A stretch of 64,000 bases of DNA. Source: Ditylenchus dipsaci. Its lineage: Eukaryota > Nematoda > Chromadorea > Rhabditida > Anguinidae. A program made the translations under genes and the position numbers. The DNA lies in contig SADC01001218.1 in assembly GCA_004194705.1 (NCBI GenBank), positions 62,001 to 126,000 of the forward strand, given 5' to 3'. Shown one piece after another: positions 1 through 64,000 of this stretch. Position 1 is the stretch's first letter; each line of letters opens with the position of its first letter. The notes under the pieces are model-generated. The model saw nothing but the letters and a program-made list of their open reading frames with translations, was not told the DNA's origin and searched no databases.

Positions 1-413
1 CGATTTAAGGACGCCCCAATAGTTCGTTCCCCAGCTGGGTCCGACACTTTTTTTAGCTCGATTTTCGAAGCTTTTTTGAAATTCTGTTTTGACAGTCTGG
101 TCGCAAATATCACAAGGATGTCGATTTTGCCGATGGTTTTTCAAAATCCAAAAACTTTTTCTTCTAAAAAAAGCAAACCCTCGATTTAAGGACAGGGATT
201 TTAGAAAAAGCCTGTCCTTAAATCGAGGTTTTGCTTTTTTAGAAGAAAAAGTTTCTGGATTTTGAAAAACGATCGGCAAAATCGGCATCCTTGCTATATT
301 CACGACCAGACTGTCAGAATATAATTTTAAAAAAAGCTTCGAAAATCGAGCTAAATAAAGTGTCGGACCCAGCTGGGGAACGAACTTTTGGGGTGTCCTT
401 AAATCGAGAGTCG
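1..413. repeat. Palindromic element, GTCGACT/CAGCTGG family (left edge cut)
   Basis: The first half (CGATTTAAGGAC at 1, CCCCAGCTGGGTCCGACAC near 31) returns as reverse complement in the second half (GTGTCGGACCCAGCTGGGG near 360, GTCCTTAAATCGAG near 396), around a centre near 207. The right end continues into AGTCGACTGTAG. The same end motif and the CAGCTGG/GTTGGACCC core recur at 32350-32580 and 42880-42910. The termini resemble pogo/Tigger-type ends (inference). No coding capacity is seen. Confidence 0.8.
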
Positions 414-2617
414 ACTGTAGCTCTGGAATAGCGAAGCTTAACAACTGTATGTAACTGAAGTGTGAACTGTAAATCATCTATGATGAGAGTGATTATGGAC
501 CACGCATATAATTAAGCATCCTCTTATTTCAGGATACTAGAAAATAAGAGCAAATCGAGCCATAAGATACTCTACAAATTGCACTTAATGATCGAAAAGG
601 TGTGAACATGCGAATTCTAGCCAGTTGTTCGGAAATACCAGAATCTCATTATTTGTATCTTTTGAGCTTTGTTTGTATTTTATTTTGCAAATAAAATTTT
701 GTGTGTTCAATCGCTTTTTAGCTATGGAGAGATGTGAAATCGACGTCTTATGTAGTAATTTTTCGCGATGTCTAGGAGGACTTGTTAGGGATACAGTCGA
801 CTCTCTATATAGTGGCACCCCATGGGACCGACTCTTAGGTGTCACTATATCGAGAGTGTCACTATATCGGGGTGTCACTCTATCGAGAGTCGACTGTATA
901 GGAGACCTGTAGGGATTCGGTTTATCGGATGTAGCGGATGTATCTTTCGTGGTTCTTCCATTCTTATTCAAAGCATCGCCAATTCTTACACATCCGGTCA
1001 GGCAATATAGGAAGAGATGTCACGCTGTATATAGAGACAGTAGGACCAGCTTGTGGAATAAAGGTTAGACACTGATATGTAGATCACAAAAAGCTGCTAA
1101 TCGGGAAGAACAGTCGCTATCACTGCAGACGAATGAGGAGAAGCGGCACTTTCAAAATAAGATCCAGCTTGTTGCAAGGTCCAACTGTTCGCTAGGTGAA
1201 AGAAGTGAAAGGAATTCAAGCTACCTATGAATACATCTCTGATTGATAGGCATCTTAGACTTGCGATCCTGGCCCGACCACCGCTTGTGTATTCCTTGAG
1301 TTCACAATAATACCTAAAGTCACATTAAAGTCACAGTCACAGTTACTCTTAAGTCACACTCACAGTCACACTAAAGTCACAGTCACACTCACACCAAGTG
1401 TGACTGTGATTTTAGTGTGACTGTGAGTGTGATGTGACTTAAGGGTGTGAGTGTGAGGTGTGACTGTGGTTTTTGAAAACACTGGTTTGACTTGATTGAG
1501 AACCTCAAAAGTTTTTTTGTCTATTTATTCTCAAACAAAACCGAGAACTTGATAGAGGAGTAAACTTGCTGCATTCTATTACCTAGGATGTATGCAAAAA
1601 TGTAAATTTAGGGTGGCTTATGCAAAACTTAGATGGAAAACGCAGAGACCCTTATTTTTAACAACTATTTTTGACAACTATAAATATATTTTTGAGTAAA
1701 TAAATAATTTTTATATATTATTTTTAACAAATTTTGTTTAACTCCAACAGCAGTTTCACATGCAAATCGACTATGCATAACACGAATCCGAGGTCAGAAT
1801 CTCAGGTTTGCTTAACGAAAACAAAATGTTTAACGTCAGAATGTTATTTGAGAAAATGGTGAAGGTCGATCTTTTTTGGCTATAACTTTCTCTTGCAATC
1901 CCTTTTTGCGGTTTAAAATACATATGACGTAGGAATTACAAGATACAAGATAGGCATAAAAAAATCAGGGTCCGAAATCGAGCTAACAAAATGTGGCTCA
2001 AAATTACAAAAAAACTGCTTTTCAAAAGGGTATACCATCGCGTTGCAACACAGCAATTAAGGCGGGGACTAGCAATTTCTTTCTTGGCGTTCTAACTGAT
2101 CTGACGAAAGTTTTCTGCCTACTTTTTAAAAGAAGAATGAGGTCGTAAATATTAGATTTGAGTTAAAACGAGTGAAAAGACGGACGACTTTCAAAAAACT
2201 GCTAGTTTCCGCCATAATTTGCCATGTAACGCGCTGGTATGCCCTTTCGAACAAATATCAAACAGTTAATTTTTATCATTACCAGTTGTTTTTAGTGTCA
2301 AACTAATTCCCATCTTCTCCTCTTTCGAATTAAAAATAGATCTCGTAATAACAAAGCGAATGCAAAAAGTTAGGACTAAAAGAAATAGTCCGTAAAATTT
2401 TGGCCAAGACTGTGTTTGAAAGACAAAAGATGATAAAAGACTTTTGGAAAATTACAAATTTTTCTAGAAAAATATCAGAAAAACCCAACAATCCAAGACA
2501 TGACCAACGTTCATCCATCGTTTTATTTCTTTAACAACAAAATTTCGAACAACAAGCATTGTCAACACCGACGAACGAGACATAAACAAATTGTGTTCTT
2601 TCAGACTGGGATGACAC
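414..2617. other. Intergenic, repeat-bearing, no gene seen
   Basis: No convincing exon. At 822-899 three short copies of a TCACTATATCGAGAGT-type unit end in GTCGACTGTAT, the same terminus as the element at 1-413. At 1313-1466 there is a palindrome built from AGTCACA/TGTGACT units (TGTGACTGTGA and its complement). The rest (1470-2617) is AT-rich and contains the 3' flank of RPL18. Confidence 0.6.
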
Positions 2618-3339
<722 letters not shown>

Positions 3340-3561
3340 TGCAAATTTAAGAATCAAGCAACAATATAAAAACTAGAAATTTTAAACTTCATTGTCATAA
3401 GCATTTGCAGAAATGAAAGAAATTTGGCAGAGGCATAATGAACCTGGCGGCAGACAACTCGTCACAAAAAACTTCAATGACTGTTTATATTCAAACAAAA
3501 GTGTACAACAACAACGGAAGTCATAGACAAATTAATGAGATCTTCGGAATGTGTTCCTTTA
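3340..3561. other. Gap between WDR70 stop and RPL18 start
   Basis: Only 222 bp separate the two same-strand genes. The WDR70 stop is a tandem TAATAA that overlaps an AATAAA signal (3558-3563, minus strand). About 36 bp upstream of the RPL18 ATG is TTTCTAG on the minus strand, a possible 3' splice site. No TATA-like element is obvious. Confidence 0.5.
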
Positions 3562-6500
3562 TTAATCATCCAAGTTTAGGCACTTTGAAACAGGTTCATC
3601 ATCTTCCTCGTTTTCCTCTTCATCTTGCTCTTGAAATATTGGCTTAGGCTGGGTCTTCATATAAGCTTTCGCGACGTACATCGGATTCTTCTCAGCCTAA
3701 ATTGCATGCAATTAATGAACGAAAGGTCAATAAATAAACAAAAATTGTCTTACCTCTTCTGCGTGCTTTAGAATAGACGCTCTGACATCCTCATCTTCCA
3801 AAAAGTCTTTATTTTTCGAAGTACCAAGTTGTTGCGCAATGTAAGAATGCAGAGTACCACCAGATTGAGCAAGCCGACCTCCAGCAGAAGGTCCACTCCT
3901 TAAATTAAGCCATAAATGTTTGCATTAACGAGCATAATTATTAATCCATACATTGGCATCTCAGCAGGCTTTCGGAATTGCGGACGCTGAATAGGAAATG
4001 ATGAGATTTTTACGACAGCTACAGTGTGATGCAAATATAAAAATTCGTATTAGATACAAGCCACCTGCTAAGTGTACACCCAAGATACCACCGGCCCATG
4101 TGTAATGAGAAGTGTAAACTAATGGGAAGGTCTTTATAAAGCATTTTCTATCCTAACAAGCCAGAGTGGTTAGTCTTAAGTGTACACTAATAAGAGAGTG
4201 TACAATAATGAGAGAGTCCCTGAATAGAGTTCTCGTTAGAAAAAACCCTTGCGAGTCTTCATTAAGCAACTTAAAAAAAATTTACAGCCAGAAGAAAAGA
4301 GAAGGGTAGTCACTTACCGTATTCTCTCTAATAGACGGGTCCCCCTGCGTTCAAAATCGTGTTTGTGGCATTGCGCTTTTGACAAACTTTTCTCAAACAA
4401 GTTATACCTCAATTTGTAGCCAGTGAGATGAGCTAAAAATTAAGGTATAACTTACCCGAGAAAAGTTTTCAAAAAGTGGTTCAAAAACGCAACGCCACAA
4501 ACACGATCATGAACGCAGTGGGGACGCATCTATTAGAGAGAATACGGTATAAATAAAATCTAGCCATATCAGTACTGGCACACATTGTTGGCAAATTTTC
4601 TCACCTTTGTATTGTTTTGCATTCGAAGGAACTTCTTTATTCTCCATTCAGTGACTTCCTTTCCTCGCCTTCTTCACCACGAGGCTGGAACATCTCCAAC
4701 GTCAAAGCTGCAAAAATAAGACTTTGAGATGAGCATAGAAGACATAGAGAAACTTACGCGATAGAATGAGCTCTTCACGCACAATTTCAGATTGCCTAGA
4801 TCTCTTTACTGGCCGTTCAGCACATAACAAAGCTCCCGAACACTCGAGCCCGGTTCATAGTAAAGCCGACAATTTCCGTCACTCAATCCGACTAGTAGTT
4901 GATTGATCTTTGGATGCCATATCGTCCGAATACAGCCCTAAATTCAGCATAATATTAGAAAAACCAAAAGTCTATATTTAACCTGCGTAGGATACTCAAT
5001 CTTGTACAACAACTCCAACGATTCTGAGTCAAAGAACAACAGCGATCCTGATTCACCGGTCTTTGTTTTTGAAGAAGTCCCTGTGAATACAAATTCAGCG
5101 TGAGGGCTATAACCGCAGTCAGTTCTAAATTTGAGACCGATTGAAATTTAAATAATTATGAATCGACGCTAATGGTAAAGTCGTCAGAAGGATGCAACTT
5201 ACTGAATGAACATGTTTTCCAAATTGGACACACATTTCAAAGGCTCTTTAAAGTTTTTGAGATCAAACAGCTTCAAAGTGTCATCCACTAAAATTTGAAA
5301 CTCAGAGTAATTGAAAAAAGAATACATTCGAAAGTACTTGAGCGAGACAATATTCGCTTCCCATCTGGACTAAACTGCAAGCTGGTCAAGGCACCCCTGT
5401 GTGCATTACGATTGAGATAAGTGGTGTTGACCTATGAATATATCGACATCTAAAAAGTGAAAGCGGGACTTACAAACATCTTCCCGTTCTTCCAAATTTG
5501 AATGGATCCATCATCACAACCAGCTGCAATAAGCTTTCCATCAGAAGAATAACAACAGGTAGTTGGAATTGCACGTTTCCCACTGGCATTTTTTGTCTTA
5601 ATCACTTTCCTTTGCTGATTGATGCATTTCGTAATCGATTTGAAATCACCGGTGTCCCAAATTCTCAGTGTTCTAAAACATGTATGATAACTATTTCGGA
5701 AAGGTACTGGTACTAACTCTGGTTTGATTGAGTTATACACTTACCCATCATCTGAACAAGTCAGAAACTCGGATTTCACGAGGGGATTCCAGCAACAAGC
5801 ATTAACTGCGGCTGTATGGCCTTTCGTATTGGACAGATCCACCAAGTATTGATCTCCTAAAAGACGTTTGTGAGGTGCAACGAGAACCTTAAAAAAGATC
5901 ATCATAACCTCTGATCGTTTCACACCACTGTTTTCCTTGTCTGTCCAAAAGTTTTAACTGACAGTTTCCAGTGGCCACCTAAATCCAATTTACTGTCGAA
6001 AATCGAGTGAGTTTACGAAGTTTCTTACCAGCAGTGTTTCTCCATTACCATTAAATGCAATGTCATTAATCACATGGCATTCACTGGATGCACTTAAAAT
6101 TAAAGGTTTTCAACAAAAGTGATGAAAGTTGGAACTACCCTGTCGAAAAGACTTCATGGAGCTGTCCATCTTTAAAAATCGTAAAGATGAACAGAGTAGG
6201 AATAGCCGCCAGTAGCAAATTTCGAGCCTTGCAAATCAAAAGATATGGCAGTCACAGGCTTTGACCCATGATTAATAGTAGCTTCACAAGCAGCGGGAAT
6301 TAGCATAGAAACGGTGAGCTGAAATATTTATTATACTTATTTATTACACAGACTGAATGCAAGAGGAAAATTTCAGTAAAACATTCACACCACAAATACT
6401 TAAAATACCTTTTCATCAAAACCGTCGTCATCTTCTTGGTCATTAACAAGCTGCTGGACAGATAAGTCCGGGGTGACCCAGGCGGCAGGGAGGGTCCAAC

Positions 6501-6886
6501 ATCATCGTCTTCATCATTTTTGTTTCATGATCAGCTCCATGTGGAAATTTTAGATTACCCACTGTGTCTCCATCAACCTACAAAATACGAAAATTAGGCA
6601 GGAAAATGATAAAATAACTGTATATGGATACGTCAGAAGTTCCTGAAGTTGAGCCTTGGGGATCTGCAATGAGGATTTTTCTTGTTTCTTGGATGATTTC
6701 TGACTCCGCAGCATGCGATCTCCCATCGGCTGTTCGGATTTTCGCTTCTTCGATGCTTTGCGCGACCATGGAATCGAAATCAAATTGTCTTGCACGCTTC
6801 CCTGCATTTTTTGCTTGTTGAGAGACTTCACCCGATACAGTTGCTTTTTTAGTTGCTTCTTCGCCTTTTGTTGCTTCTTCGGACAT
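3562..6886 (-). CDS. WDR70: WD repeat-containing protein 70 homologue
   Basis: WD40 beta-propeller protein; family members are nuclear and linked to DNA-damage response (known from vertebrates and yeast). Fifteen coding exons follow from homology and GT..AG sites: 6632-6886, 6409-6577, 6139-6318, 6029-6092, 5912-5979, 5745-5856, 5474-5672, 5338-5431, 5203-5287, 4983-5124, 4758-4937, 4605-4707, 3952-3986, 3754-3898, 3562-3696. Family blocks: [12 protein letters not shown] at the N-terminus, [82 protein letters not shown], and the C-terminal [13 protein letters not shown] and [11 protein letters not shown]. Introns are mostly 45-65 bp; the 618-bp intron 3987-4604 holds a palindromic element. 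Five single-base losses at homopolymers break the frame (near 4660, 4845, 6170, 6480 and 6520); adding one base at each restores conserved sequence. The start is the ATG at 6886, in frame with the conserved N-terminal motif. Confidence 0.93.
4315..4549. mobile_element. TA-flanked palindromic MITE in a WDR70 intron
   Basis: Begins TACCGTATTCTCTCTAATAG and ends with the complement CTATTAGAGAGAATACGGTA. Inner arms also pair (GGTCCCCCTGCGTTC near 4340 with GAACGCAGTGGGGAC near 4511; AACTTTTCTCAAACAAGTTA-type sequence in the middle). 235 bp, non-coding, TA at both edges as expected for a Tc1/mariner-type MITE (inference). Relatives are at 14189-14975, 56655-56908 and 63250-63503. Confidence 0.8.
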
Positions 6887-7435
6887 TTCTGAACAAATCA
6901 GAATGGCGATCTAATTATTAACTACGATGAATAACCTTTTTAGACTTTGGCATAGAATTTCTTACAAATTGACCAGCATACACTGCAATAAACAAGGAAC
7001 ATTACGGGTCGAAAACCTGCACAGGAGACAAAATTTAAAGATAGTTTCTGCTGATTATCAAACCAAAAACAGACAGAGTGTCAATAAAATATAGCACAAG
7101 AATATACTACATGACCCATTAGTGGGCAGATGTGTCACCTCTTATTTAACCGTAAATTCGAATTCAAATACTTATATTTATTAGGCAGTGACTTTTATTC
7201 TTATAATAGCGATTAATTTTCAAACCCTAAAAATGGAAAATTTAAGGGTCAATTTTGAAATTTTCGGGTGCGTAAACAAAATTTTAAAACTGGAATCAGG
7301 AAAGCTTGTGGCAACTTATGTTTACGTAACCGAATTTTCAGTGCAACTTATTATGAAGAGGGTACTTTGCATCACCCACTTTAATCCAAAAGGATAAACT
7401 GGACCAAACTAAACCCAATGACTCGAAAATAATAT
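6887..7435. other. Upstream flank of WDR70, no gene seen
   Basis: Holds the presumed WDR70 5' region, including a possible 5' UTR exon. AT-rich; no further exon can be supported. Confidence 0.4.
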
Positions 7436-7545
7436 GCGACGAAATTATGTCCGTGTCCGAAAAATTTACGAGCGCGCTAATAATTTCGTCGGACCGAAAT
7501 TTCGTCGCGGCCATAATTTCGTTGCGTACCTATTACCATGTTTTG
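7436..7545. repeat. CGACGAAATT array (left member of an inverted pair)
   Basis: Repeats of GCGACGAAATT / AATTTCGTCGC, ending TACCTATTACCATGTTTTGG. The reverse complement of the same arrangement is at 12289-12430. Either the two ends of one ~5-kb element or two separate copies in opposite orientation. Confidence 0.6.
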
Positions 7546-7566
7546 GTCACCGAAAAATGGAATTTG

Positions 7567-7810
7567 AACATAGTTTTGAATACTGGGGCCTACCGCATGA
7601 ATAACTCTGGTATGCATGCTTCTTCATGCATCCAGAGTCGCTTTCTAGTGGTTTATGTCTAAGATATGTGGGTTGCGCATCTCAACTCCAAGCCCCCTGC
7701 GCCCCTGCGGGGCGCAGAGGGCTCCAGAGTTAGAGATGCTCGCATTCACTTACCTTAGACATGATTCCGAGAAGTATTCTTGATCATAAATGCATATAGA
7801 GACTCTTTTT
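7567..7810. repeat. Dispersed ~240-bp unit with GC hairpin
   Basis: Contains ACTGGGGCCTA, CTCTGG..ATGCATCCAGAG, GTCTAAGATATGTGGGT..GCGCATCTCAA, a GC-rich hairpin (CCCCTGCGCCCC/GGGGCGCAG) and ACTTACCTTAGACAT. The same unit lies inside elements 50928-51634 and 57541-58239, and a partial copy lies in 40244-40736. Here it is not flanked by poly-C/poly-G arms. Confidence 0.7.
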
Positions 7811-7994
7811 GGGGAAAACCTGAAAAGTCATTTCCCGAAAAGTATCATTTCCCTCAAAAATCATTTCCCGAAAAGCATCGTTTCTCCGAAAATGTTTGAA
7901 TAATGTAAAATAGGAGTTTTAGATTTGTGTCGTTTCATTCGTCGACTTTAACGCACACCCAGTAAGTTTTGGTCTTATACGATACTTCCTTCCA

Positions 7995-10376
7995 CTAAAT
8001 GTAGCTTTCATGGATAAGTACTCTCTCGTTTCTATTAGATTTTGATTGAAGAAAGACCTGAACAAAGTCATCAGCATTTAAAAGTATCATATTAGTTACC
8101 TCCTGGATAACAACTGTTGGCGCCGCAGTTTTCTGATTGTTTTCCTGCAACAACGCTTCCTCCTGCTGTTTTTTTTTATCACTCTCATTGCTGTAAATAC
8201 CATAGCCATCATCTGGGAGCGGGACGTTTGACCCTCGGTCGTTGACCCCCACGAGGCTTTTAACAGCTTGTTTTCTTGACAAATACTTTCAAGGGTAGAA
8301 GTTTTCGACCGGTTTGACTGTTTTTGTTTTGGCTTAGGCGCAAGGTAGGGCCGCGTACAGACATGTGTAAACGCTGAGGATATATATCTCACGTGTATTT
8401 CACTGGCATATAACTCCTCATTAATGCACTTTGACTTGTATCGTTTTTACTTTTTTCTAAGAGTAAGAAAAGTAGATTTCTCCATACTGGTATCTTTATT
8501 AGTGCACCATGGCAAGCCGGTGGAACCAGCGACCACAGTCTGGTTAGCACAATACAAAGACATGACTGGTACAATGGATTCTGACGATAGAGATTCTGGA
8601 GATACTTCCTCTTCTTTAGCAACCACAGCATTGAAGCAGAGCTTGTCAGCAGGACGGGTGGAGATACGCGATTGGACATGACCACCAAGAACTGAAGATT
8701 CAAGGACCACTGGCTTGACTGAGGCTGGTGAGAGAGAGGAAGGCTGGTCATTCATCCACTGGAGCCAGACAGGAGCGGCGTTCTGGTCATCAGCACGGAT
8801 AGAGATACGCGATTGGACGGTACACGGACGTTTCGCTCCCGGGACATTTCGCTCCCGGACATTTCGCTCCCGGGACATTTCGCTCCCGAGACATTTCGCT
8901 CCCGGACATTTCGCTCCCGGGACATTTCGCTCCCAGGGACATTTCGCTCCCGATTCGAAATTATGACCAAAATAGTGATTTTATTAGTCACAACACCCGT
9001 ACCAGGGTAAGTACGTATTCTGAGAGGTCATCTGCCTCCAAATCCCGAAAACTTCAGCTTTCCAAATGAGATTGCCAAACATGGCTGCCTACTAGTGATG
9101 AGGACGGGACCGGGACCGGAACCAGTCCTGGTCCCGGAAAATTTGGTCTAAAGTCCCGGTCTCGATGTCCTGAAATCTATTTGGAAAAGTTCCGGTCCAA
9201 GTGTTCGTTATATCGAGCGTTGGTTGTATCGAGCGTTCGCTTTATACAGCGTTTGTTTGACTAGTTTTTAAAGAAATCCAACCAAACCGAAAAAATAGTT
9301 CTTTATATCGAGAGTTCGTTATATCGGGGTTTGTTATATCGAGCGTCAACTGTATATCTATATCTCTTGGTGGTAACTGTGACAGGTGAAAATTTCCTTG
9401 ATATATTTCTTGATATATGAAGGGTCAGCCCTTATCCGGACCATGTACCCCAAAGGGCTTCCTATTGAATTAGGTTGCCTGCCGAAGGCAGGCAGGTAGA
9501 AAATCTAAAAAAGTCAAATTTTTTGATGGAAAGTGGTTGGAAACAACGTTTTCATCGGTTTAGCGTGTAAGAATTGCATAGAAATGGTTGAAATCTATTT
9601 TTGAAAAAATCTCGATATGGGGAGGACCGTATAAGTACCCTATTTTGCTATAATGCGACCAGTCCAGGAAAAAATATTTGCCACCAATTTAATAGGGTCA
9701 TATAATGCCATTATACCCTTTTTCGTTCTATGAATTTTGTTCATGTTACATTTTTAACGAAACTGCGAATGAAAATATTTCAGGGAGCGAAATGTCCCTG
9801 GGAGCGAATTGTCCCGGGAGCGAACTGTCCTGGGAGCGAAATGTCCCTGGGAGCGAAATGTCCCAGGAGCGAAATGTCCGGGAGCGAAATGTCCGGGAGC
9901 GAAATGTCCCGGGAGCGAAATGTCGCGGACCCGATTGGACATCCCCATCAAACACCGAAGAGCATTGGACCACTGGCTGAATAGACACTGGAGAACTTGC
10001 TGAAAGGCAGAAGACTGGTCGCTGATTTCCTTAGCTGGCTTGACCACGGCAGGCACCACCAGAGGAGATATCTTCTTATCACCGGCACAGCGGGAGCGCG
10101 ACTTAGAGGCGATGGTCGAGGTAAGCCGGTCGGCCTTAGAGCTGGTTACCTCCTTAGTTTGATCAACCTTAAAACTGGTCGTGACCGAAGCGATGACGCT
10201 TGTCGGATCACTATAATCTGGTCTAGATCGTCAATCAATTTAATTGAGACGATAACTGGTTTATAAATCTGGTCATGTGACTCCTTGAACTTGGAAATCA
10301 AATCTGGTTCAATTCCAGTACTAAGCAATAGCTTTCTGGATCTTTCTGGTATGATTCTGGTCTGTTCCGTGACCAA
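7995..10376 (-). CDS. Hypothetical repetitive protein, split by a transposon
   Basis: Not recognised. Reading the minus strand, coding-like stretches occur at ~9932-10376 (e.g. EVTSSKADRLTSTIASKSRS, VVPAVVKPAKEISDQ), 8447-8818 (RADDQNAAPVWLQWMNDQPS, KPVVLESSVLGGHVQSRIS) and 7995-8282 (SLVGVNDRGSNVPLPDDGYG, KKKQQEEALLQENNQKTAAP). There is an intron at about 8050-8099. A PVV..SSV..G..VQS motif occurs at least twice, suggesting internal repeats. Composition is Ser/Val/Gln-rich and probably disordered. The open frame is interrupted at 8819-9931 by an inserted element with a 9-bp target duplication, and shifts frame elsewhere (near 8270, 9990), as in other genes here. It could be a decayed gene or a repeat that happens to be open. 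Confidence 0.4.
8819..9931. mobile_element. Non-autonomous Mutator-like foldback element with 9-bp TSD
   Basis: 1113 bp flanked by identical CGATTGGAC (8810-8818 and 9932-9940). The termini are inverted: GGTACACGGACGTTTCGCTC on the left and GGTCCGCGACATTTCGCTCC on the right strand. Each end then expands into tandem copies of a ~15-16 bp unit, ACATTTCGCTCCCGGG: about eight on the left (8827-8955) and about nine in inverse orientation on the right (9783-9925). The interior (8960-9780) has no gene. A 9-bp duplication is typical of Mutator-like elements (established). Confidence 0.88.
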
Positions 10377-10593
10377 AGCTGGTTACATTATGATCACGAT
10401 AAATACTAACCTTACTAACCTTCTTCGCAGAGAGGGAACTTGAACAGCTTGACATCACTAAACCAAATCTAAACTCAACTTAAGAATGATTTAATTCTGC
10501 CAAGACTGCTCCTGGTATAATAATTCTAGTTAGGACAAATGCTAGTTTGAATTCAAATATAATGCTGGTATAATGCTGGTAAATTCCCCTATC

Positions 10594-11012
10594 CAGTGTT
10601 TCCAAAAAACAGAACACAGAATTAACCACAGAATTTTAAAAGTGCTCGTAATTGTGTTTTTTGTATGGTATTTTTGCTAATTTTTTGTGCGTTTTGTTCA
10701 GCGTTAAAAGTTGCGGTAGGGACCATACGCGTTTTGCAAATTTTCCACAAAAACAGCAAACAAATTTGACTTTTGTCCCGAAAAAGTCAAAAACAGAATT
10801 CTGTTTTCTGTTTTTGACTTTTTCAAGACAAAAGTCAAATTTTCTTGCTGTTTTAGTGGAAAATTTGCGAAACGCGCATGGTCCCCTACCGCAACTTTTA
10901 GCGCTGAACAAAACGCACAAAAAATTAGCAAAAATACCATACAAAGAACACAATTACGAGCACTTTTAAAAATTCTGTGGTTAATTCTGTGTTCTGTTTT
11001 TTGGAAACACTG
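10594..11012. mobile_element. hAT-like palindromic element with 8-bp TSD
   Basis: 419-bp near-perfect palindrome starting CAGTGTTTCCAAAAAACAGA and ending with its complement. It is flanked by CCCCTATC on both sides (10586-10593 and 11013-11020). The 8-bp duplication and CAGTG terminus fit the hAT superfamily (established criteria). The short ORFs inside on both strands mirror each other and arise from the palindrome. Confidence 0.88.
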
Positions 11013-11184
11013 CCCCTATCTTACGTTCTTCAGGAACACTAATTCTGGTCAGGACAAATACTGGTTATTAAAGTTCGGGCGAGTCCTTACATAAGGAAAA
11101 CTCATTTTGGCCCCGTACGTAAATATCGAATTTTGGTGGTCCACTTAGATATAAAAAGTTTTATGTTTTTGAGTTCTAAAGTTT

Positions 11185-11335
11185 GTTTTCTGCACTAATT
11201 CGAGCATTCTAAAAATGATTTGACAGTAGTAAAACTAAGTCTTGATGGCATTTTTCACAGTTCTCGTAAATCTTGCAGAGCGTGAATTTACTACTGTCAC
11301 ACCATCTTAAGAATGCTCGAATTAATGAATGATAC
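11185..11335. repeat. Inverted repeat, AATTCGAGCATTC ends
   Basis: Left arm TAATTCGAGCATTCTAAAAA near 11199 and TTTGACAGTAGTAAA pair with TTTACTACTGTCACACC and AAGAATGCTCGAATTA near 11310. A single left-type end of the same family occurs near 52563 (and 59161 in the second copy). Confidence 0.7.
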
Positions 11336-11374
11336 AAGTTTTGGAACTTAAAAACGGAAAAAATTTAATCAAGT

Positions 11375-11620
11375 GGGCGACCTCTTACTACCACCACCGA
11401 AGTACTACTACCTAGGCACATCCACCCGAGTACCGATACCTGTTCGGTACCTTGGTACTAGCGCCTCAGTGCCACCTTTTCAGTATCACTGCCTCCATAT
11501 TACCACCTGGATACCCTGCGAGATACGAAAATACTTCAGAAAAACTGATGTTCCTGTAAGTCAATTCGCTGTTTTAGCATTATAAAATCATATTCAGGGC
11601 ATTATTCTGGATACGTTACG
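11375..11620. repeat. Dispersed CTACTACCTAGGCA repeat
   Basis: CTACTACCTAGGCA..TCCACC..GAGTACCG followed ~150 bp later by GTCAA.T.GCTGTTTTAGCATTAT. The same order of blocks is found at 52917-53070 and its duplicate at 59515-59670. No coding signal. Confidence 0.6.
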
Positions 11621-12288
11621 ATGATTTTTAATAATTATCAGCTTAATCAAAGATTTCAGGTGACTGGTCCCGGTCAGTGGGTAATTGGTTCCGGTCACAC
11701 AGGTTAGGGTAGCCAAAAATTTTGTTTTCCCGACAACCCTACAAAAGAGCAATGGAATTTGAAAAGAATCGATATCAACAGTCGGGTTTTACTTGTTCTG
11801 GCATCTTCATTTTATAAACTGAGCAGCCACCTACAGAATGAAGACCGAGCCAAAGGCTCGGCAAATCCAAAACTCAGAGCACACGACACTTCGAAAAGGT
11901 CTAGCTCATTTTCAACCTCGGGATCCGACCCGGCTGAATGACATGGATTTAATTGAGTACTCATGCTTTTCGCTACAACTACAATTGCTGGGTTTGACGG
12001 AATTCAAAAATTAAAGCGACAAAAATGTTTTTTTGATAAAATGTCTTGCAGCGAAAAATGTTTTTGGGTCCCCGCCAATTCAAATTTCAACAATTGCTGG
12101 GCCTTGCACGAGCATGGTCCTTTAAATAGGCTTGGTCCCCCTTTTGAAATTGCCCGTGTAACGCGCTGGTATGCCCCTTTAAATCGTTTTTAGCGCATGA
12201 AAATTACTTGGAAATGGTTAAAACCTGATTTTGAAAAAAAAAAGTTTGTTGGAGGGGTATTCGCTACTAGGGTCGTACCCTCTTTTTC

Positions 12289-12430
12289 CCAGCTCCAGTG
12301 ACCAAAACATGGTAATAGGTACGCCACGAAATTATGGCCGCGACAAAATTTTAGTCCGACGAAATTTTAGTCGCGAAGAACTTTTGACCGCGACGAAATT
12401 TCGGTCTGACCAAATTATATCGCGCACCCA
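12289..12430. repeat. CGACGAAATT array (right, inverted member)
   Basis: CAGTGACCAAAACATGGTAA followed by repeats of GCGACAAAATTTTAGTC / GCGACGAAATTTCGG, the reverse complement of the array at 7436-7545. CTCCAGTGACCAAAAC also occurs at 40208 and 51430 beside other elements. Confidence 0.6.
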
Positions 12431-12584
12431 AAAATTTAGGGGTATATACCCTTACCTTACCCCATTCATTTCTACCAGCCAATATTTGAACCATGTTTTG
12501 AATTTTCGCTATCCTGTTTTTTTTTCTCAAAAATTTCACTTCCCACTTGATCGGTACACCGCATTGGTCTTCTATTAGGTCGTG

Positions 12585-12990
12585 TCAAAAGTTCGCAGCG
12601 TTTTTTCAAAAGCCATATTTATGGCATTGCGTTTTTACAATAAATTTTTCATCAATTTTTTAAAAGTTGACCACTCATTTTAGCTGGAAATCTTAGCGGG
12701 AAATCTTGGCTACAAAATGAGTTGTGAACTTTAAAAAAATTGATGAAAAATACACGGTATCCCAAGAAATTCCCCCGATTCAAAGGACCATGGTTTTTGC
12801 GCGCAGTGACATGTGCACAATTTGAATTGGCGGGGAACACTTCTGTTTCGTCTCGCACTGTACTCTTTGGAGTCATTTGAAATGACTCCAAAGAGTGAAG
12901 TGCGAGACGAAAGAGAAGTGTCCCCCGCCAATTTAAATTTTGCACATGTCGCTGCGCGCAAAAACCATAGTTCTTTAAAACCGCCATAAC
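12585..12990. repeat. Two nested palindromes
   Basis: Inner pair: ATCAATTTTTTAAAAGTT near 12650 with AACTTTAAAAAAATTGAT near 12728. Then a ~200-bp palindrome at about 12775-12980: ACCATGGTTTTTGCGCGCAG on the left and CTGCGCGCAAAAACCAT on the right, with GTCTCGCACTGTACTCTTTG / CAAAGAGTGAAGTGCGAGAC in the middle. It is closely related to the element at 17733-17956. Confidence 0.75.
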
Positions 12991-13146
12991 TTTTTGTTAA
13001 GACGCAATATCGACAAACGGTTTTTTTTGCAATCATCTTGTCTCAAGACGCGCTCGCGATTGCTATATAATGTCAAAAATACGATTTTCATTTGGTCCCC
13101 TGTGGTTTGGGTCCATCCCGTCCAAAGGCCATCCACAGGCTACCTA

Positions 13147-13415
13147 TAATTGCAAAAAACGGCTAGGGGACATTTTTCAAAAACGACTTTTTTCAAAAAT
13201 GACATTTTTTCAAACGACACTTTTCAAAACGACATTTTCCCAAACGACATTTTTTAAAACGACATTTTTCAAAACGACACTTTTCCAAGACGACATTTTC
13301 CAAACGATATGTTTCCAAAACGACACTTTTCCAAAACGACACTTTTCCAAAGGGCACTTTTCCAAAACGACACTTTTCTAAACGACGTTTTTCCAAAACG
13401 AAATATTTCCAAGGT
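13147..13415. repeat. Tandem array of an AAAACGACACTTTTCC unit
   Basis: About fifteen imperfect copies of a ~16-18 bp unit (CAAAACGACATTTTT / CAAAACGACACTTTTCC). Open in several frames, so the ORFs here are artefacts of the repeat. No inverted partner array was seen, unlike the elements at 8819 and 22712. The flank to 13850 contains a poly-G run and no gene. Confidence 0.8.
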
Positions 13416-14188
13416 CTAAGATAGCCAAATTGATAGCTTTTTCTGAACACGGCTGGTTTGCTGATCAACTGAGGGTGAGGGAAACTAATTAGTTTACCAG
13501 TATTTATCTTAAAGGAGGGGGGGGTGTGATTTTGATATACGCATCGCCTTAGGTCACAGTTTCGACTACCACTGGGTGCAAACCCTGTTTTTTTCTTCTA
13601 TTATTTACAAGTTTAGTGTCAAAATGTAGCCAACCTTCTGGGCTTTCATTTGAGCTATCATACAGATGAAAAGTTGGTCTAAAGTTAGGGCTAAATATAA
13701 AAAAGGTTAAACCATGTCCAATTCGATGAAATCCTCAATAGGACTATCCCAGTACTTTTCGGTAGTATCCTGAAACTGACGTTTTACCTCAAGTTTTATT
13801 CACATAACCATTTGCAACCTTACACTCAAAACTAGCTCTAAGGCGCCGGCAGTCGCCGGCAACTTATTCAAATGAAAATTTCAAAATTCGGTATTTCGTT
13901 GTTACTGTATATCTTGTAATAATACCCCATTAACCTTCATTTCCCAACCTCCAACCTTCTTTTTTAAACTGTAACTGGTTTGAAATATCTGTTTTCATTA
14001 ACCTTTTGAGCTTTTTAAAAAAAATTTTTTGTTAGATTTTTTAAACTGTATTAGGCATTTTTTAAAAGGGCTCGAAAAGTTAATAAAATTAAAATCTAAC
14101 CTCATTTTAAATATGACATTAAACCTTATTGGAAGATATACGGGTTTTCAAATTTCTAATTTCTCTTAATGTAACTAAAATGTTGCGC

Positions 14189-14975
14189 CTAAAGTCTGAA
14201 TTCTTGCCCTTTTTTAACTACCGTATTTTCTCTAATTATAGACCCGTCTCTAATTATAGACCCCTAATTTCAAGTGGTCTGAAATTTCTATTTTCATTAA
14301 CTTTTAAAGCTCTGTAAAAAGTCCCTGTGAGGGATTTTAAAAATCTAACAGGCACTTTTTACAGAGCTCAAAAGGTTAACGAAAACAGAAGTTTCGAACC
14401 ACTTGAAGTTTGAAAAAATTGCCCAACTCTAATTATAGACCCGGGTCTATAATTAGAGAAAATACGGTATTTTTACCCCTTTTTCAAATTTCAAATAAAA
14501 AACTGAAATCTTGTACCTTTTATCTGAAATGTTGCCCCTTTTTAATCAAAATCGGGTAAATTCACCCGATTTTTCATCGAAGGCGCCAAATCGGAGAAAT
14601 TTATCCGATTTTTATGAAAAAATTTTTTATAAAATTTATGAAAAAGGGGCAAGATTTCAGTTTTTTATTTGAAATTTGAAAAAGGGGTAAAAATATCGTA
14701 TTTTCTCTAATTATAGACCCGGGTCTATAATTAGAGTTGGGCAATTTTTTCAAACTTCAAGTGGTTCGAAACTTCTGTTTTCGTTAACCTTTTGAGCTCT
14801 GTAAAAAGTGCCTGTTAGATTTTTAAAATCCCTCACAGGGACTTTTTACAGAGCTTTAAAAGTTAATGAAAATAGAAATTTCAGACCACTTGAAATTAGG
14901 GGGTCTATAATTAGAGACGGGTCTATAATTAGAGAAAATACGGTAGTAAAAAAAGTGCAAGAATTCAGAGTTTAG
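14189..14975. repeat. Palindrome of palindromes, ACCGTATTTTCTCTAAT family
   Basis: The whole stretch is one inverted repeat centred near 14581 (CTGAATTCTTG..TACCGTATTTTCTC near 14195-14235 pairs with GAGAAAATACGGTA..CAAGAATTCAG near 14932-14970). Each half (14218-14470 and 14693-14945) is itself bounded by the motif and its complement, and has an internal hairpin (GCTCTGTAAAAAGT.CCTG / ACTTTTTACAGAGC). Four copies of the end motif lie within 730 bp. Confidence 0.85.
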
Positions 14976-16640
14976 GAGCAACAATTCAATTTACCCGGAG
15001 TCGTGATCTAGTAGCATTACCTAAGAATCACCCTCTAGGTACTACTACGTTGATACTGCTACTTAGGTAATGGTGCCTGGGTAGCATCATAAAAGCCCAA
15101 GTGCATTTCTCTGAGCCTACTATTTTCGGTTCCCTTGATTTTTTTTCACCCCAATCCATTGCAATGTGGAGTTTGCTGGTCTAAGACTCTTTGGTTTGTC
15201 GGTGCAAAAGGTGTGAAATAAATGAAAAATGAAAAAGGTTGGCTTCGAGAAAAATACTTTTTGGATGGGGGGAGGGGGGAGGCGCACTTGGGCTGCTGTC
15301 GAGCAGCACCACCTGGGAAACACGATTTGCAAACTATTGGCTAAAATTGAATGCTGCTTTTAAATCTTTGCCGGTAGATTAAAAATGTAGATTAAAAAAC
15401 AATGTAAAAGTCGAAAATGATATAGTTTAAATAACCTCAAGAGAGGCTTTTAAACCATGAAACTTCAAAATTATGAAATATATAATTTCGGTACACCTTG
15501 AGAGTGCCCTGGAAAATGTCTTCACTATTTCAACTTTTTTTTTGAACTTAATTTATTTTCAAAATGTAGCTGAGATTCTGGTAAAGGTCATCTGATACAA
15601 ATATCTCACAACATTTGACGAGAATATTATGAAAATGTATTGGAATTTTAAAAATTCAAAATTTGGAATTTCAAATTGAGGCACACCCTCAGAGTGCGCT
15701 GGCAAATGTCTTCACTATTTCAATTTTTATCAACTGAATTTTTGCTCAAAATGTAGCTGGGATTCTGGCGGACATCTGATGCAAATATTTCAAAGAAATG
15801 AATCAAAAATTGGATAAAAAAACCAAACAAATGAATTTTTTTTTAAATTTTTCTGAATTTCGAATAACAAATAAACTTTTTACTGAAAAAAATTTTTGGC
15901 CACACCGCAGGCTCAAACTTTTTGATTACCTTAGTTAGACCTAGACGAAACGTTTAAAAAAAAGAGCGCTCAAAAAGTGAAGAAAAATTATTTTAACCAG
16001 AAATCAGGGTGCTCTCTCACTATCTCCTATATAGTATTAGAGCTGTTTTGTTTGTCGACAATTGACGTTTTTGGTTTTTTTGGAGTGTTTTTATTTGGTT
16101 TTTCGGTCAATTTTTTTTAATTCAAGCTTGAAATTTCAGGAGTAGAATGGTTGTTTTGGATTTTGGTCTTGAGATTTTTTTTGGTTTCATTTTCGGGTTT
16201 TAGTGAGCAAATTGTCGTTTTTTTCGTTCAAGAGTCAAAATCTCGGAGCTGTTATCAGTGCACTACAAACGACGGCGGGCTAACCGGGCTAAGGCACATG
16301 TGGCTCCCAAAAGTTCTAGCACCGGCCTTTGGCCGGGCGCCTTTTCTAGTAAATAAATCAAAGAGATCATGAAAAACACGAAAAACCGCAACAAAAAATG
16401 CAACACACACAACACTGACGAGAAAACAGAATTTTAAACCGTATTTAAAAAGAAATCGTGTCGGTAAAAAATTGGATGAATTCACCGAGAGCACCACCAC
16501 ACCCCCCCCCCCCCCAGAGGGACTTGAACTTTCGACAAAAGGTGATGCGTATTTAAAGTCCCCCCTGAAACTATTTCATTTAGAGAGTTTATTAGCTTGT
16601 ATATTTCCTCTCACCAATTAGTTGCACAATAGCTATCATC
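14976..16640. other. No gene seen
   Basis: AT-rich. Two diverged copies of a ~180-bp segment around 15480-15620 and 15660-15800 share GTGC.CTGG.AAATGTCTTCAC and AAATGTAGCTG..ATTCTGG. Poly-C at 16501-16515. No exon can be supported. Confidence 0.45.
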
Positions 16641-16902
16641 GTAAATTGACATGCAGTTCAAGTAAAGGAATGTCTAAAAACTCATTAACCTTGGGATACT
16701 TCTTACAGTATTCATTAGACTCCAGAGTCGTTATCGAGCTGAAAGACGAAACAGCTGGTAGAATTTTGTTTAAATTTACTCAATGTAATTGTCTATCAGT
16801 TATTTTAGTCGAAGGTATCCTCTCCAACTGTGATTCAAAGACTTTGAATATAGAGCTGATAGACGCTGTAAACAGTTTATATGAAATCTATGTTTTTAAT
16901 GC
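16622..16902 (+). CDS. Possible upstream exon (unrecognised)
   Basis: Open frame with SLDSRVVIELKDETAGRILF and LNIELIDAVNSLYEIYVFNA, followed by a canonical donor (GC|GTAAGTATC at ~16902). It joins in frame to the exon at 17038-17113 just upstream of the ADAM start. It is either an N-terminal exon of the ADAM transcript or the end of another gene. It is not recognisable as an ADAM prodomain. Confidence 0.35.
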
Positions 16903-17095
16903 GTAAGTATCAGGTCTTATATCGCAGAAGAACTCAAAGTCCACCCCTCAGATCACCTTCAATATTTGTTAAAGGCAGAAATATCCGATTTGTAAATTGA
17001 TACTTTAGGCTTACCTTTTTCTCAATTCTATTTTCAGATACATTTTGAAGACTACCCGGTGTTTTAAGCAGCCTAAAGCGATCTTTTCGGAGGAA

Positions 17096-20000
17096 ATGAC
17101 TCCATACTTGCAGGTGACTTTTTGTATATTTTACTCTTTCTCGTGTTTTTATACTCACTTATATAATTTCTAGAAACCGGAATCTACATGTAGAGTATTC
17201 ACTCGCATTCTATGGTCGACGATCCTTTTACTCAGTGTTTTGGCGGTTTCATGTCAAAGTGACAGTTACAGCTTGCATCTTGATGATCATAACAGTAATG
17301 AGAGCTCAGCGCCTTCAGACAGCTACTTTTCCAAATTCATAAGAAAACGTAGCGTTGGTGATCCATCTGATGCAGTAAAGAAGAATCGTTGCGAGTTGAA
17401 ATTAGTTGCAGACTATGAATTTTTTCAAGTCATCGGTAACGGGAACTATGCCAATGCTGCAAGATACCTGGTTGCTACTTTCTTATGTTTCAGCTGCTTA
17501 TACCTTTCAAAGTTTAGGTTAATATGATCGAACGCATCAACGGAATTTTTACTGCAGTGGATTGGGGTCTAGATATAAACGGAAAACGGCTTGTGAATCT
17601 TGGCTTTTCTATCAAAGAAATAAAGATCTTCGATAGGCCAACCAGCAGCTCGCCTTTCCATTTTAACTCTTTGGTGTCCACGCATGAAGACGGGTCTTTC
17701 TATGCCTTTGAAGTCTTGAAAGTAAATGTGGTTTTAAAGGATCATGGTTTTTGCGTGCAGTGGCATATGCAATATTTGAATTGGCGGGGACGCTTCTCTT
17801 TTGTCTATCGGTGTACTCTTTCGAGTTGTTTCGAATGACTTTTGTTGTTTCGAATGACTCGAACTGATAGACATACACTGATAGACGAAAGAGAAGTGTC
17901 TCCCGCCAATTTAAATTTTGCACATGCCACTGCGCGCAAAACCATGGTCCTTTAAAATATTTCTTCTAGCTTGTTTTTTTTCAGTCATTTTCCGAAGAAG
18001 AGGGAACAAACTCTACGTGTAAATTTTGTACTCTTATTTGTAGCTTAGATGTAACAAAGGTTTTTCAGGTCTTTCCATGCTTGTTTCAGGTCACTTTTAA
18101 TTTGTAATGCTCAATTTTTGCTTTATAATATTCTTCTTTTTCAGCGAAGGTGTTTGATCAGGGTATTTTGGGTGAGTTAGTCAAGTGATATTTTTCTTGT
18201 GTTTCATGTGAGTGGTTTTGTAGGTGTGGCTAATATTGGTGAAAAGGACTTCGAGGTCTCTGCGCCACAAAGCCATTTAATAACACTTACTTTAACACGG
18301 TATTTTTCATGACAGTGTGCTCTACCATCGTAACATCAAATACGTCATTTTAGCTGGTTATTTCTGTACGAAGAAAATCAGAATTGGTTCGTTTTTGACC
18401 AATAATGAGAATTAAGTATTACAATAGTCTTTTAAGATGATAACGAGGGTCGTTGACTTGGTAAAGATTAATTTTGGATCCGTTCAATTTATTCTTAGTT
18501 TATTTGTAGGTGGCAGCACATGGTAGGCTTTTTTTTCTTGATCGGAATATATTTGCCATTATCCATCCTGTTTTCAGAGCTTGGACATGGTATATCCCAC
18601 TTAATTTTTTGACTTGATTATACTGATAGCAATTAAGCGTGGGGAGCGATTCATGACGAAATTGAGGATGACTGTATAGCTCCAAATTCACAAGGTAATC
18701 CGTAATCTTGCTAATTTTTTCCTTTATTGTTTGGAGAATTTTCGTAGGTCGTTTGTCATGCATGAAAGTAAGTTGTTTTCGCCGTCAAGTTTTAAAGCGT
18801 GTTTTCAGTCCGTTTGAATATTTAACACAGGTTCAAACACTGGGTATGACAAGAACAACTATTTCTTTTCTCCTTGCTCTGTCAGGTCTATCCACAAGGT
18901 AGTGTGAATAGCACCGGTTTTCATAATTTCGTAGGATAAAGGTTGTTAAGTTGTAGGTGCTCTATGGACTTGCTCACCAATGCTTCGTTGAGGAGAAAAG
19001 TAAGCCCTATTATTTTTTTAGATGATAATTTGATGTTTAGGTGCTCTTTGTGGAAATGGGATTCTTGAGGCTGGCGAAGAATGCGATTCGGGGCATTTGT
19101 CGGCTGATAACGCGTCAGATTTATGCTGTGAATAGTTACAAAATTTCCACATTTTTCACTCGCTTTATGTATTAGTTTAGGTACCAGCGAGTGTCGCTTG
19201 CGTCCTGCTGCTGCATGCTCTCCTCGACACTCAGAATGCTGCTCTCATGACTGTCATTTTCAGACGCTAGGACACCTTGCCAACCTAAAAGCTCGGAAAC
19301 ATGTAAAAAGGCTGTCTTTTGCTCGTACGTTTTTTTCCACTGGTTTAGAGCTATAAGTGGTTTTCTCATTCAGCGGCAACAGCAGCTTGTGTCCAGAACC
19401 CGAACCGGTTTGTCTTTTCGTGGGTTTCATAATGCTGCTCATTAAAAATTCTCTTTTTTTCACTCTAAAGATCGAAAATGGCGCAGATTGTGTTGATGTG
19501 AGTATTTGTTGTTAGCAGTTGTGGTGTTTAATTCTTATGGATTTACAGGAAGGCAAATGTTTCGACGGAGATTGCGTTTCATTCTGCGAAAATATCTCAA
19601 AGAATCTGTCTCCTTGCATCTGCGAGAACAGTATCATTTCCTATTTAGTACAAAGATTTTAAGCGAGTGCTTTAGTTACTGAAAGTTGCAAAAGGTGCTG
19701 CAGATCACTTGATTCAGGACTGTGCGCACCTGTGACACCGGTATTTTCTTAATTTTTTCGGTTTCCTGAATCCAGTTTTTGTAGATAAGATGGTTATCAG
19801 ACGGATCGATTTGCATTCAAGGGCAGTGCCATAATGTAATTCTTGCATAATATACCATCAATATACTCTTGCAAAAGTCGGTATTTAGAAAGTATGCGAA
19901 AAGAAGGTGACAGACGAGGCTTCTTTGCTTTGGAAAATTTTTCGTAATTTTAAAGAAACTCCAGACCGTAAGCAATGATAAATTCATGGTGTGGAATTTT

Positions 20001-20285
20001 AAGTATCGTTTTCAGATAAATTCTTTGCCGACTACTTTGTGTTTATCATCGTATTCGTATCTCTTTTGATCTGGTATTTGATTTTTTATTGATATAGTTA
20101 TCATTATCAAAATTTTAGGTGTCCTTGCGGGGCTTTCATCGTTTACAATGTATTTTTTTGAACTATTGAGACATTGCACACATGTATGAGTTTAGGATAG
20201 AAGGAAACATACAGATGCAGTTCGGAACTCAAGTGAAGATGTGATTCATATAGTGCCAGCAAAAAGAGTTTTTCATGAGCAGTGA
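17096..20285 (+). CDS. ADAM17/ADAM10-type membrane metalloprotease
   Basis: Zinc-dependent sheddase of the adamalysin family, anchored at the cell surface. Start chosen at ATG 17096, giving a signal-peptide-like segment (RILWSTILLLSVLAVSC). A furin-like RKR at ~17348 precedes the catalytic domain (RCELKLVADYEFFQVIG; MIERINGIFTAVDW). The zinc site HELGHAWGAIHD is assembled from exons 18510-18522, 18578-18589 and one starting at 18638. Next come NNYFFSPCSVRSIHK, disintegrin CGNGILEAGEECDSG and ECCSHDC, cysteine-rich SFCENISKNLSPCICENS and CKRCCRSLDSGLC, the membrane span FFADYFVFIIVFVSLLIW, and a short basic tail ending KRVFHEQ, stop at 20283. Introns are mostly ~45-60 bp. Several homopolymer losses break the frame (e.g. 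near 18752, 18848, 19258). No prodomain was found between the signal peptide and RKR, only ~35 residues. Order and cysteine spacing fit ADAM17 best. Confidence 0.88.
17733..17956. mobile_element. TTTAAA-flanked palindrome in an ADAM intron
   Basis: TTTAAAGGATCATGGTTTTT at the left and AAAACCATGGTCCTTTAAA at the right, with paired inner arms (AATTGGCGGG..CTTCTCTTT / AAAGAGAAG..CCCGCCAATT). It lies between the exon ending at 17721 and the one starting at 17985. Non-coding. Confidence 0.82.
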
Positions 20286-20300
20286 TATAAAATAGATTGC

Positions 20301-21009
20301 CTAAATTGTTACAGACTGAAACTGTGTTTTGTTATCGTGATGGTCTCTTGTTGGTGTTAAAACCATGTCTTGTATAAAATTATAATATAATCCTTTCTTC
20401 AGGTTAGTTATAGCACGGAAGTTAGTGCCGAGTTCGTGACACGAATCAATGATTTCTTTGCGTGTTACAGAGTGTTTCAAGAAATTCGCCGGTTTTAGTT
20501 CTAAATTTGAGCAGATTTTATCCTCCGTCGCGACTTCGGTTTCGTCTAAGAGGAACTGCACGTTAGGATCTTTCGAGATCTACATCTAAAAACTCTGGGG
20601 AATTTTTCAGATGTTCAGAAAAATCAATTATCATTTTTAAGTTTCGTAAGTTTTTCATGCGAGTGATAGCGCGTTCAAAAGCCCTTAGTGTGGTGAAAAA
20701 TTTTGGTCATAAATATCTCGAAAAAAAGGGAAAAGTCGTATCGCAGTAGTTAATCTGAAAGAGTCTAATATTCACCATTTTTCAAATTTTTCGTTTGGCG
20801 CCATTTTCCTGGTGATTATTAATTTGAATTTCAGGGGGCTGTACACCGGGTGGCTGCGAACTCGGATCCTGGGAACTGAGAACACGTGCAACACGGCTTT
20901 GGACAACTGATTTCGAAAGGAATTCGGATATAGCACAATTCAGATTCGGACAGCTGGTACAAATACGACTGAGATCACACAAAATTTGACCAAAAACAAT
21001 TTGAATCAC
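20301..21009 (-). CDS. Hypothetical protein, convergent with ADAM gene
   Basis: Not recognised. Coding-like exons on the minus strand: 20782-21009 (SEFLSKSVVQSRVARVLSSQ, then a Pro/Gln-rich stretch ending NGAKRK), ~20690-20590 (LRAFERAITRMKNLRNLKMI, IDFSEHLKNSPEFLDVDLE) and 20301-20570 (DETEVATEDKICSNLELKPA, NFLKHSVTRKEIIDSCHELG, KKGLYYNFIQDMVLTP), stop at 20301. The stretches join with one likely frameshift near 20575. The mix of charged helices suggests a folded alpha-helical protein. The stop lies only 15 bp beyond the ADAM stop on the opposite strand, so the two 3' ends must overlap. Confidence 0.5.
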
Positions 21010-21249
21010 AAAAAATTGGTGTTAACTCCATTCGTTTTACGGATAACTGGGCTAAGTAAAACTAGGCTTTTTGACAATTGGGTGGGAAATAATTAGGCTG
21101 TTTGAAAATTTGATTTTCGTACTTCCGAGGTATATTTTTGTCGGTCTTGGTTAGACTCACCTCTTTTTATATTTATATATATTTATATCTGCCTGTGTTT
21201 ATCGGTAGTGGGTGCAATATTACTTATGAACCTGAATGCACTGAAAAAA

Positions 21250-22045
21250 TTAAACTTAGCCGAAATCAAAAACAAACCACGTATCTTGATATAAAATCTC
21301 GTCGCGAAAACCAGTTCGTTGAGGCCAAAATTACGATTTTGCCTATCTAAACCCCAAACTTGGGATAGGTACCACCTGGTCGATGGATATCCACCTGGAT
21401 AGCTAGTAAAAAAAATCTTAAAAATTCAAAAGAACCCATTTTTCCTAGCCCGAAATGTATGGCGAATTGGGTTCTTCAGGAGTAAAATTACGATTAAACC
21501 CATCCAAACCCCAAAATCCCGGGTAGATAGCTACTGGTCAGGTGGATATCCACGTGGATGGCCTAAAAAATAAAAATAAATAAGTTGAAAAACAAACCAT
21601 GCTATGATATGTTAAATCGTGCGAAGAATCGGGCTTGATAAGACTAAAATTGTGAATTTGGACACTGAAATTCCAAAACACGGAGTGGGTACCAATAAGG
21701 GGTGGAAATCCAACTTGTTGGGCCGGTTTTTTTTTAAAATAAAATAACCATTTTTTCTATCCTTCAATTGTGTATCGAATTAAGTTTATAGGGATTGAAA
21801 TTGGGATTTGCGTAATTCAGCCCTACATCCTTGGAAAGGTACGCTCTGATCAGGTGGATATACACCTAAATGTCCTGAAAACCAAAGGTAGGTCGATTTC
21901 TAATATAAACCATGCTATCATGTGTAAGATTGTGCAAGGAATGAGGTAAAATAAAACCGAAATTGGGTTTTTTGCTTTTGAATCCCAATTCGAATCCCAA
22001 AACCCAGGGTAGGTATCCAAGGGACAGGTGGATATCCACGTAGAA
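21250..22045. repeat. Diverged tandem repeats (~150-170 bp), AGGTGGATATCCAC core
   Basis: About five degenerate units. Each has an AAACCCC/CCCAAA block, a GGTA..TACC segment and an AGGTGGATATCCACGTGG-like core (near 21385, 21540, 21700, 21855, 22027); alternate units carry AACCATGCTAT. Not open in a consistent frame. Confidence 0.6.
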
Positions 22046-22152
22046 AATTAAAAATAATGGGACATAACCAACTCGCCAACAAAAGACTCGCCAACGCAAA
22101 GAACTCGCCAACGGAAAACTCGACAACGGCGAAACTCGCCAATGAAAAACTG

Positions 22153-22378
22153 GCAACCGGACATTTGGCATAAATAGTGCCAAATGTCCGCCGGAGGAAA
22201 ACTTTTTTAGCCCACCTTTTGGCGACGGAACGAGCTGATTTTTTCAGGATCAGTAGATATAGCTGAGAAGAATTGATCCTGAAAAAATCAGCTCGCTCCG
22301 TCGCCGAAAAGTTGGCTAAAAATTTTCCTCGGCGGACATTTGGCACAATTTATGCCAAATGTCCGGTTGCCTGAAAAA
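22153..22378. repeat. Palindromic element, CAACCGGACATTTGGCA ends
   Basis: GGCAACCGGACATTTGGCAT at the left and ATGCCAAATGTCCGGTTGCC at the right. The arms include GCGACGGA.CGAGCTGATTTT and its complement around a short loop near 22258. Flanking tandem AACTCGCCAA units occur on both sides (22068-22140 and 22375-22390). Confidence 0.82.
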
Positions 22379-22574
22379 CTCGCCAACACAGAACTTGACA
22401 TCTCGAAATCTACAAATATACATTTTAAATATTTTTTCAGGAAGTTTTAAATTTTTATACTTTGCAAAAGGATACACATATTTATTTCTAGAGATGACGA
22501 CGCTGCGATGTATTCCATTGCAAAATCGCATTGCACGCAGCTAATTTTGTTCAAAAACATCGCATCGCAATATC

Positions 22575-22711
22575 GCTAGGGTTGTCAAATCGAACGTTCG
22601 ATTTCGAACATTGTTCGAAATGTTCGAGATTTTTTCGAACGTTCGACTTCGAACCGAACGTTCGTTCGAAAATTTTCGAACTCGAACTTCGAACCGAACG
22701 TTTGATTTGAA
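22575..22711. repeat. TTCGAACGTTCGA-rich array (left part)
   Basis: Many overlapping copies of CGAACGTTCGA/TTCGAAA; matching sequence resumes at 24770-24835. The transposon at 22712-24630 appears to sit inside this older array. Confidence 0.6.
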
Positions 22712-24630
22712 GGCCAGCGACAGATTGCGACATTTCAAATTGCGACAATTCAAATTGCGACAATTTGAATTGCGACAAGTTCACATTGCGACAATTCAAA
22801 TTGCGACAATTCAAATTGCGACAAAATCAAATTGCGACAATTCAAATTGCGACAAATTCGAATTGCGACAATTCAAATTGCGACAATTCAAATTGCGACA
22901 AATTCGAATTGCGACAATTCAAATTGCGACAATTCAAATTGCGACAATTCAAATTGCGACTGGACATGAATATAACTCTATGGTTATCTTTTGCAAGCTT
23001 ACGAGTTTCCTTGACTTAAAATGATTACAATCGTACAGTTAACTTTCTCTCGTCTTAAGGGTCGGAAGTGTCTTGAGTTAATCATGATTGAAGTCACTTA
23101 CTGACTTTCTTTCAGATCAGAATAGATGTCTTTTCGATGTTCCTTCGATGTTCGGTGGTGAGGATAAGATTGGTTCTCGACTATACTATCTCGAGTCTTC
23201 CGCAATTTTTTTGAATTTGCAGCCTGACGGGGAATAAATTTTAGACTGAGGCTCAACTTCTTATCAAAACCTAAAGTGACGTATTTCTTGTAATAGCGTG
23301 GCCCTTTAATAGGGCGCCATACTCGACTTCAAGGAAACTAACCGAACTGACCAAACTTAAACTGATTTAACTGTTCACTTCTAACTTTTTGGAAATCCTT
23401 CTATTGTAAGACACACGCTATAGCCAAAATAAGTTTCCATCCTACTTTATTCACGACAAATCACTACAACAATATAACAAGCACACGGTATTCAACAACA
23501 ATATTTAATGCCCCTGATACCTTTCTAGATGGGCGGCAATCGAGACGAGAAACTCCATTCGTGATCCATCGGCTCTGCGAGTGTAGTTCGCCGTCAGCTG
23601 CTTTATTTGACTCGCTGAATACATCGCCTTCTGTGATTTGATTCCACCCGTCACACGCTGCATTGGATTACGAGCCCGACTGAAAGTAAACCGAACATTA
23701 ATTCAGCAGCTGAAAGTTTACAGCTCAAGTTTGAAATTACAATTTCGCGAACCTGAATCAAAATGCAGAAACACTTTTCCATCCTTGGTGCGTTTAAAGC
23801 TTTCCGACCAATTTTTGCTGTTCTCCCCTCTGTTGACAGCACCAACTTCCTTGTTTCGAAGACGTGTGAGACGCGATCTTAGAGGTTCCCTTGATGGCAT
23901 CGTCAGAAGTGTTTCTCCAGCTAGATCTGCAAACGATTCATCCACAATGCTTCTGGCCGGAGTGTCGCGGATTCTCTCGGCTAATGATATCGCAGTAGAA
24001 ATTCGCTTCTGGACCTGACAAATAAATTTGATTCTTCTCTATTTACAAGGGACCTTGCAATAAGCTTACTTTGACAAGGATTGGATCAGGGAGGTGACCA
24101 AAATGGCTTCTTTCCTCGACGAGATCTTCTTGATTTGTTGAAGTAGCAGTTCCTCCACAGTTTTTTCTGGTGCATTTTCAAGACCACCTGCTATCTCGAA
24201 GGCGTGCTCGACGGAAACTCATCGAATATCCATTGCAGAAGCCAAGCAGATTTCCTCTTTCAGCGTAATAGCTGTCCATATCTAGAAAATTAAAACAAAG
24301 ATCACATGAGTGGAATTTTTTAAAGAAATAATAGAAACACGTGAAACAGGAGCTTATTTAGATGACAGAAATTTTCAGAACGTAGAACTTATTATTGTCG
24401 CAATTTGAATTGTCGCAATTTGAATTGTCGCAATTTGAATTGTCGCAATTCGAATTTGTCGCAATTTGAATTGTCGCAATTCGAATTTGTCGCAATTTGA
24501 TTTGTCGCAATTTGAATTGTCGCAATTTGATTTTGTCGCAATTTGAATTGTCGCAATTTGAATTGTCGCAATTCGAATGTGTCGCAATTTAAATTGTCGC
24601 AATTTGAAATGTCGCAATCTGTCGCTGGCC
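22712..24630. mobile_element. Mutator-like element with tandem-array TIRs carrying a FLYWCH gene
   Basis: 1919 bp flanked by GATTTGAA (22704-22711 and 24631-24638). The termini are perfect inverted repeats beginning GGCCAGCGACAGATTGCGAC. Each end runs into a tandem array of a 15-bp unit, AATTCAAATTGCGAC: about sixteen copies on the left (22725-22965) and an inverted set on the right (24395-24615). The interior holds one spliced minus-strand gene (23505-24279) with a FLYWCH-like finger and the LPSR..LR..L.RLR segment known from MULE-associated proteins. Same architecture as 8819-9931 and similar terminal bases. Confidence 0.88.
23505..24279 (-). CDS. FLYWCH-type zinc finger protein inside a MULE-like element
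   Basis: Three exons on the minus strand: 24070-24279, 23753-24014 and 23505-23679, with GT..AG introns. Exon 1 shows a FLYWCH-like pattern: NLLGFCNGY, then W, KCTRKNCGGTATS, then HFGHLPDP, i.e. W-C-C-H-H. One in-frame stop (RWS*KC, near 24179) is probably another missing base. Exon 2 (ARSIVDESFADL, LTMPSREPLRSRLTRLRNKE) matches the helical segment that follows FLYWCH fingers in Mutator-like transposase proteins. The C-terminus is QRVTGGIKSQKAMYSASQIK and ends ERYQGH. No DDE transposase domain is present, so it may be a DNA-binding cargo or accessory protein, or a truncated transposase. Confidence 0.7.
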
Positions 24631-24879
24631 GATTTGAAATATATCGAATTTCGTGCCAAATACTTTCAATAAGCACTTAGAAACACGAAAAAGATTTAAC
24701 AAAAACACGCGCAGCATCATAAAAAGGCATCAAAAACGGGTTGGGCTTGTTTTGAAGTTCGAATTCGAAAAAAGCCGAAATTTTCAAATCGAACGTTCGA
24801 AAATTTTCGAACCCGAACTTCGAATCGAATGACTTTTTTCTGTCGCCGAAGTACTTTTTCTTGTCGCCAGGGTTCGACA

Positions 24880-25200
24880 AATGTGCCTTTTCCGGGCACA
24901 ATGTGCCTTTTTTTTAAATTTTCACAGTCGACAAAAAAATGTGCCATAAAAAGGCACAATGTGCCCTTTTAGGGCACATTTCAGGGCACATCGTATTTTT
25001 GAAAAATTATGTGTCCTCGAAAAGTCACAATGTGCCCTTTTTAGGGCACATTTTTTTCGTGCCATATTTATGTGCCCTTTTTTAGGGCAAAATGTGCCCT
25101 AATTAGGGCACATTTTTTCGGTCTCAATTTATGTGCCCTTTTTAGGGCACATCGGTCAGAAAATGTGCCCTTTTCAAGAAAAAATGTGCCCTTTTCTTTT
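24880..25200. repeat. Palindromic GTGCCC array
   Basis: About ten copies of ATGTGCCCTTTTTAGGGCACA, a self-complementary unit, spaced 25-40 bp. Short ORFs here are repeat artefacts. Nothing else is seen between 24640 and 25345 except the CGAACGTTCG remnant at 24770-24835. Confidence 0.8.
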
Positions 25201-25345
25201 TCAAAATTTTCTATTAGTTTTTTTAATTTTTTTCAATTTTTCGTGATTTTTACAGATTTTATCCATATTTTGGCCTATACATGTTTATAATAGTTCACAA
25301 TAGAAATACTTGAAATAATCACGGTAAATATCAGTCTTTTGCATG

Positions 25346-25703
25346 TCAATTGAGCATTCTCATTTCTAGATTTATATTTCTCTGCTTTAAAGCGGCACTT
25401 CTCTTAGCAGCATGTCGCATGCGGTTGCGAATGCACATCCACGGATCAATTAACATGGCCATGAGGAAAATCATGCCACCTAAGCCACAAGTCAGCCAAC
25501 CAACAAGGGTTGCGTTCGAGTTAAGCCATGCCTGTAGTTGTGGAAAGCCACTCCACACGGCCCAACTGGCAATGCCAGTGCCAACAGAGGATACTCCACC
25601 AGATATGAAAGCCTTGACAGTTCCCTTTTTCTTGCTGTCAGGCTTGTTGCCTTCACTGGCACTGTCTCCAGATACTGATCGACCATCATTTGAGTTTCCA
25701 TCA
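25346..25703 (-). CDS. C-terminal exon of an unrecognised membrane protein
   Basis: Continuous minus-strand frame after a splice acceptor (CCTATAG|TGATGG): GNSNDGRSVSGDSASEGNKP, KKKGTVKAFISGGVSSVGTG, a likely membrane span WLTCGLGGMIFLMAMLI, then DPWMCIRNRMRHAAKRSAAL and the stop. Family not recognised. The upstream (5') exon should lie at higher coordinates, but the Tc1 remnant begins only ~12 bp away. The exon is therefore either the end of a gene continuing beyond 27 kb or an orphan left by rearrangement. Confidence 0.55.
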
Positions 25704-25714
25704 CTATAGGCACT

Positions 25715-26993
25715 GAATTCATGAAATCGCAGCTCAATTTGACGTTGGGAAATCGACTGTCAGAGATCTCTACAAAAAGTTCAAACAGACCAATAGCGTT
25801 GCAAGGATTCAGGAAGTTGAAGACCAAGGAAGACATCTAAAAGACAAAGAAGAAGCCTGCAACGAAGTTCTAAATCTGACCCGAAAATAACCGCGATGGA
25901 TATCACCAAAGAAGCAAATCAGCAATTCGGGGTGGAAATCAGTCGTCAGACAGCAAGTCAAATTCCGGAAGAAGCAAATTTGTTCGCTCGCAGGCCTACC
26001 AAGAAGCCGTTAATCTCCAAAAAGAATCAGAAGGCCAGGTTGAAGTTTGCCAAAGAACATCTCGAATGGACCTCATCGGATTGGGCAAAAGTATTATGGA
26101 GTGACGAATCAAAATTCAATCTCTTTTCATCGGATGGTATTCGCTATGTTCGTCGACCGCCGGGAAAGCGTTACAATGTACGTTATCAAGTGCCAACAGT
26201 AAAACATAGTAAATTGATCATGGTTGGGGTCAGTAATTCGGAATATTTTGTAATATAAAATATTGGAAATTTTAGGATGCTTCTCTCGTGATTGAATTGG
26301 TTCGGTAGTCCGTGTGGAAGCAATCATGAATGCTTTCAAATATCGTGGAATCCTTGAATGAACAATGCCGCCACATTCTGTCGACAAAATGCCGCCGGAT
26401 TGAATTTTCCAGCAAGACAATGACCCGAAGCACATGTCAAACTTGATGAATGGCAATAAGAAAAAGAAGACATCGGGTTGGTTTAAGGAGAACAATGTCG
26501 CCGTCTTGCCATGGCCAGCGCAATCTCCGTATCTAAATCCTTTTGAACATCCTTGAGAAGAATTGTCGCGTCGTATTCAAGGCCAGAAATTCAAGAAAGA
26601 AGCAGATTTATTGGCAGCAATCGTTCAAGAATGGAAGAAAATCCCTCTGAATGTCGTTATTAAACTTGTTGACTCAATGCCAAGTCGATGTGCGTCTGTT
26701 ATGAAAGCCAACGGTTTTGCGACAAAGTATTAGATGTTATTTGTTAGAATAAAATGTTTTGATCATGTTACCTTGTATATTTGTTTGATTATGCACCATT
26801 AACATTCGAGTCCAGTTTTTTAACAATAGAAACAGGCAACTACAATGAGATATATGCACCATAAGAAGAGGAGAAAAAACGCTTCAAAACTGTGAACTGG
26901 ACTCAGACTCAAAGTACCAAAATAATTATTAATTGACGCGATTTAAAAAAAAATAGTTAAAAAATGAGTGTCCGGTTTTTTTGGACGCTACTG
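25715..26993 (+). pseudogene. Degenerate Tc1/mariner-type transposase, 5'-truncated
   Basis: HTH region (DVGKSTVRDLYKKFKQTNSV at ~25745), then ISRQTAS, the catalytic block AKVLWSDESKFNLFSSDG (26085-26140), QQDNDPKHMS (~26410), PWPAQSPYLNPFEHP (~26510-26555), and the C-terminus ASVMKANGFATKY with stop at 26731. It is broken by a stop at ~25887, a frame change near 26260-26300 and a TGA at ~26552 where the family usually has Trp. The right terminus is probably the ACGCTACTG at 26985-26993 next to TA. No matching left terminus was found near 25700, so the 5' end is lost. Inactive. Confidence 0.88.
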
Positions 26994-27004
26994 TAAATAG
27001 ATCG

Positions 27005-27222
27005 GCCCTATACTAGAAGCGGGAGCGTTTTTTGCCTTGGTCCCCTGTTTTTTTCTTCATTTTCGCCTTGGTCTCCCCTGTTGTTTTTACCAATTTTACC
27101 AAATTACAGCAACAAAATGTTCATGAACCACATTTAACATACTGGGCATATAAATTGAAAGTGATGTTACAAACAACAGGGGGACCAAGGCAAAAAACGC
27201 ACCCGCTTCTAGTATAGAGCCA
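27005..27222. mobile_element. Palindromic element with 8-bp TSD ATAGATCG
   Basis: GGCCCTATACTAGAAGCGGG at the left and CCCGCTTCTAGTATAGAGCC at the right. Further pairing: TTTTTTGCCTTGGTCCCC / GGGGACCAAGGCAAAAAA. ATAGATCG lies immediately outside both ends (26997-27004 and 27223-27230). 218 bp, non-coding. It inserted right beside the Tc1 remnant's end. Confidence 0.8.
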
Positions 27223-27537
27223 ATAGATCGTACCCTCAGGGGAATATGAACACTCATTGCTTAACGAAAAGTAATTTCCCTCTGGTTTCAAAGCCGAGCC
27301 AGAGGCGCACAATCTAATAATTGAGCCAATCAAGCCGAAGAGTGAATGGCGCAGGCAGAAACCGCCGGGATGCAACCCGGCTGATTGGTAAGATCAGTAT
27401 TGAGTGATCACGTGTATACTTATGCCAGAAGAATGGGTAGGTATACTTGCGGATGGATAAGAATACATTTAAGATAAATAGGTGTGCCAGACAAGTGCCA
27501 GATAGTGTTCCGCGGTCCATGACGATTGACTACCGCG

Positions 27538-27735
27538 CCGATTCACTGCCTGGGACAATTCACTACAACTACTAAAAAGGGACAATTCACTACCAGTGCT
27601 AAAATGGGGACAATTCACTGCGAGTAGTAAAAAAGACACAGTTCACTACCACTGCTAAAAGGAGGACAATTCACCACACTAGTAAAAAACGGACGATTAA
27701 CTACCATTAATGCAAAGGAGACAATTCACTAGCAT
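27538..27735. repeat. Tandem array, GACAATTCACTACCACTGCT unit
   Basis: Seven imperfect ~28-bp units (GGGACAATTCACTAC..CTAAAA). Non-coding. Confidence 0.75.
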
Positions 27736-28760
27736 TCACTGAGTGGTTTGGTCTTTGAATGGACAAAGTCGTCGAACCAATTTTGTCTATTCAAAAACCT
27801 TCTTATCCAATTTTTTAGAGCCTCACTAAATCACTCAACAACTTGCTAGAAAGCGGAGATTCAGAGCTATAAGATGGGTTGAAAAAATCAAAAAATTGAT
27901 TGAAAAATCATTTACTACCAAATGGTTGTTCAAATTTGGGGCAGGAAAAGAGCCTTTTGGGGCAGAAAAGGTACCATTTCGGGTCGAAAATAATTACAAC
28001 CTTTTTTTCAGCCCTTGGTTTGAAGGGGGGGGGGGGGTCAAGTAAAGTGTTACCGGTCGTTGGTTTTTCATTGGTGCTGGTTTTTCGCAAAAAAAAGTTT
28101 TTCCTTGAAGTCTTTAAACCATGTATTCAAAATTTTCAACTACTGTCCTGACAAGCCTACTCTCGCCAAAGCCTAAAGACGGGAGATGAATTTAGATGCT
28201 TAAAAAATCAGCTTAGAGGACCAAGGCAAAATTTATAACGCATTTTTTATAACAAACATATTTTCGCTTGAAGGACCGCAGTCACGCTGTCCGTTATATA
28301 GAAGTCCGTTATATCGAGCGTCGACTGTAAATGAATTATTTACCATGTTGTGTCAAATTGGCAAAATCGGAAATAGGCATTTTCCTGGTAGGACCCAAAT
28401 TTTAAAACATAAAAATGGACTAAAAATTAAACTGCTTGTTTTCACACCAATTTTCTTGGTATTACAGCAAGTTTGAACTTAAAAGAAAGCTGAGATTTAG
28501 CGCTATGAACTGAAAAGAAAAATTGATGCTGATACATTTAACTTTGGACTTTTAAAACACAAAATAGCGTGGTTGAATTTTCGCCCTTTTTACACCTTTA
28601 GTTTTCATTGTGAAATTTTATAAATTTTCGTTTATTTGAAAATTCTGGCTATCCGATGTGACTAAAAACTTGACTGTGTCATAGGAATATCGTGAAAAAA
28701 AAATATCGTGAAGGCCGAAGTTTTTTTCTGATTTTTTAGCTTAGAAAATGACCCAAGTTA
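27736..28760. other. No gene seen
   Basis: Contains a poly-G tract (28027-28037) and a solo pogo-like terminus (TTATATCGAGCGTCGACTGT, 28309-28328). Remainder AT-rich. Confidence 0.45.
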
Positions 28761-28764
28761 TGTA

Positions 28765-29130
28765 AATGCCTGATTACTAATGTTTTAAATTTTAATCATT
28801 GGTAGTTTTGAGCTTAAAGGAACATGCCCGTGCGTTTCAAAAAGTTTAAGCGGGACCAGCAATTTTTTTTGAACCATCCCATTTTCAATCGTTACGCGTT
28901 CGATCTGATATTGATGACCTTATTCTACTTTTAAAAGTTAGGCAGAAAATTTAAAAATGCTAGATGAAAACGCATGAAAATATTTAACGAGGAAGAAAAA
29001 AACTAGTGGTCCCCGCCTTTTCTCCGTGTAACGCACGGGCATGCTCCTTTAAGAAAAAGCTTAAGGTTTCATCTTTTTGAGCCTCAAGCTACCAATGATG
29101 AAAATTTAGAACATTAGTAATCAGGCAAAA
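28765..29130. repeat. Nested palindrome with AAAGGAACATGCCCGTGCG core
   Basis: Core element ~28813-29052: TTAAAGGAACATGCCCGTGC at the left and GCACGGGCATGCTCCTTTAA at the right. Outside it, a second pair of arms (CTGATTACTAATGTT near 28769; AACATTAGTAATCAG near 29110) encloses the core, so the core lies within an older inverted repeat. Confidence 0.78.
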
Positions 29131-32100
29131 AAGTTTATAAAGTTTATTGGCTAGCGGAAATATTATCAAAACAATTTATAAAAGTCAGAATAAGATGAAT
29201 CCCGCTTGGGTAAAATATTGCTTGAAAAATTTAGGTCCCGTCGAAAGTATTCTTTGTATTGCTACCAAATAGTTGTCTGTTGATCATTTAAAGTGCTAGC
29301 AAAACTTTCAGTGGGGTAGCAAGCAAACACAATCGCTTGTATATAAGGAAGACCAAACAGGAGTAAAAATAAAATACTAAATTGAGTGAAGGAAAAGCAT
29401 AGACGCATACCACACTCAAAGACTTAGTGCTTATGGTAGCCAACAAACAAAGCGAAGACCCACACTCAACAATATGCACAAATACGGGCCAGCCATAATT
29501 AACAAAGCAGACATTGCTAACAAGGGATCCTCCAACTGTTGAATTTTAAACCCTCAACTTGTGTAGGTTGTGTAAAACCGAGTAGCGCCAACATTTTTAT
29601 GAATGCCTTAATGATTTTTTTGGCTTTTGGAATCCAACAAAAAAACAGTTTAGAGGACCAAGGCATCCGAAAAATAATTTTTTTGGTCAATCCCAGAGAT
29701 GGCTATCGGGATATTTTTTCGTGTTGTGTTCGTGTTGTAAGAGCAAATAAAAATATAAAGGGTTTACATTTTACAGTTCGGGGGGTTCCGTTGTCAGTCC
29801 ATCAGCTACTACTAGTTATAGCTGTTGATCACCATACTCTTTCCTACTCCAATCACCATGGCCAGATTAAAGTAGGAGAAAGTAAAAAGCGGCCGCCATC
29901 CATTAAAGCAAACAACTAGGCCCCTAAGGAAGCTCCGCTAGTTAAGGCCTTTAAGTTTCGGTCCATCCGGCCTGCACCTTTGTTCTTTTGGATGCTTCTG
30001 CTTCTTCTATTCAGTCAAATATAGTTGTTGGGTGAAGGCTGCTGCCGCTGTTCCCTGCTTTTCTGTCTGCCTGCTTATCTGGGTGTGTGAGACTGATCCA
30101 AATCTGCTGCTCTTTTACTGCTGCTACCACTACTTCTCATCTTCAGCCCATTTTGTGATCAGTGATGGAAAAGGAAAGAAAGGAGCTTGCTTGTGTCCTG
30201 CCTCCTACTCCGACAATAAGGCTTTCTTGGAAGGAAGTGAAAGAACAAGCAGAAGAAGGCAGGCAACAACAACAGTAGGTAGCAGCTAGCTAGGAAGGTA
30301 GTAGTTGGGTAGTATTCCTCTATTGAGTTAGCTAGTTGGTTGACTGGCTGCTACTGCCTACTTACTTAAAAGTAGCAGAGCCCGACTTGCTCGTTTTGGG
30401 CCCCCCTCCTCCTCCTTTTCTTCTGCTTCCTTGTCAGAGTTGTTGATCACCGCCACACTCATTTATTTGGCTGGATGGGGGAGCAGTGGAATGAGTCTTG
30501 GCTCATCCCATTCACTCCATCTTTTTGTTTTCCGCTTACCTTACCTTTCTTGAGTTGAGCAACTATCAATTTGGTGATGAAATTTAGTTTGAGGTTTTAA
30601 AATGTATGGAAATTCATGATTTGACTGGGAATCCAAGTTTCCTACGAAGCAGCTTTAGAGCAGTTTCTTTCAACTTAGGGATCCTTGATAAGACTTTGGT
30701 ACTGTCCCTTCACATCGATGTGTCTCAAGCAGCCGCTAATCAGATACGATATATCGGTATGTATATATGCTGTATTAAACGGACACGTCCCTCCTTGAAG
30801 AGCGTGTTCTTGGCATTCTTCTTTCGAACAATTTTTAGGACTTTTCTTAGGCAAGTCACCATTCATTTTTTAGCCAGTGAAATCAGCTACAAAATGAGTA
30901 GTAATTTGTAAAATGGGTCGACACGATGCCAGACACACGTTTTTCGAATTAGGAAGAGCCGTCTAATGCAGCTTATACGGTAATTTGGGATAACTTAGGC
31001 TTAAAGTGCTCAAAAATTAATGTTTTAGATTTGTAGAAATAAGAATTGCTGCTAAAAACAATTATCACAGATCTCAATTATACAAAATCCTGTCCAAGCA
31101 TAAATTTCATAATTGAATTGTTTGTTTAAAATAAGATAGGGTAATATTTATTTGTTATCGAAAGCTATCAGTCAAATAATATCGAGGAACTTAATTTTGG
31201 TGTCTCGGATTTCTCCTTAACCCTATAGCGGTCACCTAAAAAACTGCCACCTTTTGTTTTTGGCCATATCTTTTTGATGGAGCCATACTATTCACTAATC
31301 TTTTTTGTGTTTTATAGCATGATCTCTGAGAAATTTTTGACTTATTAAAAATCTGTAAGCAGGCTGCTGAGCTATGGTCGTTTTAAATTGTCACGTTATG
31401 AGCACTTTGTGCTCACGTGACCGCCTTAGGCTTAACTATTTTTAAAAACCATTCTGTCATTTTTCAAAACTATTAAAACAATAAAATTTGTTTTTTTTCC
31501 CAAAAATTGAAGAGTTTGGAATAGAAGCTAAGTTTATTTATGACTATTTTGGCTAGGCTGGCTGGCCGATTGGTTGCACATTTTGGAGTGTCAGTGTGTG
31601 TCTTCTTTTGTGCTACTTTCCAATTGGAGATGATGATGCCTCCCTTGGCCAATGCTGCTGCCGCTCTTTATGGGTGTAGGGCAGCAGGGTATTGCCAGAT
31701 GATCTCTCTATGTCTGTGTGATCCACCAAACTTTTCCATTGCTGTTTCAAATCTTTCTTTTTTCTTCAGTATCCTAAGACTGACCATATGGCCTAGCTTT
31801 CCTTGTTTTTCCGTTACAACTATCGCTTCCAACCAACTATTCTTCTTATATGGAGTAGACTGAATGGGAAAAGATGGAATGTTGGTAGAAGCTGGCTATA
31901 GAGCTACAAAGCTGCTAGTTGATATATTTTGTTAGGAGTAGCCATATTTTCTATTTTAATTCTTCTTTTTTCCATAAATTACAAAACCCGTTAAAAACAA
32001 TAATTCTTGTTTTACAAACTAGATCCCCATGATGATGATGGTTTCATGACTATGACATTAAATCAGTCACCTCGAGCATTTTAACAAAGCCCTTTTATCA

Positions 32101-32349
32101 AAAATTAAAAGATGCTACAATTATTTTCGTAGGAAAGTGTAATTTTGTCCATTGCTTGGTATGTTGCATAACTGTATCAGAAGTTTCGAAAATCAAAAGT
32201 AAGAAAGTATCGAAATTTGGATGCATCTCTGTTATATTGTCAATGAAATTTTCACTTAGGAAATAGAATACCGTATATCATGTAACAATAGCATTATATA
32301 TATCTACGAATTTTTATAGAAATCTGCAAAGATTGTACCATATTTCAAA
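29131..32349. other. Gene-poor stretch upstream of SRF with CTGC-rich blocks
   Basis: Less AT-rich, pyrimidine- and CTGC/CAGC-rich blocks at 30020-30560 and 31540-31880 contrast with the surroundings. They could be 5' untranslated exons or promoter-proximal sequence of SRF. No conserved protein was found. Open frames at 29539-29919, 30032-30289 and 31540-31863 have no recognisable domain or splice context. Confidence 0.35.
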
Positions 32350-32580
32350 TAACGCAGTGGAACTTCGGTTTAACGAAACATCATTCAAATTCGACCCCCA
32401 GCTGATTCCCGACACCTCGATTTTAAAAGTTCTTCGTCAATTTTTTTTTATAGTGTCTATTAGTCTAATAACAGAATTAACGCAGAACTTCAAAAGTTGA
32501 GGTAAAAAGGTGTTGGACCCAGCTAGTGGTTTAACTTGAGAGAGGGGGGGCTTTGTTACACCGAGGTTCGACTTTAGGTG
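32350..32580. repeat. CAGCTGG/GTTGGACCC palindromic repeat
   Basis: AGTGGAACTTCGGTTTAACG at the left, ACCGAGGTTCGACTTTA at the right, with CCCCAGCTGATTCCCGACAC and GTGTTGGACCCAGCTAGT as inner arms. Same family as 1-413, more diverged. Confidence 0.65.
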
Positions 32581-32684
32581 CATATAAGGCGCTGATTTAA
32601 TTTATTGCCCCTTTCAATTTTTTTTTCGAAATCAACTTTCACACCACTAAATGTTTCAGGCCTTTTCCACTTTATCGACACCAA

Positions 32685-35600
32685 ATGCCTCGAACCAGTG
32701 GAGTGCCGCCGACCAAGAATCGTAACAGTGTTGCGTGCTGTTCACCCTCGTCCGCCTCATCGCCCCTAAACCAACAGCAAGAAGAAGGCGACACTTGCCC
32801 TCCATTTAACCTCAACTTTTCCAATCCAGGTGGTGGTCTACATGTTCTCCAGGTTTGCATACTACATTTTTCTTTTAAAAAATTGACTCACAGCTCACAC
32901 AAAAAAGAATGGATTACTGTAAAAGCTCTCCTTTTCCGGAACTGCCCTTTTTCCTTTTTTCTCCTCCTCCTCATAATTATATTCCAACAGAGGGGAGTAC
33001 CAAAAAGGCAGGCGCCTCTTTGTTGTTGGTGTTGGAAACAACAACAAACTTTGGAATAGTGGCAGTAGTAGCAGCGCCTTTATGGGCAATCAATGTCCAT
33101 CAAAAATCTGAACTTTTTTGCCCGTAATTCTCCTTCGCTTCAATGTTGAGCAGCTAATGGGGTTTCACGGGCTCTCCCCTCCAAACAGGGCACATCTAAT
33201 TATTATTGTGTGGTTGTTTGGTTTATGTGTGTGTGATCATTGGCTTTTATTATTACTTCTTCTTCTCCCTGTTTTCTCCAGGGTGCTACAAAAATAGGGA
33301 TAGGTTGCTGCGTTGTGTGTGTGACTCACTTTTTTGCAGCTATTATCGTGCTTTCAGGGCTGATACATACTTACTTTTGGAATGTCACTTTTCTGGTTTC
33401 TTATTTGTGCTTTTGAGCAGTGCACTTGAATGGTAGGTAGCATGTGGATTTTATAAGTATTTATGTTTCATATCTATAGTAAAATTTAGTTAGTTTGAAA
33501 AGTTATTTGGTCTTACTTTCTGTAAATCAAGAAATCTACGAATTTACTAAAAATTAAAAACGTGAGGAGACTGTTATGGGATTTTTTCAGTCATAAATTT
33601 TGTGTTTCTTGCTTTGTGACCAAAAGACATTGACGACATTTTGGTACAATCAACACTCAATTTAACTTCACTCCCACGGACCAACCCTAAGGTTACGTTA
33701 AATCGAAGGTTGACTGCATTCAAATAATGGTTTTATCTATGCTACATTTATATCATTTGTTTGTATATCATTACAAACGAACAAAAATAATCAAAATTTG
33801 AAAGTGGAAAAATCTTTTTTATTAGCTCCAAAGAAACAATTCGCTTTTGGCCGGAGTATATTATAGCAAGTCCTCCCAAAAGGGATTTTAACTGTTTTTT
33901 GTGTGTGTTAGGGCTTGAAACGTGTACAAAACATGTTTTTAGGTCGGGGACGGCACTTTTTAAAAAAAAATTTTTTGACTAAATTTTGACTTTTTGCCTT
34001 GGGGGACCAAGGTAAACCACATGGAAAGGGTACCTGGACACCTGGTTTTGGTCATTTTTACCTTGTTTTTCTCACTGGACTAGGCAAAAGAGTCTCTTTA
34101 TGCATTTATTGTCAACAGTCTTCTCGGATTCAGCTCTGAGGTAAGTTAGTTTTTGGGAGGACTTTCTATAATATACTTTAGCCTCGCTTTTTGTTGTGAA
34201 ACCGGTTAACACTCATTGTCATCTGTAATTGCAAAAAAGCGTACTCTCTAAGACCATTGCAACCACGACAACACTATTGAAAGTGATTTGAGTGATCACC
34301 ATAGTGCGGATTGTGGGTTGAATAGGAAGGCAGGGATATGTCCAGTGATTGTAAATCCAAATAGTAGCCTGCCTCTTGGCTATGCCCAATCAGTTGACAA
34401 ATTGTCCAACTTCTGTTGGCGGCCCCAAAAGAGGAGGATGACCCGAAAAAGAATGGAAGGTGATTACAACAAGTTAGCGCTGAACACAAAAGAGTAGCAG
34501 CAGAAGCCTCCAAATAAGCAACAGCAGAAGGACAATGTGTCCCCCTCTTTTCACCTTACTTGTCTATAACCTCCATCCCTGCCTTCTCCATCTTGGCCCA
34601 ATTAACACACATCCGATATATGTGGGAGAGGGCAGCGATCTGGGCGGCGAAATTACAGGAATTAAGAGCAAAAAAGGTGTTGATTGGCTGCTGAAAGAGG
34701 GTATTCATTACATTTCAGGACCTTGACTTACATTAGAGATGTGCTTTATTTGGATTGTTTTAGCGCGGAAGGGGTGAAGTTCATTTTCCAAAAATTAAAA
34801 TTGTGCTCCGAATGTAGATGGCTCCCTAAATTTTGTTTGACAATAGAGAGCGGTATGTCTGCGAGAGCCAAAGTTTTATAAAAAAAATTAACTTTACGAT
34901 TTGGCTGCTAATATAAGATCTGTTTAATGCTTATTATTGAGTCTGTTATTCTAATAAAAAAATTTAATTTCGCTACAAAGTCAGCCCGACTAATGCGAAA
35001 AACTCTCCATCCTAAATTACGACAAAAAATTGATTTTATTGGACAGCTTATTTATTATGTGTCATCTACTTATCTACAGACTGGGACAAAATCCCGCCGA
35101 CATTTTTCGAAAATTTGGGCGAGAAATTGCGCGAAATTGTAAATATCCAAAAAAGTTATATAAATGTGTCATGCAATTTTGTTCTTTTCTAATTTATTTT
35201 TTCACGAAATGGTTTGTTGGGAGACTAAAATGTCAACAAGTTATACCCTCAGTTGTTTCACACACATTTGATCTTTTTCAGGACTCTTTTGACAGTGGAA
35301 TGATGATGATGTTGGGCAACGATGAAGCGGAGTGCTCGGAGCCAACGTCCAAAGAATCCACTCCTCTCAGCCTGCTGCCCAATGGCTCTATTGGTTTGAC
35401 TGGCAAGAATGCCAAATCCACAGTAAGCCTACTGCCTAATGGCAAAAAAACCAAAGGTGAGTATTTTCGCTGAATATAATGAGGGTTTTTAAAGGGGCAT
35501 GCTCGCGCCGATGGAATAATTCTTGCATTTTAAATTGGCGGGTACCAGGCACGCCAGAGATTTGAATTTCAAAATCAAATTTTGAAATCATTTTGAGTTC

Positions 35601-38600
35601 TGTGCTTTGATCTGTCGTGACTTGCCGGTAATTTTTGCTCTAATTTTTTACGCTTGCCTTTCTTACTAACTGACTATTTTGGTTTTAGCGTCAAATAATC
35701 TCGTGTGTTCAGCTGGTCATTCTCGTGCATGCTCAGGTTCTTCTCTTGATCTTGCTGTTTGTATTAGATAAGTTTTTTTTATTTTCTGTGCCGTCATTTG
35801 CTTTTCCTTGTTCCGTTTTTCAGGTGTCTATCTGGAGGTCTCAAGAAGGAATTTTAGGTTCTCTGCTCAGGTATTTTTACACATTTTTTACACAATTTAC
35901 GCAGTGACTGCATACATCCTGTCAAAGTCCCTTATAAATGTAACGTCAAATTTAGCAGGCAGCCATTTACGTAGCGACTTTCGACTTTGTCAGCCTGTAT
36001 GCGGTCGAAGTGTCACTTTCTATGTGCCTTCGTGCTTCATTCTATGGCAGTATGGCTAGGCCCTTGTAACATATCTGTCGGAGCGCGTCAACTTCTCTGA
36101 AGAGGCTGCCTAGCGAAAGTGTTTATTCTGCTGGGCTTTATAGTACTAATTTTCAGGTTCAATCGACAATTGGGACCATATCGTTACGTCTTGCATCTTT
36201 GTAGCAGCTCACATAGCAAAGACGCCTGGATAGAAAGTATACCTGATTAATTAATAACGCTTTCAGATTCATATAACTATAACAATTAACTGGATCATAA
36301 TTTAGTTCAAATAGTATCTCCCTTTCTCTTTTTTCCGGTTTCGCTCCAAGAATTCTTACAGCTAGACACACTACCGTCCAGCACTTGTTCCACGCTTGAC
36401 ATTTGACGGATGCTCGATATGCTGAAAAAGTCTAACTAGGTTCACACCATAAACCAACCTAACAATTTCGCTTTGAGTCGTACTTGTGGTATACGAATCT
36501 AACTTTAGGGAGAAGCTATCCGTACAACCATCAACAGCGATGATTCTTAGAATTAGGGATATGCTGAAACATCAATCTAAACAAAATATTACCTATTATA
36601 GTATGGTTAGCTGACGGGATCGTTTTTGTGGCTCCAGAAGGCAATCGAACACGAGTCCGCTTGGTGTCTGGATCATTAGCGATGATAATGGGGTACCATC
36701 TCGGCAGAAGACCTCTATCCCCCTTTCCTCTTCCAATTACAAACGGTTCTTTCCTCCGGCAGTCAGAATGTTACCGGTTTTCATTTAAGCTGAAATACAA
36801 CAGGTGGTATAACTTACACCTTCCTTGAGAGCGAAAAGATCATTCCCTTTTTGCCGCAGTAATCGAATTGGTCAGTGTGTCTTCCTTACATTTTCTGTAT
36901 CCATCAATTAGTCAGGTATGTTTTAGTCTGTATGGCTCGTTCAGCACTCCCGATTGAGAGCACTCCTGCTCTAATGTGATCATGGAGTCAAAGTTGAAGT
37001 ATTTTTTTATTAGTAAACACGCATTACACTAAAATTTTCTCTGAAATCGTACCTAAGCCAAAAAACAGGGAGACCAAAGTAAAAAGTGGGTCTATAACTG
37101 ATGAAACCGAAGAAAGAAGTGAAAGAGGAATTCTGTAACGTAAAGAAGATATTTGGACGGCAGTGTCGTAATACGGCAGTGTTAGGTCTTTCCAATCTTC
37201 CGATTCCAGTCGATAAAATTTTTAGGTTACCATAACCGCCCTACCTCCAGTCCGCACTTCCTTGTAATTCAAAGTTTTGCCCACATTTTTCGTGTTTGCA
37301 ACAACTTTACATTCTCATTGCCGGAGGTGTGTTTTTAGCGAACTCTACAAATGCAAACAACCAAGCAACTTTCGGGATAGACCATACGGAACAAAGATGC
37401 AAGACGTAACGATATGGTCCCAATTGTCGATTGAACCTGAAAATTAGTACTATAAAGCCCAGCAGAATAAACACTTTCGCTAGGCAGCCTCTTCAGAGAA
37501 GTTGACGCGCTCCGACAGATATGTTACAAGGGCCTAGCCATACTGCCATAGAATGAAGCACGAAGGCACATAGAAAGTGACACTTCGACCGCATACAGGC
37601 TGACAAAGTCGAAAGTCGCTACGTAAATGGCTGCCTGCTAAATTTGACGTTACATTTATAAGGGACTTTGACAGGATGTATGCAGTCACTGCGTAAATTG
37701 TGTAAAAAATGTGTAAAAATACCTGAGCAGAGAACCTAAAATTCCTTCTTGAGACCTCCAGATAGACACCTGAAAAACGGAACAAGGAAAAAGCAAATGA
37801 CGGCACAGAAAATAAAAAAAACTTATCTAATACAAACAGCAAGATCAAGAGAAGAACCTGAGCATGCACGAGAATGACCAGCTGAACACACGAGATTATT
37901 TGACGCTAAAACCAAAATAGTCAGTTAGTAAGAAAGGCAAGCGTAAAAAATTAGAGCAAAAATTACCGGCAAGTCACGACAGATCAAAGCACAGAACTCA
38001 AAATGATTTCAAAATTTGATTTTGAAATTCAAATCTCTGGCGTGCCTGGTACCCGCCAATTTAAAATGCAAGAATTATTCCATCGGGCGCGAGCATGCCC
38101 CTTTAAAGGCCTGACCTCTTCCTACTCGGTGGTCCCCGCCAATTCAAAAATTTTCCCTCGATCATTGGACTTCTGTACGGATTTTTCCGCCACGTTTCTA
38201 ACAAAACTAGGCCTGAAATCAAATTTTAGGCTTAGTTTTGTTAGAAACCTAGCGGAAAAACCCGTACAGAAGTCCAATGATCAAGGGAAAATTTTTGAAT
38301 TGGCGGGGGACCACCGAGTAGGAAGAGGTCAGGCCCTTTAAGCAACTGAAAGTTTGAAAAATCAATGTTAGGTCAGCTAAATTCAGAAATTGCTTTATCA
38401 AAAATATCAATTTCAAACCCAAATACACATTTTGCAAAAAAAGATTTTTTAATTATTGAATAGTTAACTGCTAACATAAACATCAATACATTTGCAGGAC
38501 GAGTGAAAATTAAAATGGAGTACATAGGCAACAAATTGCGCAGATACACCACCTTCAGGTAGATTAGAAATGAAAATATTCAACAAAAAAAACTTTAAAT

Positions 38601-41600
38601 TGATATAGCAAGCGGAAGACAGGTATTATGAAAAAGCCCATGAACTGTCGACATTAACAGGCACACAAGTGATGCTGTTGGTTGCCTCAGAGACTGGCAT
38701 GTCTACGCATTCGCTACTTCCAAATTGAAACCTATGATTGTGTCAGAGCAAGGCAAGACCCTAATCCAGGGATGTCTCAGCACTCCTGATGGTTAGTCAT
38801 TTTTAATACTAACTTAAAGTCTATTAGTTCTAATTTCAAAGTAATTTTACCTTTGCGGCTTTGAAACATCTTTAAGCATGACTTTTCCTGAAAGCAGTTT
38901 AAAAGATCTTATTTTATGTTGAACATCTAATGGGACAAACTCTATTTTTCCATCAAAAACATACCATGAAACCTCTGTGAAAATCCGAAAACAAAATTCG
39001 TGGGCAAAGCAATTGCGCAAAAGATTTAAAAATAATCTTTTACAGTTCGCAGGCCGTTGAATTTCTGTCTAGGACGTTTTAAGGCATATGTTTGCCTTGG
39101 TACTACTGTTGTTTTTGGCTCAGATTTTTTGCATAAAAATATGTGACACATCTGAGTTTAAAATTTGACCATCTGGTCAAAAAAACTTTTTCGATAAAAA
39201 TATCTGAGTAAAAAACAACAGGAAGAGCAAGGCGAAATTGGACCGATATGTCATATATGGCCGAGTACAGTATACCCTCCTATTTGTCTTTTTGGGAGGC
39301 AGTAGTCAGCCTTTTAAGTCTAACATAGATGTATGAGATGGGTGGAAGGGTGCATCCATAAAAGAGTCGCATGCTCTGCTCCCCCCCTCCTCTTCCATCC
39401 ATCCAATCATATAGAGGGGAGAGGCAGGTATTTATAGGACTACTGTAAACCATTTTAGAAAGTGTTTGTCTCAATTTTTTATTTTTTTTAATACAAGTGT
39501 TTTAGAGAACTTTCCGGATATGGGCGCCATCAAAACAGAGTTCACATTCGAGCCTCCAGCCTGTTCCTCCGCTCCCAATGGACAGCAGCAGCAGTGTATA
39601 GCTTCCTCATCTTCTAGTTCTCGAAAACGCAAGTTGGGACAGCAGGGACAAGCAGTGGTGGAAGCTATGGAATCTGTGAGTTTTGTCACAAACTTAAAAA
39701 AAACCATCGGTATGTAATTTTATAGAGAAGTTCAAGAGATCGTTTTTCTTAGATTTAACTTGATTTTGCTTGGCCAAGCACAAAATAAAACTAAGAGTGC
39801 ATTGGATTATACAGTCGAACCTCGATAAACAAACACCCCCCAATAAGCGGACACTTTCAAAAATTTGGTTGGTTACCAAAAAATTTGCTGAAGTATACCC
39901 CCAATAAATGGACACACGCAACGAACGGACACCCTAAGCTTAGTCCCGTTCGATAAAATTACACTCGGTAAATGGAAACCTTACATATTTTGCAACATTT
40001 TTCATAACTTTGAGGGATTTTCTAAAATTTTCAAATTTTACAAAAAATAATTCGCTGTCATTTTTGCTTTTTTGCGACATTTGTCCATCATAATTTGCGT
40101 TTTTGGTACATTCTCCTTTTGCGAGTTGTTGACTTTGTAACTGTTTATTTTATGTTAAAAAGATTCAAGCGGAAAACACAAGCGGAAACAAAGGTTCTTT
40201 TGCCTAGCTCCAGTGACCAAAACAGGGTGACAAGGTTAATTACGGCGCTACTGGCTTATACCCCCCCCCCCCCAAAAACAGCTACTTTCTTATACCCCCC
40301 CCCCAATCCTCGGACCTACTGGCTATACCCCCCCCCCCAAAATCAAGATTTTTAGGATTTTTATACCCCCGAAGGGGGCGCAGGGGGCTTGAGAGTTAGA
40401 GATGCGCGCACGCACTTACCTTAGACATGATTCCGAGAAGTACACTTGATCATAAATGCATATAGAGTCTATTTTTGCCACGGCTCGAGTTGAAAAACAT
40501 GGTAAAGCAGCTAAAAAAAGTGGCCCGTGTATTATTCCCTTCCCATCCCAATACAGCCCATAATCCCTTTTTAACTGCTTTTCTGGTCCCTTTATGGCAA
40601 AATTATTGCATAAAAATGGTTTTTAGACACTCCCAAAAAGTCGGTTTTTGGGGGGGTATATGACAGTAGGTCCGATTTTTGGGGGGGGGGGGGTATAAGA
40701 AAGTAGCTTTTTTGGGGGGTATAAGCCAGTAGCGTCTAATTTACCTTGCTCCCCCATGACAAAAAGTCGATTTTTAGTGAAAAAATTTTCCCGGAAATGG
40801 TCTTCCCCACCTAAAAACGTGTTTTCTACACATGAAAAGCTTTAAAACATAAAAAACGACATTTATATGATTTTTCGGAATTGATAAAAAACCAGCTATC
40901 TTTTGTTGCGTACTTTTTAAAACAAGCGGTAATTGAGGTTTTCAGTGGTGGTGCAAAGGTGCTTTCATTTATGCTAATCAGTGCTGTGAATAAGGTTTTG
41001 CGTATATGTTTTGCCACATTCCCTAATTTGTTATTCAACTTGTTGCCATTTCTTTTAGTCCAAGCGGCACTTTATCATCTAATTTCTAGTACATTTTTGG
41101 AGGCCGACATTTTTCTAAAATTTAAGAAATTTAGAGTCTGATTTTTAAAAATAGGACGATTCCCAAATTTTATATATGCCCGCACGCTCTAAAATCGATG
41201 TCTTTGATTTTAATATACGGTCGACTAGGCTTGATCTCGGGACGGGAATCCCACGGGATTCCCGGTTTGGGAATCCCGAAATTTTTAAAAATCCCGATCC
41301 CGAACACCTTCGGAAAAATTTTCGAAATCCCGAATCCCGCCGAGTGTTATTCCGAAAATCCCGGAAAAATCCCGAATTCAAATTTGTTTTGTTTCAGTAC
41401 GAAAATAGACTAATTTTTGAAGTGAACCTTATCATTTTCGCTTATGTTACCGTTTTTGTCGTCATTTGTGCTTAAAAATAGTTTTTACCTGTTTATTTCT
41501 GAGATAAAGCATATTATCTGAAAGCTTGATTGTAATGGACAGTGAGATGATATTTTGGGCTTAAACCCTCATCTGTTGCCCAGAAACACTAAATTAACTA

Positions 41601-44600
41601 TCCGCGAGTAACCAGCTGGTTTTTTGCACGATTTTTTATCCTATAAGCACTGGAATGTCCCATCCAAAAAAACTCTACGTTGATAACTTTAAAATTTCTC
41701 GTATAAAGTACGAGAAATTCTACAGTTATCCACGGGATGAGTAAATTGGGCTCATTAAAATTGGGCCACAAATTTGAGTCAAAAGTTCGGGCCAATTTGA
41801 AAAGGCCCGATTTTCTTCTCCCCCTATCGATTATGTTCTGAATTATAAGAAAAATTCCGAATTTATGAATAATTGTATAATTTTAGTATAATTTGTGATA
41901 AAAAATTTAACTGTAAAATAAGACTAAAAACCTGATGCTCCTGTTGTTTTTGAGCTTATGACGGAGTGTATTTTCAGGTTCAGGACCGACTTATAATTTT
42001 GGCGCTACTATAGAATACACCCCCCCCCCCCAAAAAAAATCCGACCTTATAAAATTGCTGTAACTACCCTTGCAAACAACAAGTTTAGGCTTAGCCCTTA
42101 GGCTTGGGGGTAGGCCAGCGTACGGAAGATGTGACTAATGAAGAGTTTGCGCACATTTCCGGGGTCTGGGACATAAATTTGGGTACTTTTTACTTAAGTT
42201 TTAAAAGGTCGGATTTTTGGGGGGGGGGGTATTCTATAGTAGGGTCATAATTTTTTGTATTCTGGAAAACACGTTTGAGTCTGTTTTAACATTTACTGGC
42301 CTGCCATGCGCAAAAGCACAATATAATTAGTAAAAAATCCCTATAATTTCTATAATTTTCAAAAAGTCCTGTACCCAGTCGTATTTGTACCTAGTCGTGG
42401 CACCCAGTAATAATGTATACCTATTTGGGGTTTTACCACTCTAGAGTTGAAATTAAAAAATATAAAATTAATTGTAGGTTAATAAATGTAAAATTTCTCG
42501 TATGATATACGAAAAATTCGAAAACTGTCAACTCTACAGTTATCGACAAGAAATCCCGACGGGATTCCCGTTTTTTGTTTGACGGGAATCCCGAAAGTTT
42601 TTTAAATCCCGATCCTGAATCCCGCCGGACCCCGTCGACGCTTTATTTAACGGACGTCCAAACAGTTAGTTCCCTAACTTGGTCTAAAACTTTTTACCCA
42701 ATTTTGTCGAAAATTTTCATCAACTCTGATTTGTCAGTCTTATCCGAAAATTTGCAAGAATTTCATTTTTGATGGTTGTGTTTTTTTAAGAAAATTCTCC
42801 ATCGATTCAAGGTGTGTCCTCTTTAGATTAAAGCGTTCGTTTAATCGCGAAAATTTGATAAAAATTAGGGTAAAAAGGTGTTGATCCCAGCCGATCCCAG
42901 GAACAAACTTTAAGGCTGTATTTTATTGATTGAAGAAGTTCGAATGTTTTAGTATTAGTGCAAATAAATTATGCGTGTGATTGAAATGGACTTCTTATTC
43001 TTTTTTGTGTATTAGAATGCTAATCCTGCTCAAATTAATAGGTTTAGATGTACTTCTCAGATAGATAGAGTGAGAATTTGATGGACCAGCAACTAGTTTT
43101 ATAGTTGCTGCGTTCATATTTGAAGAATAAAATTCTTTTTGTGACGGATTCCTCTCATACAATTAGGGCATCTCTAACAATAATGATGTGATAATTTTTT
43201 TGTTCTCCATTATCCTCCATCCCAAAACACTTTTTTTCCGTACCACTATTCCACTTATATTTTTAAGGCCAGCGGATTAATTTTTTTCTCTAGTTTAAAA
43301 ATGAGGGCAAGCTAATGCTTTGGGTAAGGTATAAATTAATTAAGTCTTCTGAGGAAAGGACTACTTATTGTTCATCAACCCACATTTATAGCCGATCGGT
43401 ATCTGGCTACAACAAGATAAAAAGAGTTATCAATAAATTCTGAAACAGTGTCGCAGTGTAAAAAAAGCACCTAACAATGGTAGGTACCGATCCATTTGAG
43501 CGACACCAACTGTTCTTGGCTGCTGTTTCTGCCATAAAGCAGGGAAATAGGGAATGGTCAACTATTTATGCTGCAGCACCAACAGCCAACTTTAAATTAG
43601 TATGGGAAGGGGAGGGTTTTACTTATTATTTCTGCTTTTAATAAACAGGGAGGATCGACAGCCTGCTAGTGGGTGCTAGGCACGATTATCTGCTTCTATT
43701 TCATCCTCCTTATTTGCTCGTTGTTGTCCTTGCTAGAGACTGATAGATTCCTTTGTTTGTATAACATAGTAGAAAGAAATTTAAACAAAAAAGAAGGTAG
43801 AGCGATACACTATTTCGGGCGTAGGCATTTAGGCAACTTTGGACAATTTTGATTTCGCGCCTTTTTCAAATTGAGTTTTTTTATTTTTTCATTTGGCATT
43901 TTGTAAATTTTTGTAAATCGTGTTCAAACGACTCCTAACTTAGGAGTCCTAAGTAATTTTTATGAGCTTAAAACAATAAAAAGCTGTTTTATAACACTTT
44001 TCCACATGAAAAACGAAAAAAAAATTTTTGATCAAAATTTAAAAGCGGAAAGTCAAATTTTGGTCAAAAATTTTTTAAATTGGTTTTTTATGTGGAAAAG
44101 TGTTAGAAAACATCTTTTTATTGTTTTAAGCTCATAAAAACTACTTGTTAGTCGTTTAAACACGATTTACAAAAATTTACAAAATACGCCTCCACCGCTC
44201 CCCCCCCCAAGTGAACAAGTGCCCGGTTTGGCAAATAACGTCCTTTAAATTTCGCTAATTGCATATTAAAGGAGGATGCCCGTCGCCGATGGGAACGTGT
44301 CAAAAGGCGGGTACCAGCTCAATTTAAAAAAGAGTTATTCTGAAATACAAAATTGTGGGCACTCTCCCGGTTATAAGTAATCAAAAACATTATTCTTGTC
44401 TTGCAGCATCGGTGGTCTAACGAAAAACGGCGGCGCAGTGTGAGAGTCGATGTTCGGTTCGATTCCAATGGGGTGCATATTTTTTTTCGAGGTTTAGAAA
44501 ATTGCGTCAATTTAATTCTCTTTTGAATTTCAACTGGTACCCGCCTTCCAAAATATTCCCATCGGCGACGGGCATGCCCCTCTGATTAAAAGACAAAAGT

Positions 44601-47600
44601 TAAAATTCAGAGATAAAAGTAAGCAACATAAATGTATACTTATTTGAAATAAGTTATTTCAGTTATTACCAACTATGGTGTCGAGCTCACTTCAAGTCAA
44701 CTCGTGTTCTCCACTCCCCAAACAAGAGTACATGGAAGAGGAGGAAGAGGACGACGAAGAAGATGATGAGCAAGAGGAATATGAGGAGGATTTTGAAGAA
44801 GGCAGACTTCTCCACTTGTTCACCAATCAATTAATGGCTTTAAACAACCTCAAGAGCAAATCAAAGAAGAATCTTCGTCTCCATCTGCCTCCAAAAAAAT
44901 AAAGCTTTATCTAAACTCCACAAGAATAATCGTAACACAACAGCAAATCAAAGCAGTGGAGTGGGATGTCACTCGGATGCACTTCAGCTCCAAAACACCA
45001 TAAAAGAAGCCTTGAAAGCAGCCGCATATCAGCGCCAGAGACAAAACAAGGCTTCTGACTCATCAAGAAATGCGAACATGGCCCAACCGAACCAACAGCA
45101 ACAATTGAATGGAGCAATAAGTCTTATGTTGCAAGGTAGACTTTCATTTTAATATTCACTATGCTATGGCTCACAAAAAACTTATGCATCTTCTACGGAA
45201 AACCAGCTAATTTTAATCATCTTAGATTATCTTAGGCTTGGAATAAAAAAGACTTCATAACGAAAAATCGTGTTATTCGAAGGAGAGTTATCAAAGGGGA
45301 GGGCTTTCATATACGCATCGCCCTAAGTCGACTGTTCTAATCTCGCTAGGTGTATGTCTTACTTATTTTTTCGGTAAGTTCACTGAGTCTAGGGCCAAAA
45401 ACTATCGAGTAATCGATAGGAATTATTTCGAGCACTGCTTTACTATCACCAATTGCTTTAATTTTTCAATTTCGAGCGAATGACCATAAAAATGAAAGAA
45501 AACCAGCCTACATAGTTTTATATCGCCTCAACCTCTACCAATTTTATTTATTTCTCAATTCGCCTAGTAACTTTTTAGAGTCAAAATTTCAGGAGGAATC
45601 AGATAAAAAATTTCCACAGCGGCACACTTCAGCAAAGTAGGTAGTTAGCGAAGGTTTGACCAAGGAAGAAAAAAGTATATTTGAGGGTGAGGACATCGGT
45701 ATTATTTGGAACTGATGTTTTTATCTATTTAAATTTACATGATCATTTACAACCATATGCTAAAATTGACGGCACGAAGGTGAGGTGCATTTAAAGTATA
45801 AGGTTGTAAATGATCATGTAAGTTAAAATTGCTGGAAAACATCAGTTCCAAACATAATACTGAAGAGTTCTGGAACAGCCCTGGGTAGGATGGTAAGGAA
45901 GCGGATTTTGGATTTTGATTAAGCAGGTTTTTGCCTGTAAATCAACTCCAGATGCTGTGAAACCCTAATTTTTAAAGTTTTAATACCATCGTGTAGCCCT
46001 GGATTTCAGCTTTCTAACGAGCTATCAACTTATGTAAATTAAATTCGTAATTTGACGAAGTACGAGCAAAGTACAACAAAAAGGCTAAGGACGAGCAAAA
46101 TACAAGAACGAATACCAGCATTTTTTCGCTCGTACTACGAGTACGAACACGAGTACGGCAAAATTTTCTACCATGATACGAGTACGAGGTCCTAAATTGG
46201 GGGGTAAGAAGAACGGGTACGAGAAAATCACGAAATTCGTTACACTGGTATAGACCCGATTTTCTGAACAATTTGTTCCATACAAAAACTTTTTTCTCCA
46301 ACTTTTAATAACCTCAGGAAGTCAGTTGATAGCATGTTAAAAAGCGGAGATTCTGGGCTACACGTGGGTAAGGGAACTTAGAAACCAGTTTAAAGCTTTT
46401 TAGGATAAAAACAAAGTTATAAAACTTAACGAGGCAAAACAATTTGAGCCTTTCTGAAAATGAGCGGTTTTTTTACTAACCCTGTACACATGACGAAAAA
46501 AACCACACTTTGGTTATTTTTCTTCAGAAAATACCAGATTATCAATTGCTTACTGATTCTCGAGCATAAAAAAAGACTTTGACGTAAAACCTTAAACCCA
46601 AAACAGATTTGGAGTCCCAGAAAAGTACTAATCTTTTAAAACATACATTTCGACACCCTAACTACTCAGATGAATCAAGCAAGCTCACATCAGCTCACTG
46701 TCTAAAAAACAAGATTTAAGGACAACGATAATTTTATTCGTTAAGAGTCACACACAGGGTAAGAGAACAAACATTATGTCAACGGTGGAAAGTAGAAAAG
46801 TCTCAAAAATTGAATTCAACGAAATTCAGCGACGGAGCTGCTGGAAGATAGCATTCAAGTCCGAAAAAGCGTCAAGGAACTTAGCAGAGACGTCAGCCAG
46901 CTTGTTCAGCGTATCTGAAAACAAACGACCAATAAAATACCTAATTAGAAAACATCTATACCCTGCGTGATCTTAGGCAACGAGGCAGCAACTGAAATCG
47001 AACAAAAAATTACTTGAACGGATAAAATACAGTCACAAACCATCAGTAGAGGATCTCTCCGGCACTAAATCCCTTTTCCACACCCTTAGCTTGGTCACCA
47101 AAAGAAGGAAGCGAAAAGGACACAGAATTTCTTCTTCCACCTGCTTCTTCCTGCTTCAGTTCCTCCTGCTTCACACCTGAAGTATGACTTTCCGTCGGGA
47201 TGACTGAAAAGAAAATAACCAATAAACGGCAAAAAAAATAAGGAACCGTCCTGACCATTTCTGACATAACTTCCACCGTTGTAAGTTCCAACAGGATGAA
47301 CAGTGTTGCCATTACCTGAAAACGAGTCACTTTTATTGCAAACCATAAAAACCGGGACCCACCTAATCCTCCGCGATTTGGAAAGGAAGGAGTCGAAGTT
47401 CCACGGCCATTGCCCTGCCGATACTTTGATAGCTACTGTCAGCAGAAGGTTCATCGAAAGTAGTCAGCACTCCTCCACGACCGTACTGATGGCTGCCTGA
47501 ACCAGATCTGTCGAATGCCACACCTCCACGGCCAGTCTGAAAACTGCCTGAACCATCAAACACAGACTGCCCACGGCCACCACGAGCACCACGCTGATTG

Positions 47601-50600
47601 ATAAAATTAGGATTGCCTCCGCTTTGATTGAAAGACGATGAAGTGCTCTGGTAATTACCGCGCGAGATGCTGACATTTCTCTGGTCTTCCTGAGGATTCA
47701 CGCTGCTAGTAGACACATTCACCTGACCTGAATAAGAGCCACGGCCACGCAAATTTTCACCTCGGAAGTTGGCCATAATCTTCAAAGTTCGATTGAGCTA
47801 CTCGGATTTACGAAAACTGAAAAGTACGGATACATATTTTGTTGCCTCAGCAGCGATGACGAAAATTGAGCATGCAAGGAGCCAAGAAATGACAAGTTTG
47901 ACAACAGTAGGCCAACGATTTTGAAGTTTTCAAAGGAGAATTGCAGGTCGGCGCAAAAAATTTTGAGGCATCGACGTTACACGGCTTTTCAAAACGCCCG
48001 AAAGTGTGTCATTTAGCTTTTTAGACGTGTCTGCATGGCGCAGTGGGTAAAGCTCTTCGTCACACCATTTACATAGCAAAATAGGCTATTTTCCTCGGGC
48101 CACGAGTTCGATCCCACCCTCTGGTACATCCGATTTTTCACAAAAATTTTTGCAATTTTTTATTCACCCACTCGACTTAAAGGGCATGCCCACGCTAATA
48201 AGAGGTGGTGCGCGGAGATTCAAAAAATTTTCCTAATCATTGAACTTCTGTACGGATTTTTCAACTTGGTTTCCAACCAAACCATACCTAAAATTAAATT
48301 CTAGGCCTTGTTTTGTTAGAAACCAAGTTGAAAATTCTTACAGAAGTTCAACGATTGGGAAAAATTTTTGAATTCCGGGCACCACCTCTTATTAGCGTGG
48401 CATGCCCCTTTAAAGGGCATGCCCGTGCGTTAAGGCGCGAACCAGCAGTTTTTTTTTGAGTTTTTTCTTATCGTCCCATTTTTCACTCGTTCGGCGTCAA
48501 ATCTGATATAGATGACCTTATACTGCTTTTAAAACTAGACAAAAAACTTAAAAAATCTAGACGGAACGAATGTAAAAATTTATCGAGAAAGAAAAGAACT
48601 GCTGGTTCGCGCCTTTTCCCCCCATCGGGCACGATCATGCCTCTTTAAAATCGAAAAGTAGACATAGGTCATAGAGATCAGACTTTCAGCTTTTCTTATA
48701 AAATTTTGAGTACAGGCCCGATGAAAGTCCAGAATTCACGTCAAATACAAGGCAAAAGTTGAAACACAACTTCTTTTTGTATACAGTTGCGGACAATTGA
48801 TTGGCGTCAGCATCTTGTTGATATCTTGTTGATTTTGAATGTAAATATAAATTTTCGAAAAACCAAATACACGGTTTTGTAGAGCTCTTCAAGGGCTACA
48901 AAACTGTCATTACACTTTTCTAAAAAAAATAATTTTCTTGGTTTGTTTTGGGCAACTTTTAAGAGCGTTGCATTTTTTTGCCCGACAATTGATTGGCGTC
49001 AGAAAGTTTTATTGGATAATAACATAACAAACATAACAAACATAACAATTTACATCAACAATAGCTTGACAATGTAAGCCCTGAATCTTAGCTACAATTT
49101 GGTAGGTCAAACTCTTATTTTGATTATTTCGAGAAAAGTTATGACCATCAATAAAAACGTGTCGATTTCTAGTCAAAATCAAAGTAAATGGAAGGAAAAT
49201 GGTTGTTCGGTCGCATAAATACTGACTTTTCTTGAAAGTTTCAATATCGAAAGTTATGAGTTAATGCACTATTTGAAAGCTTAATAATTTTTCTACAAAA
49301 TGACATACAGTGCGTATCATAATGATAGGAAAACTTGATTTTTTGCGAAATTGTTAAGTTTTTTATTCAAAAAATTCCTACTTTTCAAACACAATGTTGA
49401 ATTACATCAAAATAATGCTATTCGCAATGAAAAAAAAATCGTTTGTTTTGACTGGAAATTTTTTACGCACCATAAACCGAAAAAATGCCGTATCATAATG
49501 ATAGAAACTTTTTGTAAAATGAACTTTATTGATGTGATAACTTTTTTTTTGTTCACGTCTATTGTCAATGCTTGATTACTGTTTGTAAACCCTGTTTCTC
49601 AGCTACAATTCGGTTGGTCAAACTTATTTTTTGGTCATTATGAAAAAAGTTATGACCATCAAGATAAAAGCGTCGATTTCTAGTCAAAATAAAGGAAAAT
49701 CTAAGGAAAATGACTGTTTAGCCACATAAATCATAGCTTTTCTCAAAAAAATTTTGATGAAAAAATCACATTCAATGCACCATTCGAAAGCTCTTTCATT
49801 TCTCTACAAAATAACATGTCCAAAGTTTTTTTAGAAAAATACAGGACTGAGAAACGGACGGTACTTTTTTCTGCCCGCTAATTACTTCTTTCTGCCCGCT
49901 AAATCTTTTTTTCTGCCCGCAAATTTGAAATGCCGCTAATTACTTTTTTGCCCGCTAAATACTTTTTTCTGCCCGCAAATTACTTTTTTCTGCCCGCAAA
50001 TTTTCGAAAAAATGCCCGCAAATTTTTCTTCAACGGGTATAAAGCTAATTCACTGTCCTCTACTCAATTTTTCTCATCCTTTTGTGGTTTTCATGTGTGT
50101 TTGAGCATCTTGTAGTGGGCTGGGCCCAGAAAATTGATCATTGCTTGGATATTTCGGTGAGCCTTCTTTAACTGTTATTAGGCTGAATTTCTTGTTGTTT
50201 CTTAGCCGATATTTGACTTCTAGTGATTGAATATTCAGGTTAATGTCACGTACTTAAGTGAGGGAATCTCAGCAGCATTGTCCAACAGTTGTGGAGTGCC
50301 CGTATTGGTCTGCTTAGAATCTGTTTAATGGCTTTAAACGTTATTTCCAGAATATTTAATTCGGGATTTTAGGTTCGCTGATCAGGTAACTTTTTCTTTA
50401 TGACATGATTCGCGTTTCGATTGCATACAGCGTGACAGGGTCGTCAATGCACGTAGCGTCAATTGAAAATATTTTAGTCCACTTGGAAAATATGAACTTT
50501 GTCACGCGGTATGTGGTGCAACTGCCACTCTCTATGTGCCTTCGTGCTCCACCCACAAGACAGCATGGCTAGGCCTGTGTAACATAGTTGTCGGAGCACG

Positions 50601-53600
50601 TTAACTTCAAGAGGCTGCCTAGCGAGAGTTAGGCTTTTCGAGTATTTCAGTTCATTCATTTTAAGGTCTTTCTCGTGGATCAACAACAGTCAAATGTCAA
50701 CGAAGCCAGGTCGATTTACTGACGTCAAATTTTCCTTTTTAAAGCCAACCGTGATGATAAGTAAGTAATTTCCTGAAATTTCTGTGATATTTTCACTTCT
50801 TTCAACTTCAACCATCCGTTTCTCAGCCCTGTGCAATTTTCAAAAAAAGCCTGATATGTCATTTTGAAGAAAAATTATTAAGCTTTCAAATAGTGCATTA
50901 ACTCATAACTTTTGATATTGAAACTTTGGCGCTACTTGAATATACCCCCCCCCCCCCAAATCAACTTTTTTTAAAATGTTCCCAAACACCCTATATCGAC
51001 CTAAAATCGCCTCAGAAGCTCAAAAAAGACATTATTTTTGAGTTCTGGTCAATAAAAAATCGAGTTTCTGGACCACCCAAAATCACCCATTTGACCATTT
51101 TTCAAGGGATTTAGGTCTGTATTTGGGTGGAAATGGACTAAAAAGGTGCCGACTTCTAACAAAAAGGAAGATGTTGAACATAGTTTTGTTGACTGGGGCC
51201 TAACGCATAAATAAACTCTGGCATGCATACATTTTTATGCATCCAGAGTCACTTTCGAGTGATTTGCGTCTAAGATATGTGGGTGTGCGCATCTCAACCC
51301 CAAGCAACCAAGCCCCCTGCGCCCCTTCGGGGCGCAGGGGGTTTGGTTGGTTAGAGATGCGCACACCCACTTACCTTAGACATAATTCCGAGGAAGACTC
51401 TTGAACAAAAATGCATTTAGAGACTATTTTTGCTCAGCTCCAGTGACCAAACATGATAAAACAGGTAAAAAGTCAAAATTCAAAAGTGTCCAAAATTCGA
51501 TTTTTTATTTACCAGAACTTAAAAATAATGTCTTTTTTGAACTTCTGAGGCCATTTCAGGTCGATATAAGGGGTTTGGAAACACTTTTAAAAAAAGTTGA
51601 TTTGGGGGGGGGGGCGGTATATCCAAGTAGGGTCGAAACTTTCAAGAAAAGTCAGTATTTATGCGACCGAACAACCATTTTCCTTCCTTTCGAGTGAAAA
51701 CGTGTGGAGAATATAGTTATTCCTTAAAAATCTGACTTAAAATGTGAAATTTGTCTAATTTGGAAGAAAAATTTTCGTTGTCCTTGGCGTCGTCGTTGTC
51801 GTTAGCGCTGTCGTTGGATTTTTTATAAATAGGTCGTCGTCGTTGGCGTTGTCGTTGGCGTAAAAGTGCCTTTATAAAACATTTTTTCCAACGACGATGA
51901 CAACGTTTATAAATGAGCCATTATGTACCTTTTTTCCAGAGTTTCCAGATTTTTTGTTAAATAAGGACATTATAAGGTATTTTGGCAAAAATTTGCTATT
52001 TTATTCAGTGCTTATCGCTCTTTTGCTGCCAAAAAAAAGATTTTGACTAAAAATTTCAAAAAATAATAAGATTTGGAATCCCAAAATGAGTACAAATCTT
52101 ATAAATAAGGACGGGTCGTAGCCTTTTGGCCCCTTTTTTCCATTTGTGGCCCCTTTTTCCATTTGTGGCCCCTTTTTTCCATTTGTGGAAAAAGGGGCCA
52201 AACGACTTACGTAAGTCGTTTGGCCCCTTTTTCCACTTTTTGAATTAGCGCCTTTTATATATTTCTATTGTTTGTGTGCTTTTCATATTCTTGGCTCTAG
52301 GTAAATGTTCCCGCGGTGTATACTCCTTCTGGTAAATTTCACTACGGTGAATTCCGCCTCTGGTCGCTAAATTCCTCAGCAAAGATTTTCAACTTAATCT
52401 TTTTTCTTGTAAAAACTCCTATTATTTAAAGTGTTTTTCTATAATCCAGCATCCGTTTTATTGCATGATTTGGGTTATGCACTAACCCAACCAAATGGTC
52501 GTCCATTTGGTGAAAATATTTTCTTTATGTGTTTTGGGTTTCCGAAATCCGTTTTTTGCAGTAATTCGAGCATTCTAAAGAAGGTTTTACAATAGTAAAA
52601 TGCCATTTTCTAGGGTGATTTTGAGTTTTGGTAAAATAGCTAAAATGACAGTTTGGAATTTACAGAGTATATTCAGATTATCGGAATAGGTAAAGGTAAT
52701 AGCTTTTTGAAGCCGAAAAATAAGAGAGAGAAAAAATTGACCCAGGTGGGCATCCAAATCCACCACTTGCACCCGGATATGGACCCGGACTGAGTAGACC
52801 GACCAGTTAACTTCCTCATTTCGACATATCTGCCTAGGTATCCACTTACCAGAGGTATCCATTCGTCTCCAGGTATCTTCATTCACCTAAACCATTTGAG
52901 CATTGGGTAACACTACCTGGCTACTACTACCTAGGCATTTCCACCAGAGTACCGTTACCTAGGTAGAACAACCTGAGCACCACCTGATTACCCTTCGGGA
53001 TACGTGATTAATGCAGAACTGGGGCTCCTGCAAGTCAAATTGCTGTTTTAGCATTATCAAACCGTGTTTGGTACACGATTATGGATAGGTAGAATGACTT
53101 TTAGTTAGTTTCAGCTAAATCCAAAATTTTGGATTTTAGAGATGGATACCCATTTAGAGGAGGTACCAGGTGGTTCCCTATCCACCCTGAGGCTTAACAG
53201 TCTTATAAAAATTAGTTTATGACAGTTATTCAAGAAAATAATAATAAAAGAACAACAAACTGCAAAAAAAAACAATAACACTAAAAAAGGCGCGTATTTA
53301 CAAACGATTTACGTAAGTCGTTTGGCCCTTTTTTCCACAAATGGAAAAATGGGGCCAAACGCCCCTACGCCAATAAGGACGTCTGGCACCCTGCTTTTGT
53401 CCCATTCTGGAACTACCCTTTGTTCTAACTACTTAGGCTTAGGGGTAGGTCAGCGTATGTTAGGACGAACTAATAAAGGTCTTACGCAGCTTTTCCGAGG
53501 AAATCTGGGACTGGGACCAATATTAGAGCGCTCTTTATGAGGTTTTTAAAAAAAAGATTTGGGACGAAATGGGACAAACGGTACATAACTTCAACGCACC

Positions 53601-55862
53601 AAAATTTTTAGAATTTCAAACGGTCATAACGGTTATAATTCTTGAAGTGATGGCGAAATTCTATTTTTACGCATCGATTTATCTTCAGACCAAAATTAAT
53701 TTGGTATATGTTGTCAAATACACAATCTTTTCTTGGTCCACCCTGTGGTTTGGGCTGTGTTTTTAATTGGCTGTCCAGATCTGGATCTGGCCAAAGCCAC
53801 AGGTAACGAAATTAATATCATAATATAAATTTCTTGTCGAGTTTTGCTACTGTTGAAAGCATTAAGCTGATTGTATTCCTTTATTTATTTTCCCTAACAA
53901 CTGACACACATCTAATTGTAGGCATTGTAAACTGTGTACCCTCTTCTTCCTGTTCCCCTGAGCCTATTTCTTGCACTAACCCCAAGAAAAGAAGCACTAA
54001 TACATCAACTACATCTAGTAACCACTCCTCCAACTCCTCAACCAGCACTATTCTCTATCAAATGCCTCAGGGGTGGTCTACTGTGCTAGCCCGAAGATGG
54101 TAATTTTCCTCAAATTGTCTTATTGAACCAAAAAGTGATCATTTCAAATTCTTATTTTGCTCTAATTTTTCAGCCTCCGGATTAAACACTAACGGAAGTG
54201 CAGCCACCACTAGCAACCAATCCGGTTCAAATGCCATGATGAATTTGCTGCTGAATGCAGCCAATTCTTCTACATCCAGCACCCCTTCTGCCAGCAATGT
54301 ATTTGGGTCCAGCAACAACTCCAGCCAGCAGCAACAAAGCGACCAAGAAAGCAATGGAAATGTGTTTCAGCAATTATTCAGCGGTTCCAGCGGGTTCCCT
54401 TTGGCAATATGACTTTTCAACAGGTAGTTTTGACACAAATATGCCGTACAGTAGATGCTCCGTATAAAAGCTGTTGAAAGCTTGTTATTGTCCACGGCGT
54501 GTCAAATCGGTCAAAACACCAAATCGACATTTTTCTAGTCAAGACAAAAAATTTGAACACGATTAAATTTGTAGTAACTTTCTCATATTTTATGAACTTT
54601 GTATTCTTATTTGTAACTCATGCTTATATGTGTCCTATATGAGCTATTTTTAAATCAGTGAATTGCCCAGGAATCGCTCTATCGATTGGTGAAAAAATTT
54701 ACCTAATTTTATCAGAAATTCAAAGATTTTGAACAAATAGAAGTTTGAATTGGCGGTGGCAGAGTCAGCTCGCCAACTTTAAATAGCTCGTTCTCAGTGA
54801 TTTCTCCCGGAAAAATAATCTGTCCTACAGTTTTGTAGTATTTTTCACCAGCTTTCTGCTGGTATCTTTGGTTTTTTCATATGAACACTTTATGCGGAGA
54901 TCGAACAAGTTTTAGTAAATTTACACTTTTTAGGTATAATTAATGGACAACGATCAGAAAAAACCTCCAACTCAGTCCTGATTATTCTTAAACCTTGTGC
55001 TGATGGTCTTGTTGGATAGCCAAGAGACCAAAGATCATTTTGACACCAAACTTGTAAATAAAACATGAAAAAATGGGGTAAAAAATAGGGTATGCACCCA
55101 AGCGGATTTGAACCTATGACCTAGACAATGCGTATATAAAAGTACGTCCTCCCTTTAAATAGGGGAAATTGAATTTGAAACAGACTTTTTAGACGAGAAG
55201 TATCTATAGAAAATTAAAAAAAAACAGTATATGAATATTTAGTGCATAAAATTGAACATATTTTTTGTCAATGGTATTTAAAAATGAGAAACTATTTTGA
55301 ATTTTCATTAAAACAGAACGCCAAGCCCGATTTGGTCATTTGACGTGTTTGACACGCCGTGTGTCCTTATAACGATCGTCTATTACATATTTCCTGTATG
55401 TTTCCTTCCTCTTTTTCAATTAGTTCAAGATAATTCTTGATCGGAATTTGGTCAAACCGAAAAGACCATCGTGTTCAGCATCAAATTCTGAGTTAGGAGT
55501 CCCAAAAGCCACGCATTGGAGTCGGAGTGTTAAAAGTGAAATCAGTAGAGCTCCCGTTATTAAAAGAAAACGCAAACAGCTTTGAAAAATATTGACTCTG
55601 CCTGAGATGCAGACCCTCAAAGTCAACGGAGGGTCTCTTATTAGAGAAAATACGGTATCAAAAAGTCAAGAAAAAATAGTAGAGCCTTTTTAAAAATAAA
55701 GACTGGAGGTTAAAAAAATAAACAAAAATATCACTACTTATAAAATTTAATATTGGATATAAACTTCTGATTATTTGTTCACATAAAACAATACTTAAGT
55801 TTTTTAGATCCTCGCCACTGCTGCCCTTTCCCAACTGGCATCAGAGAATGCGAAGAATTGAA
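32685..55862 (+). CDS. SRF: Serum response factor-type MADS-box transcription factor
   Basis: Nuclear transcription factor binding CArG boxes in promoters of cytoskeletal and muscle genes (known of the family). Coding exons: 32685-32852, 35282-35456, 38498-38558, 38609-38791, 39506-39675, 44663-45135, 53922-54099, 54174-54423, 55809-55862. The MADS domain spans exons 3-4: [54 protein letters not shown]. Exon 2 has a Met run and two LLPNG motifs, exon 6 a Glu/Asp-rich segment. The C-terminus has [11 protein letters not shown], a Ser/Asn/Gln-rich tail, and likely ends [17 protein letters not shown]. Exon phases agree only if two missing bases in exon 4 (near 38635 and 38695) and two in exon 6 are restored; exon 8 of this copy also lacks one T (near 54410) that the second copy has. 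Introns 2 and 6 (3.0 and 8.8 kb) are filled with foldback elements. The last three exons are repeated at 60518-62456. Confidence 0.92.
35488..38107. mobile_element. 2.6-kb foldback element in SRF intron 2
   Basis: Two ~715-bp inverted arms (35488-36202 and 37391-38107) around a 1.19-kb spacer. The ends read TTTAAAGGGGCATGCTCGCG and its near complement, with TTTAAA at both edges. The arms are near-identical, producing mirrored ORFs. The spacer has no recognised gene. Part of the arm (CTATGTGCCTTCGTGCT, ATGGCTAGGCC, GAGGCTGCCTAGCGA) matches a diverged segment at 50395-50640. Confidence 0.9.
38102..38341. mobile_element. TTTAAA palindrome abutting the foldback element
   Basis: TTTAAAGGCCTGACCTCTTC at the left and GAAGAGGTCAGGCCCTTTAA at the right, with near-perfect inner arms (CGGTGGTCCCCGCCAATTCA / TGAATTGGCGGGGGACCACC). 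It shares its left TTTAAA with the end of the 35488-38107 element. Confidence 0.85.
39804..39960. repeat. Solo pogo/Tigger-like terminus
   Basis: ACAGTCGAACCTCGATAAAC followed by repeated ATAA.CGGACAC units (near 39842, 39905, 39920). Only one end is present. Lies in SRF intron 5. Confidence 0.55.
40244..40736. mobile_element. GGCGCTACT poly-C/poly-G hairpin element A
   Basis: 493 bp. Left end GGCGCTACTGGCTTATACCC with poly-C; right end poly-G with GGGTATAAGCCAGTAGCGTC. Flanks TTAATTAC (left) and TAATTTAC (right) match as an 8-bp duplication if one T is missing on the left. Extra inner poly-C/poly-G pairs (CTTTCTTATACCCCCC / GGGGTATAAGAAAG) and part of the ~240-bp unit (GCGCAGGGGGCTTGAGAGTT) are inside. 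Confidence 0.85.
41219..42640. repeat. Paired GGGAATCCCG arrays
   Basis: 41230-41375 and 42548-42635 hold clusters of self-complementary CGGGAATCCCG/CGGGATTCCCG units followed by AAATCCCGATCC. The second part is in direct orientation in both. Element B (42001-42246) lies between them. The rest of the interval is AT-rich and without a gene. Confidence 0.55.
42001..42246. mobile_element. GGCGCTACT poly-C/poly-G hairpin element B
   Basis: 246 bp; left end GGCGCTACTATAGAATACAC with poly-C, right end poly-G with TATTCTATAGTAGGGTC. Exact 8-bp duplication ATAATTTT at 41993-42000 and 42247-42254. This is the shortest copy and lacks the ~240-bp unit. Confidence 0.88.
43905..44187. repeat. Palindromic element
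   Basis: TTTTGTAAATTTTTGTAAAT near 43911 and ATTTACAAAAATTTACAAAA near 44164, with paired arms GAGCTTAAAACAATAAAAAG / CTTTTTATTGTTTTAAGCTC and ACACTTTTCCACAT / ATGTGGAAAAGTGT. Non-coding. Confidence 0.82.
44265..44590. mobile_element. TTAAAGG..ATGCCC palindrome beside SRF exon 6
   Basis: TTAAAGGAGGATGCCCGTCG at the left and CGACGGGCATGCCCCTCTGA at the right. Second-level arms are GGCGGGTACCAG / CTGGTACCCGCC. Belongs to the TTTAAA/GCATGCCC family. It ends 73 bp before the exon at 44663. Confidence 0.78.
45702..45865. repeat. Short inverted repeat
   Basis: TATTTGGAACTGATGTTTTT and CATGATCATTTACAACC on the left pair with GGTTGTAAATGATCATG and AAAACATCAGTTCCAAA on the right. Confidence 0.75.
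46826..47776 (-). CDS. RGG/Gly-rich protein nested in SRF intron 6
   Basis: Minus-strand gene within the 8.8-kb SRF intron. Exon 47363-47776 starts [20 protein letters not shown] and has [22 protein letters not shown] and YGRGG, i.e. arginine-glycine motifs typical of RNA-binding proteins. Exon 47256-47315 encodes [15 protein letters not shown]. Exon 47043-47203 encodes [20 protein letters not shown] and [18 protein letters not shown], followed by a stop at 47043. A further exon at 46826-46914 ([20 protein letters not shown], stop) after a good TTTTCAG acceptor suggests an alternative or true C-terminus. One frame change near 47415 resembles the other homopolymer losses. No RNA-binding domain beyond RGG is seen. 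Confidence 0.6.
48025..48125 (+). other. tRNA-like sequence with A- and B-box matches
   Basis: TGGCGCAGTGGG (A-box-like) and GAGTTCGATCCC (B-box-like) about 55 bp apart. The T- and D-stems do not pair as in a working tRNA, so it is more likely a tRNA pseudogene or the head of a tRNA-derived SINE. Confidence 0.4.
48176..48414. mobile_element. TTTAAA palindrome (first of a back-to-back pair)
   Basis: TTAAAGGGCATGCCCACGCT at the left and AGCGTGGCATGCCCCTTTAA at the right. Inner arms TTGAACTTCTGTACGG / TTACAGAAGTTCAACG pair imperfectly. Inner sequence resembles 38102-38341. Confidence 0.85.
48409..48649. mobile_element. TTTAAA palindrome (second of a back-to-back pair)
   Basis: TTTAAAGGGCATGCCCGTGC at the left and GGGCACGATCATGCCTCTTT at the right. 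Shares TTTAAA 48409-48414 with its neighbour. Interior resembles 28813-29052 (CGAACCAGCAG, GATGACCTTAT). Confidence 0.82.
49071..49825. repeat. Diverged ~520-bp tandem repeat
   Basis: GAAAAGTTATGACCATCAA, GTCGATTTCTAGTCAAAAT and AGCTACAATT.GGT.GGTCAAAC occur first at ~49080-49315 and again at ~49590-49825. The first copy also has an inverted counterpart at 50858-50927 plus 51635-51690, which is interrupted by element C. Confidence 0.7.
49860..50035. repeat. Tandem array, TTTTTTCTGCCCGCTAATTAC unit (20-22 bp)
   Basis: Eight imperfect copies of a CTTTTTTCTGCCCGCAAAT-type unit. Non-coding. Confidence 0.8.
50395..50640. repeat. Dispersed repeat shared with the foldback arms
   Basis: CTCTATGTGCCTTCGTGCTC, ATGGCTAGGCCTGTGTAACA and AGAGGCTGCCTAGCGAGAGT match, with divergence, sequence in both arms of the foldback at 35488-38107. 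Repeated again at 57010-57255 in copy 2. Confidence 0.7.
50928..51634. mobile_element. GGCGCTACT poly-C/poly-G hairpin element C (copy 1)
   Basis: 707 bp. Left end GGCGCTACTTGAATATACCC, right end GGTATATCCAAGTAGGGTC. Exact 8-bp duplication GAAACTTT (50920-50927 and 51635-51642). The target was an older inverted repeat whose intact form is at 49200-49330, so the empty site can be read directly. The ~240-bp unit with the GC hairpin lies in the middle (51178-51420). Confidence 0.92.
52128..53357. repeat. GGCCCCTTTTTCCA inverted-end element
   Basis: Left: repeated GGCCCCTTTTTTCCATTTGT and AAACGACTTACGTAAGTCGT (52128-52225). Right: ACGATTTACGTAAGTCGTTT and CCACAAATGG..GGGGCCAAACG (53305-53357). 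The interior (52230-53300) holds the CTACTACCTAGGCA repeat and no gene. Duplicated at 58730-59955. Confidence 0.65.
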
Positions 55863-55997
55863 GAAGCGCTATATCAGATTCCCCTCTGTTCCAGTCAAAA
55901 ATAATAGAGCCAAATGTGTCCACTGGATAACCGATATTTTTTGATTGATAAATGTGTGAGTGTAGTTAAACCGAATAGTGTTACTTAGCTTTGAATT

Positions 55998-56222
55998 GTG
56001 CCTTTTTCTAATTTAAATATCAGCCTTGAAGCTAAGTTGAACCACAACAAACTAATAAAAGAATTTTATTCACAGTTATCCACACTTATTGAGGGCACTG
56101 ATACAAACTTTCTGGTATTTTTAGCAAAAGGCGATCAATCAGTTGTAGTCCACTTTCGAAGCTGTGGTCTTGGTTGGATATTTCATAGCGCCAGCCTCCG
56201 AATCTTTAATTTAAATGTATAA
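55998..56222 (+). CDS. Short ORF after SRF (unrecognised)
   Basis: 74 codons including [20 protein letters not shown] and [17 protein letters not shown], amphipathic and charged. It starts 136 bp after the presumed SRF stop and has no clear splice context. In copy 2 (62594) the frame shifts after HFRSC because of a G-run difference. May be a fragment of a downstream gene or 3' UTR. Confidence 0.3.
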
Positions 56223-56654
56223 TCAAAATTGTTTCCAAACATTGAAACGGTGATTTTGAAATTTTCACAATACAGTCGAACCTGGACCGGTAGCAATAAT
56301 CAGCGGATAAAATCCGCGGATAGAAAAATCCGCGGATTTTATCCCGTAGCAATAATAGCCGATAAAATAATCCGCAGCTGCGGATATTATCCGCGGATTT
56401 ATCCTCTGCTCAGGATAATATCCGCGGATTTTATCCTCGGATAAAATCTGTGGATCACTCATGTCAATTTACGCCTCAACCTGATTCACGTGTGAATTCA
56501 CGCCTCAATCTGATCCACATGTGAATTCACTACTCAGTCTGATTAACATGTAGAATTTACATGTTAATGACATGAGAGTCAGATGGAGGCGTGAATTGAC
56601 ACGTGAATCAGATAGAGTCATGAATAAACATGTGGACTTATTGACATAATTGGA

Positions 56655-56908
56655 TACCGTATTTCCTCTAATATACCGACATGTCGGTTTATTTTTCAAC
56701 CCCTCAAAAATCGTGAAAATTTTGGGTCGATCTCGACAATTTTGGATGAAGATCCAAAATCGAAAAAGCGGAATCGATAGAGCTCGTGGGAACTAAGAAA
56801 ACGCAATAAATAGCGATGTAAATTTCTTTCTTTGGACTGAGATACGGACCCTCGAAGTAGGGGTGTCGGTTTATTAGAGGGTGTCGGTATATTAGAGGAA
56901 ATACGGTA
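56655..56908. mobile_element. TACCGTATTTCCTCTAATA element (copy 1)
   Basis: TACCGTATTTCCTCTAATAT at the left and TATTAGAGGAAATACGGTA at the right, inner motif GTCGGTTTATT/GTCGGTATAT near both ends. Related to 4315-4549. A solo end of the same type is at 55636-55654. Confidence 0.8.
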
Positions 56909-57540
56909 TTATTTAATCTAGACCTTCTTAGAATCTGTTTAATGGCTTTAAACGTTATTTCCAGAATATTTAATTCGGGATTTTAGGTTCGCTGATCAGG
57001 TAACTTTTTCTTTATGACATGATTCGCGTTTCGATTGCATACAGCGTGACAGGGTCGTCAATGCACGTAGCGTCAATTGAAAATATTTTAGTCCACTTGG
57101 AAAATATGAACTTTGTCACGCGGTATGTGGTGCAACTGCCACTCTCTATGTGCCTTCGTGCTCCACCCACAAGACAGCATGGCTAGGCCTGTGTAACATA
57201 GTTGTCGGAGCACGTTAACTTCAAGAGGCTGCCTAGCGAGAGTTAGGCTTTTCGAGTATTTCAGTTCATTCATTTTAAGGTCTTTCTCGTGGATCAACAA
57301 CAGTCAAATGTCAACGAAGCCAGGTCGATTTACTGACGTCAAATTTTCCTTTTTAAAGCCAACCGTGATGATAAGTAAGTAATTTCCTGAAATTTCTGTG
57401 ATATTTCACTTCTTTCAACTTCAACCATCCGTTTCTCAGCCCTGTGCAATTTTCAAAAAAAGCCTGATATGTCATTTTGAAGAAAAATTATTAAGCTTTC
57501 AAATAGTGCATTAACTCATAACTTTTGATATTGAAACTTT

Positions 57541-58239
57541 GGCGCTACTTGAATATACCCCCCCCCCCCAAATCAACTTTTTTTAAAATGTTCCCAAACA
57601 CCCTATATCGACCTAAATCGCCTCAGAAGCTCAAAAAAGACATTATTTTTGAGTTCTGGTCAATAAAAAATCGAGTTTCTGGACCACCCAAAATCACCCA
57701 TTTTGACCATTTTCAAGGGATTTAGGTCTGTATTTGGGTGGAAATGGACTAAAAAGGTGCCGACTTCTAACAAAAAGGAAGATGTTGAACATAGTTTTGT
57801 TGACTGGGGCCTAACGCATAAATAAACTCTGGCATGCATACATTTTTATGCATCCAGAGTCACTTTCGAGTGATTTGCGTCTAAGATATGTGGGTGTGCG
57901 CATCTCAACCCCAAGCAACCAAGCCCCCTGCGCCCCCTTCGGGGCGCAGGGGTTTGGTTGGTTAGAGATGCGCACACCCACTTACCTTAGACATAATTCC
58001 GAGGAAGACTCTTGAACAAAAATGCATTTAGAGACTATTTTTGCTCAGCTCCAGTGACCAAAACATGATAAACAGGTAAAAGTCAAAATTCAAAAGTGTC
58101 CAAATTCGATTTTTTATTTACCAGAACTTAAAATAATGTCTTTTTTGAACTTCTGAGGCCATTTCAGGTCGATATAAGGGTTTGGAAACACTTTTAAAAA
58201 AAGTTGATTTGGGGGGGGGGCGGTATATCCAGTAGGGTC
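57541..58239. mobile_element. GGCGCTACT poly-C/poly-G hairpin element C (copy 2)
   Basis: Duplicate of 50928-51634 with the same GAAACTTT flanks (57533-57540, 58240-58247); 8 bp shorter, through homopolymer differences. Confidence 0.92.
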
Positions 58240-60517
58240 GAAACTTTCAAGAAAAGTCAGTATTTATGCGACCGAACAACCATTTCCTTCCTTTCGAGTG
58301 AAAACGTGTGGAGAATATAGTTATTCCTTAAAAATCTGACTTAAAATGTGAAATTTGTCTAATTTGGAAGAAAATTTTCGTTGTCCTTGGCGTCGTCGTT
58401 GTCGTTAGCGCTGTCGTTGGATTTTTTATAAATAGGTCGTCGTCGTTGGCGTTGTCGTTGGCGTAAAAGTGCCTTTATAAAACATTTTTCCAACGACGAT
58501 GACAACGTTTATAAATGAGCCATTATGTACCTTTTTTCCAGAGTTTCCAGATTTTTTTGTTAAATAAGGACATTATAAGGTATTTTGGCAAAATTTGCTA
58601 TTTTATTCAGTGCTTATCGCTCTTTTGCTGCCAAAAAAAAGATTTTGACTAAAATTTCAAAAAATAATAAGATTTGGAATCCCAAAATGAGTACAAATCT
58701 TATAAATAAGGACGGGTCGTAGCCTTTTGGCCCCTTTTTTCCATTTGTGGCCCCTTTTTCCATTTGTGGCCCCTTTTTTCCATTTGTGGAAAAAAGGGGC
58801 CAAACGACTTACGTAAGTCGTTTGGCCCCTTTTTCCACTTTTTGAATTAGCGCCTTTTATATATTTCTATTGTTTGTGTGCTTTTCATATTCTTGGCTCT
58901 AGGTAAATGTTCCCGCGGTGTATACTCCTTCTGGTAAATTTCACTACGGTGAATTCCGCCTCTGGTCGCTAAATTCCTCAGCAAAGATTTTCAACTTAAT
59001 CTTTTTTCTTGTAAAACTCCTATTATTTAAAGTGTTTTTCTATAATCCAGCATCCGTTTTATTGCATGATTTGGGTTATGCACTAACCAACCAAATGGTC
59101 GTCCATTTGGTGAAAATATTTTCTTTATGTGTTTGGGTTTCCGAAATCCGTTTTTTGCAGTAATTCGAGCATTCTAAAGAAGGTTTACAATAGTAAAATG
59201 CCATTTTCTAGGGTGATTTTGAGTTTTGGTAAAATAGCTAAAATGACAGTTTGGAATTTACAGAGTATATTCAGATTATCGGAATAGGTAAAGGTAATAG
59301 CTTTTTGAAGCCGAAAAATAAGAGAGAGAAAAAATTGACCCAGGTGGGCATCCAAATCCACCACTTGCACCCGGATATGGACCCGGACTGAGTAGACCGA
59401 CCAGTTAACTTCCTCATTTCGACATATCTGCCTAGGTATCCACTTACCAGAGGTATCCATTCGTCTCCAGGTATCTTCATTCACCTAACCATTTGAGCAT
59501 TGGGTAACACTACCTGGCTACTACTACCTAGGCATTTCCACCAGAGTACCGTTACCTAGGTAGAACAACCTGAGCACCACCTGATTACCCTTCGGGATAC
59601 GTGATTAATGCAGAACTGGGGCTCCTGCAAGTCAAATTGCTGTTTTAGCATTATCAAACCGTGTTTGGTACACGATTATGGATAGGGTAGAATGACTTTT
59701 AGTTAGTTTCAGCTAAATCCAAAATTTTGGATTTTAGAGATGGATACCCATTTAGAGGAGGTACCAGGTGGTCCCTATCCACCCTGAGGCTTAACAGTCT
59801 TATAAAAATTAGTTTATGACAGTTATTCAAGAAAATAATAATAAAAGAACAACAAACTGCAAAAAAAAACAATAACACTAAAAAAGGCGCGTATTACAAA
59901 CGATTTACGTAAGTCGTTTGGCCCTTTTTTCCACAAATGGAAAAATGGGGCCAAACGCCCCTACGCCAATAAGGACGTCTGGCAACCCTGCTTTTGTCCC
60001 ATTCTGGAACTACCCTTTGTTCTAACTACTTAGGCTTAGGGTAGGTCAGCGTATGTTAGGACGAACTAATAAAGGTCTTACGCAGCTTTTCCGAGGAATC
60101 TGGGACTGGGACCAATATTAGAGCGCTCTTTATGAGGTTTTATAAAAAAAAGATTTGGGACGAAATGGGACAAACGGTACATAACTTCAACGCACCAAAA
60201 TTTTTAGAATTTCAAACGGTCATAACGGTTATAATTCTTGAAGTGATGGCGAAATTCTATTTTTACGCATCGATTTATCTTCAGACCAAAATTAATTTGG
60301 TATATGTTGTCAAATACACAATCTTTTCTTGGTCCACCCTGTGGTTTGGGCTGTGTTTTTAATTGGCTGTCCAGATCTGGATCTGGCCAAAGCCACAGGT
60401 AACGAAATTAATATCATAATATAAATTTCTTGTCGAGTTTTGCTACTGTTGAAAGCATTAAGCTGATTGTATTCCTTTATTTATTTTCCCTAACAACTGA
60501 CACACATCTAATTGTAG

Positions 60518-62456
60518 GCATTGTAAACTGTGTACCCTCTTCTTCCTGTTCCCCTGAGCCTATTTCTTGCACTAACCCCAAGAAAAGAAGCACTAATACA
60601 TCAACTACATCTAGTAACCACTCCTCCAACTCCTCAACCAGCACTATTCTCTATCAAATGCCTCAGGGGTGGTCTACTGTGCTAGCCCGAAGATGGTAAT
60701 TTTCCTCAAATTGTCTTATTGAACCAAAAAGTGATCATTTCAAATTCTTATTTTGCTCTAATTTTTCAGCCTCCGGATTAAACACTAACGGAAGTGCAGC
60801 CACCACTAGCAACCAATCCGGTTCAAATGCCATGATGAATTTGCTGCTGAATGCAGCCAATTCTTCTACATCCAGCACCCCTTCTGCCAGCAATGTATTT
60901 GGGTCCAGCAACAACTCCAGCCAGCAGCAACAAAGCGACCAAGAAAGCAATGGAAATGTGTTTCAGCAATTATTCAGCGGTTCCAGCGGGTTCCCTTTTG
61001 GCAATATGACTTTTCAACAGGTAGTTTTGACACAAATATGCCGTACAGTAGATGCTCCGTATAAAAGCTGTTGAAAGCTTGTTATTGTCCACGGCGTGTC
61101 AAATCGGTCAAAACACCAAATCGACATTTTTCTAGTCAAGACAAAAAATTTGAACACGATTAAATTTGTAGTAACTTTCTCATATTTATGAACTTTGTAT
61201 TCTTATTTGTAACTCATGCTTATATGTGTCCTATATGAGCTATTTTAAATCAGTGAATTGCCCAGGAATCGCTCTATCGATTGGTGAAAAAATTTACCTA
61301 ATTTTATCAGAAATTCAAAGATTTTGAACAAATAGAAGTTTGAATTGGCGGTTGGCAGAGTCAGCTCGCCAACTTTAAATAGCTCGTTCTCAGTGATTTC
61401 TCCCGGAAAAAATAATCTGTCCTACAGTTTTGTAGTATTTTTCACCAGCTTTCTGCTGGTATCTTTGGTTTTTTCATATGAACACTTTATGCGGAGATCG
61501 AACAAGTTTTAGTAAATTTACACTTTTTAGGTATAATTAATGGACAACGATCAGAAAAAACCTCCAACTCAGTCCTGATTATTCTTAAACCTTGTGCTGA
61601 TGGTCTTGTTGGATAGCCAAGAGACCAAAGATCATTTTGACACCAAACTTGTAAATAAAACATGAAAAAATGGGGTAAAAATAGGGTATGCACCCAAGCG
61701 GATTTGAACCTATGACCTAGACAATGCGTATATAAAAGTACGTCCTCCCTTTAAATAGGGGAAATTGAATTTGAAACAGACTTTTTAGACGAGAAGTATC
61801 TATAGAAAATTAAAAAAAAACAGTATATGAATATTTAGTGCATAAAATTGAACATATTTTTTGTCAATGGTATTTAAAAATGAGAAACTATTTTGAATTT
61901 TCATTAAAACAGAACGCCAAGCCCGATTTGGTCATTTGACGTGTTTGACACGCCGTGTGTCCTTATAACGATCGTCTATTACATATTTCCTGTATGTTTC
62001 CTTCCTCTTTTTCAATTAGTTCAAGATAATTCTTGATCGGAATTTGGTCAAACCGAAAAGACCATCGTGTTCAGCATCAAATTCTGAGTTAGGAGTCCCA
62101 AAAGCCACGCATTGGAGTCGGAGTGTTAAAAGTGAAATCAGTAGAGCTCCCGTTATTTAAAAGAAAACGCAAACAGCTTTGAAAATATTGACTCTGCCTG
62201 AGATGCAGACCCTCAAAGTCAACGGGAGGGTCTCTTATTAGAGAAAATACGGTATCAAAAAGTCAAGAAAAAATAGTAGAGCCTTTTTAAAATAAAGACT
62301 GGAGGTTAAAAAATAAACAAAAATATCACTACTTATAAAATTTAATATTGGATATAAACTTCTGATTATTTGTTCACATAAAACAATACTTAAGTTTTTT
62401 AGATCCTCGCCACTGCTGCCCTTTCCCAACTGGCATCAGAGAATGCGAAGAATTGA
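60518..62456 (+). CDS. Second copy of SRF exons 7-9
   Basis: Exons 60518-60695, 60770-61020 and 62403-62456 repeat the SRF C-terminus ([65 protein letters not shown]). Here exon 8 keeps the frame through FPFGNM, which copy 1 loses by one T. Both copies share the same missing G in CAGGGGTGGTC (60664). There is no second MADS domain, so if real this cannot make a separate SRF; it could serve as an alternative 3' end by splicing from exon 6. Confidence 0.8.
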
Positions 62457-62875
62457 AGAAGCGCTATATCAGATTCCCCTCTGTTCCAGTCAAAAAATAA
62501 TAGAGCCAAATGTGTCCACTGGATAACCGATATTTTTTGATTGATAAATGTGTGAGTGTAGTTAAACCGAATAGTGTTACTTAGCTTTGAATTGTGCCTT
62601 TTTCTAATTTAAATATCAGCCTTGAAGCTAAGTTGAACCACAACAAACTAATAAAAGAATTTTATTCACAGTTATCCACACTTATTGAGGGCACTGATAC
62701 AAACTTTCTGGTATTTTTAGCAAAAGGCGATCAATCAGTTGTAGTCCACTTTCGAAGCTGTGTCTTGGTTGGATATTCATAGCGCCAGCCTCCGAATCTT
62801 TAATTTAAATGTATAATCAAAATTGTTTCCAAAACATTGAAACGGTGATTTTGAAATTTTCACAATACAGTCGAA

Positions 62876-63880
62876 CCTGGACCGGTAGCAATAATCAGCG
62901 GATAAAATCCGCGGATAGAAAAATCCGCGGATTTTATCCCGTAGCAATAATAGCCGATAAAATAATCCGCAGCTGCGGATATTATCCGCGGATTTATCCT
63001 CTGCTCAGGATAATATCCGCGGATTTTATCCTCGGATAAAATCTGTGGATCACTCATGTCAATTTACGCCTCAACCTGATTCACGTGTGAATTCACGCCT
63101 CAATCTGATCCACATGTGAATTCACTACTCAGTCTGATTAACATGTAGAATTTACATGTTAATGACATGAGAGTCAGATGGAGGCGTGAATTGACACGTG
63201 AATCAGATAGAGTCATGAATAAACATGTGGACTTATTGACATAATTGGATACCGTATTTCCTCTAATATACCGACATGTCGGTTTATTTTTCAACCCCTC
63301 AAAAATCGTGAAAATTTTGGGTCGATCTCGACAATTTTGGATGAAGATCCAAAATCGAAAAAGCGGAATCGATAGAGCTCGTGGGAACTAAGAAAACGCA
63401 ATAAATAGCGATGTAAATTTCTTTCTTTGGACTGAGATACGGACCCTCGAAGTAGGGGTGTCGGTTTATTAGAGGGTGTCGGTATATTAGAGGAAATACG
63501 GTATTATATTTAATCTAGACCTTCTAGATCTGATTTTGTACGACTGATATTAGGTAAAATGACGTGAATTATGGATTAAATGTATGTTTTTGACCGTTAC
63601 TAATGTTTTGATAGAGAAAAGTTATAAGTGGTCAAAACCATACAACATTGCTTTTTTTGATTGTTCAATGTAACTTTCTCAGGTTAATAATGCTTAGAAA
63701 GTCAAATTCAACCCTTAAAAATGTGTAGGTAAAATTTAGCTTTACTCGTTATCCACCCTCGACAAGCTAAGGATAAAATCCGCGGATATTTTATTATTGC
63801 TACGGATATTTTTTATCCGCGGATTTATCTCTATCTGCGGATTTATCCGCGGATATTTTGATTATTGCTACCTGTCCAGG
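62876..63880. mobile_element. Inverted-repeat element with TCCGCGGAT arrays
   Basis: CCTGGACCGGTAGCAATAAT at the left and ATTATTGCTACCTGTCCAGG at the right (one mismatch). Next to each end lies a cluster of self-complementary ATCCGCGGAT units (62898-63045 and 63773-63860). The left part is also present in copy 1 (56280-56448), but the right part is not, so the duplication breakpoint at 63525 falls inside this element. No clear target duplication was found. Confidence 0.7.
63250..63503. mobile_element. TACCGTATTTCCTCTAATA element (copy 2)
   Basis: Duplicate of 56655-56908, identical ends. It lies within the 62876-63880 element. Confidence 0.8.
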
Positions 63881-64000
63881 ATGCAACACCACCCCAAGGG
63901 ACCTTTTTAATGGAGTAATGAAACGACTCTAGGGTGGTGTTGTATCGAGAGTTCACTTAACTAATTTTATTAAAAGTCGTTTTCTGTAATTTTGAACCAC
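63881..64000. repeat. Partial hairpin at right edge
   Basis: CAACACCACCCC near 63885 pairs with GGGTGGTGTTG near 63934, followed by TATCGAGAGTTCACTTAA, resembling the pogo-like termini elsewhere. Cut by the window end. Confidence 0.5.

Follow-up and report, generated by a model that had tools for sequence, protein, structure and literature searches.

The insertions designated E1, E2, and E3 in a 64-kb stretch of Ditylenchus dipsaci DNA (the window, meaning the whole stretch analyzed) are MITEs, short nonautonomous DNA transposons with 8-bp target duplications. The reading that we favor, at a probability of roughly 0.55, is that they are cut-and-paste MITEs of one large clan, inserted with an 8-bp stagger by a transposase acting in trans, which would be supplied by a Merlin/IS1595-type element. 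New here are the asymmetric ends, the 5-base code that matches between the two ends of an element, the presence of up to three C-run modules at an end, and a core that occurs with several different codes and also inside unrelated ends that likewise make 8-bp duplications. A literature search with the terminal strings and the architecture, judged by title, gave, among the papers listed, no title pointing to a poly-C family. Neither matched code classes on C-run modules nor one core behind unrelated end sets with 8-bp duplications appeared in those titles or in the available parts of PMC8101967, PMC3169594, and PMC3573991. The elements and related features of the window are as follows.

40244..40736, forward strand: E1, a poly-C MITE with code GGCTT, three C-run modules per end, and a partial core; flanks TTAATTAC at 40236-40243 and TAATTTAC at 40737-40744, with one T absent on the left
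40375..40517, forward strand: portion within E1 of the same core as that of E3
42001..42246, forward strand: E2, a short poly-C MITE with code ATAGA at both ends; perfect 8-bp duplication ATAATTTT at 41993-42000 and 42247-42254
50928..51634, forward strand: E3, a poly-C MITE with codes TGAAT/TGGAT; perfect 8-bp duplication GAAACTTT at 50920-50927 and 51635-51642
50946..51067, forward strand: left arm of the E3 hairpin, an inverted repeat of 51493-51614 (86% complementary)
51493..51614, forward strand: right arm of the E3 hairpin, pairing with 50946..51067
51161..51471, forward strand: core within E3, common to other classes and to elements with unrelated ends
57541..58239, forward strand: E3b, the second copy of E3, inside copy 2 of a 6.6-kb tandem repeat
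49235..49242, reverse strand: empty counterpart, related to the E3 target site, in which the two flanks meet at one GAAACTTT (left flank 97% identical over 73 bp)
33849..34183, forward strand: 335-bp element with unrelated ends GGCCGGAGTATATT / GGCTAAAGTATATT and duplication TCGCTTTT, holding a 91-bp piece of the core at 34056-34146 (about 77% identical)
27004..27221, forward strand: 218-bp MITE with duplication AATAGATC and GGCCCTA/GGCTCTA ends, which show homology to the ends of Merlin locus L032
7553..7811, forward strand: further copy of the core

The earlier note had described E1, E2, and E3 at these positions, with their termini, their C and G runs, and their target duplications, including the single T missing on one side, and all of these details were borne out. 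It had also suggested that transcripts could form very stable GC hairpins; E3 as single-stranded DNA folds very stably, at -213 kcal/mol (z of -30.7 against 20 shuffles).

The ends were counted in the whole assembly (227 Mb in 1,359 contigs) with a strict pattern, GRCSCTACT-N5-ATACCCCC, and with a CTAGT version that requires four C's. There were 3,220 CTACT ends and 1,520 CTAGT ends, 4,740 in total, and the reversed-pattern controls gave 0 in both sets. Thousands of strict ends together with empty controls exclude chance. Target duplications were evaluated in the window plus a sample of 20 stretches of about 10 kb that were chosen by a left end only; a right end was sought within 2.6 kb of each left end, and the flanks were not used in pairing. 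Of 29 left ends, 22 were paired with a right end and 7 had no partner. An exact 8-bp duplication flanked 15 of the 22 paired copies (14 independent copies when E3b is set aside), and allowing one mismatch at 8 bp raised this to 17, compared with 1.6% for random flank pairing. None of the 22 had an exact match at 6, 7, 9, or 10 bp. The five failures were E1, L021, and three same-flank copies (one at L010 and two at L013). Thus, the hairpin transposon family with poly-C/poly-G arms proposed from the window alone is present throughout the genome, and the flanking 8-bp duplications that were to be looked for there were found.

The poly-C elements are short, with inverted ends, a target duplication, many copies, and no transposase gene, as is characteristic of MITEs. 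Among the first 100 ends listed, the 26 convergent CTACT pairs spanned 240 to 1,844 bp, and the longest copy fetched (1,844 bp, the longest strict same-code pair listed) had no open reading frame of more than 82 amino acids overlapping it. A search with a single arm yielded 40 scored copies, out of 2,963 first-look candidates, that were 96 to 100% identical, which indicates that part of the family is young.

The second copy of E3 was rejected as an independent insertion. It sits in a tandem repeat of about 6.6 kb (copies at 50313-56850 and 56927-63445) whose copies, over 6,553 aligned columns, have no substitutions and 49 single-base indels, all but one of which fall in homopolymers. The sequence at 57541-58239 is thus a copy of E3, as the earlier note had it, but one made as part of the repeat and not by a separate transposition. 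The repeat either arose by duplication very recently or is an artifact of assembly. Because 48 of the 49 indels fall in homopolymers, the lengths of homopolymers and C-runs in this assembly are unreliable, including the missing T of E1. The same indels, and the possibility that the repeat is false, would fit an explanation in which the C-runs and the copies are themselves assembly artifacts arising from sequencing error. However, at least five C's occur at the same place in all 3,220 CTACT ends and at least four in the 1,520 CTAGT ends, at many loci with different flanks. Errors in length do not create C-runs at a fixed position genome-wide, and the artifact reading is already contradicted by these end counts and by the 8-bp duplications of the paired copies. 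It is extremely improbable.

Each end consists of G(G/A)C(G/C)CTA(C/G)T, a 5-base code, ATAC, and a C-run. The C-run does not directly follow the terminal nonamer, as had first been thought, but begins after the code and ATAC; among the 30 ends of the 15 elements measured, 24 had it starting at position 18 and six at positions 20 to 22. The tips are asymmetric, with GGCGC at the left and GACGC or GACCC (GACSC) at the right. Among the first 100 ends listed for the CTACT set, all 26 adjacent convergent pairs were left/right, and the code agreed to within one base in all 26, versus 17% of random pairs. For the CTAGT set, also among the first 100 ends listed, 20 of 21 pairs were left/right and one was right/right; 19 of the 21 agreed to within one base and two differed by two bases, but random pairs in this set agree in 77% of cases, and therefore the CTAGT pairs say little about the code. 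The codes seen include CGGTT/CGGTA, GGCTT, GTAAT/GTCAT, TGCAT, TGGAT, ATAGA, ATGAT, and AGCGA. Each end has one to three C-run modules about 30 bp apart, and each module contains the tip motif. At several places in the ATGAT class (among 100 of 132 occurrences listed), two or three copies of one 18-mer in a given orientation are accompanied, about 0.8 kb away, by the same 18-mer in the opposite orientation. The second module of E1 and of L009 has a different code, TTCTT, and thus code homogeneity is not complete.

This architecture suggests how the elements might be mobilized. A DDE transposase encoded elsewhere would bind the modules, one to three per end, that are formed by CTA(C/G)T, the 5-base code, ATAC, and the C-run; it would cleave at the asymmetric tips, GGCGC at the left and GACSC at the right, and would insert the element, usually in AT-rich DNA, at target cuts staggered by 8 bp. 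Elements with matched end sets would multiply, and elements with mismatched codes would not. The C-runs could have grown by slippage at a conserved stretch of C's.

The supplier of this transposase would be of the Merlin/IS1595 type, which is the likeliest mobilizer, though unproven. In the available part of PMC8101967, Merlin elements are defined by GG tips and an 8-bp duplication, and very imperfect Merlin ends are on record. The poly-C elements resemble them in the GG of the left tip, the 8-bp duplication, and the inverted ends. The genome has 124 matches to PF12762 (Merlin, DDE_Tnp_IS1595), and Pfam confirmed the domain in all three Merlin loci tested. The ends of the Merlin loci here are of the GGNNCTAGT type: of six fetched with both sides, three start with GGTTCTAGT, one with GGTACTAGT, and one with GGTTCTTGT, so that five of the six begin GGNNCT(A/T)GT. 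At the sixth, L034, GGCTAAATATGAGTATAACCACCCC is arranged in tandem modules that are rich in C, and the target duplication, TTTTTTTG, is 8 bp long. The ends of Merlin locus L032 were far more similar to those of two MITEs beginning GGCCCTA, one at L010:7806-8059 and one at 27004-27221 of the window, than shuffled sequences were in eight of eight comparisons (0 of 2,000 shuffles in seven and 3 of 2,000 in one). Both of these MITEs have 8-bp duplications.

The duplication of 8 or 9 bp expected of Merlin agrees with the poly-C elements (exact 8-bp duplications in 15 of the 22 pairs and 9-bp ones in none), but the 5'-GG-3' given for both ends in the available part of PMC8101967 is present at the left only, with GA at the right in the strict pattern. 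The poly-C elements further differ from Merlin in their coded, repeated C-run modules and in the weak similarity of their ends to Merlin ends (permutation fractions of 0.019 to 0.093 at four lengths), which is little greater than their similarity to MULE ends; comparisons with L032 and its MITEs were mixed (0.0015 to 0.69 in 24 comparisons). Poly-C ends were found at none of nine Merlin loci, six with both sides and three represented by short downstream stretches. The larger, transposase-encoding copy that the earlier note had proposed searching for was not found among these six loci and three downstream stretches or among 11 MULE loci. Given the weak end similarity, the GA right tip, and the lack of an autonomous copy, the appropriate statement is that the family works like a Merlin-mobilized MITE, not that it is Merlin.

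When the coordinates of poly-C and related ends were compared by eye with those of transposase matches, no autonomous copy was seen among the matches listed, and there was one lead, on contig C51. A GGCTTGAC...CCCC end at C51:309368, of the type that flanks the core in other elements, faces a PF12762 match at C51:311561 (to 311686), 2.2 kb off. The interval C51:309368-311686 may be an autonomous copy, with a proximity that is about at chance level. At C119:50408-54821, a GGCTTGAC/GGTAACAC pair of ends lies 3.8 kb apart, and a PF12762 match is located just outside the pair.

The main rival to Merlin is Mutator, which was absent from the list of possible ancestors (hAT, P, or Merlin) that had first been drawn up. 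The mobilizer could be a Mutator-like (MULE) transposase and the poly-C family a foldback-type MULE derivative like Tm1 of root-knot nematodes. There are 115 matches to PF10551 in the genome, and resolved MULEs have arms made of tandem units. A clade represented by L037, L040, L041, and L043 is a serious rival, since these four, the members with both ends resolved, all have 8-bp duplications; its ends, GGNTGTACY, match GGCGCTACT at up to 7 of 9 bases, and the tips of L035 and L041 are asymmetric too. The clade shares the 8-bp duplication, G-initial ends, and repetitive arms with the poly-C elements, but its units are of a 15-bp type without C-runs and its ends depart from GGCGCTACT past the first nine bases. 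The similarity of the ends was no better than permutation (0.10 to 0.46), and none of the 11 MULE loci fetched had poly-C ends of its own. A duplication of 8 to 11 bp, mostly 9, is expected for MULEs; the local ones have 8 or 9 bp (9 bp at L036 and L039), and the poly-C elements have 8. Long repetitive arms are typical of the Tm1 group, and Tm1 has asymmetric 7-bp terminal motifs, mostly 9-bp duplications, and repeat units of 13 to 15 bp, according to the available part of PMC3169594. Compared with that description, the poly-C elements are alike in having composite arms with repeated motifs, asymmetric tips, and mostly MITE-like copies, and they are unlike it in duplicating exactly 8 bp (9 bp in 0 of 22) and in having modules, about 30 bp apart, that hold the tip motif itself. 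Overall, mobilization by a MULE transposase is unlikely.

Two MULEs were considered as autonomous poly-C elements and rejected. The MULE at L039 is nested (1033-3493) with a 9-bp duplication of its own, GATTTTTAG, and the poly-C elements at L023 close on either side of the MULE remnant there. The poly-C element that hosts the L039 MULE, at 986-3837 of that locus, has code ATGAT, a degenerate left tip, and the duplication GAATGCTC.

A transposase from another superfamily that makes 8-bp duplications (hAT, P, KDZ, or one that is undescribed) also appears improbable. hAT transposition makes 8-bp duplications, and matches to hAT PF05699 are very common in this genome (150 scored of 2,005 candidates). 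However, hAT ends are of the YARNG type, starting with YA, and the poly-C ends, GGCGC and GACSC, lack this start. The P-element domain PF21787 had 0 matches here and also 0 in control genomes. Of the three ancestries first suggested, Merlin is the best, though unproven, and hAT fits poorly.

A core of about 300 bp connects poly-C elements with one another and with elements that have different ends. With the middle of E3 (51161-51471) as the query, the core was found in the fetched DNA, whole or partial, in poly-C elements of codes CGG, GGC, GTA, TGC, TGG, and ATGAT. It was also found in three elements with unrelated ends.

L018:2954-3834: core element with ends GGTAACAC / GGCTTGAC then TTTACTTGACCCC; duplication CTGAAAAT
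L025:6148-7043: core element with ends GGTAACAC / GGCTTGAC then TTTACTTGACCCC; duplication CAAATTTT
L019:2520-3254: core element with ends GGCACTCATTGGGTTGGGGG; duplication CTAAATTC

The main alignments of the core across different ends were 82 to 94% identical, and the outer ends had no match. Despite differing codes, the CGG and GTA copies and one GGC copy had cores 96 to 97% identical to one another; a second GGC copy in the comparison, L017:1422, was more divergent (88 to 89%). Because the same inner body lies behind unrelated ends, the elements seem to change ends as they evolve. Recombination or conversion among palindromic copies might equip an old core with new sets of ends that match. 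We tentatively propose that one conserved core has been repeatedly reequipped with complete new sets of ends and that the codes are parallel recognition specificities within one transposase superfamily, a record of coevolution between transposases and ends. Transposase specificity would then change as a unit, and the body and the 8-bp chemistry would be kept.

It is possible instead that the core is itself the mobile unit, inserted separately into several MITE families whose ends were never exchanged. The core is more frequent than the poly-C elements: a conserved 33-mer of it has 4,318 exact occurrences in the assembly, and a strict poly-C end faces this 33-mer within 1.5 kb in at least 24 of the first 100 listed. 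Ends of the GGTAACAC/GGCTTGAC type number 224. The left edge of the core is also at a similar place in several comparisons. However, homology between the CGG, GTA, and GGC classes and the GGTAACAC-ended elements continues beyond the core into the inner arms, and among these three poly-C classes it reaches the outer arms. Separate insertion of the core is considered somewhat unlikely. Galileo, a P-superfamily element of Drosophila, has long repetitive arms, subfamilies, and chimeras with the internal region of another subfamily, which are ascribed to exchange, in the available part of PMC3573991; its duplications are of 7 bp, and two-arm chimeras without matching duplications are reported there. 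The poly-C elements are similar in their long repetitive arms, subfamilies, and chimeric copies, but in their case a single core lies within unrelated sets of ends that retain 8-bp duplications.

Should the codes prove to be true recognition specificities, the thousands of copies in the genome would amount to a natural record of which end sequences belong together, and the coevolution of transposases and ends would become testable. The survival of MITE families after their transposase is lost would be explained if a core can outlast its sets of ends. Families of MITEs defined by internal sequence alone would conflict with those defined by ends alone.

Two proposals about the core were rejected. 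The sequence of the core hairpin is conserved, but its covariation term was +0.81, with double changes in 3 of 57 pairs, and the hairpin was not accepted as supported by covariation. No known RNA reached Rfam gathering scores in the whole window, and the stretch tested had only weak matches, below gathering scores.

Two other features of the window involve transposons. At 22712-24630, there is a 1.9-kb element with the 8-bp duplication GATTTGAA and arms of tandem units of about 15 bp that resemble local MULE arms. At 25821-26258, an open reading frame resembles, by eye only, a piece of a Tc1/mariner-type transposase.
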